A stretch of 40,969 nt of DNA from the NCBI GenBank assembly GCA_017623935.1, contig JAGAOC010000086.1:1-40969 (forward strand). Reading direction: 5' to 3'. Below the pieces are notes generated by a model, which was not told where the DNA came from, ran no database searches, and saw only the letters and a program-made list of their open reading frames with translations. Position numbers and translations under genes: made by a program. The DNA comes from Agathobacter sp. Lineage in GTDB: Bacteria; Bacillota; Clostridia; Lachnospirales; Lachnospiraceae. The number at the start of each line of letters is the position of its first letter. Position 1 is the first letter of the stretch. Positions 1 through 40,969 of this stretch are shown one piece after another.

Positions 1-148
1 AGAATCTACTGTTAAAGGTTGTTAATCAATTGCTTGATTACCTTGTTCGTCTAACCTTTCGGTTAGTTGAATAATTCTCATTGAATCTTTCAAGGTTATT
101 CACTGTTCAGTTATCAAAGTTCTTTGTTCGTTGCTGTTCATCAGCAAC
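1..148 (-). ncRNA. Leader of a probable rRNA operon (operon lies beyond the left edge)
   Basis: Read on the minus strand, the region starts just downstream of a consensus promoter and runs to the left edge without a reading frame. It contains a CTTTGATAACTGAACAG stretch like the boxA-type antitermination sequences of Firmicute rRNA leaders, and a small hairpin at 50-66 (CTAACC-TTTC-GGTTAG). That combination, followed by the absence of coding sequence, suggests the leader of a 16S rRNA gene located to the left. No part of the mature 16S sequence is inside the window, so the assignment is an inference. A 23S or tRNA leader is the alternative. Confidence 0.6.
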
Positions 149-154
149 TTTGAT

Positions 155-183
155 ATAATATCATGTGTTTATCTGTTTGTCAA
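155..183 (-). promoter_or_regulatory. Strong sigma-A promoter, probably of an rRNA operon
   Basis: On the minus strand TTGACA (178-183) and TATTAT (155-160) are separated by exactly 17 nt, with an A/T-rich stretch immediately upstream that could act as an UP element. Transcription would run leftwards out of the window, away from the origin. Confidence 0.8.
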
Positions 184-243
184 CAACTTTTTTTAATTTT
201 TTTAAAAAAGTTTTTTAACTCAGATTTCTGAAAGAAATAAGAG

Positions 244-332
244 CGGAGAAGGAGGGATTTGAACCCTCGCGCCGGTCAACCCGACCTATACCCTTAGCAG
301 GGGCACCTCTTCGGCCACTTGAGTACTTCTCC
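244..332 (-). tRNA. tRNA-Ser(GCU)
   Basis: A class II tRNA on the minus strand. The acceptor stem GGAGAAG/CTTCTCC closes perfectly, the anticodon loop CTGCTAA gives anticodon GCU (codons AGC/AGU), and there is a long variable arm as expected for serine. The T-loop is TTCAAAT. CCA is not encoded: discriminator G at 244 is followed by CTC. It has its own promoter at 382-410. Confidence 0.97.
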
Positions 333-381
333 AAAGTTCTTTTTTTCCTATTCAGTTGCGTACACACATGACGCATTAGTT

Positions 382-410
382 ATAATACTAAAAGCACATT
401 CATTTGTCAA
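382..410 (-). promoter_or_regulatory. Promoter of tRNA-Ser
   Basis: The minus strand carries TTGACA (405-410) and TATTAT (382-387) with a 17-nt spacer. The start would lie near 375, about 40 nt before the tRNA. It sits between the fumB stop and the tRNA, so the tRNA does not depend on fum transcription. Confidence 0.8.
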
Positions 411-444
411 TAACAAAATTATATTTTTTTGAAATAATTTTTAA

Positions 445-999
445 TTACTCTTCTACTGCAAATTCTTTGATCGCTGTTTCGTATAGATTGTTTCCCTGGC
501 AGTCTGCTACTACAATGGCAGGAAAATCTTCTACCTGGATCTTGCGGATTGCTTCTGCTCCTAGATCTTCATAACAAACGATCTCAGATTCTTTGATACA
601 TTTTGAAAGTAATGCACCTGCTCCACCTACTGCTGCAAAATAAACTGCTTTATTACGAACGATGGCATCCATGACTTCTTTGGAACGTTTTCCTTTTCCG
701 ATCATGGCTTTTTCTCCCAGATCAAGAAGTGTTGGAGCATATTTATCCATACGGGTAGCTGTTGTAGGACCAGCTGATCCAATTGGACGTCCTTCTCTAG
801 CTGGAGATGGTCCCATATAATATATAGTAGAATCTTTGATATCGATTGGAAGTTCCTCTCCTCTTTCTAAGGCTTCCATCATTCTCTTATGAGCTGCATC
901 TCTTGCTACATAAATTGTTCCAGTTATGTATACATAATCACCAGCACAAAGACTGCTGCTGATTTCTTCTGTAATCGGTGTATTAATCTTTTTTTCCAT
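445..999 (-). CDS. fumB: Class I fumarate hydratase, beta (C-terminal) subunit
   Basis: This 184-residue protein matches the C-terminal domain of Fe-S hydro-lyases (fumarase / L-tartrate dehydratase beta family). It carries the family stretch PSPAREGRPIGSAGPTTATRM near residues 64-84 and the AAVGGAGALLSK segment near residue 123. With the alpha subunit it would interconvert fumarate and malate in the cytosol using an oxygen-labile 4Fe-4S cluster. An AAGGAGA site precedes the ATG, and the gene follows fumA by 11 bp, so the two are co-transcribed. Tartrate dehydratase or another 2-hydroxyacid dehydratase cannot be fully excluded from sequence alone. No clear terminator is visible after the stop; the tRNA-Ser promoter follows. 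Confidence 0.9.
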   Translation of the reverse strand: MEKKINTPITEEISSSLCAGDYVYITGTIYVARDAAHKRMMEALERGEELPIDIKDSTIYYMGPSPAREGRPIGSAGPTTATRMDKYAPTLLDLGEKAMIGKGKRSKEVMDAIVRNKAVYFAAVGGAGALLSKCIKESEIVCYEDLGAEAIRKIQVEDFPAIVVADCQGNNLYETAIKEFAVEE

Positions 1000-1010
1000 T
1001 GTTATTCTCC

Positions 1011-1856
1011 TTATATTTCACGAACTACATGACGGTTTACATGACAACAAATGTTAATTGCTACAGGAAGACCAGCAATATGAGTTGGATAAGTATTGAT
1101 ATTCACTGCAAGAGCTGTTGTAGTTCCTCCTAATCCTCCCGGTCCAATTCCCAGTCCATTGATCTTATTTAACATTTCTTCTTCCATTTCTGCTACATAA
1201 GGAATCTCGGAATGTTCATTTACAGGACGGGTGAGTGCTTTTTTTGCTAAAAGAGCGCATTTTTCAAAGGTTCCGCCTACACCGACACCTACTACCATTG
1301 GTGGGCAGGCATTTGGTCCTGCGTCTTTTACAGCTGTTAAGATTGCATTTTTTACACCTTCAATACCATCTGCCGGTTTTAACATGAAAACACGGCTCAT
1401 ATTTTCGCTACCAAATCCTTTTGGTGCAAAGGTAATCTTTACTTTATCGCCTGGTACGATTGAATAGTGAATGACTGCTGGGGTATTATCTTTGGTATTT
1501 TCACGGATGATTGGGTCTTTTACTACAGATTTACGAAGAAATCCTTCTACATATCCCTGTCTTACTCCTTCATTAATGGCATCTTCAATTGCCATTCCCT
1601 CAAAATGTACGTCTTGACCTACTTCTAAGAAAATAACTGCCATTCCTGTATCCTGACAGATTGGGATCATGTCCTCTGCTGCAATTTTCAAGTTATCTTG
1701 AAGCTGATTTAAGATTTTCTGTCCAAGCTCTGACTTTTCTGTAGAAACTGCCTGATCCATAGCTTCCTTCATATCAGATGACAGATAATGATTCGCTTCA
1801 ATACACATTTCTTTTACATTTTCAATGATTACGCTGGTCTCGATTGATCTGATCAT
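1011..1856 (-). CDS. fumA: Class I fumarate hydratase, alpha (N-terminal) subunit
   Basis: This 281-residue protein matches the N-terminal catalytic subunit of two-subunit, iron-sulfur fumarases. Cluster-ligand cysteines are expected in the CQDTG motif near residue 67 and the ACPPMVVGVGVGG motif near residue 183, and a further Cys lies in NICCHVNRH near the C-terminus. The subunit is full length for the split form. The ATG at 1856 has an AGGAGAG site. It is the first gene of a fumA-fumB pair and is separated from gyrA by a strong terminator, so it must start its own transcript. A TTGACT -35-like element lies upstream, but the -10 is poor. The enzyme would serve malate/fumarate interconversion in a fermentative anaerobe. 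Confidence 0.92.
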   Translation of the reverse strand: MIRSIETSVIIENVKEMCIEANHYLSSDMKEAMDQAVSTEKSELGQKILNQLQDNLKIAAEDMIPICQDTGMAVIFLEVGQDVHFEGMAIEDAINEGVRQGYVEGFLRKSVVKDPIIRENTKDNTPAVIHYSIVPGDKVKITFAPKGFGSENMSRVFMLKPADGIEGVKNAILTAVKDAGPNACPPMVVGVGVGGTFEKCALLAKKALTRPVNEHSEIPYVAEMEEEMLNKINGLGIGPGGLGGTTTALAVNINTYPTHIAGLPVAINICCHVNRHVVREI

Positions 1857-1910
1857 TTTTTCTCTCCTATTTTCTTGCTCTTATTAAAATATTTCTTTAA
1901 AAGTCAATAT

Positions 1911-1940
1911 TAAGAAAACCGCCCGGCTCAAACCGGGCGG
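1911..1940 (-). terminator. Rho-independent terminator after gyrA
   Basis: On the minus strand an 8-bp GC-only stem, CCGCCCGG/CCGGGCGG (1919-1940), with a 6-nt loop is followed by TTTTCTTA. It starts a few bases after the gyrA stop and closes the dnaA-gyrA operon. Confidence 0.93.
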
Positions 1941-1946
1941 AATATT

Positions 1947-4565
1947 CTAATTTTCTTCCTGGGTAGAATTATTTTCTTCTTCTGCCTGTTCTTCTGCTCT
2001 TTCTAAAAGTTTGTCCAAAGAATGATCTTCTGTTTTCTCTGTAGAAGTATCCACAGAAATTTCTTCTGTTTCTTCTATAGAAATTGTTTCAGTAGAGTTT
2101 TCTTCTGTTTCTGGCGGAATTAAAGATTTATCTTCCACTACTTTTGCAATGCTTGCAACGGTAACGTCATCTTTTAAATTGATTAATTTAACACCAGAAG
2201 TAATTCTTCCAAGTAATGCTGTATCACTTACCTGAATTCGGATAATGATTCCTTCTGTGGTGATCAACATGACTTCATCTTCGCCACCTACAGAGATTAC
2301 ACCTATTACATTTCCGGATTTTTCGGTAATCTTATAGCATTTGACACCTTTTCCACCACGGTTTTGAACTGTAAATTCTTTTGTATAGGTACATTTTCCA
2401 AGGCCCTTTTCTGATACGATCATAACTGCATCACCTTGAGATGCCATCTGCATAGAAATTACTTCGTCAGTATCTGCCAGATTCATACCTATTACGCCCA
2501 TGGTAGTTCTTCCAGTTGGTCTTACATCAGTCTCTTTGAAACGGATACACTGTCCAAATTTTGTAAACAGAAATATTTCTTCGTCTTTGTCTGTGATCTT
2601 TACTTCAATTAACTCATCATCTTCTCTTAAATTAATTGCTGCAAGACCTGTTTTACGGATATTTTCATAATCCATAACACTTGTTTTCTTAACGATTCCT
2701 TTTCTGGTTGCCATGAATAAGAACTTGTCTTCTTCATATTTCTTGATTGGAATCATAGCGGTGATCTTCTCACCTGGCTGAAGAGGAATGAGATTTACAA
2801 TCGCTGTTCCTCTGGAAGTACGGCTGGATTCCGGAATTTCATATGCCTTAATACGGTATACTCGTCCTGTATTAGTGAAGAACATAAGGTAATGATGTGA
2901 AGTGGTCATGAGCATTTCCACTATGTAATCATCCTCTATGGTCTCCATTCCTTTGATACCTTTGCCTCCACGGTGCTGGCTCTTGAAATTGTCAGTTCCC
3001 ATTCTCTTAATATAACCAACTTTAGTCATGGTGATCACAGTATTGGTCTCTGGAATCAGATCTTCCATGCTGATATCAAACTCATCAAATCCAATCTGAG
3101 TAAGACGATCATCTCCGTATTTATCTGCGATTGCCATGATCTCTTCCCGGATAACTCCAAGAAGTTTCTTCTCATCTGCAAGAATTGCTTTTAATTCTGC
3201 AATTCGATTCATTAATTCTGCATACTCTGCCTCTAACTTCTCTCTTTCGAGACCTGTCAGAGCACGAAGTCTCATATCTACGATTGCCTGAGCCTGAGCT
3301 TCGGAAAGTGCAAAACGTTCAATTAAGTTTGCCTTTGCTTCTGCAGTGGTACGGCTACTGCGGATAATAGAGATTACTTCGTCAATATTATCAAGAGCTA
3401 TGATCAATCCTTGTAAGATATGCGCTCTTTCTTCTGCTTTATTCAGATCGTACTGGGTACGTCTTGTGATTACTTCCTTCTGATGAAGGAGATAATAGTT
3501 CAAAAGTTCGTAAAGATTTAAGATCTTTGGCTCGTTATTAACCAGAGCAAGGTTGATAACTCCAAAAGTATCCTGCATCTGTGTGTGTTTGTAAAGAAGG
3601 TTCAATACTACACTTGGATTGACATCTCTTCTTAACTCGATACAGATACGCATACCTTCTCTATCGGATTCATCTCTTAAATCTGTAATTCCATCGATCT
3701 TTTTATCTTTTACTAATTCTGCAATCTTCTCGATAAGTCTTGCTTTATTTACCAGGTATGGAAGCTCCGTTACGATAATACGGTTCTTTCCATTCTGCAT
3801 TGGTTCAATATCTGTTACTGCACGAACCTTGATCTTGCCACGACCAGTACGATATGCTTCGCTGATACCGGTTGTACCTAAGATAATTCCTCCTGTTGGG
3901 AAATCTGGTCCTTTTACAATACCCATTAACTCATCAATGGTTGTTTCTTTTTCTTCAATCTCATTGTCAATGATCTTAACAACTGCATGAATGACTTCTC
4001 TTAAATTGTGTGGTGGAATGTTAGTTGCCATTCCTACTGCAATACCGGTCGTACCATTTACCAACAGATTCGGATATCTTGATGGAAGTACTGTAGGTTC
4101 TTTTTCAGTCTCATCAAAGTTAGGCATGAAATCTACAGTATCTTTGTTAATATCCTCGATCATCTGCATGGAGATCTTGCTTAATCGTGCTTCGGTGTAT
4201 CGCATAGCAGCGGCACCATCTCCATCCACAGAACCGAAGTTACCATGTCCGTCTACCAGTGGATATCTTGTAGACCATGGCTGTGCCATGTTGACAAGTG
4301 CTCCGTAAATGGAACTATCTCCATGAGGATGGTATTTACCCATAGTATCTCCGACAATACGGGCACATTTACGATGTGGCTTATCCGGAGTATTGTTCAG
4401 TTCGATCATAGAGTACAGAACTCGTCGCTGTACTGGTTTTAAACCATCTCTTACATCAGGCAATGCACGACTGGCAATAACGCTCATGGCATAATCGATA
4501 TAGGAAGTTTCCATGGTTTTTTTCAAATCTACTGGTTGTATTTGATCAAAAATTTTATCATCCAC
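1947..4565 (-). CDS. gyrA: DNA gyrase subunit A
   Basis: The 872-residue GyrA has the DNA-cleavage domain with catalytic Tyr123 in [10 protein letters not shown], followed by the beta-pinwheel C-terminal domain containing the GyrA-box QHRGGKG, the mark of a true gyrase rather than topoisomerase IV. After the last blade comes a tail of about 60 residues made largely of Glu, Ser and Thr. It introduces negative supercoils together with GyrB. The start is GTG with an AAGGAGG site 11 nt upstream, 16 bp after gyrB. At the quinolone-determining helix the sequence is GDSSIYG: Ser84 (E. coli 83) is retained, but position 88 (E. coli Asp87) is Gly. The gene ends the operon at a strong hairpin. Confidence 0.98.
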
Positions 4566-4580
4566 TAGAAAAAATCCTCC

Positions 4581-6527
<1,947 letters not shown>

Positions 6528-6543
6528 TCATCTGGCGACGAAA

Positions 6544-7644
6544 TTATATTTCATCTAAAGATTCCTTCTCAAATAATTCTCCAGACACTACCTGGAAAAT
6601 CTTATTGATATGGAATCGGTTTTTAACAAATTCTTCCAGACCGGTACATGTAATAATTGTCTGGATATCGCTTATACTATTTAACAAATAATTCTGCCGG
6701 TTGCTATCCAGTTCTGAAAGAACATCATCTAGTAACAACACCGGCACATTATGGATCGATCTTTTTACGAGATCAATTTCAGAAAGTTTCAGGGAAAGAG
6801 CAGAAGTACGCTGCTGACCCTGGGAACCAAATTTACGAATATCAATACCATCCACAGAAAAAAGCATATCATCTCTATGAGGGCCTACCGTTGTCTGGCA
6901 GAGCTTCATATCCTTTTGTTTCGCTCTGTTCAACTCATCTTCAAAGAAAATATCATCAATATTTGCTTCATACTTAAGGATCAGATTCTCTTTGCCCCCG
7001 GAAATCTGGGAATGGATATTTCCGATAATGCCATTTAATTCTTCTATGAATTTCTTTCTCTTCTGAATGATACTTTTTCCGTATTCTACCAGCTGCTTAT
7101 CCCAGATTGGAAGAGTAGCAGCCAGATCCGGCCGGTAATTCATATCTTTCAAAAGTCGGTTTCTCTGAACTAAAGTCTTATTATACTTGGAAAGGTCTGA
7201 TAAATATATTTTATCCAATTGACACAATTCTAAATCAATAAATCTTCTTCTTTCCGCAGGACCGTTCTTGATAATGTTTAGATCCTCCGGCGAAAAAAAC
7301 ACAATATTTAAGATTCCAAAGAGTTCACTGGCTTTCTTGATAGGGATTCGATTAATGGCTACACCCTTTGAACCACTGCGACGAAGGTGCATATCAATCT
7401 GATACTCCTTTTCGTTTTTCTCCACAATAGTACGAATATGAGCCTCTTCTTCTCCAAATCGGATCATTTCTTTGTCTTTGCTGCCTTTGTGAGACTTGGT
7501 TGTCCCACTTAAATAGGCGGCTTCTAAAATATTGGTCTTTCCCTGAGCATTATCCCCATATAGAATATTAGTTCCATGATCCAGAGAAATATTCAATTCT
7601 TCATAGTTTCTGAAATTTTTCAGTTCAATGGATTTAATGATCAT
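6544..7644 (-). CDS. recF: DNA replication and repair protein RecF
   Basis: An ABC/SMC-type ATPase of 366 residues that helps load RecA at gapped DNA together with RecO and RecR. Walker A is GDNAQGKTNILEA near residue 31, the signature region is GSQGQQRTSALSLKL near residue 273, and Walker B is VLLLDDVLSELD near residue 300. The N-terminus (ELKNFRNYEEL) is the family hallmark. Its ATG overlaps the end of yaaA by 4 bp, indicating translational coupling. Full length; nothing missing. Confidence 0.97.
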   Translation of the reverse strand: MIIKSIELKNFRNYEELNISLDHGTNILYGDNAQGKTNILEAAYLSGTTKSHKGSKDKEMIRFGEEEAHIRTIVEKNEKEYQIDMHLRRSGSKGVAINRIPIKKASELFGILNIVFFSPEDLNIIKNGPAERRRFIDLELCQLDKIYLSDLSKYNKTLVQRNRLLKDMNYRPDLAATLPIWDKQLVEYGKSIIQKRKKFIEELNGIIGNIHSQISGGKENLILKYEANIDDIFFEDELNRAKQKDMKLCQTTVGPHRDDMLFSVDGIDIRKFGSQGQQRTSALSLKLSEIDLVKRSIHNVPVLLLDDVLSELDSNRQNYLLNSISDIQTIITCTGLEEFVKNRFHINKIFQVVSGELFEKESLDEI

Positions 7645-7856
7645 TTCACAATCTGGATTGTCTCTCCGTTATAAGAAACAATATCTCCATCATGAAGCTT
7701 CTTTCCACGCTGCAGTTCCTGCACGCCGTTTACTTCCACTTCACCTTCTGTAATTACGATCTTCGCTTCTACACCAGAACCCACCAGACCTGCTTTTTTC
7801 AAAGCCTGACCCAGTTTAATAAATTCTTCTTCTTCACGAATATTAACTGTTATCAT
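7641..7856 (-). CDS. yaaA: S4-domain RNA-binding protein YaaA
   Basis: A 71-residue protein consisting of one S4 RNA-binding domain (EFIKLGQALKKAGLVGSG near residue 10, then VNGVQELQRGKKLHDGD). Small S4 proteins sit between dnaN and recF in most Firmicutes. Its role is thought to concern ribosome assembly or RNA binding and is not settled. It is tightly packed: 8 bp after dnaN and overlapping recF by 4 bp. Confidence 0.94.
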   Translation of the reverse strand: MITVNIREEEEFIKLGQALKKAGLVGSGVEAKIVITEGEVEVNGVQELQRGKKLHDGDIVSYNGETIQIVK

Positions 7857-7864
7857 AATCTCTC

Positions 7865-8977
7865 CTAATTTGAAGCATTATTAAAGTTTACAGGGAGGAT
7901 CAGGTAAATGAATTTGCCTGCATCATCCTTGATAAAACAAGGTGCTTTTGGATTTACCATGTAAAGAGTAACTTCTTCTTCATCAATAACACGAAGAGCA
8001 TCAATGAAGAATTTAGGGTTAAATCCAATTAAAATGTCTTTTCCATCTTTCTCAATGTCGATCTCTTCATTCATAGAACCAATAAAAGAATTGATCTTCA
8101 GTTCCATGGTTCCATCTGTAATATTCATAATGATCGGTTTCTTGTCTCCTTCTTTAACCAGAAGAGTAGAACGATCAATACAGTCTAAAAGTTCTTTTTT
8201 GTTGATCTTTACTTTGGTCTCATAATCAGAAGAAAGCATCTGGTCTATCTTGAAGTATTCCCCTTCTATGAGTCTTGATACAACTGTTGTTGTATCAAAA
8301 TCAAAAACTACATGATTATCGGTAAAGTAGATAAATACATCATCATCCACTCCACCAGGAATGATCTTGCTTACTTCCTGTAAAGTCTTACCAGGAACTA
8401 CGACTTTTCTATAATCGTATGTATTTTTCAATTCAATATTGCGGATAGAGATTCGATGACCGTCCAGAGAAACAACTTTCAGCTGATTCTCATAAATTTC
8501 AAAAAGTTCACCTGTCATTAATTTATTATTATCGTTATCTGCAATAGAGAAAATAGTCTGTCTGATCACTTCTTTTAAAGTGAACTGGGAAATAACGATC
8601 GATTCGTTTTTCTCAATGAATGGAATATAGGAGAAATCATCTCCTGATTTACCAACAATATTGAATTTTGCTTTCTCACAAGAAATTACTGTCTTAAAGG
8701 AGGCATCTGTTTCAATGGTAACATCATTATCAGGTAGTTTACGAACGATCTCAGAAAAAATCTTAGCATCTAATGCAATCACACCTTTTTCAATAATATC
8801 GCCTTCAATACGTGTTTCAATTCCGAGTTCCATATCATTAGCCATTAATTTTATTTCATTAGTAGAAGCATCAATTAGGATACATTCTAAAATAGCCATT
8901 GTAGTTCTGGTTGGAACTGCTTTTGAAACAATATTAACACCTTTCAGTAAATTACCTTTTGAACAAATTAACTTCAT
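7865..8977 (-). CDS. dnaN: DNA polymerase III beta subunit (sliding clamp)
   Basis: The 370-residue clamp has the usual three repeated domains and ends in VNPKAPCFIKDDAGKFIYLILPV, the conserved C-terminal strand that contributes to the protein-binding pocket. It forms a ring dimer on DNA and tethers polymerase III. The ATG at 8977 follows an AAGGAGC site. The gene is separated from dnaA by 214 bp holding DnaA-box-like sites, so it may have its own promoter under DnaA influence, although no convincing -35/-10 pair could be picked out. Confidence 0.97.
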   Translation of the reverse strand: MKLICSKGNLLKGVNIVSKAVPTRTTMAILECILIDASTNEIKLMANDMELGIETRIEGDIIEKGVIALDAKIFSEIVRKLPDNDVTIETDASFKTVISCEKAKFNIVGKSGDDFSYIPFIEKNESIVISQFTLKEVIRQTIFSIADNDNNKLMTGELFEIYENQLKVVSLDGHRISIRNIELKNTYDYRKVVVPGKTLQEVSKIIPGGVDDDVFIYFTDNHVVFDFDTTTVVSRLIEGEYFKIDQMLSSDYETKVKINKKELLDCIDRSTLLVKEGDKKPIIMNITDGTMELKINSFIGSMNEEIDIEKDGKDILIGFNPKFFIDALRVIDEEEVTLYMVNPKAPCFIKDDAGKFIYLILPVNFNNASN

Positions 8978-9191
8978 GTAAAGCTCCTTCCTGCCTTTTA
9001 TATAAATATAAAAGAAATTCTTAATCTTCTTCTTAGGGGGTGTTCATATGTGAATAACCCGTTTTTTGCTTTAAAGTACAAGCTTTTTCTAATTGGATAA
9101 GGTCTTCATAAGTAAAATGAAAACTTTAAGTCTTTTGTGGACTCCGGTTTATAATTTCTTCTGTAAAAAAACACATTATAATAGGAAGAAA
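8978..9191. other. dnaA-dnaN spacer, possible second origin segment
   Basis: This A/T-rich spacer holds two DnaA-box-like 9-mers on the minus strand: TTATTCACA at 9049-9057 (one mismatch to TTATCCACA) and TTATCCAAT at 9092-9100 (two mismatches). In Bacillus subtilis the origin is split on both sides of dnaA and the unwinding element lies in this spacer. The same arrangement is plausible here but is not shown by the sequence. Confidence 0.5.
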
Positions 9192-10559
9192 CTAGTTCGG
9201 ATTGATTTTCTTCTTAATGGTTTCTATCAACGTCCGTGTGGATTCATTGGTCTCATATTCCTGAGTTATCTTCTTAACTCCGTGGATAATTGTGGAGTGA
9301 TCTCTTCCACCTAAGAGAGCACCAATAGTATCTAGCGGAATATCAGTAAGGTTCTTGCAAAGATACATAGCGATCTGTCTTGGTTTTGCAATCTCACTGC
9401 TTCGATTCTTGGACATCATCTGATCTAAAGAGATGTGACAATGTTCAGAAACTACTTCGATGATAAGCTGTGGAGTGATCTCCTTCGGCTTGTCCGGTGT
9501 AATGATGTTCTGCAGCTCTTTTTCTGCAATCTCCATAGTGATTGGCATACCTACCAGATTGTTGTAGGCTAAAAGCTTGTTAAGAGCTCCCTCTAATTCA
9601 CGGACATTGGATTTAATATTGGTAGCGATATAGTTTAAAATATCGTCTCCAATGTTGAAATTATCAGATTCTGCTTTCTTACGAAGGATTGCCATTCGGG
9701 TTTCATAATCAGGAACACCGATATCTGCCATCAGTCCCCATTCAAAACGGGAGCGGATCCTTTCCTCTAAGGTCTCCATTTCTTTTGGAGGCTTATCAGA
9801 TGTTAAGATGATCTGTTTTCCCTGAGTCTGAAGGGCGTTGAAAGTGTGGAAAAATTCTTCCTGGGTACTTTCTTTTCCTATTATAAATTGTATATCGTCA
9901 ATCATTAATACATCAACTGTACGGTACTTGTCTCTGAATTTGGTCATAGATGAGGCATTACCATTACGGATGGATTCAATAACTTCGTTGGTAAATTCTT
10001 CTGATGTAACGTAGATAACTTTGGTATCCGGTTTCTGTTCTAAGATAAAATGTCCAATAGAATGCATCAGATGGGTCTTACCTAGTCCCGGTCCTCCATA
10101 TATATAGAGAGGGTTGTATGCTTCTCCTGGTGATTCGGCAACTGCTAAAGATGCAGATTGGGCGAATCGGTTATTGTTACCAACGACGAAAGTCTCAAAG
10201 GTATAATTTGGATTCAGGTTTGAGTTACTTCCATTTAAAGAGGAAACTTTCTTAACCTGAGATTTTTTAAGATTTAGTTTGTTTGCCTGTTCCGGTAAGA
10301 TAAATTCTATTTCGTACTCTGTTCCAGTAATTTCTGCAATAGCTACCTTAAGAGGCAGATAATACTTCTTGGAAATATAGCTTAATGCCATTTGCTCGGA
10401 AGGTACAAGAATATAAAGGGTATTACCTTCAATGGAATAAACTTCAAGAGGACGCATCCATGTATCAAAGGACACATCACTGATCTCATGTTCTTTTTTT
10501 ACAGTATTTAATATCTCATTCCATTTCTCAATTACTTTATCCACTTCTTGTTTCTCCAT
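9192..10559 (-). CDS. dnaA: Chromosomal replication initiator DnaA
   Basis: DnaA of 455 residues: N-terminal helicase-loading domain (KWNEILNTVKKE), linker, AAA+ ATPase with Walker A GGPGLGKTH and Walker B MIDDIQFI, and the C-terminal DNA-binding domain with the signature GGRDHSTIIHGVKKI. The ATG at 10559 is preferred over the longer reading frame that opens with TTG at 10634, because that extension runs through a good promoter (TTGATA-N17-TATTAT) and a DnaA box. The upstream ribosome site (AGAAAG) is weak. It binds oriC, melts it with ATP and recruits the helicase. The box in its own leader points to autoregulation. Confidence 0.97.
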   Translation of the reverse strand: MEKQEVDKVIEKWNEILNTVKKEHEISDVSFDTWMRPLEVYSIEGNTLYILVPSEQMALSYISKKYYLPLKVAIAEITGTEYEIEFILPEQANKLNLKKSQVKKVSSLNGSNSNLNPNYTFETFVVGNNNRFAQSASLAVAESPGEAYNPLYIYGGPGLGKTHLMHSIGHFILEQKPDTKVIYVTSEEFTNEVIESIRNGNASSMTKFRDKYRTVDVLMIDDIQFIIGKESTQEEFFHTFNALQTQGKQIILTSDKPPKEMETLEERIRSRFEWGLMADIGVPDYETRMAILRKKAESDNFNIGDDILNYIATNIKSNVRELEGALNKLLAYNNLVGMPITMEIAEKELQNIITPDKPKEITPQLIIEVVSEHCHISLDQMMSKNRSSEIAKPRQIAMYLCKNLTDIPLDTIGALLGGRDHSTIIHGVKKITQEYETNESTRTLIETIKKKINPN

Positions 10560-10582
10560 ATCTTTCTTATAAAAAAGGATAG

Positions 10583-10591
10583 TTATCCATA
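10583..10591 (+). promoter_or_regulatory. DnaA-box-like site in the dnaA leader
   Basis: TTATCCATA differs from TTATCCACA at one position. It lies between the dnaA -10 element and the ATG, a position suited to repression of dnaA by its own product. Confidence 0.6.
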
Positions 10592-10605
10592 ATCCTACAT
10601 AGTAT

Positions 10606-10634
10606 ATAATACTACATTTTTTTTGTTTTATCAA
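10606..10634 (-). promoter_or_regulatory. dnaA promoter
   Basis: Minus strand TTGATA (10629-10634) and TATTAT (10606-10611) with a 17-nt spacer. Transcription would begin near 10599 and give a leader of about 40 nt before the ATG at 10559. Confidence 0.8.
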
Positions 10635-10800
10635 TTGTTAAAGCTCGTTTATAGACAATAAAAGTTATACACCTGAGAAAATAAAGCCTTAAGGCTATTA
10701 TTAACATTTTATCCTTGTATTGTTTACAACTTTTCCACAACTTATCCACAGATTGGGGATAACTTTTTTGAAAAAATATGAAAAAAATTGCTTATTTTCC
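10635..10800. other. oriC: Replication origin (oriC) with a DnaA box cluster
   Basis: The spacer between the divergent dnaA and rpmH contains a perfect DnaA box TTATCCACA at 10742-10750 (+), near-perfect TTTTCCACA at 10731-10739 (+) and TTATCCCCA at 10754-10762 (-), and a weaker TTATACACC at 10665-10673 (+). Three boxes within 32 bp, A/T-rich flanks, adjacency to dnaA and the switch of coding strand here all support an origin. I did not resolve the exact unwinding element. Confidence 0.85.
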
Positions 10801-10828
10801 TTGACTTGTACAGGTTTTTTGATATAAT
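10801..10828 (+). promoter_or_regulatory. rpmH promoter
   Basis: TTGACT (10801-10806), 16-nt spacer, TATAAT (10823-10828). The start would fall near 10836, followed by a GAGGAGGTGG ribosome site ahead of rpmH. Confidence 0.82.
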
Positions 10829-10866
10829 TGTACTGATGTTTTTTAACGTAGAGGAGGTGGATATAT

Positions 10867-11001
10867 ATGAAGATGACATTCCAACCAAAAAAGAGACAGA
10901 GATCTAAAGTACACGGATTCAGAAGCAGAATGAGTACTGCAGGCGGAAGAAAGGTTTTGGCTGCTAGAAGATTAAAAGGAAGAAAAAAATTATCAGCTTA
11001 G
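10867..11001 (+). CDS. rpmH: 50S ribosomal protein L34
   Basis: A 44-codon gene encoding a highly basic protein that begins [18 protein letters not shown] and ends GRKKLSA, the standard L34 sequence and length. It follows a very strong GAGGAGG site and promoter and is the first gene on the rightward arm. Its stop codon overlaps the 5' arm of a hairpin followed by a T-run that could reduce readthrough into rnpA. Confidence 0.97.
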
Positions 11002-11030
11002 GCCACAGTTTTGTGGTCTTTTCTTCTTTT
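11001..11030 (+). terminator. Probable attenuator between rpmH and rnpA
   Basis: GGCCACA (11001-11007) pairs with TGTGGTC (11012-11018) across a 4-nt loop with one G-U pair, followed by TTTTCTTCTTTT. The stem is short, so partial termination is likelier than a full stop. It would set a high L34 to RnpA ratio. Confidence 0.6.
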
Positions 11031-11057
11031 ATGGTTAATTTGAGAAGGAGATTTTCT

Positions 11058-11405
11058 ATGAAATTCTCAGAATCCTTGAAGAAAAACTCAGATTTCCAGA
11101 AGGTCTATCGTAATGGAAGGTCATTTGCTAACCGGTTTTTGGTTATGTATGTGCTGGAAAATGAGAAAAATTGTAATCGTATTGGTATATCAGTTAGTAA
11201 AAAAGTTGGAAATAGTGTTATAAGACATCATATTACTCGATTAATTAGAGAGAGTTACAGGCTACAGGAAGAGATGTTTAATAGTGGTTTAGACATCGTA
11301 GTCATAGCAAGAACGACTGCACGAAATGCTTCTTATCAGGAGATTTATAGTGCACTCAGTCATCTTGGTGGTCTTCACAAGATATTTAAAAGAACTGAAA
11401 ATTGA
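11058..11405 (+). CDS. rnpA: Ribonuclease P protein component
   Basis: This 115-residue basic protein supports the RNase P RNA in maturing the 5' ends of tRNAs. It has the RnpA core RIGISVSKKVGNSVIRHHITRLIRE region (RNR-like motif near residues 54-70) and the N-terminal FQKVYRNGRSF segment. The reading frame is open upstream, but the ATG at 11058 has an AAGGAG site 8 nt ahead and matches the family N-terminus (MKFSESLKKN). It lies between rpmH and yidD in the conserved order. Confidence 0.95.
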   Translation: MKFSESLKKNSDFQKVYRNGRSFANRFLVMYVLENEKNCNRIGISVSKKVGNSVIRHHITRLIRESYRLQEEMFNSGLDIVVIARTTARNASYQEIYSALSHLGGLHKIFKRTEN

Positions 11406-11435
11406 AAATTGAATTGAAAAGAAGATGGAATCATT

Positions 11436-11645
11436 TTGAAAAAAATTTTAATTGCAATAATAAAATTTTATAGAAAGTATATTTCCCATATGAAACCGAC
11501 AAGGTGCCCTTATTATCCAACATGTTCCACTTATGGACTTCATGCTGTGGAAAAATATGGTGCTTTGAAGGGTGGAGCGTTAGCAACCTGGAGAATACTC
11601 AGGTGTAATCCATTTTCTAAGGGAGGATATGATCCGGTTCCATAA
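11436..11645 (+). CDS. yidD: Membrane protein insertion efficiency factor YidD
   Basis: A 69-residue protein with the YidD core: amphipathic N-terminus ([16 protein letters not shown]), then [23 protein letters not shown] with conserved cysteines and the C-terminal [14 protein letters not shown]. It lies at the inner face of the membrane and assists YidC. The start is TTG; the only nearby upstream ATG (11425) is out of frame and stops at once. It sits between rnpA and yidC as is usual. Confidence 0.93.
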
Positions 11646-11655
11646 TGGAGGTTTT

Positions 11656-12924
11656 ATGTCGGGCATTGTATTAACGGCTTATTCCGGAGCCATTTTAGGA
11701 CCTATTGCAAAGTTCTTAGGTTGGATCATGAATGGAATATACATTGCGATGTATAAACTGTTCGGTATTGAGAACGTTGGTTTAAGTATTATCTTACTTA
11801 CTGTTCTTATTTACATGTGTATGCTTCCTCTGACATACAGACAGCAGAAGTTTTCTAAATTTATGCAGAAAATGCAGCCTGAATTGAATGCGATCAGAGA
11901 AAAGTATAATGGTAAGACAGATCAGGCTTCTGCCATGGCCATGCAGCAGGAAACTCAGTTACTTTATGATAAGTATGGTGTTTCTCCATCTGGTTCTTGT
12001 GTTCAGATGTTGATCCAGATGCCAATCTGGTTTGCACTTTACCGTGTATTTTATAACGTTCCTGCTTATATCGGAAGCGTTAAGGATCATTTTAGTGGAC
12101 TTGTTAGTGGAATCACAGCAACAGAAGGTTTTACTGATACTTTAACAACTCTTATGAGTGACCTTAAGATTTCCACAGCAACTGTTGATCTTACAACTTC
12201 TGGTGATACATTAAATAATTATATTATTGATCTGCTTTACAAAGTTCCATCTACAGGATGGGATAAAGTAACAGAAGCTTTTCCACATTTAGCAGATTCT
12301 GTTACAACATTAGTGTCTCACATTGATAATTTTAACTATTTTATTGGTCTTAATATTTCTGATACTCCTTGGAATATTATTACTACTAATTTCCAGAGTC
12401 ACAGTTATGGATTTGTTATTTTAGCACTTTTAATTCCAATAGCTGCATATGTAAGCCAGTTATTGAACTTAAAGCTTATGCCTCAGACTGGTGCAGAGAA
12501 TGATCAGATGGGTCAGCAGATGAAGATGATGAACACTATGATGCCATTGATGCAGCTGTTCCTTTCATTTACTGTTCCTGTAGGTCTTGGTCTTTACTGG
12601 ATCTTCAGTGCTGTGTGCAGAGCTGTTCAGCAGTTTATCCTTAACAAACATTTTGAAAAAGTTGATATGGATGAACTTATCCGTAAAAATCAGGAAAAAG
12701 CAAAGATCAAACGTGAGAAAAAGGGAATTAGTGAGAATCAGATCCGTCAGGCAGCTGCTATTAACACAAAGACTATTGCAAACAAAGCAAATACCAGCAC
12801 AAGTGCTCAGAGAGAGTTAGAACTCGAGAAAGCAAATGCTGCTAAAGCTAATGCAAAAGAAGGCAGTCTGGCATATAGAGCTAATATGGTTCGCGAATTT
12901 AATGAAAGAAATTCTCGTAAATAG
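11656..12924 (+). CDS. yidC: YidC/Oxa1-family membrane protein insertase
   Basis: This 422-residue insertase has an N-terminal hydrophobic segment, the cytoplasmic hairpin LTYRQQKFSKFMQKMQPEL after the first conserved TM, then the TM segment with the IQMPIWFALYRVFYNVP motif, and C-terminal TMs (FLSFTVPVGLGLYWIFSAVCRAVQQFI). An external loop of roughly 110 residues rich in Thr/Ser/Asp separates the TMs at about residues 130-250, larger than in bacillary SpoIIIJ. No lipobox cysteine is present near the start. The C-terminal tail is basic and Ala/Asn rich. The ATG at 11656 with a GGAGG site is chosen over an upstream ATG inside yidD. Confidence 0.94.
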   Translation: MSGIVLTAYSGAILGPIAKFLGWIMNGIYIAMYKLFGIENVGLSIILLTVLIYMCMLPLTYRQQKFSKFMQKMQPELNAIREKYNGKTDQASAMAMQQETQLLYDKYGVSPSGSCVQMLIQMPIWFALYRVFYNVPAYIGSVKDHFSGLVSGITATEGFTDTLTTLMSDLKISTATVDLTTSGDTLNNYIIDLLYKVPSTGWDKVTEAFPHLADSVTTLVSHIDNFNYFIGLNISDTPWNIITTNFQSHSYGFVILALLIPIAAYVSQLLNLKLMPQTGAENDQMGQQMKMMNTMMPLMQLFLSFTVPVGLGLYWIFSAVCRAVQQFILNKHFEKVDMDELIRKNQEKAKIKREKKGISENQIRQAAAINTKTIANKANTSTSAQRELELEKANAAKANAKEGSLAYRANMVREFNERNSRK

Positions 12925-12937
12925 GGGGTTAGGTGTA

Positions 12938-13561
12938 ATGGAATTTATTGAAGTATCTGCTAAAACTGTAGATGATGCAATCACTGAGGCTTCTATCAAA
13001 CTTGGAACTACCAGTGATAAGATTGAATATGAAGTTATTGAAAAAGGAAGCACAGGTTTCCTTGGAATTGGAAGCAGAAATGCTGTGATCAAAGCTCGTA
13101 AGAAATTTACAGCTGAAGGAGAAGTTTTAGAGTTCTTAAATAATGTTTTCCGCGCCATGGATATGGAAGTGGAAGTTTTAGTCAATGTTAATGAAAATAA
13201 CCATCAGATCGACGTTGAATTAAAGGGAGATGAGATGGGAGTCCTGATCGGAAAGAGAGGACAGACTTTAGATTCTTTACAGTATCTTACAAGTCTTGCT
13301 ATTAATAAGAATTCCGAAAACTATTACAAAGTTAAGGTTGATACAGAGGATTATAGAAAGAGAAGAAGAGAGACTCTTGAAAATCTTGCTAGAAACATTG
13401 CTTATAAAGTTAAGAAGACAAGACGTCCTGTTGACTTAGAGCCAATGAATCCTTTTGAGAGAAGAATCATTCATTCTGCTTTACAGAATGATAGATATGT
13501 AACAACTCACAGTGAGGGAGATGAACCTTACAGACATGTTGTTGTAACCTTAAAAAGATAG
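12938..13561 (+). CDS. khpB: KH/R3H RNA-binding protein KhpB (Jag)
   Basis: A 207-residue protein with three domains: Jag-N (MEFIEVSAKTVDDAITEA, then GSTGFLGIGSRNA), a type II KH domain (GVLIGKRGQTLDSLQYL near residues 104-120), and R3H near the C-terminus (MNPFERRIIHSALQ). It binds RNA with KhpA and affects cell elongation and division in Gram-positive bacteria. The ATG at 12938 was preferred because the upstream extension lies inside yidC and the family begins MEFIEV. It follows yidC by 13 bp and ends just before a promoter-terminator overlap. Confidence 0.95.
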   Translation: MEFIEVSAKTVDDAITEASIKLGTTSDKIEYEVIEKGSTGFLGIGSRNAVIKARKKFTAEGEVLEFLNNVFRAMDMEVEVLVNVNENNHQIDVELKGDEMGVLIGKRGQTLDSLQYLTSLAINKNSENYYKVKVDTEDYRKRRRETLENLARNIAYKVKKTRRPVDLEPMNPFERRIIHSALQNDRYVTTHSEGDEPYRHVVVTLKR

Positions 13562-13567
13562 TATAAT
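13539..13567 (+). promoter_or_regulatory. Candidate mnmE promoter overlapping the jag terminator
   Basis: TTGTTG (13539-13544), 17-nt spacer, TATAAT (13562-13567). The expected start near 13574 falls inside the 5' arm of the terminator hairpin. Confidence 0.5.
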
Positions 13568-13569
13568 AG

Positions 13570-13600
13570 GTGGGTATCCTTTGGATATCCACTTTTTTTT
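13570..13600 (+). terminator. Terminator after jag
   Basis: A 10-bp stem GTGGGTATCC/GGATATCCAC (13570-13579 and 13583-13592, one G-U pair) with a TTT loop and eight T residues. It separates rpmH-jag from mnmE-rsmG. Confidence 0.92.
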
Positions 13601-13615
13601 GAAAGGAATTAAATT

Positions 13616-14992
13616 ATGAAAACTGATACAATTGCAGCAATTGCAACTGCCATGAGCCCTTCCGGAATTGGTATTATTCGGTTAAGTGGAGAAGAGGCTT
13701 TTTCCATTGTGGATAAAATATATCGTTCTAAGTCTGGAAATAAGAAGTTAAGTGAATGTGAAAGTCATACGATCCATTATGGGTACATTTATGATGGAGA
13801 TACCTTGATTGATGAAGTTATGGTTCTTCTTATGAAAGCTCCTCGTTCTTATACAACAGAGGATACTGTGGAGATTGATTGTCATGGTGGAGTCTTTGTT
13901 ATGAAGAGGATCTTAGAGACCGTGATCAAATATGGCGCCAGACCAGCAGAACCAGGAGAATTCACAAAGCGCGCATTTTTAAATGGAAGGATTGATCTGA
14001 CTCAGGCGGAATCTGTTATTGATGTGATCAATTCCAAGAATGATTTTGCTTTAAGAAGTTCTACTCAACAGTTAAGGGGGACTTTGAAGCAGGATGTAAA
14101 GGAAGTTCGTGATAAGATCATTCATGAGATTGCTTTTATCGAATCTGCCTTAGATGATCCAGAGCATATTTCTTTGGAGGGTTATCCTGAAAGTTTATCT
14201 TCTATTGTAATGGAGCAGATTGCTCATGTGGATAAACTTCTTGCAAATTCTGATAACGGCCGTATGTTAAAAGAAGGAATCATGACGGTTATTGTTGGAA
14301 AACCAAATGCAGGAAAATCTTCTCTTCTCAATCAGATGATGGGAGAGGAGAGAGCCATTGTAACAGATATTGCCGGAACTACTCGTGACGTTTTAGAAGA
14401 GCAGATTCAATTAGGAGGTATTACTCTTAATATCGTGGATACTGCTGGAATTCGTGATACAGAAGATATTGTGGAAAAAATAGGAGTAGATAAGGCTAAA
14501 GATTATTTATCAAAAGCTGATTTAATAATTTATGTTGTGGATTCTTCTGTTGCTCTTGAGGAAAATGATTACGAGATCATGGAACTTTTACAGGATAGAC
14601 AGGCAATCGTATTGTTAAATAAGACGGATCTGGAATCTGTTGTCACAGAAGAAGAGGTGAGAAATCATCTGGATAAGAAGATGATCGCTTTTTCTGCAAA
14701 AGACAGTACTGGAATGGAAGAATTAGAGGAGACTATTAAGGATATGTTCTTCAAAGGAGAAGTTTCTTTTAATGATGAAGTAATTATTACGAATATCCGG
14801 CAGAAAAATTCTTTACAGGAAGCTAAGAATAGTTTAAATTTAGTATTGCGTAGTATTGAAGATGCTATGCCGGAAGATTTTTATTCTATTGATCTGATGA
14901 ATGCTTATGAGTCTTTAGGAAATATCATTGGAGAATCAGTAGAAGATGATCTGGTAAACGAGATTTTCAGTAAATTCTGTATGGGTAAATAA
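13616..14992 (+). CDS. mnmE: tRNA modification GTPase MnmE
   Basis: MnmE of 458 residues: N-terminal folate-binding domain (DTIAAIATAMSPSGIGIIRLSG), helical domain, inserted GTPase domain with P-loop GKPNAGKSSLLNQ near residue 225, DTAGI (switch II) and NKTD, and the C-terminal CMGK motif whose Cys is needed for the reaction. With MnmG it installs the 5-carboxymethylaminomethyl group on wobble U34 of certain tRNAs. AAGGAA precedes the ATG. It leads a compact mnmE-mnmG-rsmG set. Confidence 0.97.
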   Translation: MKTDTIAAIATAMSPSGIGIIRLSGEEAFSIVDKIYRSKSGNKKLSECESHTIHYGYIYDGDTLIDEVMVLLMKAPRSYTTEDTVEIDCHGGVFVMKRILETVIKYGARPAEPGEFTKRAFLNGRIDLTQAESVIDVINSKNDFALRSSTQQLRGTLKQDVKEVRDKIIHEIAFIESALDDPEHISLEGYPESLSSIVMEQIAHVDKLLANSDNGRMLKEGIMTVIVGKPNAGKSSLLNQMMGEERAIVTDIAGTTRDVLEEQIQLGGITLNIVDTAGIRDTEDIVEKIGVDKAKDYLSKADLIIYVVDSSVALEENDYEIMELLQDRQAIVLLNKTDLESVVTEEEVRNHLDKKMIAFSAKDSTGMEELEETIKDMFFKGEVSFNDEVIITNIRQKNSLQEAKNSLNLVLRSIEDAMPEDFYSIDLMNAYESLGNIIGESVEDDLVNEIFSKFCMGK

Positions 14993-15010
14993 GAGAAAAG
15001 AGGTTATATT

Positions 15011-16939
15011 ATGCCTGCAATTCAGGAAAATTATGATGTTTGTGTAGTTGGAGCAGGACATGCTGGATGTGAAGCTGCATTAGCATGCGCAAGACTTGGA
15101 TTGGAAACTATCATTTTTACAGTAAGTGTTGATAGTATTGCGTTAATGCCATGTAATCCAAATATTGGTGGAAGTTCCAAAGGACACCTGGTAAGAGAGA
15201 TTGATGCTCTTGGTGGTGAGATGGGAAAGAACATTGATAAGACTTTTATTCAGTCAAAAATGCTGAATAAGTCCAAAGGTCCAGCTGTACATTCTCTCCG
15301 CGCACAAGCAGATAAAGCGGAATATAGCAAACAAATGAGGAAAACTATGCAAAATACGGATCATTTAACCATCCGTCAGGCAGAAGTTTCTGAAATTATT
15401 ACCAATGATAAGAATGAGATCACTGGTGTTAAGACTGTATCTGGTGGAACTTATTTTTGTAAAGCAGCTATCTTATGTACAGGAACTTATCTTCGTGCAA
15501 GATGTCTGACTGGAGAGATGATCACTCATACTGGTCCAAACGGTCTGCAAGCTGCAAATCATTTAACAGATTCTTTGATCGCTCATGGAATCGAGATGTA
15601 TCGTTTCAAAACCGGCACACCTGCCAGAGTAGATAAGAGAAGTCTTGATTTTTCAAAAATGCAGGAGCAGGTGGGAGATGAGAGAGTAGTTCCATTTTCT
15701 TTTACCACGAATCCTGATGATGTGCAGATTGACCAGGTATCTTGTTGGTTGACTTATACGAATCCAAAGACCCATGAGATCATTAGAAATAATCTGGATC
15801 GTTCTCCAATCTATGCGGGTATCATTGAAGGTACAGGCCCAAGGTATTGTCCTTCTATTGAAGATAAAGTAGTAAAATTTGCAGAGAAAGACAGACATCA
15901 GATTTTTATTGAGCCGGAAGGGTTAGATACCAATGAAATGTATGTTGGTGGAATGTCTTCTTCCTTGCCAGAAGATGTGCAGCATGCCATGTATCGGACT
16001 TTGCCAGGTCTGGAAAATGTTAAGATCGTTCGAAATGCTTATGCAATTGAATATGATTGTATCAATCCAAATCAGCTTTATGCTTCTTTGGAATTTAAAA
16101 ATGTTCCAGGACTTTTCAGTGGTGGACAGTTCAATGGAAGTAGTGGTTATGAAGAAGCAGCTTGTCAGGGTCTGATAGCAGGAATCAATGCTGCTATGAA
16201 GATTCAGGGAAAAGAGCCTTTGATCTTAGACAGATCGGAAGCATATATTGGAGTATTGATCGATGATCTTGTTACAAAAGAAACTCATGAACCATATCGT
16301 ATGATGACTTCGAGAGCAGAGTACCGATTATTGCTTCGTCAGGACAATGCGGATCTGCGTCTCAGTAAGAAGGGTTATGAAGTTGGACTTATCTCAGAAG
16401 AAAGATATAACTGGGTTTGTGAAAAAGAGCAGTTGATCGAAGAAGAGATCAAACGTTGTCATGAAGTAAGAATTGGTGCTTCAAAAGAAGTTCAGGAATT
16501 TTTAGAGGAGCATGACAGTATTCCATTAAATACAGGAACAACTTTAGCAGAGTTGATCAGAAGACCAGAATTAGAATATGATATGTTGGCACCGATCGAT
16601 CTGGAGAGACCAGAGCTTTCTTATGAAGTTACAGAGCAGGTTAATATTTTGATCAAATATGATGGATATATTAAACGTCAGATCAAGCAGGTAGAACAGT
16701 TCAAACGATTAGAGAAGAAAAAACTTCCACAGAATTTTGATTATAATGAAGTAGCAAGTCTTCGTATTGAGGCAGTTCAGAAATTGAACCAGTTACAGCC
16801 TTTATCAATTGGACAGGCTTCTCGAATCTCAGGTGTTTCCCCTGCAGATATTTCTGTACTTTTGGTTTATCTGGAACAGTTAAAATATTTAAATCCTGAT
16901 TTATTTTCTAAATTAAATGTAGGTAAGGAAGAGGATTAG
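15011..16939 (+). CDS. mnmG: tRNA uridine 5-carboxymethylaminomethyl modification enzyme MnmG
   Basis: This 642-residue FAD protein starts with the dinucleotide-binding motif [14 protein letters not shown] and has the GidA signatures [29 protein letters not shown] and [16 protein letters not shown], ending in the helical MnmE-binding domain. Catalytic cysteines are expected within CNPNIGG and [14 protein letters not shown]. It is the partner of MnmE in U34 modification. Start ATG at 15011 after AGAGG. rsmG begins one base after its stop. Confidence 0.97.
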
Positions 16940-16940
16940 C

Positions 16941-17657
16941 ATGAAGTATGATTTAAGTTACTTTGAAGAGCAGTTAAAAAAGTATCGGATTACTTTAACT
17001 GAGAAACAGAAAGAGCAGTTCATTACATACTATGAGATGTTAGTAGAAAAAAACAAAGTAATGAACCTTACTGCTATCACTGAATTTGATGAAGTGTTAG
17101 AAAAGCATTTTCTTGATAGTGTCAGTTTAATCCAGGTATGTGATCTGAAGCAAAATTTATCTGTGATTGATCTGGGAACAGGAGCTGGTTTTCCGGGAAT
17201 TCCTCTTAAGATCATATTTCCGGAACTTCAGATTACTTTGGTAGATTCCTTAAATAAGAGAATTGGCTTTTTAAAGGAAGTGATTGAAGCACTTGAATTA
17301 GTGGGAATTGAGGCAGTTCACTGTAGGGCAGAAGAGTTTGCTCATAAGAAAGAATATAGAGAAGCCTTTGATCTGTGTGTTTCCAGGGCTGTTGCTAACT
17401 TATCCACTTTATCAGAGTATTGTCTTCCTTTTGTGAAGGTAGGAGGAAACTTTATCTCCTACAAATCAGGAGAATGTGATGAAGAGGTGGCTGCTTCTAA
17501 GAAAGCAGTTTCTATTCTCGGAGGAGAGATAAAGGATATTTATAAATTTACCTTAGGTGATTCTGGAAGAGCTTTTGTTACTATTCAGAAAACAAAGCGT
17601 ACACCGAAGTCTTATCCAAGAAAAGCAGGAACTCCTTCTAAGATGCCGATTTCATAA
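16941..17657 (+). CDS. rsmG: 16S rRNA (guanine527-N7)-methyltransferase RsmG
   Basis: A 238-residue class I SAM methyltransferase. Motif I is VIDLGTGAGFPGIPLKI near residue 74, preceded by the family stretch KVMNLTAITEFDEVLEKHFLDS, and followed by CVSRAVANLSTLSEYCLP. It methylates G527 of 16S rRNA; loss in other bacteria gives low-level streptomycin resistance. It is the last gene of the mnmE operon, ending before a strong terminator. Confidence 0.96.
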   Translation: MKYDLSYFEEQLKKYRITLTEKQKEQFITYYEMLVEKNKVMNLTAITEFDEVLEKHFLDSVSLIQVCDLKQNLSVIDLGTGAGFPGIPLKIIFPELQITLVDSLNKRIGFLKEVIEALELVGIEAVHCRAEEFAHKKEYREAFDLCVSRAVANLSTLSEYCLPFVKVGGNFISYKSGECDEEVAASKKAVSILGGEIKDIYKFTLGDSGRAFVTIQKTKRTPKSYPRKAGTPSKMPIS

Positions 17658-17695
17658 AGATGTTGATTTCTTTGAGTAGCTAATAATATAAAACT

Positions 17696-17725
17696 AACCG
17701 CTCTGTGTGATACAGAGCGGTTTTT
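17696..17725 (+). terminator. Terminator after rsmG
   Basis: Stem AACCGCTCTGT/ACAGAGCGGTT with a GTGAT loop (17696-17722) followed by TTTTT. The preceding A-rich bases could also let it work weakly for the convergent hydrolase gene. Confidence 0.93.
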
Positions 17726-17814
17726 CTATACATTTTATTATCTTTATAGTATATTTGGGGTTAAAATAAAAAATACACTGTGCAAATGATAGATACACAG
17801 TGTATTGATAATCT

Positions 17815-18765
17815 TTATTTAGATATTTGTTTTTTGATGATTGACACGATTTTATCTGCATTTTCCAGATGTGGATATAAGCAAGCACTCTGAATACTTG
17901 TAGTCTCAAAGTTTGAATTCATCTTGCGGTAATCATTTAATGTCTGCATATTGCCAGGCATATCAATGGATCCAATAATGGAAATGTTGTTTTTCATCTT
18001 CTTCATATTATGGTAAATGTTAATGTTCATATATTTACCAAGGAAGCTGGAGTACAGATATTTTCCTTTTCCACCACCAAGATGAGCAGCTTCATAATAA
18101 GCATCCTCAGTTTTAGAGGAGATATGGCTTGGCTTCATATTAAATGTACTACGGAATAAGAAATCAATCTTAGCAGGGGTTGTCATCACATTGTAAATGA
18201 ATGTTCCAATTAAAGGTGTATTGATCAGACCTTTTTTGAATTTGCTTAACATATCAGGTGAGTCTGAGAGTTTCTTCAAAGAAACTGGATTGATAAGTAC
18301 AACATGGTTAAAGAGTGATTGATCCATATGATTCGCCATTAAAACAAAAGGAGCAGACATATTGGATGCAACGATATCAGTCTGATCTTTAATTACTTCT
18401 TTTACAAAAGATGTAATGAGCTGCACATACATATAGCTGGTATAATTAATTTCTGGTCTGTCGGATCTACCGCAGCCGAGAAGATCTATAGAATATACCG
18501 TATTAGTCTTTTCCAACTTCTTTTGAATTTTATGCCACTCGTAAGAACTTGAAGCGGAATTACTGTCATGAACTAAAAGAATTGGGCTTCCAGTGCCTTT
18601 TTTGGTATAAAATATCTTACCAAGTTTCCAGTTGTAATATTCCCCATCTTCTGTTTTAAGAAGATTCTTCTTAGTTGAGGTTATCTCTACAAATCTGTTG
18701 TATGCATACATGGACGCCACTGTAGCAGATGCTATTAGTAGAATTTTTTTTGTGTTCTTTTTCAT
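17815..18765 (-). CDS. Membrane-anchored alpha/beta-fold hydrolase, substrate unknown
   Basis: This 316-residue protein starts with a basic N-terminus and a hydrophobic segment (residues 7-22), then an alpha/beta hydrolase domain from about residue 50: SPILLVHD (oxyanion region), DLLGCGRSDRP, the elbow DIVASNMSAP with likely nucleophile Ser137, an acid near GSIDMP, and the terminal His in PHLENADK. The elbow lacks the usual flanking glycines, so activity is not certain. The ATG at 18765 has an AAGGAGG site; a longer frame from GTG would run through the promoter. It stands alone on the minus strand, opposite to replication, between two plus-strand groups. Related hydrolases in Lachnospiraceae have no assigned function that I know of. 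Confidence 0.75.
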   Translation of the reverse strand: MKKNTKKILLIASATVASMYAYNRFVEITSTKKNLLKTEDGEYYNWKLGKIFYTKKGTGSPILLVHDSNSASSSYEWHKIQKKLEKTNTVYSIDLLGCGRSDRPEINYTSYMYVQLITSFVKEVIKDQTDIVASNMSAPFVLMANHMDQSLFNHVVLINPVSLKKLSDSPDMLSKFKKGLINTPLIGTFIYNVMTTPAKIDFLFRSTFNMKPSHISSKTEDAYYEAAHLGGGKGKYLYSSFLGKYMNINIYHNMKKMKNNISIIGSIDMPGNMQTLNDYRKMNSNFETTSIQSACLYPHLENADKIVSIIKKQISK

Positions 18766-18793
18766 AGAAACCTCCTTTAGTTTTTCTAATTCT

Positions 18794-18822
18794 ATTATAG
18801 ACACTTTTTACTGAATATACAA
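18794..18822 (-). promoter_or_regulatory. Promoter of the alpha/beta hydrolase gene
   Basis: Minus strand TTGTAT (18817-18822) and TATAAT (18794-18799), 17-nt spacer, about 30 nt from the ATG at 18765. Confidence 0.72.
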
Positions 18823-18916
18823 ATATTTTATTTAAATCTTTTCTTTAAGATTGAAATGATTTATAATATTGTAGAACTTTAAAATTATAAATACCAAACA
18901 TATGTTTGGAGGTAGT

Positions 18917-19918
18917 ATGGTTAAGAATTATTTAGAAAAAACAAGAAATGAATTTCTTCAAGAAAAAGAAGAACTTACGGAGAAAGAGAATTCTATTAGT
19001 TTGCAGATAAAGGAAACGATTCAGTTTATTCATTTATTAGAAGAGGCAAAGGATCCTAATCTTGCTGCATTTACTCCAAGAGATGTAAATGAAAAACATA
19101 AAGAAAAAGTAGCTGAATTAAAAGAACAGCAAGCAAACCTTACAACTGAATTAGAAGATATCAGACAGAGAATATCTAACCTGGATTGTAAGATATATGA
19201 GATCAATAGTGTGATTAAGGTTGCAGAGCAGGAGGCAGATCCTGTATCTCATGATAAGGATTATGGTATGACAATCCTTACTGTGCAGGAGAATGAAAGA
19301 CAAAGAATAGCCAGAGACTTACATGATATTACAGTACAGAATCTGGTATCTCTTATTCATAAGTCCGAATTGTGTTGTAAGTTATGTGATATAGATATCA
19401 ACCATTGTAAATCAGAACTTTCTTCTATGAATAAATTTTTGAGAGATGTTATTGAAGATACCAGGAAGATGATCTATGATTTAAGACCTATTGCATTAGA
19501 TGATGTAGAGTTCCATGTAACAGTAGAGAGATTTTTAGATAAACTAAAGCAGCTGCATCATTTTAAATGTACTTATAAGATAACTGGAAAACCTTTTCCA
19601 ATTGATAATGTGATAGAGATTACTATATTAAGAACGATTCAGGAATCTTGTAATAATTCAATGAAACATGGGAAAGCAAATGATTTTTCTGTGGAATTGA
19701 TCTACCATAATGATGTTCATTCTATAGAGATTATTATTACTGATGATGGTATAGGTTTTGATACTACTCAGACAGAAGCAGTGGATGTTTCACGTGAAGA
19801 CAATTCTGGTTTTGGTTTATCTATGATGAAAGAGAGAATTGATCTGTTGTCTGGTTCATTGAATATTTCTTCCAGACCTGGAAGAGGTTGTACTGTTTCT
19901 GTTAAGATTCCAATATAG
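18917..19918 (+). CDS. Soluble sensor histidine kinase of the NarL/DegS type
   Basis: A 333-residue protein without membrane segments. Residues 5-115 are predicted coiled coil (Glu/Lys/Leu rich), followed by a HisKA_3 dimerization domain with the phospho-acceptor His in ERQRIARDLHD and a HATPase domain (N-box QESCNNSMKHG, G1 DDGIGFD, G2 SGFGLSMMKERIDLLSG). The layout resembles DegS of Bacillus, which senses cytoplasmic cues. The second ATG at 18917 is chosen because GGAGG lies between the two candidate ATGs. The response regulator gene follows 20 bp later and is the expected partner. The signal is unknown. Confidence 0.88.
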   Translation: MVKNYLEKTRNEFLQEKEELTEKENSISLQIKETIQFIHLLEEAKDPNLAAFTPRDVNEKHKEKVAELKEQQANLTTELEDIRQRISNLDCKIYEINSVIKVAEQEADPVSHDKDYGMTILTVQENERQRIARDLHDITVQNLVSLIHKSELCCKLCDIDINHCKSELSSMNKFLRDVIEDTRKMIYDLRPIALDDVEFHVTVERFLDKLKQLHHFKCTYKITGKPFPIDNVIEITILRTIQESCNNSMKHGKANDFSVELIYHNDVHSIEIIITDDGIGFDTTQTEAVDVSREDNSGFGLSMMKERIDLLSGSLNISSRPGRGCTVSVKIPI

Positions 19919-19938
19919 ATAGAATCGAGGGATGTTAT

Positions 19939-20580
19939 ATGTCAATTAAGATTATGATTGCAGATGATCATTCTATGGTAAGAGAAGGATTGAAGAGTCT
20001 TCTTGATCTGGAAGAAAATATAGAAGTAATAGAGCAGGCAGAGAATGGAATTGATTGTCTGGAAAAATTAGAAAAAGTTACACCGGATGTTCTTCTCTTA
20101 GATATTAATATGCCTTCCATGGATGGATTGGAAGTATTAAAAAAATTAAAAGAAAAGAAATCAAAGGTAAAGGTTCTTTTATTGACTGCTCATAATGAAA
20201 CAGAATATTTATTAAAAGCTGCAGAGTTAGGTAGTGATGGATATGTATTAAAAGATGCTCCATCTTCTCTTTTAGTGAAAGCCATTAATTCTGTATATCA
20301 GGGAGAAACATTTATCCAGCCAAGTCTTGAACTGATTATTAATGATAAGATAGAAGAAAAGAAGCAGGATGATCTTAAGATAGAATCTCTTACCAGGAGA
20401 GAATGCGAAGTTTTAAAACTTTTGGCTATTGGAATGTATAATAAAGAAATTGGAGAAACATTGAATATTACTGAGAGAACTGTAAAGAATCATGTTTCTA
20501 ACATTTTTAAGAAGATAGGGGTTTCGGATAGAACTCAGGCTGCGGTGTTTGCAATACGGAATTCATTAATTGATATATAA
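19939..20580 (+). CDS. NarL/DegU-family response regulator
   Basis: 213 residues: receiver domain with acidic pocket DD (residues 9-10), phospho-acceptor Asp55 in LLLDINMP and Lys in YVLKDAPSS, then a LuxR-type helix-turn-helix (LTRRECEVLKLLAIGMYNKEI, TERTVKNHVSNIFKKIGV). It is paired with the upstream DegS-like kinase and would bind DNA as a dimer after phosphorylation. Target genes are not apparent. The transcript ends at a hairpin 25 bp downstream. Confidence 0.9.
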   Translation: MSIKIMIADDHSMVREGLKSLLDLEENIEVIEQAENGIDCLEKLEKVTPDVLLLDINMPSMDGLEVLKKLKEKKSKVKVLLLTAHNETEYLLKAAELGSDGYVLKDAPSSLLVKAINSVYQGETFIQPSLELIINDKIEEKKQDDLKIESLTRRECEVLKLLAIGMYNKEIGETLNITERTVKNHVSNIFKKIGVSDRTQAAVFAIRNSLIDI

Positions 20581-20602
20581 TGTATAATGAGTAATGAGAA
20601 AA

Positions 20603-20635
20603 GAGGCAATGTATGAAAATACATTGTCTTTTTTT
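20603..20635 (+). terminator. Terminator after the response regulator
   Basis: GGCAATGTA (20605-20613) pairs with TACATTGTC (20620-20628), one G-U pair, 6-nt loop, followed by seven T residues. Confidence 0.9.
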
Positions 20636-20676
20636 GTTTATTAGGAAACTCCTCTGGAATTTCCTAGCAAACAAAA

Positions 20677-20822
20677 GACACTACGTGTCAATTATGCGCA
20701 GCTACTCTGTACGCTATTCCACTAAGCTCGAAAGAACCTCGCTAAGTGGAATATGTGTCGTGGAGAAGAAGTTTATTGCTTCGCAATACCGCTCGCGCGC
20801 GGAGAGTTCGCAAGAGAACTCT
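20677..20822 (+). repeat. Intergenic structured repeat, copy A
   Basis: This copy shares two blocks with 40761-40850: AAT(T/A)ATGCGCAGCT (20690-20703) and a 44-bp block at 20762-20805 with one difference. It is built of hairpins: GACAC-TAC-GTGTC (20677-20689), TATTCCACTAAGC/GCTAAGTGGAATA (20715-20753, present only in this copy), TATTGC-TTC-GCAATA, CCGC/GCGG, and AGAGTTC/GAACTCT (20803-20822) followed by a T-rich run. Outer stems differ in sequence between the copies but still pair. Confidence 0.85.
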
Positions 20823-20933
20823 TTGTTCTTTCTAGGATTAGTGTGTCACCAGGGCAATTGTATTTGATGTCCAGCCCTTTTGGCACCGGATTTTTTAAAT
20901 ATAATCCCTTATTTTATAGGTTTCACAGTAAAA

Positions 20934-20949
20934 TGTTTCACGTGAAACA
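20934..20949. promoter_or_regulatory. parS: parS site 1
   Basis: A perfect 16-bp palindrome TGTTTCACGTGAAACA, the consensus ParB-binding site of Firmicutes. It lies about 220 bp upstream of parA and about 10 kb from oriC. Confidence 0.96.
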
Positions 20950-21041
20950 TTAAAAAAATAAAAAAATTTTACCTAATTCTCCACAAGATTTAGTTTTTGA
21001 AGAAAAAAGTCAGCACTAGATTTTGAAAAAATGGGACAAAA

Positions 21042-21057
21042 TGTTTCACGTGAAACA
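21042..21057. promoter_or_regulatory. parS: parS site 2
   Basis: A second perfect TGTTTCACGTGAAACA, 108 bp after the first (start to start) and about 100 bp before the parA ATG. It lies just upstream of the probable parA promoter (TATAAT at 21100-21105 with a weak TAGAAA -35), so ParB loading here could also affect parAB expression. Confidence 0.96.
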
Positions 21058-21155
21058 TTGATGAAACTTTTTACAGTAGAAAAGAGAAAAAAGAAGTGTT
21101 ATAATGGTAAAGCACAATAATTTGAGAAGATTTCCATATAAAGAAAGGAAAAGAA

Positions 21156-21923
21156 ATGGCAAGAATAATAGCAATAGCAAACCAAAAAGGTGGTGTTGGT
21201 AAGACAACCACATCAATTAATTTAGCAGCATGCTTAGCTGAAAAAGGAAAGAAAGTTTTAGCAATTGATCTAGACCCACAGGGAAATATGACTAGTGGAT
21301 TGGGAGTTGATAAGAACGATATTGAAAATACCGTTTATGAATTAATGTTAAGTGAATGTTCTATTAAACAGGCAATGCAACAGACAGTAGTGGATGACTT
21401 GAAGATCATTGCTTCTAATGTTCAGTTGGCTGGTGCAGAAATTGAACTTCTTGGAATTAATGATAAGGAATACATATTAAAGAATGCGGTTGATTATATC
21501 CGCGATGATTTTGATTTCATTATTATAGATTGTCCACCATCTCTGAATATGCTTACAGTAAATGCAATGACTACCGCTGATACAGTACTTGTTCCAATTC
21601 AGTGTGAGTACTATGCGCTGGAAGGATTGAGCCAGTTAATTCATACAATCAATCTGGTAGAGCAAAGATTGAATCCAAATCTTCAGATCGAAGGTGTAGT
21701 ATTTACTATGTATGATGTAAGAACAAATCTTTCCAACCAGGTAGTAGAAAACGTAAAAGAGAATCTGGATGCAAAGATTTATAAGACAATGATTCCTAGA
21801 AATATTCGTTTAGCAGAAGCACCATCTTATGGAATTCCTATTAATATGTATGATTCTAAATCTGCTGGTGCAGAGAGTTATAGAAATTTAGCTCAAGAAA
21901 TTATAGAAAGAAAAGGAATATAA
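21156..21923 (+). CDS. parA: Chromosome partitioning ATPase ParA (Soj)
   Basis: 255-residue deviant Walker ATPase: NQKGGVGKTTTSINLAA at the N-terminus with both signature lysines, DLDPQGN, and IIDCPPSLNMLTVNAM. No N-terminal DNA-binding extension is present, as expected for chromosomal Soj. It acts with ParB at parS in origin segregation and in control of DnaA. The ribosome site is AAAGGAAAAG. parB starts one base after its stop. Confidence 0.96.
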   Translation: MARIIAIANQKGGVGKTTTSINLAACLAEKGKKVLAIDLDPQGNMTSGLGVDKNDIENTVYELMLSECSIKQAMQQTVVDDLKIIASNVQLAGAEIELLGINDKEYILKNAVDYIRDDFDFIIIDCPPSLNMLTVNAMTTADTVLVPIQCEYYALEGLSQLIHTINLVEQRLNPNLQIEGVVFTMYDVRTNLSNQVVENVKENLDAKIYKTMIPRNIRLAEAPSYGIPINMYDSKSAGAESYRNLAQEIIERKGI

Positions 21924-21924
21924 T

Positions 21925-22830
21925 ATGGCAGTAAAGAAAAATGGATTGGGAAAGGGACTAGATTCTCTTATAACAGATAAGGTTGGAAAACCTGCAGCTC
22001 CAAAAGCAACAACTAGCAGTGAGAAAAATGTGGATGCTGTATTAATGAATATTAATAAGATTGAGCCAAATAGAGAACAGCCAAGAAAGAAATTTGATGA
22101 AGATGCATTATTAGAACTGTCCGAGAATATAAAGCAGTATGGAATCTTACAACCACTTCTTGTTCAGGAGAGAGAAGATTTCTATGAGATCATCGCCGGC
22201 GAGAGAAGATGGCGGGCAGCAAAGTTAGCTGGATTAAAAGAAGTTCCTGTTATCGTAAAGAAACTGACGGAACAGGAAATCATGGAAATTTCTTTGATTG
22301 AGAATATTCAGCGAGAAGATTTAAATCCAATTGAAGAAGCTTTGGCTTATAAGAGATTATTAACAGAGTTTAATCTGAAACAGGATGAAGTAGCGGAGAG
22401 AGTATCAAAGAGTAGAACTGCTGTAACCAATGCAATGCGACTTTTGAAATTAGATGATAAAGTACAGCAGATGGTCATTGATGAAATGCTCACCACCGGT
22501 CATGCCAGAGCACTTCTGGGAATTGAGAATCCGGAGAAACAATATGCAACAGCTCAGAAGATTTTTGATGAAAAACTCAGTGTACGTGATACAGAGAAAT
22601 TAGTGAAGAATCTTCAAAATGAAAAGAAAGTATCAGACGAAGAACCAAAGAAAATCGATCCAAAGCTTATTGCAATTTATAAGGATCTGGAAGAACAGAT
22701 GAAAGTTATTCTGGGAACGAAAGTAGTAATTAATCCAAAGGATGAGAAAAAAGGAAAACTTGAAATTGAATATTACTCCCAGGATGAACTGGACAGAATC
22801 ATTGATATGATAAAAGCAGTTGATAAATAG
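21925..22830 (+). CDS. parB: ParB/Spo0J CTPase, parS-binding protein
   Basis: 301 residues. The N-terminal start (KKNGLGKGLDSLI) is the ParA-stimulating segment, followed by the CTP-binding fold with GERRWRAAKLAGL and ENIQREDLNPIEEA, the helix-turn-helix (QDEVAERVSKSRTAVTNAMRLLKL) that reads parS, and a C-terminal dimerization domain. The two perfect parS sites just upstream are its expected targets. It is translated from the same transcript as parA. Confidence 0.96.
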   Translation: MAVKKNGLGKGLDSLITDKVGKPAAPKATTSSEKNVDAVLMNINKIEPNREQPRKKFDEDALLELSENIKQYGILQPLLVQEREDFYEIIAGERRWRAAKLAGLKEVPVIVKKLTEQEIMEISLIENIQREDLNPIEEALAYKRLLTEFNLKQDEVAERVSKSRTAVTNAMRLLKLDDKVQQMVIDEMLTTGHARALLGIENPEKQYATAQKIFDEKLSVRDTEKLVKNLQNEKKVSDEEPKKIDPKLIAIYKDLEEQMKVILGTKVVINPKDEKKGKLEIEYYSQDELDRIIDMIKAVDK

Positions 22831-22857
22831 AATTAGAAGATTGAATGGAGTACAAGA

Positions 22858-23370
22858 ATGATTTCAAATTATTTAGGAATAGACTCTGATTATATTATCA
22901 TTGGATTAGTAGCAGTAGTATTGATCCTTTTGATTTTGATAATCGTGAATATGGTTAAAGTAAGTAAATTGAATAAGAAGTACCAATCCTTTATGGGTGG
23001 TAAATCTGCAAAATCTTTGGAAGATACATTGATCAAAAGATTGCAGCAGGTAGATGATCTCATGAAAGCAAACGAGAAGAATGAAAAGAGTATTGAAAAG
23101 ATCTTCTCTAATATGAAGAATACTTTCCAGAAAATCGGATTAGTAAAATATGATGCTTTTAATGAAATGGGCGGAAAACTTAGTTTCTCTCTGGCACTGT
23201 TAAATGAGACAAATGATGGTTTTGTCTTAAATGCAGTTCATAGTAGAGAAGGTTGCTATACCTATGTGAAAGAGATCATAGATGGAACATCCGTTATTGC
23301 ATTAGCAGGGGAAGAAAAGGAAGCATTAGAAATTGCGAAAAGCTGCAAGCAGTTTGAAATAAAGAAATAA
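22858..23370 (+). CDS. DUF4446 family membrane-anchored protein
   Basis: 170 residues. One N-terminal transmembrane helix (residues 13-32, IIIGLVAVVLILLILIIVNM) is followed by a basic Lys-rich stretch, a helical region (residues 60-95), and a C-terminal globular part starting at KIGLVKYDAFNEMGGKLSFSLALL, the conserved core of DUF4446. The function is unknown. It regularly follows parAB in Clostridia, which is the main clue, and a link to chromosome organization or the envelope is only a guess. Confidence 0.85.
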   Translation: MISNYLGIDSDYIIIGLVAVVLILLILIIVNMVKVSKLNKKYQSFMGGKSAKSLEDTLIKRLQQVDDLMKANEKNEKSIEKIFSNMKNTFQKIGLVKYDAFNEMGGKLSFSLALLNETNDGFVLNAVHSREGCYTYVKEIIDGTSVIALAGEEKEALEIAKSCKQFEIKK

Positions 23371-23387
23371 TATAAGGGAGAAAATTC

Positions 23388-24263
23388 GTGCACAAGTTTT
23401 TAGAAGCAGTTGGATTTTCTGAATTGAAGAAAAAAGATTTAGAAATTATTATAAAGGATATTATTGATTATCCTCAAATGATGAGAGTTACGAAAGATTC
23501 AGATGGAAATGAATTTGCAGAGTTGTCAAAAGAGTTTGCACCAAATATAGGAATTACAGTTCGCGGAACTTATGATGAAGAAGATGTATTTCATATGGAA
23601 TACTATTATCCATATTTCTACGGAACAGAGGTAACTACTCGTGAGGAAATCGAAATACAGAAACATGCTGAGAAAGAATCCTATGCTGGAGTTTGTGATG
23701 ATACACATTTAGGAGTAACTTTAATTTTCTACCTGCAGAACTTAGCAGATTATCTTTCCGAGAATAATCGAGCAAATCGAGCTACTTGGCTGAATGGAGC
23801 AATTCTCTCTGGATTAAGTATTGAAGGAAAGATTCTTCTACCAGTAGAACAGAGAGAAGATAACAGACATCCGGGAAAATATACTGGAGCAGAAAGAAGT
23901 CAGTTGATCGCAAAAGCAAAAGATGGAGATGAAAGTGCAATTGAAAGTTTGACAGCGGAGGATATGGATATATATAATATATTGTCAAGACGAATCCTCC
24001 ATGAAGATATATTGACAATTGTAAACTCATATTTTATGCCTTATGGAATTGAAAGTGATCAATATAGTATCCTAGGAGATATTTTGGATTACACACTGGA
24101 GATAAATAAAATAACAAATGAAAGAATATATTGCATGAAACTGTTGTGTAATGATATAATATTTGATGTGTGTATCCCAGAGAAAAAACTTTTGGGAGAA
24201 CCAGAGATCGGAAGACGATTCAAAGGCAACATATGGATGCAGGGAAGTATCTGTATGTTATAA
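23388..24263 (+). CDS. DUF3881 family protein of unknown function
   Basis: 291 residues, soluble, starting at GTG with a GGGAGA site. Conserved stretches recognized for DUF3881 include GITVRGTYDEE, EYYYPYFYG, KESYAGVCDD, SRRILHEDI.TIV.SYFMPYGIE, and the C-terminal CNDIIFDVCIP..LLGEPEIGRRFKGNIWMQG. It is acidic and has no membrane segments. As far as I know the family is largely restricted to Lachnospiraceae and its function has not been reported. Its constant position behind parB/DUF4446 suggests co-regulation. Confidence 0.85.
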   Translation: MHKFLEAVGFSELKKKDLEIIIKDIIDYPQMMRVTKDSDGNEFAELSKEFAPNIGITVRGTYDEEDVFHMEYYYPYFYGTEVTTREEIEIQKHAEKESYAGVCDDTHLGVTLIFYLQNLADYLSENNRANRATWLNGAILSGLSIEGKILLPVEQREDNRHPGKYTGAERSQLIAKAKDGDESAIESLTAEDMDIYNILSRRILHEDILTIVNSYFMPYGIESDQYSILGDILDYTLEINKITNERIYCMKLLCNDIIFDVCIPEKKLLGEPEIGRRFKGNIWMQGSICML

Positions 24264-24305
24264 AGATTTAGCTTATAAGTATAATTTCATAGATTTTATT
24301 CAAAT

Positions 24306-24380
24306 GCCGCTTTAGTTAAATGGATATAACAAGCCCCTCCTAAGGGCTAGTTGAGGGTTCGATTCCCCCAAGCGGTGCCA
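24306..24380 (+). tRNA. tRNA-Arg(CCU)
   Basis: Acceptor stem GCCGCTT/AAGCGGT (terminal G-U), anticodon stem AGCCC/GGGCT with loop CTCCTAA giving anticodon CCU (codon AGG), T-loop TTCGATT, and encoded CCA at 24378-24380. The T-stem GAGGG/CCCCC holds one A-C mismatch (second pair). A possible promoter (TATAAT at 24280-24285) overlaps the sequence just after the DUF3881 stop. Confidence 0.93.
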
Positions 24381-24388
24381 CAAACAAC

Positions 24389-24429
24389 GCCGAAAATTCT
24401 TAAACCTTTAAGAGTTTTCGGCTTTTCTT
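24389..24429 (+). terminator. Terminator after tRNA-Arg
   Basis: Outer stem GCCGAAAA/TTTTCGGC (24389-24396 and 24415-24422) continued by an inner TCTTAAA/TTTAAGA stem, then TTTTCTT. It ends only a few bases before the ribosome site of the next gene. Confidence 0.92.
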
Positions 24430-24445
24430 AAAGGAGGGATAACAG

Positions 24446-25120
24446 TTGTTCCATATTCTGATCGTTGATGATGATAAAAATACCAGGATTCTTATGCAGG
24501 CAGTATTAGAAGCAGAGAACTATGTGGTATCAATGGCGTCCAATGGAGAAGAAGCACTTTCCATCATTGATAGCCAGCATATTGATCTAGTCATACTAGA
24601 TATCATGATGCCAAAGATGAATGGATATGAATTAACTCAGATTTTGCGAGATGCCCAAAATGATATTCCAATTCTCATGGTTTCTGCAAAACAGCTGCCG
24701 GCAGACAGGAAAAAAGGATTTCTTGTGGGAACAGATGATTATATGACAAAACCAGTAGATGAAGAAGAAATGCTTCTTCGCATTAAAGCACTGCTGCGCC
24801 GGGCAAAGATCGTAAGTGAACGAAAGATCGTGATAGGAGATGTGGTGTTGGATTATGATTCCCTTACCGTTTCAAAGAATGGGGAAGTACAGGAACTTCC
24901 TCAGAAAGAATTTCTCTTACTATATAAACTCCTTTCTTATCCGGGAAAAATATTTACCAGAATTCAGTTGATGGATGAGATCTGGGGAGCAGACAGTGAA
25001 ACAGGTTGGGAAACAGTGACCGTTCATATTGGCAGGCTTCGGAAACGTTTTGATGGTTGGAAAGAATTTGAAATTCAATCTGTTCGTGGACTGGGTTATA
25101 AGGCGGTGAAAAAAGTATGA
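24446..25120 (+). CDS. OmpR/PhoB-family response regulator
   Basis: 224 residues: receiver domain with DDD at residues 8-10, phospho-acceptor Asp52 in VILDIMMP and Lys in DDYMTKPVD, then a winged-helix output domain (LPQKEFLLLYKLLSYPGKIFTR...TVTVHIGRLRKRF..IQSVRGLGYKA). The start is TTG at 24446, supported by AAGGAGG 8 nt upstream. It overlaps the kinase gene by 4 bp. It precedes an ABC exporter, which is a common arrangement for peptide-antibiotic or envelope-stress sensing modules in Firmicutes, but control of that exporter is only inferred. Confidence 0.92.
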   Translation: MFHILIVDDDKNTRILMQAVLEAENYVVSMASNGEEALSIIDSQHIDLVILDIMMPKMNGYELTQILRDAQNDIPILMVSAKQLPADRKKGFLVGTDDYMTKPVDEEEMLLRIKALLRRAKIVSERKIVIGDVVLDYDSLTVSKNGEVQELPQKEFLLLYKLLSYPGKIFTRIQLMDEIWGADSETGWETVTVHIGRLRKRFDGWKEFEIQSVRGLGYKAVKKV

Positions 25121-26187
25121 GTTGTAAAAAAGAACCTAGAAAAAGAAATCCTAGAAAAAGAAATCCAAAATTATTCCTGACCTTATATTTTTCCGGAGTG
25201 GCATTCTTAATTCATATCATAACTATACTTGTAGTAAATATTATATTATTTAATCTGATTCAATTAGGGATTCAAGTAGAAACAAAATTAGATGGAGCAT
25301 TATATTTTATTTCTATTAATGGGATAGTGAGTTTTATCATAGGAGCGGTTCTAACATTTATCATCGGAAGGTTTCCAAAAAATCCAATTTATAGAGTGAT
25401 TGATGGAATGAATCAATTGGCAGAAGGAAATTATAAGATGAGGCTTCATTTAGGAGACTTTAAGATGGACAGGGAGATTGCTTCTAGTTTTAACTCTCTT
25501 GCAGAAGAATTAGAAAACACGGAAATGCTCCGTTCGGATTTTATCAACAACTTTTCCCATGAATTTAAAACTCCCATCGTTTCAATCGCAGGTTTTGCAA
25601 AACTGCTCCGGAAGCAGAATCTTCCGGAAGAAAAACGGCAGGAGTACTTGGCAATCATAGAAGAAGAATCTTTGCGGCTTTCCTATATGGCAACGAATGT
25701 CTTAAATCTAACTAAAGTGGAAAACCAGACAATTGTTACGGATAAAGAGACCTACAACCTTTCCGAACAGATACGAACCTGTGTCTTAATGTTAGAAAGA
25801 AAATGGTCAAAAAAGAATATTGATTTTTCACTGGAATTTACAGAGCATATGATCTATGCCAGTGAGAACCTTATGAAAGAAGTCTGGATCAATCTGATCG
25901 ATAATGCTGTGAAATTTTCTCCGGAGCAAGAGAAAGTTGAGATCATCATAAAAGAAAATGATGAGGAGATCTCTGTATCCGTGATGAACCAGGGTAGTGA
26001 AATATCAGAGAAAGAGCAGAATAAGATCTTTAATAAATTCTATCAGGCAGATGAGTCCCATTCCTCCGAAGGAAATGGAGTAGGACTTGCCATTGTAAAA
26101 AAAGTCACAGAGCTACATGATGGAAGAGTCATGGTAGAAGGCAATCATAACAAAACAATTTTTACAATAGTACTTCCAAAATTATAA
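25117..26187 (+). CDS. Membrane sensor histidine kinase (HAMP, HisKA, HATPase)
   Basis: 356 residues. A basic N-terminal stretch (KEPRKRNPRKRNPK) precedes TM1 (about 20-48) and TM2 (about 62-84), with only about 13 residues outside, so there is no real extracellular sensor domain. HAMP follows (NPIYRVIDGMNQLAEGNY), then His148 in FSHEFKTP, N-box WINLIDNAVKFSP, a reduced G1 region (VMNQGSEIS instead of DxGxG) and G2 EGNGVGLAIVKK. Kinases with such short loops often sense within the membrane or through a partner transporter. Translation is coupled to the regulator by a 4-bp overlap. Confidence 0.92.
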   Translation: MSCKKEPRKRNPRKRNPKLFLTLYFSGVAFLIHIITILVVNIILFNLIQLGIQVETKLDGALYFISINGIVSFIIGAVLTFIIGRFPKNPIYRVIDGMNQLAEGNYKMRLHLGDFKMDREIASSFNSLAEELENTEMLRSDFINNFSHEFKTPIVSIAGFAKLLRKQNLPEEKRQEYLAIIEEESLRLSYMATNVLNLTKVENQTIVTDKETYNLSEQIRTCVLMLERKWSKKNIDFSLEFTEHMIYASENLMKEVWINLIDNAVKFSPEQEKVEIIIKENDEEISVSVMNQGSEISEKEQNKIFNKFYQADESHSSEGNGVGLAIVKKVTELHDGRVMVEGNHNKTIFTIVLPKL

Positions 26188-26201
26188 ACAAAAAATAAAG
26201 A

Positions 26202-26250
26202 AAACCGGGTAAAAATGAAATTTCTGTTTTTTACCCGGTTTGTTTCGTTT
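26202..26250 (+). terminator. Terminator after the two-component system
   Basis: AAACCGGGTAAAAA (26202-26215) pairs with TTTTTACCCGGTTT (26228-26241) around a 12-nt loop, followed by GTTTCGTTT. It separates the regulator-kinase pair from the ABC genes. Confidence 0.88.
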
Positions 26251-26311
26251 CAGTTTAGATTTCTTCACTATACTTCCTGTAAAAGAAACGTGAAAGGAGA
26301 AATGCGAAAAA

Positions 26312-28063
26312 ATGCTAAAAATATTTAAAAACCTAAAAAAGGAGGACTGGGGTTATCTCGGCATCGGAATTATCTTTATTGTCCTTCAAGTCTGGCTGGA
26401 TCTGAAAATGCCGGATTATATGTCAGAGATCACATTGCTGGTAAAAACACCTGGCAGTGAAATGGCAGATATCTTAACTGCCGGAGGAAAGATGCTCTTA
26501 TGCGCATTAGGAAGTTTAGTATCTGCAATGGTTGTTTCTGTTATAGCAGCTCGAATTGCAAGTAACTTTGGAGCAACCATGCGAGGAAAACTCTTTTCAA
26601 AAGTGCAGTCTTTTTCTATGGCAGAGATTGGAAAATTTTCTACAGCTAGTTTGATCACCCGTTCCACAAATGACGTAACACAGGTGCAGATGCTCATCGT
26701 ATTTGGATTACAGGCGATCATCAAAGCACCGATCATGGCAGTTTGGGCGATTGTAAAGATCGCAGGAAAAAATACCACCTGGACACTTACTACGGGAGCG
26801 GCAGTTGCAGTTTTGCTTGTTGTAGTGATCATTTGTGTTTCTCTGGTTATGCCAAGATTCAAAAAGATTCAGGAATATACAGATGATGTAAACCGTGTTA
26901 CAAGAGAAAACTTGTCAGGACTGAAAGTAGTCCGCGCCTACAACGCTGAAAAATATCAGGAAAAGAAGTTTGACGTATCTAACCAGATCCTAAGTTCTAC
27001 TCATTTGTTCACAGGAAGAGTTATGGCATTCTTAATGCCTTCTATCCAGCTTGTTATGAGTGGACTTACTCTGGCAATCTACTGGCTGGGAGCTGCAATG
27101 ATCGATGCAGCAGAACTGACAGAAAAGATCACTCTGTTTTCAGACATGGTAGTATTTTCTCAGTATGCAATGCAGGTAGTCATGGCATTTATGTTACTGG
27201 TCATGATCTTCATTATCCTGCCAAGAGCTTCCGTATCAGCAAAACGAATCTTAGAAGTGCTTGATACAGAGCCAACTATCATAGATGGTAAAGAGACAGA
27301 AGGAACAGAGACTGGAACAATAGAATTTAGAAATGTAAGTTTCCGTTATCCAGACGCAGAAGAAGATGTGCTCAAAAATATATCTTTTACTGCAAAGAAA
27401 GGCGAGACAGTAGCTTTCATTGGTGCAACCGGTTGTGGAAAATCCACTGTCATCAATATGATCCCTCGTTTCTATGATGCTACAGAAGGAGAAGTTCTGG
27501 TAAATGGCAGAAATGTAAAAGAGTATGAACAGAAAGCTCTCCGCAATAAGATCGGTTATGTTTCTCAGAAAGCAATTCTTTTTTCTGGAACAGTGCAGAG
27601 CAACGTGGCATATGGAGATAATGGAAAAGCAGATAAATTAGATTCTGATGTAGTAGATGCAGTTTACACTGCTCAGGCTTCGGAGTTTGTTGAAAAAATG
27701 CCGGATGGTTACAATGGCTATATTGCTCAGAATGGATCTAACCTTTCCGGAGGTCAGAAACAGAGACTTTCTATCGCAAGAGCAGTTTGCCGTCATCCAG
27801 AGATCATGATATTTGATGATTCATTCTCAGCTTTGGACTATAAGACAGACCGGAAACTTCGGGAAGCACTTCACAAAGAATGTAAGGATGCGACAAAGAT
27901 CATCGTTGCTCAGAGAATCGGTACGATCCGTGATGCAGATAGGATCGTTGTATTAGAAGATGGTGAGATCGCTGGCATGGGAACTCATGATGAACTCATG
28001 AAAAATTGTCAGGTATATCAGCAGATTGCATACTCTCAGCTTTCAAAGGAGGAATTGGCATAA
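26312..28063 (+). CDS. ABC exporter half-transporter with degenerate ATP site
   Basis: 583 residues: six-TM exporter domain (about 15-300), then the ATPase domain with Walker A GATGCGKST, Q-loop YVSQKAILF, intact signature LSGGQKQRLS, Walker B IMIFDDSFSALD, and switch region IIVAQRIGTI. The catalytic Glu after Walker B is Asp and the switch His is Gln, the pattern of the inactive site in heterodimeric exporters such as TM287/288 and BmrCD. It overlaps the next gene by one base, so the two proteins should pair. Substrate (drug, peptide or lipid) cannot be told. Confidence 0.93.
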   Translation: MLKIFKNLKKEDWGYLGIGIIFIVLQVWLDLKMPDYMSEITLLVKTPGSEMADILTAGGKMLLCALGSLVSAMVVSVIAARIASNFGATMRGKLFSKVQSFSMAEIGKFSTASLITRSTNDVTQVQMLIVFGLQAIIKAPIMAVWAIVKIAGKNTTWTLTTGAAVAVLLVVVIICVSLVMPRFKKIQEYTDDVNRVTRENLSGLKVVRAYNAEKYQEKKFDVSNQILSSTHLFTGRVMAFLMPSIQLVMSGLTLAIYWLGAAMIDAAELTEKITLFSDMVVFSQYAMQVVMAFMLLVMIFIILPRASVSAKRILEVLDTEPTIIDGKETEGTETGTIEFRNVSFRYPDAEEDVLKNISFTAKKGETVAFIGATGCGKSTVINMIPRFYDATEGEVLVNGRNVKEYEQKALRNKIGYVSQKAILFSGTVQSNVAYGDNGKADKLDSDVVDAVYTAQASEFVEKMPDGYNGYIAQNGSNLSGGQKQRLSIARAVCRHPEIMIFDDSFSALDYKTDRKLREALHKECKDATKIIVAQRIGTIRDADRIVVLEDGEIAGMGTHDELMKNCQVYQQIAYSQLSKEELA

Positions 28064-29940
28064 TGGAAAATAGACATAGAAGACCAGATAGACCAGGATA
28101 TGGCGGACCAGGACATGGCGAACCAGGACATGGTAGACCAAGACCAGGTGGACCAAGACCAGGTGGACCGGGTGCCCCAATGGAAAAATCAAAAGATTTT
28201 AAAGGAACCTGGAGCAAACTCTTACTATATTGTAAAAAATATTGGGCAGCAATGATCATTTCTTTAGGAGCTGCAGCAATAGGAACAGTGCTAACCCTTT
28301 TAGGTCCAGATAAGATCTCAGAACTGACAAAGATCATTTCCGAGGGAATCCTTACCGGAATTGATCTGGATGCAGTTGGAAAAGTTGGTTGTACATTAGT
28401 GATCTTTTATGCAACAAGCTGGCTACTTTCCGCTTTACAGCATTTTCTGATGGCAGGAGTTACCCAGAATGTATCTAAGAACTTAAGAACTGATATTTCC
28501 AAGAAAATAAATCGACTTCCAATGTGGTATTACAACAAGGTTTCCACCGGAGATGTATTATCACGCGTTACTAACGATGTAGATACTATTGCACAGTCTT
28601 TAAATCAGAGTATCGGTACATTAGTTTCTGCCATTACTTTATTATTTGGATCCTTATTCATGATGTTAAAGACAGATGGAATCATGACTTTAACTGCAGT
28701 TCTTTCCACAATAATCGGTTTTGGACTTATGATGGCGATCATGGGAAAATCCCAGAAATATTTCTTCCGTCAGCAGAAACATTTGGGAGAATTGAATGGT
28801 CATATTGAAGAAATCTATTCTGGACATACCGTTGTAAAAGCCTATAACGGAGAGGAAATGTCCCAGAAGGCGTTTGATGAAATGAACGAAAATCTTCGAG
28901 ACAGTGGATTTAAAGCACAGTGTCTTTCCGGTATGATGCAGCCATTAATGGGATTCATTGGAAATTTTGGATATGTAGCAGTTTGTATTGTAGGTGCACT
29001 TTTGACTATGAATGACAAGATTGGATTTGAAGTTATCATTGCATTTATGATGTATGTCCGTTATTTTACGCAGCCACTTTCTCAGTTGGCACAGGCAGCT
29101 CAGTCTTTACAGTCTGCAGCAGCAGCAGGTGAGCGAGTATTTGAATTTTTGGCAGCAGAGGAAATGGAAGATGAGAGTCATAAGACAGCCCGCCTTACAA
29201 ATGTAAAGGGTGAAGTAGAATTCGACCATGTAAAATTCGGATATGAAGATTCCGATAAGATCTTGATCAAAGATTTTTCTGCGAAAGCGAAACCAGGACA
29301 GAAAATTGCAATCGTTGGACCAACCGGTGCAGGAAAGACCACTATGGTCAACCTTCTCATGCGTTTTCATGAGATTGCTGGTGGAGAGATCAGAATTGAT
29401 GGAACACCAACAAAAGATATAAGAAGAGAGGACGTACACTCTCAGTTTTGTATGGTACTTCAGGATACCTGGCTTTTTGAAGGAACAGTTCGTGAAAACT
29501 TAGTATACTGTACAGAAAACGTCAGCGATGAAAAAATAGAAAAAGCCTGCAAAGCAGTAGGACTTCATCATTTTATCCGTACTCTGCCTCACGGATATGA
29601 CACTGTTTTAAATGATCAGGTAAATCTGTCCCAGGGACAGAAACAGCAGCTGACTATTGCAAGAGCTATGATCGCAGATAAGCCAATGCTTATTTTAGAT
29701 GAAGCCACAAGTTCTGTAGATACTCGTACAGAAATTCAGATTCAGAATGCAATGGATGAGCTAATGAAAGGAAGAACATCTTTTGTAATTGCTCATAGAC
29801 TTTCTACCATTAAGAATTCAGATCTGATCTTAGTTATGAAAGACGGAGATATAATCGAAAGCGGAACTCATGAGGATCTTCTTGCAAAAAATGGATTCTA
29901 TGCGGAGCTTTATAACAGTCAGTTTGAACAGTCTGCATAA
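28063..29940 (+). CDS. ABC exporter half-transporter with canonical ATP site
   Basis: 625 residues. The first 40 are an unusual Gly/Pro/Arg/His-rich tail made of short repeats (RPGYGGPGHGEPGHG, RPRPGGPRPGGPG), followed by a six-TM exporter domain and an ATPase domain with Walker A GPTGAGKTT, signature LSQGQKQQLT (Gln for the second Gly), Walker B LILDEATSSVD with the catalytic Glu, and switch FVIAHRLST. It complements the preceding half, so one composite site is active and one is degenerate. The ATG at 28063 overlaps the previous stop and has AAGGAGG upstream; a longer frame runs inside the previous gene. Confidence 0.93.
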   Translation: MENRHRRPDRPGYGGPGHGEPGHGRPRPGGPRPGGPGAPMEKSKDFKGTWSKLLLYCKKYWAAMIISLGAAAIGTVLTLLGPDKISELTKIISEGILTGIDLDAVGKVGCTLVIFYATSWLLSALQHFLMAGVTQNVSKNLRTDISKKINRLPMWYYNKVSTGDVLSRVTNDVDTIAQSLNQSIGTLVSAITLLFGSLFMMLKTDGIMTLTAVLSTIIGFGLMMAIMGKSQKYFFRQQKHLGELNGHIEEIYSGHTVVKAYNGEEMSQKAFDEMNENLRDSGFKAQCLSGMMQPLMGFIGNFGYVAVCIVGALLTMNDKIGFEVIIAFMMYVRYFTQPLSQLAQAAQSLQSAAAAGERVFEFLAAEEMEDESHKTARLTNVKGEVEFDHVKFGYEDSDKILIKDFSAKAKPGQKIAIVGPTGAGKTTMVNLLMRFHEIAGGEIRIDGTPTKDIRREDVHSQFCMVLQDTWLFEGTVRENLVYCTENVSDEKIEKACKAVGLHHFIRTLPHGYDTVLNDQVNLSQGQKQQLTIARAMIADKPMLILDEATSSVDTRTEIQIQNAMDELMKGRTSFVIAHRLSTIKNSDLILVMKDGDIIESGTHEDLLAKNGFYAELYNSQFEQSA

Positions 29941-29967
29941 GAAATTTACGGAAGGAGAAAAAGAAAA

Positions 29968-30564
29968 ATGTCTTATAATTATATAACAATTGAAAGAGAA
30001 TACGGAAGTGGCGGTGCCATTATTGCGGATCGCCTTTCCAAAGATTGCGGTATTCCTTGCTATGGACAGCAGATCTTTGAGAAAGTATCTCAGGAATTGC
30101 GGATGTCAGTGGATCAGATTGAGAATCGAGAAGAAAAAGTAACCAACAGTTTTTTATATTCTATGTATATGCTGGCAACTATGAGAAGTGGAAGTGGAGA
30201 TATGCTGACTGCAGAAAAGAAGATATTTCTCTCAGCACAGAAAGCAGTGCAGGATTTTGCTGCAAAAGGAAGCTGTATTTTCGTGGGACATTGTGCCAGT
30301 GAAGGATTAAAGGATAGAAAAGATGTATTGAGAGTATTTATTCGTTCCGATTATGAGCATAAAAAGCAGAGAGCAATCTCTGAATATGGAATCCCAGAAG
30401 CAGATGTGGATAGAACAATGCGTCATTATGATAAGAGAAGGAGTAGCTTCTTTTACGATAACACATCAAAAAGATGGGATTCTATGGAAAGCTATGATCT
30501 GATCTTAGATAGCGGAAGTATGGGGATTGATTCCTGTGTACAGATTTTAAAAAGCTTATTATAG
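29968..30564 (+). CDS. Cytidylate-kinase-like family protein
   Basis: 198 residues, recognized from the N-terminal IEREYGSGGAIIADRLSKDCGIPCYGQQIFEKVS, the P-loop-like start of the cytidylate kinase-like family (REYGSGG in place of GxxGxGK), plus CIFVGHCASEGL and a Lys/Arg-rich lid (HYDKRRSSFFYDNTSKRW). True Cmk is larger in its CMP-binding part, so a nucleotide-kinase role is plausible but the substrate is unknown. It lies 27 bp behind the ABC pair with its own AAGGAG site and is probably in that operon. Such genes often neighbour transporters in Lachnospiraceae. Confidence 0.78.
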   Translation: MSYNYITIEREYGSGGAIIADRLSKDCGIPCYGQQIFEKVSQELRMSVDQIENREEKVTNSFLYSMYMLATMRSGSGDMLTAEKKIFLSAQKAVQDFAAKGSCIFVGHCASEGLKDRKDVLRVFIRSDYEHKKQRAISEYGIPEADVDRTMRHYDKRRSSFFYDNTSKRWDSMESYDLILDSGSMGIDSCVQILKSLL

Positions 30565-30586
30565 ATATACACAAAAAGCGAACAGG

Positions 30587-30615
30587 TTGCCTTTTTTTTC
30601 CACATATGATATAAT
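30587..30615 (+). promoter_or_regulatory. Promoter of the repeat-rich membrane protein gene
   Basis: TTGCCT (30587-30592), 17-nt spacer, TATAAT (30610-30615). The leader to the ATG at 30718 would be about 95 nt and contains a 9-bp inverted repeat. Confidence 0.7.
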
Positions 30616-30632
30616 TTATTAATTCTTAATAT

Positions 30633-30674
30633 GTTATTTACCAGCAAATTGCACTAAATTTTTTCGTAAATAAC
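30633..30674 (+). promoter_or_regulatory. Inverted repeat in the 5' leader of the repeat-rich membrane protein gene
   Basis: GTTATTTAC (30633-30641) and GTAAATAAC (30666-30674) are perfect 9-bp inverted arms around 24 nt. It could be a leader hairpin or an operator. No known riboswitch consensus was recognized. Confidence 0.5.
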
Positions 30675-30717
30675 AGACACGTCGTGCCAACGATTAAGAT
30701 ACAGGGGGAAAAGGGTT

Positions 30718-32241
30718 ATGGACGAGAGAAAAAATAAGAATGTAAAATTAAAAATCACTTTAGCAGCGATATTTGTGACTTTAGTAATCATAGCAGAAAT
30801 CTATGTTGCTTTGAAAGTAACCTTTTATCCGTATGTGTTCGCTATTGTACTGGCAGTCTTAGCAGTGGTTGCTATGTATGTTCTTGTGAGTGGAGCTTTA
30901 CAATATTTTGACCTTAGAAATAAGCAGAAGGACGAGTTGTTTGAAGATACCATTAAGGCTCAGAAAGCTTCTTATATCTTACATAAGAAATATTTCGAGA
31001 CTTTAGAAGAGCGAATGAATGTACTTGAGAAGGCAGCAGTACTTCCTACAGAAGAGATCGTGACCGCTCAGAAGGGAATCGCGAAGGTCATTATTAGCCG
31101 AAGCAGAGAGAATACAGAAGCTACTTTAAGTTCTCATGAACAGATCATTGAGATGTTAGGAGAATTTGAGAAGCAGTTGAACCAAAGCAAAGCAGGAATC
31201 GTGGAACAGCTGCATGAAGATAATGTAGAGATCGTAGAGCAGTTAAGAGAGAATAATGCAGGAATCGTAGAGAAGTTGAATGAAAATAGTGCAGGACTTG
31301 CAGAGAAAGAAAAGGCAATGAATGCGGAATCCATTCAGCAGATGATCAATAAGCAGCAGGAGATCATTATGAATCTGAAGGATATGGAGATCCGCATGAG
31401 TAATGCAATTCTTCAGAGCCAGAAAGTGATTACGGAACAGATTCCAGTTTATCAAGCACCGGTAATGCAGTCCGCTATGCCGGTAATGCAGTCTACAGTA
31501 CCAGTAATGCAGAATGCAGTTCCAACAGAGCAGCCAGCTGCACCGATCAGTCAGCCAGCTCCAGAACCAGTGGTGATGGAAGAACCGATCATTGAGAAAC
31601 CAGTGATGATGGAAGAACCGATCATTGAGGAACCAGTGGTGATGGAAGAACCGATCATTGAGGAGCCAGTGATGATGGAAGAACCGATCATTGAGGAACC
31701 AGTGATGATGGAGGAGCCAGCAGAAGAGTTGCCACCAATGCCAGATTTGTCAGACCCGAATAAGAAAATGAGTCCAGACGATATAGCAGCTCTGTTTGCA
31801 AACCTTGGAGGAGGAAGCCCAGCAGTGGAAGAGTCTGTACCGGTAGAAGAGATCATCCCAGATCCAGTAGTGATGGAAGAGCCGATCATTGAGGAGCCAA
31901 TGATGGAAGAGCCGATCATTGAGGAGCCAGTGATGATGGAAGAACCAATCATGGAAGAACCAGCTGGAGAGTTGCCACCAATGCCGGATTTATCAGATCC
32001 AAATAAACAGATGAGCCCGGATGATATAGCAGCATTGTTTGCGAACCTTGGAGGAGAAAATTCAACTCCAGTCGAAGAACCAACCGTAGTAGAGGAACCA
32101 ATTCTCGCAGAGGAGCCAGTTATTGAAGAGCCGGTCATTGAAGAGCCAGTGGAAGAAAAACCACCAATGCCAGACTTGTCAGATCCGAATAAGAAAATGA
32201 GTCCGGAAGAAATAGCAGCTTTATTTGCAAACTTATCATAA
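30718..32241 (+). CDS. Two-TM coiled-coil protein with three C-terminal SPxxIAALFANL motifs
   Basis: 507 residues of unknown function. Two hydrophobic helices (about 12-32 and 37-58) anchor it in the membrane. Residues 65-250 look like coiled coil, with short repeats such as AGIVEQL.E.N and VEIVEQLREN. Then come a Met/Pro/Gln-rich stretch and Pro/Glu-rich linkers. Four 11-residue units of the type PVMMEEPIIEE are encoded by 33-bp repeats at 31567-31698. Three near-identical copies of PPMPDLSDPNKKMSPDDIAALFANL lie at residues 339-365, 420-446 and 482-507 (the very C-terminus). The motif resembles the N-terminal peptide of FliM (SQDEIDALL), so a role as a docking peptide for a partner protein is a reasonable guess. 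Confidence 0.8.
   Translation: MDERKNKNVKLKITLAAIFVTLVIIAEIYVALKVTFYPYVFAIVLAVLAVVAMYVLVSGALQYFDLRNKQKDELFEDTIKAQKASYILHKKYFETLEERMNVLEKAAVLPTEEIVTAQKGIAKVIISRSRENTEATLSSHEQIIEMLGEFEKQLNQSKAGIVEQLHEDNVEIVEQLRENNAGIVEKLNENSAGLAEKEKAMNAESIQQMINKQQEIIMNLKDMEIRMSNAILQSQKVITEQIPVYQAPVMQSAMPVMQSTVPVMQNAVPTEQPAAPISQPAPEPVVMEEPIIEKPVMMEEPIIEEPVVMEEPIIEEPVMMEEPIIEEPVMMEEPAEELPPMPDLSDPNKKMSPDDIAALFANLGGGSPAVEESVPVEEIIPDPVVMEEPIIEEPMMEEPIIEEPVMMEEPIMEEPAGELPPMPDLSDPNKQMSPDDIAALFANLGGENSTPVEEPTVVEEPILAEEPVIEEPVIEEPVEEKPPMPDLSDPNKKMSPEEIAALFANLS
31567..31716 (+). repeat. 33-bp tandem repeats encoding PVxMEEPIIEE units
   Basis: Four consecutive 33-bp units begin at 31567, 31600, 31633 and 31666, with a partial fifth to about 31716. 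They differ by only a few bases. Further degenerate units occur at 31867-31965 and 32076-32157. Such near-identity makes the array prone to gain or loss of units. Confidence 0.9.
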
Positions 32242-32251
32242 GAATACAAAA

Positions 32252-32275
32252 ACGACCAACCGTAAGGTTGGTCGT
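32252..32275 (-). terminator. Terminator between two convergent genes
   Basis: A perfect 10-bp stem ACGACCAACC/GGTTGGTCGT with GTAA loop. On the minus strand it is followed by TTTTGTATTC, so it fits the minus-strand gene ending at 32300. On the plus strand there is no T-run, though it may still help stop the plus-strand gene ending at 32241. Confidence 0.85.
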
Positions 32276-32299
32276 GAAAATTGTTAAATTATAGAAATA

Positions 32300-33616
32300 T
32301 TAATACGTATAGTAGCGACCGGTTACACTGTTCTGACCCCATTCGCCATAGCCGCAGTCGCCGCCCATTCCGTCGGCCCAGCCTTTCTGGCCATCCATAT
32401 AAAGTTCACACCACTGGTGAGTATATTGATTTTCATTTACATGAGTCCAGGAATATCCCATACAATCTAAGACAAGTCCTAAAGCACGAGTAGATCCGGC
32501 ACAAGAGTATTCACCCTTTACAAAAACACCATAGGCAGTTCTGTAATCTTTACCAGACATGGTATAGGTATCATTTGCACAGTAGCAGGCAACAATGTAG
32601 GCTGCTACATAGACTTTCTCTCTGTCAGTAGTACCATAAGACAATGCAGCTTCTGCAATTTCTTTTGCAATAACCTTTGCAATGGCATCTTTGTCAGCCT
32701 GGGTGTTAAAGCAGGCTTTTCCATTTTTAATGGTATATGTATGTCCATCGTATGTAAATGATCCGGTATAATTGAAATTAACTCTACTGTTTTCACAGTA
32801 TAAGAAATCACTGTTCAGTTGAACTAAGCCATCATACTTAAAGGTAATTCGGCCGCCTTCTACATACCACCAATCGGAGGCTTTTTTGGCGAAACCGTAA
32901 TAATCAAAGTCAATCTTACCGTTCTTTAAATACCACCAGCCGTTTTCATTCTTAGCAAGTCCGGTAAAACTGAAATTGACTTTACCATTTTCTACGCGCC
33001 ACCAGCCGGTAGAATTCTTAGCGATACCGGTGTAAGAAAAGTCAATCTTACCATTCTTTAAGTACCACCAGCCATTAGCATTTTTAGCAAGTCCGGTGAA
33101 ATTGAAATTAACTTTACCATTCTCTACACGCCACCAAGCGTTAGAATTTTTAATGATACCGGTGTAAGAGAAATCAATCTTACCATTCTTTAAGTACCAC
33201 CAACCATTTTCATTCTTAGCAAGTCCAGTAAAATTGAAATTGACTTTACCATTTTCTACGCGCCACCAACCGGAAGCGTTTTTAATGATACCGGTGTAAG
33301 AAAAGTCGATCTTACCATTTTTCAGATACCACCAGCCATTAGAATTCTGGGCGAGTCCGGTAAAATTGAAATTGATCTTACCATTTTCCACACGCCACCA
33401 ACCGGTAGAATTCTTGACGATACCAGTGTAAGAAGTATCAACCACTCCATTCACATAGTAGTACCAATTGCCATCAGAGGCTTTTTGGAGTCCTGTGACA
33501 GAAGTATTTTGTGCCACAGCAGTGGTGCTTTGAGTGTTTTCGTCTGCAAGGACTGGTTGGGACACCCCAAGACCCACGAGACCTGCAAGAACAAGTACGA
33601 GTAATTTTTTTCTCAT
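32300..33616 (-). CDS. Secreted protein with cell-wall-binding-type repeats and transglutaminase-like domain
   Basis: 438 residues. A signal peptide (KKLLVLVLAGLVGLGVSQPVLA, cleavage after about residue 24) is followed by about ten 22-residue aromatic repeats (from residue 64) of the type TGxxKNxxGWWxVENGKxNFNF, related to choline/cell-wall-binding repeats. The C-terminal domain (about 300-438) is transglutaminase-like, with catalytic Cys372 in YSCAGST, His400 in THQWCEL and Asp415 in WADGMGG. It probably binds the cell surface by the repeats and acts as a cross-linking enzyme or cysteine protease outside the cell. The ATG at 33616 has an AGAGGG site; the frame continues upstream without one. 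Transcribed against replication as a single gene. Confidence 0.85.
   Translation of the reverse strand: MRKKLLVLVLAGLVGLGVSQPVLADENTQSTTAVAQNTSVTGLQKASDGNWYYYVNGVVDTSYTGIVKNSTGWWRVENGKINFNFTGLAQNSNGWWYLKNGKIDFSYTGIIKNASGWWRVENGKVNFNFTGLAKNENGWWYLKNGKIDFSYTGIIKNSNAWWRVENGKVNFNFTGLAKNANGWWYLKNGKIDFSYTGIAKNSTGWWRVENGKVNFSFTGLAKNENGWWYLKNGKIDFDYYGFAKKASDWWYVEGGRITFKYDGLVQLNSDFLYCENSRVNFNYTGSFTYDGHTYTIKNGKACFNTQADKDAIAKVIAKEIAEAALSYGTTDREKVYVAAYIVACYCANDTYTMSGKDYRTAYGVFVKGEYSCAGSTRALGLVLDCMGYSWTHVNENQYTHQWCELYMDGQKGWADGMGGDCGYGEWGQNSVTGRYYTY
32900..33427 (-). repeat. Eight 66-bp repeats arranged as four 132-bp dyads
   Basis: Within the secreted protein gene two unit types alternate strictly: A (GWWRVENGKxNFNF) and B (GWWYLKNGKIDFSY). 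There are four A-B pairs, 132 bp each, very similar at DNA level, followed by two diverged units (32768-32899). The pattern shows the pair, not the single unit, as the last unit of duplication. Confidence 0.9.
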
Positions 33617-33717
33617 AGTTTTCCCTCTCTTTTTATTTATTTGTATAGTTATTGTGAAAAATTTCACATTTGCTATTAAAATTAATATGAAATCCCTTAT
33701 GAAAAGAAATTCATATA

Positions 33718-34935
33718 CTAATCAATTGGATGAGAAAGTATCTCAATCAGTATTTTAACAACAGATTCCATGCTTTCGACGCAAATATGCTCATACGGAC
33801 CGTGGAATCCATATCCACCAGTTCCTAAGTTTGGACAAGGCAGCCCCATGAAAGAAAGTCTTGCACCATCTGTTCCACCTCGGACAGGACGGGAGACTGG
33901 GGAAATCCCAATAGAGGATATGGCGCGTTTTGCGAGATCCACAATATACATATGATCTTTCATAATAGAGATCATATTCTCATAGGAATGTGTGATGGTA
34001 AGGGTTACGGTGCCTGCACCGTATTTCTGGTTCATCTCTACTTCAATGGTACGAAGACGATTCAATCGGGATTCGAAGATATCCTGATCGTGATCTCGGA
34101 CAATATAGGATAGATTAGCGGAAGCTACATCACCCTTCATATCTGTAAGATGGTAAAAACCTTCTCTATCACAAGTGTGGGAAGGGGTCTCATCCTCTGG
34201 AAGCATAGAAGCAATCTCACAGGCAACTAATGCAGCATTGATCATAATATCCTTGGCCTCTCCAGGATGCACATTCACCCCGTGAATCTCAAAATCAGCA
34301 CTGGCGGCATTAAAATTCTCGTAAGCAATCTCGCCTTCATAATCTCCATCTACTGTATAGGCGTAATCTGCTTTAAAATAATCCAGATCAAAATGATCCG
34401 GTCCCATGCCTACTTCTTCATCAGGAGTAAAACCTACCCAAATATCTCCATGTGGTATCTTATTCTGGATGATCTGTTCTAATGCAGTCAGGATCTCTGC
34501 GATTCCAGCTTTATCATCAGCACCTAGAAGAGTAGTCCCATCCGTGGTGATCAGCGTCTTTCCTACGGAAGATATAAGATCAGGAAAATCAGATACCTTT
34601 AGCACAGAGCCATTGCCTGGAAGGATTACGTCTTTTCCATCATAGTTAGCAAGGATCTGAGGTTTAACATCTTTTCCAGAGTAATCGGGAGCAGTGTCCA
34701 TGTGGGCGATCAGACCAATGGCTTTTTTCCCTTCCATACCAGAAGTGGCAGGGAGTAGTCCATAGACATAGCAGTGATCAGTCAGGATAACAGAAGACAG
34801 TTCTAAGTCTTTTAATTCCTGCTCTAATTCCTTACCTAGAGCAAACTCTCTATCGCTGGTAGGGATATTCTGACCTTCTTCATCAGAAGTGGTCCAATAG
34901 GACACATATTTTAGAAATCTTTCTTGAACTTTCAT
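33718..34935 (-). CDS. pepT: Peptidase T (tripeptide aminopeptidase)
   Basis: 405 residues, M20-family zinc aminopeptidase that releases N-terminal residues from tripeptides in the cytosol. Visible motifs are LIAHMDTAPDYSG (zinc His and Asp), TTDGTTLLGADDKAGIAEI (bridging Asp), GFTPDEEVGMG (catalytic and metal Glu), and RPVRGGTDGARLSFMGLPCPNLGTGG with the terminal HGPYEHICVES (metal His). The family length is usual. GAAAGGA precedes the ATG at 34935. No clear promoter for it was found; the upstream spacer carries the divergent tRNA-Lys promoter. Confidence 0.96.
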   Translation of the reverse strand: MKVQERFLKYVSYWTTSDEEGQNIPTSDREFALGKELEQELKDLELSSVILTDHCYVYGLLPATSGMEGKKAIGLIAHMDTAPDYSGKDVKPQILANYDGKDVILPGNGSVLKVSDFPDLISSVGKTLITTDGTTLLGADDKAGIAEILTALEQIIQNKIPHGDIWVGFTPDEEVGMGPDHFDLDYFKADYAYTVDGDYEGEIAYENFNAASADFEIHGVNVHPGEAKDIMINAALVACEIASMLPEDETPSHTCDREGFYHLTDMKGDVASANLSYIVRDHDQDIFESRLNRLRTIEVEMNQKYGAGTVTLTITHSYENMISIMKDHMYIVDLAKRAISSIGISPVSRPVRGGTDGARLSFMGLPCPNLGTGGYGFHGPYEHICVESMESVVKILIEILSHPID

Positions 34936-34982
34936 AAAATTTATATCCTTTCAAAAATAATAAAAAAAATGTAAAAAAAAGC

Positions 34983-35011
34983 TTGCAAAACTTATACTTA
35001 TACTATATAAT
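34983..35011 (+). promoter_or_regulatory. Promoter of tRNA-Lys
   Basis: TTGCAA (34983-34988), 17-nt spacer, TATAAT (35006-35011), about 40 nt before the tRNA. Confidence 0.78.
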
Positions 35012-35051
35012 AAATCTTGCGTTTGGGAAAGACGTAAATTAAATAATTTAT

Positions 35052-35124
35052 GCGCCTCTAGCTCAGCTGGCAGAGCACCTGACTCTTAATCAGGGTGTCC
35101 AGGGTTCGAACCCCTGGAGGCGCA
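35052..35124 (+). tRNA. tRNA-Lys(CUU)
   Basis: Perfect acceptor stem GCGCCTC/GAGGCGC with discriminator A, D-arm AGCTCAGCTGGCAGAGC, anticodon stem CTGA/TCAG with loop giving CUU (codon AAG), and T-arm CCAGGGTTCGAACCCCTGG. CCA is not encoded. Confidence 0.97.
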
Positions 35125-35129
35125 CTACG

Positions 35130-35176
35130 AAGTACCGATTTTGTGGACAAGATCCATGGGGTTGGTGCTTTTTTCT
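35130..35176 (+). terminator. Terminator after tRNA-Lys
   Basis: AAGTACC (35130-35136) pairs with GGTGCTT (35164-35170, one G-U), an internal GTGGA/TCCAT stem continues it, and TTTTTT follows. Confidence 0.72.
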
Positions 35177-35245
35177 TGTGTAAGGAAAAATTATGCAATC
35201 TTCAATAAATCTTAATATTTTTTTCCTTTCAGATTAATGTTTAAG

Positions 35246-35254
35246 TGGTACAAT
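35246..35254 (+). promoter_or_regulatory. Extended -10 promoter of the Dlt-like operon
   Basis: TGGTACAAT (extended -10 with TG at 35246-35247 and TACAAT at 35249-35254); the -35 is poor. It lies 33 bp before the TTG start of the first gene and argues against a GTG start at 35245. Confidence 0.55.
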
Positions 35255-35286
35255 TTACCGGAATCACAAATGAAAGGAGCAAGAAT

Positions 35287-36804
35287 TTGCAGAATGTAAG
35301 CAATGTACTGGAATATCTGGAAAGAAACTGTGCAACCTGCGGTGATAAGATTGCAGTAGAGCAGGAAGATATCCAGTTAAGTTATAAAGAATTAACAGAA
35401 GCAGCCAGAAAATTTGGAAGTGTCATTGCAAGAGAGACCGTTTCCAAAGAACCTGTAGTAATTCTGGCAGAAAAAAGTCCTTTGACTTTGGCAGCAATGT
35501 TTGGTACTGTATATGCTGGTTGTTTTTATGTACCAGTGCATCCACAGATTCCTGTAGAGCGAATTGAAAAGATCCTTCATGTTTTAGAGGCAAAGGTTGT
35601 AGTAACAACTTTGGACATGGAAGACAAGCTGAAGGAATGTGGATTTGAAGGAAGTTCTATTTACATAGAAGAAATTCAGTCAAAAGAAGTGGATGAGGCA
35701 GAACTTGAGGCACGAAGAGCTGGGGCAGAGGAGACGGATAATCTCTACGGAATCTTTACTTCCGGTTCCACAGGAACACCGAAGTGTATCGTAGTAAGTC
35801 ACAAAGCAGTTATCGATTTTATCTCTCATTTTACAGAGATCTTCGGAATTACTGGAGAAGATAAGATTGGAAATCAGGCACCATTTGACTTTGATGTATC
35901 TGTAAAAGATATTTATAGTTCCTTAAAAGAAGGAGCGACTCTGGTATTGATCCGAAAGGAGTTGTTCGCTTTACCTCCGGGGTTGATCGATTACCTCTGT
36001 GAGAAGAAAGTGACCACTTTGATCTGGGCAGTTTCTGCATTATGTCAGATTTCCGGATTAAAGGGATTTGATTATCGAGTTCCGGAGCAGATCAAGACAG
36101 TCATGTTCAGCGGAGAGAGTATGCCAGTGAAACAGCTGAATATCTGGAGAAAGGCTTTGCCGGACGCAATGTTCGTAAATCTTTACGGACCAACAGAGAT
36201 CACCTGCAACTGTACATATCATATTATTCGAGAAGAATACACCAATGGAAGCAAACTTCCAATCGGAAAACCATTTCCTGGAAGAAATGTATTTCTGTTA
36301 GACGAGAACCGACAGGTGATCACACAGCCAGGAAAAGCAGGAGAGATCTGTGTAGCAGGAGAGTCCATTTCCGGAGGATATTATCATGATCCAAAGCAGA
36401 CAGAAGAAAAATTCATTTTCTATGGAGAAGAGAAAGCTCTTACATACTGCACCGGAGATATGGCATTTTTAGGGGAAGACGGACTTCTCTATTTCGAGGG
36501 AAGAAAAGATTTCCAGATTAAGCACATGGGACACCGAATTGAGTTAGAAGAGGTAGAAAATGCCATCAACAACTTGGAAGGAATCACCAGATGCTGCTGT
36601 GTTTTCCAGAAGGAAAGAAACAGGATCCTGGCATTTTACATGGGAAGTGAAGCTTCCGGTAGTTTAAGAAAGATCTTAAAGGACAAGCTTCCAATCTACA
36701 TGGTGCCAAGTAAGATGATTCAGGTAGAAGAGGTTCCATTATCTAAGAATGGAAAAGTGGACAGAAACTACTTTAAACAGAAAGTAATGGAGGAATACTC
36801 ATGA
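35287..36804 (+). CDS. DltA-like amino acid adenylation enzyme (carrier protein ligase)
   Basis: 505 residues, ANL superfamily. Core motifs in order: YGIFTSGSTGTPK (A3 P-loop), FDFDVSV, NLYGPTEIT (A5), YCTGD (A7), EGRKDFQIKHMGHRIEL (A8) and the catalytic Lys in LSKNGKVDR (A10). It would activate an amino acid with ATP and load it on the carrier protein encoded at 37998. Overall it looks like D-alanine:carrier ligase, but the Cys that favours D-Ala in DltA (FCGE) is Ser275 here (FSGE), so the substrate may differ. Start TTG at 35287 with AAAGGAG 7 nt upstream; the frame extending to GTG would overlap the promoter. It overlaps the decarboxylase gene by 4 bp. Confidence 0.85.
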   Translation: MQNVSNVLEYLERNCATCGDKIAVEQEDIQLSYKELTEAARKFGSVIARETVSKEPVVILAEKSPLTLAAMFGTVYAGCFYVPVHPQIPVERIEKILHVLEAKVVVTTLDMEDKLKECGFEGSSIYIEEIQSKEVDEAELEARRAGAEETDNLYGIFTSGSTGTPKCIVVSHKAVIDFISHFTEIFGITGEDKIGNQAPFDFDVSVKDIYSSLKEGATLVLIRKELFALPPGLIDYLCEKKVTTLIWAVSALCQISGLKGFDYRVPEQIKTVMFSGESMPVKQLNIWRKALPDAMFVNLYGPTEITCNCTYHIIREEYTNGSKLPIGKPFPGRNVFLLDENRQVITQPGKAGEICVAGESISGGYYHDPKQTEEKFIFYGEEKALTYCTGDMAFLGEDGLLYFEGRKDFQIKHMGHRIELEEVENAINNLEGITRCCCVFQKERNRILAFYMGSEASGSLRKILKDKLPIYMVPSKMIQVEEVPLSKNGKVDRNYFKQKVMEEYS

Positions 36805-37982
36805 AAAGAGAAGAATTAGAAACAGCCATATTAAAGTATGAGACTCCATTTTATGTATATGATCTGGATATTTTAACTCAGGAAATGGCGCGTTTTCGGA
36901 AATGTTTAGGAGAGCAGATCAAAATCTGTTTTGCAATGAAAGCCAATCCTTTCGTAGTAAAGCATATGTCAGAGCTGGCAGATCGAATTGAAGTATGCTC
37001 CATGGGAGAGTTCAAGATCTGCAAGGAGTTAGGAATTGCTCCAGAGAAACTTTTGATCTCCGGCGTGTTAAAAGAAACCAAAGATCTGCCAGAGATCACA
37101 GAGTATTGCGGAACGAGAAGCGTGTATACTGCAGAATCCTTCCAGCAGTTTCAGTATTTGGCAGAATTTAGTCTGAAACAGTCCGAGGAAGTTCATATTT
37201 ATCCAAGACTTACCAGCGGTAACCAGTTTGGTGTAAATAAAGAAGACATCTGCCAGATGATCCGGGCAAAAGCGGATTACCCAATGTTACATATTGATGG
37301 AATCCATTATTTTTCGGGAACTCAGAAAAAGAACAGCAAGGTTATCATGAAAGAATTGAACCTGTTGGATGAATTTTTTGAACAATTAGAAAAAGAAGAA
37401 GGATTTCAGGTGGAGGCCTTAGAATATGGTCCGGGTGTGGGAGTTTCTTACTTCCAGGGCAAAGAAGTTCCTTTATTTGAGGAAGAAGGTTTACAGGAAA
37501 TCGCAAGTCTGGTGCAGAACATGAAGTGGAAAGGCACAGTTACCTTAGAGATGGGACGAGCTTTGAGTGCTTTATGCGGTTATTATGTGACCCAGATCAA
37601 GGATGCCAAGACGAACGAAGACATTAACTACTGTATCGTTGACGGTGGATGTCACCAGCTCAACTATGATGGACAGATCCGTGGAATGTATGTACCAAAA
37701 ATTCAGGTCTTTCCGGAAGATAATGACGGAGAAGAGAAAGAATGGACAGTCTGCGGCTCACTTTGTACATTTAATGATGTTCTTTGCAGTGGATTTAAAG
37801 CAAAGGATCTTTCTATTGGAAAGTTCTTAGCTTTTGAGAGAGTTGGAGCTTACTCCTCTATGGAGGGAATGGCGCTGTTTTTGAGCCATGAACTGCCGGG
37901 AGTAGTGATCTACAGCGAAAAAGACAGCTGGCAGGAAGCCAGAAAGAAAACAGATACTTATAATTTTAATATGTTTAAATAA
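36801..37982 (+). CDS. Fold-III PLP-dependent decarboxylase (LysA/ODC/BtrK type)
   Basis: 393 residues. The barrel domain carries the PLP lysine Lys47 in CFAMKANP, the phosphate-binding GPGVGV (residues 210-215) and EMGR (250-253). The beta domain supplies Cys322 and Asp326 in GSLCTFND, the active-site pair of diaminopimelate and ornithine decarboxylases. All catalytic residues are present. GSLCTFNDVL is closer to the GPLCTPLD-type decarboxylases found in secondary metabolism (BtrK acts on a carrier-bound glutamate) than to LysA. Its ATG overlaps the adenylation gene by 4 bp and the carrier protein gene follows by 15 bp, so it almost surely works with them. Substrate unknown. Confidence 0.85.
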   Translation: MKREELETAILKYETPFYVYDLDILTQEMARFRKCLGEQIKICFAMKANPFVVKHMSELADRIEVCSMGEFKICKELGIAPEKLLISGVLKETKDLPEITEYCGTRSVYTAESFQQFQYLAEFSLKQSEEVHIYPRLTSGNQFGVNKEDICQMIRAKADYPMLHIDGIHYFSGTQKKNSKVIMKELNLLDEFFEQLEKEEGFQVEALEYGPGVGVSYFQGKEVPLFEEEGLQEIASLVQNMKWKGTVTLEMGRALSALCGYYVTQIKDAKTNEDINYCIVDGGCHQLNYDGQIRGMYVPKIQVFPEDNDGEEKEWTVCGSLCTFNDVLCSGFKAKDLSIGKFLAFERVGAYSSMEGMALFLSHELPGVVIYSEKDSWQEARKKTDTYNFNMFK

Positions 37983-37997
37983 GAAAGGGAAAAGATT

Positions 37998-38225
37998 ATG
38001 GAAAAATTATTAGAGATTTTAGAAGAGATTGATGACAGCATTGATTACGAAGCAGAAAAAGCACTGATCGACGATCATTTATTTGATTCATTTGCAGTGA
38101 TCAACCTGGTAAGCGAATTAGAAGACGCATTTGATATTCAGATCGAAGCAAGAGAAATGGTTCCAACTAACTTTAACTCTGCAGAAGCTATGTGGGAAAT
38201 GATACAGAGATTACAGGAGAACTAA
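37998..38225 (+). CDS. Acyl/aminoacyl carrier protein (DltC-like)
   Basis: 75 residues, acidic, four-helix carrier fold. Ser31 in LFDSFAVINLV is the expected phosphopantetheine attachment site. Lys/Glu-rich N-terminal helix and DAFDIQIEAREMVP helix III are as in DltC. A GAAAGG site precedes the ATG. It should carry the amino acid activated by the upstream ligase, and is the possible substrate carrier for the decarboxylase. Distinct from the fatty-acid ACP, which has DSL. Confidence 0.88.
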   Translation: MEKLLEILEEIDDSIDYEAEKALIDDHLFDSFAVINLVSELEDAFDIQIEAREMVPTNFNSAEAMWEMIQRLQEN

Positions 38226-38228
38226 AAA

Positions 38229-39788
38229 ATGGCTTACCATGAGGGATTTTATTTATTCGCTTTTCTGCCTCTGGCATTGATCTGTTATCAGATCGTGGCA
38301 GAAAAACACCGTTGGAAAGTATTGTTGGTATTTAGTTTTATCTATTTCTACTTATTCAGCGGTAACCTGGTGATCTATCTGATCGGAAGCACCATATTGA
38401 CCCATTATGCAGCAATCTGGATCTCCTGGATCAAGATGAAATATACTCAGGAACTTTCGGAAGTGCCGAAGGAACAAAAGTCGGCAATCCGAAAAGCTGG
38501 TCAGAAGAAGCAGCGAATGGTGCTTACGGCAGCAGTTCTCACACTTTTAGGAACTTTGGCATACTTAAAGTATACGAATTTCTTCTTAGAAAATGTGAAT
38601 TCATTACTGGCGAGCCTGAATGTAGATCACAGTTTTGCTATCAGTAAGATTCTCGTTCCGATCGGTATCTCTTTTTATACCTTAGAGCAGATCGGCTACA
38701 TAGCAGATGTATACTGGGATAAGATCGAGCCTGAGAAGAACCTTGGAAAACTGGCATTGTTCTTTGGATTTTTCCCATTAGTCATGGAAGGACCGATCAG
38801 TTCTTATGAGACCGTGTCAAAGTCACTGTTTTCTGGTCAGAAGTTAAGATTTGAGAATTTAAAAGACGGATTCCTTCGGATTGTCTGGGGTCTTATGAAG
38901 AAAATGGTAGTAGCAGACAGGCTCTATATTATAGTAGATAAGATATTTACCAACTATCAGGATTATTCCGGTGTGGTCATTATCTTAGGAGCAATTTGTT
39001 ATACGATCCAGCTTTATATGGAATTCTCCGGATGTATGGATATTGTCATCGGAAGCGGAAAGCTCTTCGGAGTAGAACTTCCTGAGAACTTCAAACAGCC
39101 ATTTTTCTCAAAAAATGCAGGAGAATTTTGGAGAAGATGGCATATTTCTCTGGGAACCTGGTTCAGAACCTACATTTTCTATCCAGTTTCTGTTTCTTCC
39201 CTTGTGAAGAAGTGGAACAAATTCGGAAATAAGAAAGTTGGAAAAAATATCACCAGGATCGTGACTTCCGCCTTTACACTGTTCCCAGTGTGGCTCTGTA
39301 ACGGTCTCTGGCATGGAGCTAATTGGAGCTACATTTTCTATGGAATGTACTATTTCGTCATTCTTATGATCGAGGTCATCGTTGAACCTCTTACCAATAA
39401 GCTGACGAAAAAATATAATCTGGATACTTTGCGTATCTTTAAGACCTGGATCATTATCTTCACAGGAGAGCTCTTCTTTAGAGCGGAGAGCCTGCCAGCA
39501 GGAATAGCCATGTTTACTTCTATTTTCACGGATTTCATTCCGGAAAATCTCGGAAGCATTTCACTGGGAGTTGGATATGCAGATGTATTTGCTATCGTTC
39601 TTGGCTGTGTGATCGTAGGAATTGTCAGCACCTTAAAAGAAAAGAATGTTGACATTCAGGCGAAGGTCTACAGCTTAAAGACACCAGTTCGCTGGGCAGT
39701 TTATTACGCACTGATCTTTATGATCATTATTTTAGGGGCTTATGGTACAGGTTATCAGCCAGTTGATTTAATTTATGCAGGATTTTGA
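38229..39788 (+). CDS. MBOAT-family acyltransferase (DltB-like)
   Basis: 519 residues with about 11 hydrophobic segments. The MBOAT hallmark His is in LCNGLWHGANWSYIFYG near residue 360, with the preceding motif FWRRWHISLGTWFRTYIFYPVS and PISFYTLEQIGY-like stretch (PIGISFYTL). DltB moves D-Ala from DltC across the membrane to teichoic acid; this protein should do the same with whatever the carrier holds. It is longer than typical DltB (about 400) and close in size to alginate-type MBOATs (AlgI/PatA). It starts 3 bp after the carrier gene. Confidence 0.88.
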   Translation: MAYHEGFYLFAFLPLALICYQIVAEKHRWKVLLVFSFIYFYLFSGNLVIYLIGSTILTHYAAIWISWIKMKYTQELSEVPKEQKSAIRKAGQKKQRMVLTAAVLTLLGTLAYLKYTNFFLENVNSLLASLNVDHSFAISKILVPIGISFYTLEQIGYIADVYWDKIEPEKNLGKLALFFGFFPLVMEGPISSYETVSKSLFSGQKLRFENLKDGFLRIVWGLMKKMVVADRLYIIVDKIFTNYQDYSGVVIILGAICYTIQLYMEFSGCMDIVIGSGKLFGVELPENFKQPFFSKNAGEFWRRWHISLGTWFRTYIFYPVSVSSLVKKWNKFGNKKVGKNITRIVTSAFTLFPVWLCNGLWHGANWSYIFYGMYYFVILMIEVIVEPLTNKLTKKYNLDTLRIFKTWIIIFTGELFFRAESLPAGIAMFTSIFTDFIPENLGSISLGVGYADVFAIVLGCVIVGIVSTLKEKNVDIQAKVYSLKTPVRWAVYYALIFMIIILGAYGTGYQPVDLIYAGF

Positions 39789-39799
39789 GGTAATTACTT

Positions 39800-40756
39800 A
39801 TGAAAAAGACGTTAAGAGGTGTACTTTTCTTTGGAATTTTTGCACTGCTTTTAGTGGTGGGATCTGGGATCTTTTCCTGGATCGCCCCTCAGACAGATGA
39901 AAAAGCCCAGTCCAGAAATGCGGCTGTGATCGGAATTCAGGAAGAAGAGGAAAATACAATTGATGTGCTGGTGTTAGGAGATAGTGAGACTTACACTTCC
40001 ATTTCTCCAATGCAGTTATATCAGAATAGCGGAATAACTACATATGTCTGCGGTCAGTCTCAGCAGAGACTTTGCGAGAGCTATTCCCTTTTGAAAACAG
40101 CCTTAAAGACTCAGCAGCCAAAACTGGTAATCTTAGAGACCAACACCTTATTCCGATATAAAGGACAGAATGTAGAGATTGAAAAGGAACTTGGAGAAAA
40201 AGTTTGCTCTGTTCTGCCAATCTTCCGTTATCACTATATGTGGAAACTGCCTTTTGATGGGGAAGAGGCTACCAACACTCAGTACAAAGGCTTCCGACTT
40301 CGTGATAAGATAAAAGCTTATAGCGGCGGAGAGTATATGGTGGAAACTGAGGAAGTAGCAGAGATTCCGGAATGGAATAAGTCCTACATGGAGAATATCA
40401 TCTCTCTCTGTGAAGAAAATAATATAGAGCTTATGTTAGTCAGTGTTCCATCTCCTCACAATTATAATTACAAGGAACACAATGCTCTAGAGCAGTATGC
40501 CCAGGAAAATGATCTGGTCTACTTAGATCTGAACTTAAAGAATGAAGAGCTGGGCATGGACTGGAATAAAGACACCATGGATAAGGGGGATCATTTGAAT
40601 ATCTACGGTGCAGTGAAGGTCACAGACTATATGACAAGCTACCTTCAGGAAAATTATGAGCTAGAAGATCACCGCCAGGATGAAAACTATAAAGAATGGG
40701 GTGTTCTAGCCAAGGAATACGAGGAAAGAATTGGAAGAATCATAGCGAAACAGTAA
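39800..40756 (+). CDS. SGNH/GDSL-type protein, DltD-like partner
   Basis: 318 residues: N-terminal membrane anchor (about 7-28), then an extracellular SGNH domain with VLVLGDSETYTSIS (nucleophile Ser), ILETN (block III Asn) and DKGDHLNIYGA (block V Asp and His). This is the layout of DltD and of AlgJ/AlgX-type partners of MBOAT acyltransferases, which complete acyl transfer outside the cell. It is shorter than Bacillus DltD (about 390). It starts 11 bp after the MBOAT gene with GAGG and ends the operon. Confidence 0.85.
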   Translation: MKKTLRGVLFFGIFALLLVVGSGIFSWIAPQTDEKAQSRNAAVIGIQEEEENTIDVLVLGDSETYTSISPMQLYQNSGITTYVCGQSQQRLCESYSLLKTALKTQQPKLVILETNTLFRYKGQNVEIEKELGEKVCSVLPIFRYHYMWKLPFDGEEATNTQYKGFRLRDKIKAYSGGEYMVETEEVAEIPEWNKSYMENIISLCEENNIELMLVSVPSPHNYNYKEHNALEQYAQENDLVYLDLNLKNEELGMDWNKDTMDKGDHLNIYGAVKVTDYMTSYLQENYELEDHRQDENYKEWGVLAKEYEERIGRIIAKQ

Positions 40757-40760
40757 GAGA

Positions 40761-40857
40761 TGCACTACGTGCAAATAATGCGCAGCTCGCGGAGAAGAAG
40801 TTTATTGCTTTGCAATACCGCTCGCGCGCGGAGATTGCACGGAGTGCAATTTTTTTT
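40761..40857 (+). repeat. Intergenic structured repeat, copy B
   Basis: Starts 5 bp after the SGNH gene. Hairpin TGCAC-TAC-GTGCA (40761-40773), block AATAATGCGCAGCT (40774-40787), the 44-bp block (40791-40834, 43 of 44 identical to copy A) with TATTGC-TTT-GCAATA and CCGC/GCGG, then the terminal hairpin. The hairpin module found in copy A between the two blocks is replaced by CGC here. Confidence 0.88.
40834..40857 (+). terminator. Terminator of the Dlt-like operon, formed by the repeat end
   Basis: ATTGCAC-GGA-GTGCAAT (40834-40850) followed by seven T residues. The last module of repeat copy B thus works as the operon terminator. Confidence 0.85.
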
Positions 40858-40933
40858 ATAAGAGAAAAATTATAGATGAAAAAGGTTATATACGGTACAA
40901 TATAGGAAAATGTTTCATAAATGGAGGGTACTT

Positions 40934-40969
40934 ATGAAGAAAATCCAGAGCTTCCTAGAGAAGCATATG
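40934..40969 (+). CDS. Start of an unidentified gene, cut by the window edge
   Basis: An ATG at 40934 with a strong GGAGGG site 6 nt upstream opens a frame of 12 codons (MKKIQSFLEKHM) that runs off the window. Too short to identify. It lies after the Dlt-like operon terminator and so belongs to a new transcript; a TACAAT at 40896-40901 could be its -10. Confidence 0.6.
   Translation, partial: MKKIQSFLEKHM

Follow-up and report, generated by a model that had tools for sequence, protein, structure and literature searches.

The window analyzed here is positions 1 to 40,969 of contig JAGAOC010000086.1 from an Agathobacter sp. assembly, and towards its end lie five genes in a single orientation (Table 1): a DltA-like adenylation enzyme (A), a fold-III PLP decarboxylase (DC), a carrier protein (CP), an MBOAT acyltransferase and an SGNH-type protein. 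The sequence-only reading of this DNA had proposed these five genes in this order, with overlaps or gaps of at most 15 bp and one terminator, and all of this was borne out. A and DC overlap by 4 bp, and the gaps that follow measure 15 bp (DC to CP), 3 bp (CP to MBOAT) and 11 bp (MBOAT to SGNH). The hairpin and T-run behind the SGNH gene form a probable terminator (−40.3 kcal/mol, z −4.07, equalled by 0 of 200 shuffled sequences), one that is not among the results of a simple terminator scan. The A gene lies on the plus strand where it had been placed, with an amended start: GTG opens the longest open reading frame (ORF), while an AAAGGAG ribosome-binding site precedes the TTG that is probably the true initiation codon. 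We saw no sign of a mobile element within the window, in which Pfam finds dnaA, dnaN, gyrB, gyrA, mnmE, gidA and gidB. Relatives occur in 61 records of a plasmid collection, at no more than 29.4% identity among the matches listed.

Table 1. Genes and other features of the decarboxylase-containing operon, in window coordinates
Feature	Position	Strand	Basis
Adenylation enzyme (A), DltA-like	35287..36804	+	Longest ORF 35245-36804; TTG start at 35287 by reading the sequence
Fold-III PLP decarboxylase (DC), BtrK/VinO type	36801..37982	+	ORF, Pfam/NCBIfam, profile, motif, tree
Carrier protein (CP), DltC-like	37998..38225	+	ORF, NCBIfam, phosphopantetheine serine S31
DltB-like MBOAT membrane acyltransferase	38229..39788	+	ORF, PF03062, H362 in WHG motif
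SGNH-type protein in place of DltD	39800..40756	+	ORF, conserved G60/S62/H265
Probable terminator, strong hairpin ending in T-run	40758..40858	+	Folding versus shuffles
tRNA-Lys, anticodon CTT (context only)	35052..35125	+	Directly upstream of A

The three downstream proteins resemble the Dlt machinery to different degrees. CP scores 20.2 bits as a phosphopantetheine-binding domain, just below the Pfam cut-off of 20.8, and 32 bits against the NCBIfam DltC model (cut-off 68); its phosphopantetheine serine is shared by at least 97% of 95 rows and by 25 of 25 rows of set A3. The MBOAT protein reaches 136 bits with the NCBIfam DltB model TIGR04091, for which the cut-off is 375, and its only matches among solved structures are to DltB (about 5e-22); the histidine of the WHG motif is conserved across at least 97% of 86 rows. 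The last protein has an N-terminal hydrophobic stretch and no match in Pfam or NCBIfam, and it is labelled SGNH-type because at least 97% of 89 rows retain each of its residues G60, S62 and H265. Its identification as DltD is unsupported, since besides the lack of a Pfam or NCBIfam match, a search of solved structures with its family profile brought up no DltD at E values up to 1.

DC carries the Orn_Arg_deC_N and Orn_DAP_Arg_deC domains of Pfam, with a PLP lysine at K47 and the motif C322-T323-x-x-D326. BtrK had been put forward as a relative of the same fold, and of the solved structures it is indeed the one that the DC family profile matches best (8e-62, against 2.6e-52 for the best chain named diaminopimelate decarboxylase). 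The motif C-[T/S]-x-x-D is found in 101 of 101 family rows, a set that omits ORFs of 350 amino acids or less (L074, L091), and C-T-x-x-D is also found in BtrK, two VinO-like enzymes and one exosortase-A enzyme, whereas C-E is found in 10 of 15 other superfamily rows, among which the genome's own LysA is counted twice (L031, L039). Neither the C-T nor the C-S form is exclusive: L025 and L029 (C-T) and L024 (C-S) fall on the LysA side of the DC tree. In that tree of 46 chosen rows, the family (a clade at 100/100) groups with BtrK, the VinO-like and the exosortase-A enzymes, apart from LysA at 96/88; its join with the VinO-like rows is supported at 92/93 and carries a long-branch warning. DC does not reach the cut-off of the lysA equivalog (152 bits, cut-off 297.9) or that of the exosortase-A decarboxylase model TIGR03099 (164.9 bits, cut-off 478.45). 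The genome, which is 80% complete, contains a further lysA-type gene (G000:C48:13534-14748; 276.6 bits, just under the cut-off of 297.9). Judged from its sequence, then, DC is not LysA: this identity is ruled out by the low score, the C-T in place of C-E, the tree and the second lysA-type gene; the sequence-only reading had noted that a genome with no other lysA would point to DC being simply diaminopimelate decarboxylase.

A is an AMP-binding enzyme (PF00501, 215.8 bits) that scores 324.2 bits against the DltA equivalog TIGR01734 and does not reach its cut-off of 559.85. When pocket positions are placed by motif, in GrsA numbering, A reads D235, V236, K239, M299, S301, L322, C330, N331 and K517. 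This predicted pocket differs from the D-Ala pocket of DltA: three DltA controls (L140-L142; 565, 527 and 435 bits, one of them above the cut-off) read D-L-M..C..V-A, with C301, presumably a feature of the D-Ala pocket, in 3/3. Across 98 DC-linked A rows, S301 is invariant, position 239 is always Lys or Arg, K517 is always kept and D235 is kept in 91, leaving seven without it; pieces under 400 amino acids or 400 bits were dropped beforehand, which leaves L047, L114 and L133 unrepresented and excludes short fragments in L074 and in L106 as well as the distant A of L119. The 98 A rows and the 101 DC rows alike contain duplicates, the pairs L058/L122, L093/L126, L101/L127 and L110/L131 being taken as single records because their contigs have the same length. 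S301 is found in only one of 21 unlinked A enzymes, a lineage that has apparently lost DC. The idea that K239 is confined to DC-linked enzymes fails, for 12 of the 21 unlinked enzymes carry it, including that of the genome's own second Dlt-like set without DC; S301 is therefore the better mark, and a basic residue at 239 does not by itself predict decarboxylation.

The A tree was built from 51 rows of the linked set and the 21 unlinked rows, and the two labels can be explained by 2 changes, against a mean of 18.5 when they are shuffled. All linked rows and the one unlinked row with apparent DC loss form a single clade (99/95), with ordinary DltA outside it. The expectation that the decarboxylase would track one clade of adenylation enzymes and not ordinary DltA was thus confirmed, and the predicted pocket of A, with S301 in 98/98, also speaks for the sequence-only reading, which as a whole is partly supported.

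The five-gene order also extends well beyond one strain. Of the 536 relatives that a scan found at E 1e-3 or better, 80 were kept, and among 80 named loci reached through DC, all five genes are present in 65. Carriers that can be cultivated include [Clostridium] aerotolerans DSM 5434 (L079) and Schaedlerella arabinosiphila DSM 106076 (L051). A is found in 79 of the 80 loci, the sole absence being L052, where the contig starts inside DC, and CP in 72; with longest-ORF starts, A and DC lie no more than 60 bp apart in 75 of the 76 loci where this distance could be measured. Since the gene set recurs in so many genomes, the arrangement is not due to chance. The DC family occurs in 23 of 145 relatives' genomes, the genome studied here included. 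In five of 22 relatives' loci (L133, L134, L136, L036 and L037), A, DC and CP occur with no MBOAT or SGNH gene that could be recognized; one of the five, L133, is a 12-kb contig in which A is broken. One lineage (G063, L169) has the same A pocket with CP, MBOAT and SGNH and no DC. Many gut bacteria appear to carry a variant of the Dlt system that has been rebuilt around a decarboxylase.

The two most frequent flanking families, in a 103-locus set that includes one locus without DC (L038), encode a histidine kinase and a response regulator, and most of the others are without annotation. No acceptor could be linked by neighborhood to the operon in the window. At L134, where A, DC and CP occur without MBOAT or SGNH, the neighbors are an acyltransferase-3 gene and glycosyltransferases, which suggests a glycan acceptor; glycosyltransferases also adjoin the trio at L036.

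Established here are the genes with their conserved catalytic residues, their co-inheritance, signatures that set DC apart from LysA and A from DltA, and a partial match of A and DC to the VinN/VinO scheme. Together they suggest a route for which we estimate a probability of about 0.58: a Dlt-type surface aminoacylation in which Asp or Glu would be loaded through its side chain, decarboxylated on the carrier to a β-alanyl or GABA group, and passed outward by MBOAT and the SGNH protein, the substrate, product and acceptor all being predictions. A would adenylate an acidic amino acid, most likely L-Asp, at the side-chain carboxyl and load it onto the phosphopantetheine of CP. DC would then form a Schiff base with the free α-amine and remove the α-carboxyl, giving β-alanyl-CP; with Glu as the substrate, perhaps in the A clade lacking D235, the product would be GABA-CP. 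By homology to DltB, MBOAT would accept the acyl group with its terminal amine from CP and bring it across the membrane, and the SGNH protein may attach this group to a glycopolymer or lipid that is secreted or lies at the surface. As far as sequence can tell, the variant probably attaches an amine-ended group other than D-alanine, for example β-alanine.

The order of the first two steps could be reversed, with DC acting on the free amino acid (Asp to β-alanine or Glu to GABA) and A loading the product, which would leave the surface group unchanged. The gene set would be identical, and there is a precedent in incednine synthesis, where the PLP decarboxylase IdnL3 reportedly turns β-glutamate into 3-aminobutyrate for an adenylation enzyme selective for 3-aminobutyrate (PMC11284099); the lineage without DC could likewise load β-alanine made elsewhere. 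We nevertheless consider this order unlikely, as the conserved S301 and basic residue at 239 suggest that A still sees a carboxylate, and the DC family groups with BtrK and the VinO-like decarboxylases. Doubtful to a greater degree is a product that is a secreted small molecule or modified lipid, acylated by MBOAT and the SGNH protein with no polymer decoration. Comparable A-DC pairs do occur in natural-product clusters, both in the two polyketide clusters considered below and as reported in PMC7756342, and the SGNH protein is not DltD; however, DltB is the structure nearest to MBOAT, the flanking histidine kinase and response regulator fit a role in envelope response, and glycosyltransferases adjoin the trio in two loci.

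It is very unlikely that A loads meso-diaminopimelate by its α-carboxyl and that DC removes the distal D-carboxyl to give lysyl-CP and a lysyl surface ester. D235 and K517, the usual residues for an α-amino acid, are kept as counted above, DC falls within the wider LysA superfamily, and K239 could hold the distal carboxylate. In LysA, however, the glutamate of C-E-x-x-D binds the distal amine, and this residue is absent from all 101 DC rows; seven linked A enzymes lack D235, and loading lysine directly would be simpler. That DC is an ordinary lysA sitting by chance in a dlt operon is already contradicted by the four observations on its identity given above and is scarcely credible, despite its assignment by Pfam and NCBIfam to the Orn/DAP/Arg decarboxylase superfamily and the occasional annotation of distant plasmid-borne relatives as diaminopimelate decarboxylase.

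Returning to side-chain loading with decarboxylation on the carrier, a wider version of this proposal is tentative, and we place it slightly below even odds: a pathway shared by many species of gut bacteria that would put β-alanyl or GABA esters on surface polymers, as a cationic decoration distinct from D-alanylation. Its two A clades (D235/K239/S301 and I235/R239/S301) might correspond to two products, and A-DC-CP might be a portable unit that other acyltransferases draw on as well, among them the acyltransferase-3 at L134.

In Gram-positive bacteria it is D-alanylation that determines the charge of the surface and how sensitive the cell is to cationic peptides. High-scoring DltA is rare in the sampled relatives (1 of 140 passes the NCBI cut-off, and 3 of 140 score more than 430 bits). 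Were the proposal correct, many gut commensals would bear a surface amine other than D-Ala, in a cationic decoration chemically distinct from D-alanylation; such β- or γ-amino esters, in which amine and ester are not adjacent, would for that reason probably withstand alkali better. It would also supply a testable sequence rule, in which S301 with a basic residue at 239 marks an A enzyme whose product then undergoes decarboxylation on the carrier, a step known so far, to our knowledge, from antibiotic synthesis. Titles and abstract beginnings in the open-licence literature, preprints excluded, yielded no description of a Dlt-like operon with a decarboxylase or of β-alanyl or aminobutyryl decorations, which is weak evidence of absence.

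Among known systems, DltABCD is likewise a single operon that combines an adenylation enzyme and a small carrier with a DltB-type MBOAT and a protein of SGNH type. The operon described here differs in its added decarboxylase, in scores far below the Dlt cut-offs (DltA 324/560, DltB 136/375, DltC 32/68 bits), in a pocket that reads D-V-K..S..C-N, in an SGNH protein that is not DltD by sequence and in the separation of A from DltA in the A tree. LysA shares the fold-III PLP superfamily with DC and differs in its C-E-x-x-D motif, its tree position and its presence as a separate lysA-type gene. The exosortase-A pair TIGR03098/TIGR03099 is similar in that an AMP-forming ligase overlaps a C-T-x-x-D decarboxylase near glycosyltransferases (Sinorhizobium meliloti, L194), although A and DC score far below its cut-offs (193/592 and 165/478) and no MBOAT-SGNH pair is annotated in the L194 stretch examined. 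A short ORF behind the L194 decarboxylase resembles a carrier protein by eye and has no Pfam match.

In butirosin biosynthesis (BtrI/BtrJ/BtrK), BtrK, the best solved match of the DC profile, shares C-T-x-x-D, whereas the pathway makes an antibiotic and BtrJ belongs to the ATP-grasp ligases rather than to the AMP-forming enzymes; we know of no MBOAT or SGNH partner for this system. Two further pathways resemble the proposed chemistry. In vicenistatin biosynthesis (VinN/VinL/VinO) the adenylation enzyme reportedly loads an acidic amino acid by the β-carboxyl onto a free carrier, and decarboxylation by a PLP enzyme follows once the thioester has formed (PMC11284099); in that of bolagladin (BolO/BolC/BolN), loading by the β-carboxyl and on-carrier decarboxylation have been proposed for BolO and BolN (PMC7756342). 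VinN-like enzymes from two polyketide clusters that also encode methylaspartate mutase place VinN Asp230, Ser299 and Arg331 at positions 235, 301 and 330 of A, where two of the three are matched (Asp and Ser) and Arg331 is replaced by Cys, with K239 as the basic residue instead; the two enzymes used for this mapping themselves have Thr at 301. The operon has D235, the equivalent of Ser299 and C-T-x-x-D in common with VinN/VinO, and while the vicenistatin and bolagladin enzymes feed polyketide or peptide synthases, here the partners are a DltB-type MBOAT and an SGNH protein.

The sequence-only reading described a run of five genes for an adenylation enzyme (A), a fold-III PLP decarboxylase (DC), a carrier protein (CP), a DltB-like acyltransferase (MBOAT) and an SGNH-type protein (SGNH), with overlaps or gaps of at most 15 bp and a single terminator. 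This was borne out in the window: the genes share one strand, a 4-bp overlap is followed by gaps of 15, 3 and 11 bp, and a strong hairpin with a T-run marks the 3' end of the operon. The A start is probably TTG 35287 rather than GTG 35245. Pfam and NCBIfam models name the first four products; the SGNH protein matched no model in either collection, and its G60, S62 and H265 are each present in 97% or more of 89 rows. The window also contains the replication-origin neighbourhood, and the operon therefore lies in origin-proximal chromosome.

Features of the window outside the five-gene operon
Feature	Position (window)	Genes identified	Remarks
Replication-origin neighbourhood	445-17657	gyrA, gyrB, recF-like, dnaN, dnaA, 60-kDa insertase, jag, mnmE, gidA, gidB (by Pfam)	
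Choline-binding-type repeat protein (nine repeat matches; Cys-containing C-terminal part)	32300-33667 (-)		adjoins pepT
pepT	33718-34935		neighbour of choline-binding-type repeat protein

When searched for across genomes, the gene set recurs. Among 145 genomes (relatives and the window's own), 23 have a gene matching the DC family at 6.1e-61 or better; the genes next in rank match at 8.8e-22 and weaker. A adjoins DC (1.5 kb flank) in 21 of the other 22; in the exception, L002, the contig stops at DC. Longer stretches of these 22 loci contain CP in every case and MBOAT and SGNH in 17, the latter two not being found in L133 (where A is split in two on a 12-kb contig), L134, L136, L036 and L037. 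Scanning GTDB species genomes with the DC alignment yielded at least 536 relatives with E values no higher than 1e-3; in the best 80 of these, all five genes are present at 65 loci and the order A-DC-CP-MBOAT-SGNH is kept at 55, with A absent once (at a contig end), CP eight times (five near a contig end), MBOAT six times (all near one) and SGNH eleven times (nine near one). Of the 76 loci where the A-DC distance could be measured, 75 have it at 60 bp or less. In an even sample of the phylum, DC matched at 1e-60 in 6 of 398 genomes, the window's own included, with two far weaker; the set is therefore patchy at large and commoner near the window's genome. Lachnospiraceae predominate among those rows of the A tree that have a named family; Oscillospiraceae, Erysipelotrichaceae, Eubacteriaceae and Butyricicoccaceae are also represented. 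In L074 ([Ruminococcus] faecis JCM 15917), DC (8001-9285) is fragmented, with an in-frame stop near 8730 and a final fragment in a different frame; A is likewise split in two, reflecting either broken genes or sequencing errors.

Absence of another lysA would have suggested that DC is simply diaminopimelate decarboxylase (LysA), an identity ruled out by a separate lysA-type gene, a low lysA score, the active-site motif and the tree. The second gene, at G000:C48 in the window's own genome (80% complete), scores 276.6 bits, just under the 297.9 cut-off, and has the motif C-E-N-C-D; the window DC scores 152 bits. The glutamate of the LysA C-E motif would bind the distal amine of the substrate. 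C-E occurs in 10 of 15 other superfamily rows, whereas the 101 DC-family rows have C-T-x-x-D (94) or C-S-x-x-D (7), and C-T-x-x-D is shared by the butirosin decarboxylase BtrK, two enzymes like the vicenistatin decarboxylase VinO and an exosortase-A decarboxylase. As counter-evidence, L024, L025 and L029 carry C-S or C-T yet sit on the LysA side of the tree. The proposed fold likeness to BtrK held, this being the first PDB match of the family profile (8e-62; chains named diaminopimelate decarboxylase follow from 2.6e-52), and a 46-row tree separates the family from LysA (96/88), placing it together with BtrK, VinO-like and exosortase-A enzymes; the branch to the VinO-like rows carries a long-branch warning. 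One group of uncultured Lachnospiraceae has a LysA-type gene upstream of the operon, 82 bp away in L061 and at about 1.7 to 2.1 kb in L066-L068 and L071; in four of these five loci an SGNH-like gene of the opposite strand lies in between. On the conjugative Geobacillus plasmid pGeo12a (L201:5956-7224), a C-T-x-x-D decarboxylase lies in an odd cluster together with queA, a PqqD-like gene and a pair of thymidylate synthase genes; the annotation shows no adenylation enzyme in the vicinity.

On the co-occurrence question raised by the sequence-only reading, DC tracks a single A clade and not ordinary DltA. In a tree of 51 A enzymes with DC beside them (linked) and 21 without (unlinked), two label changes suffice where shuffled labels need 18.5. 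All linked rows group in one clade (99/95), and the three highest-scoring DltA enzymes (L177-L179) fall outside it, branching deepest under midpoint rooting. A single unlinked row, L169 (G063), lies within the clade, which reads as one DC gain and one loss. In L169 (8652-12880) a DC-clade A is accompanied by CP, SGNH and MBOAT but no DC separates A from CP; the gene has apparently been lost, leaving the A pocket unchanged. The window's own genome has a second Dlt-like set that lacks a decarboxylase (A-CP-MBOAT-SGNH; L038:69-4510, contig 28) and is of a type also present in several relatives; its A falls in a clade neighbouring the linked one, with a pocket (D-A-K..A-G..G-M) that differs from that of DltA.

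On the export side, MBOAT finds DltB structures at about 5e-22 and has a conserved WHG histidine, and a search of the SGNH family against the PDB found no DltD. Of 103 loci, 20 have both a histidine kinase and an OmpR-type response regulator no more than 1.5 kb from the set, and others have them somewhat further off; such neighbours would fit an envelope-response system. In L075, L079, L082, L085, L058, L063 and others the two genes are directly beside the operon on the same strand. Neither adjoins the operon in the window, whose contig ends at 40969. At two loci without MBOAT or SGNH, A, DC and CP have other neighbours: in L134:4098-11795 (G059), A-DC-CP is flanked by an acyltransferase-3 gene, a GtrII-type glucosyltransferase and two family-2 glycosyltransferases, and may serve a different exporter, and in L036, A-CP-DC is adjoined by a family-2 glycosyltransferase and a VanZ-like gene. 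These neighbourhoods point to glycan acceptors and suggest that A, DC and CP make up a separable unit; no neighbours of this kind were found among the genes scanned at L136.

Pocket positions of A were placed by motif and are given in GrsA numbering. All 98 linked rows have Ser at 301, with Lys (91) or Arg (7) at 239 and Asp (91) or Ile (7) at 235. The 21 unlinked rows have Gly (10), Cys (5) or Ala (5) at 301, with Ser only in the DC-loss lineage L169, and Lys at 239 in 12; DltA controls have D-L-M..C. For comparison with the vicenistatin adenylation enzyme VinN, L196 and L200 are plasmid-borne Streptomyces clusters in which an AMP-binding enzyme and a type III PLP enzyme accompany methylaspartate mutase and a type I polyketide synthase. 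Counted from the Asp at 235, VinN Ser299 and Arg331 fall at 301 and 330, where these VinN-like enzymes have Thr and Arg. The linked D235 clade has the Asp and Ser of VinN, but Cys in place of Arg331 and Lys at 239. The shared residues together with this Lys suggest a pocket that would bind the alpha-carboxylate and activate the side-chain carboxyl. A separate A clade (L036, L037, L096, L132, L137-L139), with the order A-CP-DC and the pocket I235-R239-S301, is without the amine-binding Asp and may take a different acid such as Glu. On Sinorhizobium meliloti pSymB (L194:7313-10128), an exosortase-A-associated ligase has an Arg matching Arg331 of VinN, and the decarboxylase that goes with it reads C-T-x-x-D; judging from these motifs, this trio may also produce a carrier-bound decarboxylated acyl group.

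Because the product must retain one carboxyl for the thioester, the substrate needs a second. We favour Asp for the D235 clade, in which A would load it through the beta-carboxyl; Glu for the I235 clade is a guess. Read most economically, the system would be a Dlt-like exporter supplied by a unit resembling the vicenistatin adenylation enzyme, decarboxylase and carrier VinN/VinO/VinL, in which VinO is reported to act after thioester formation (PMC11284099).
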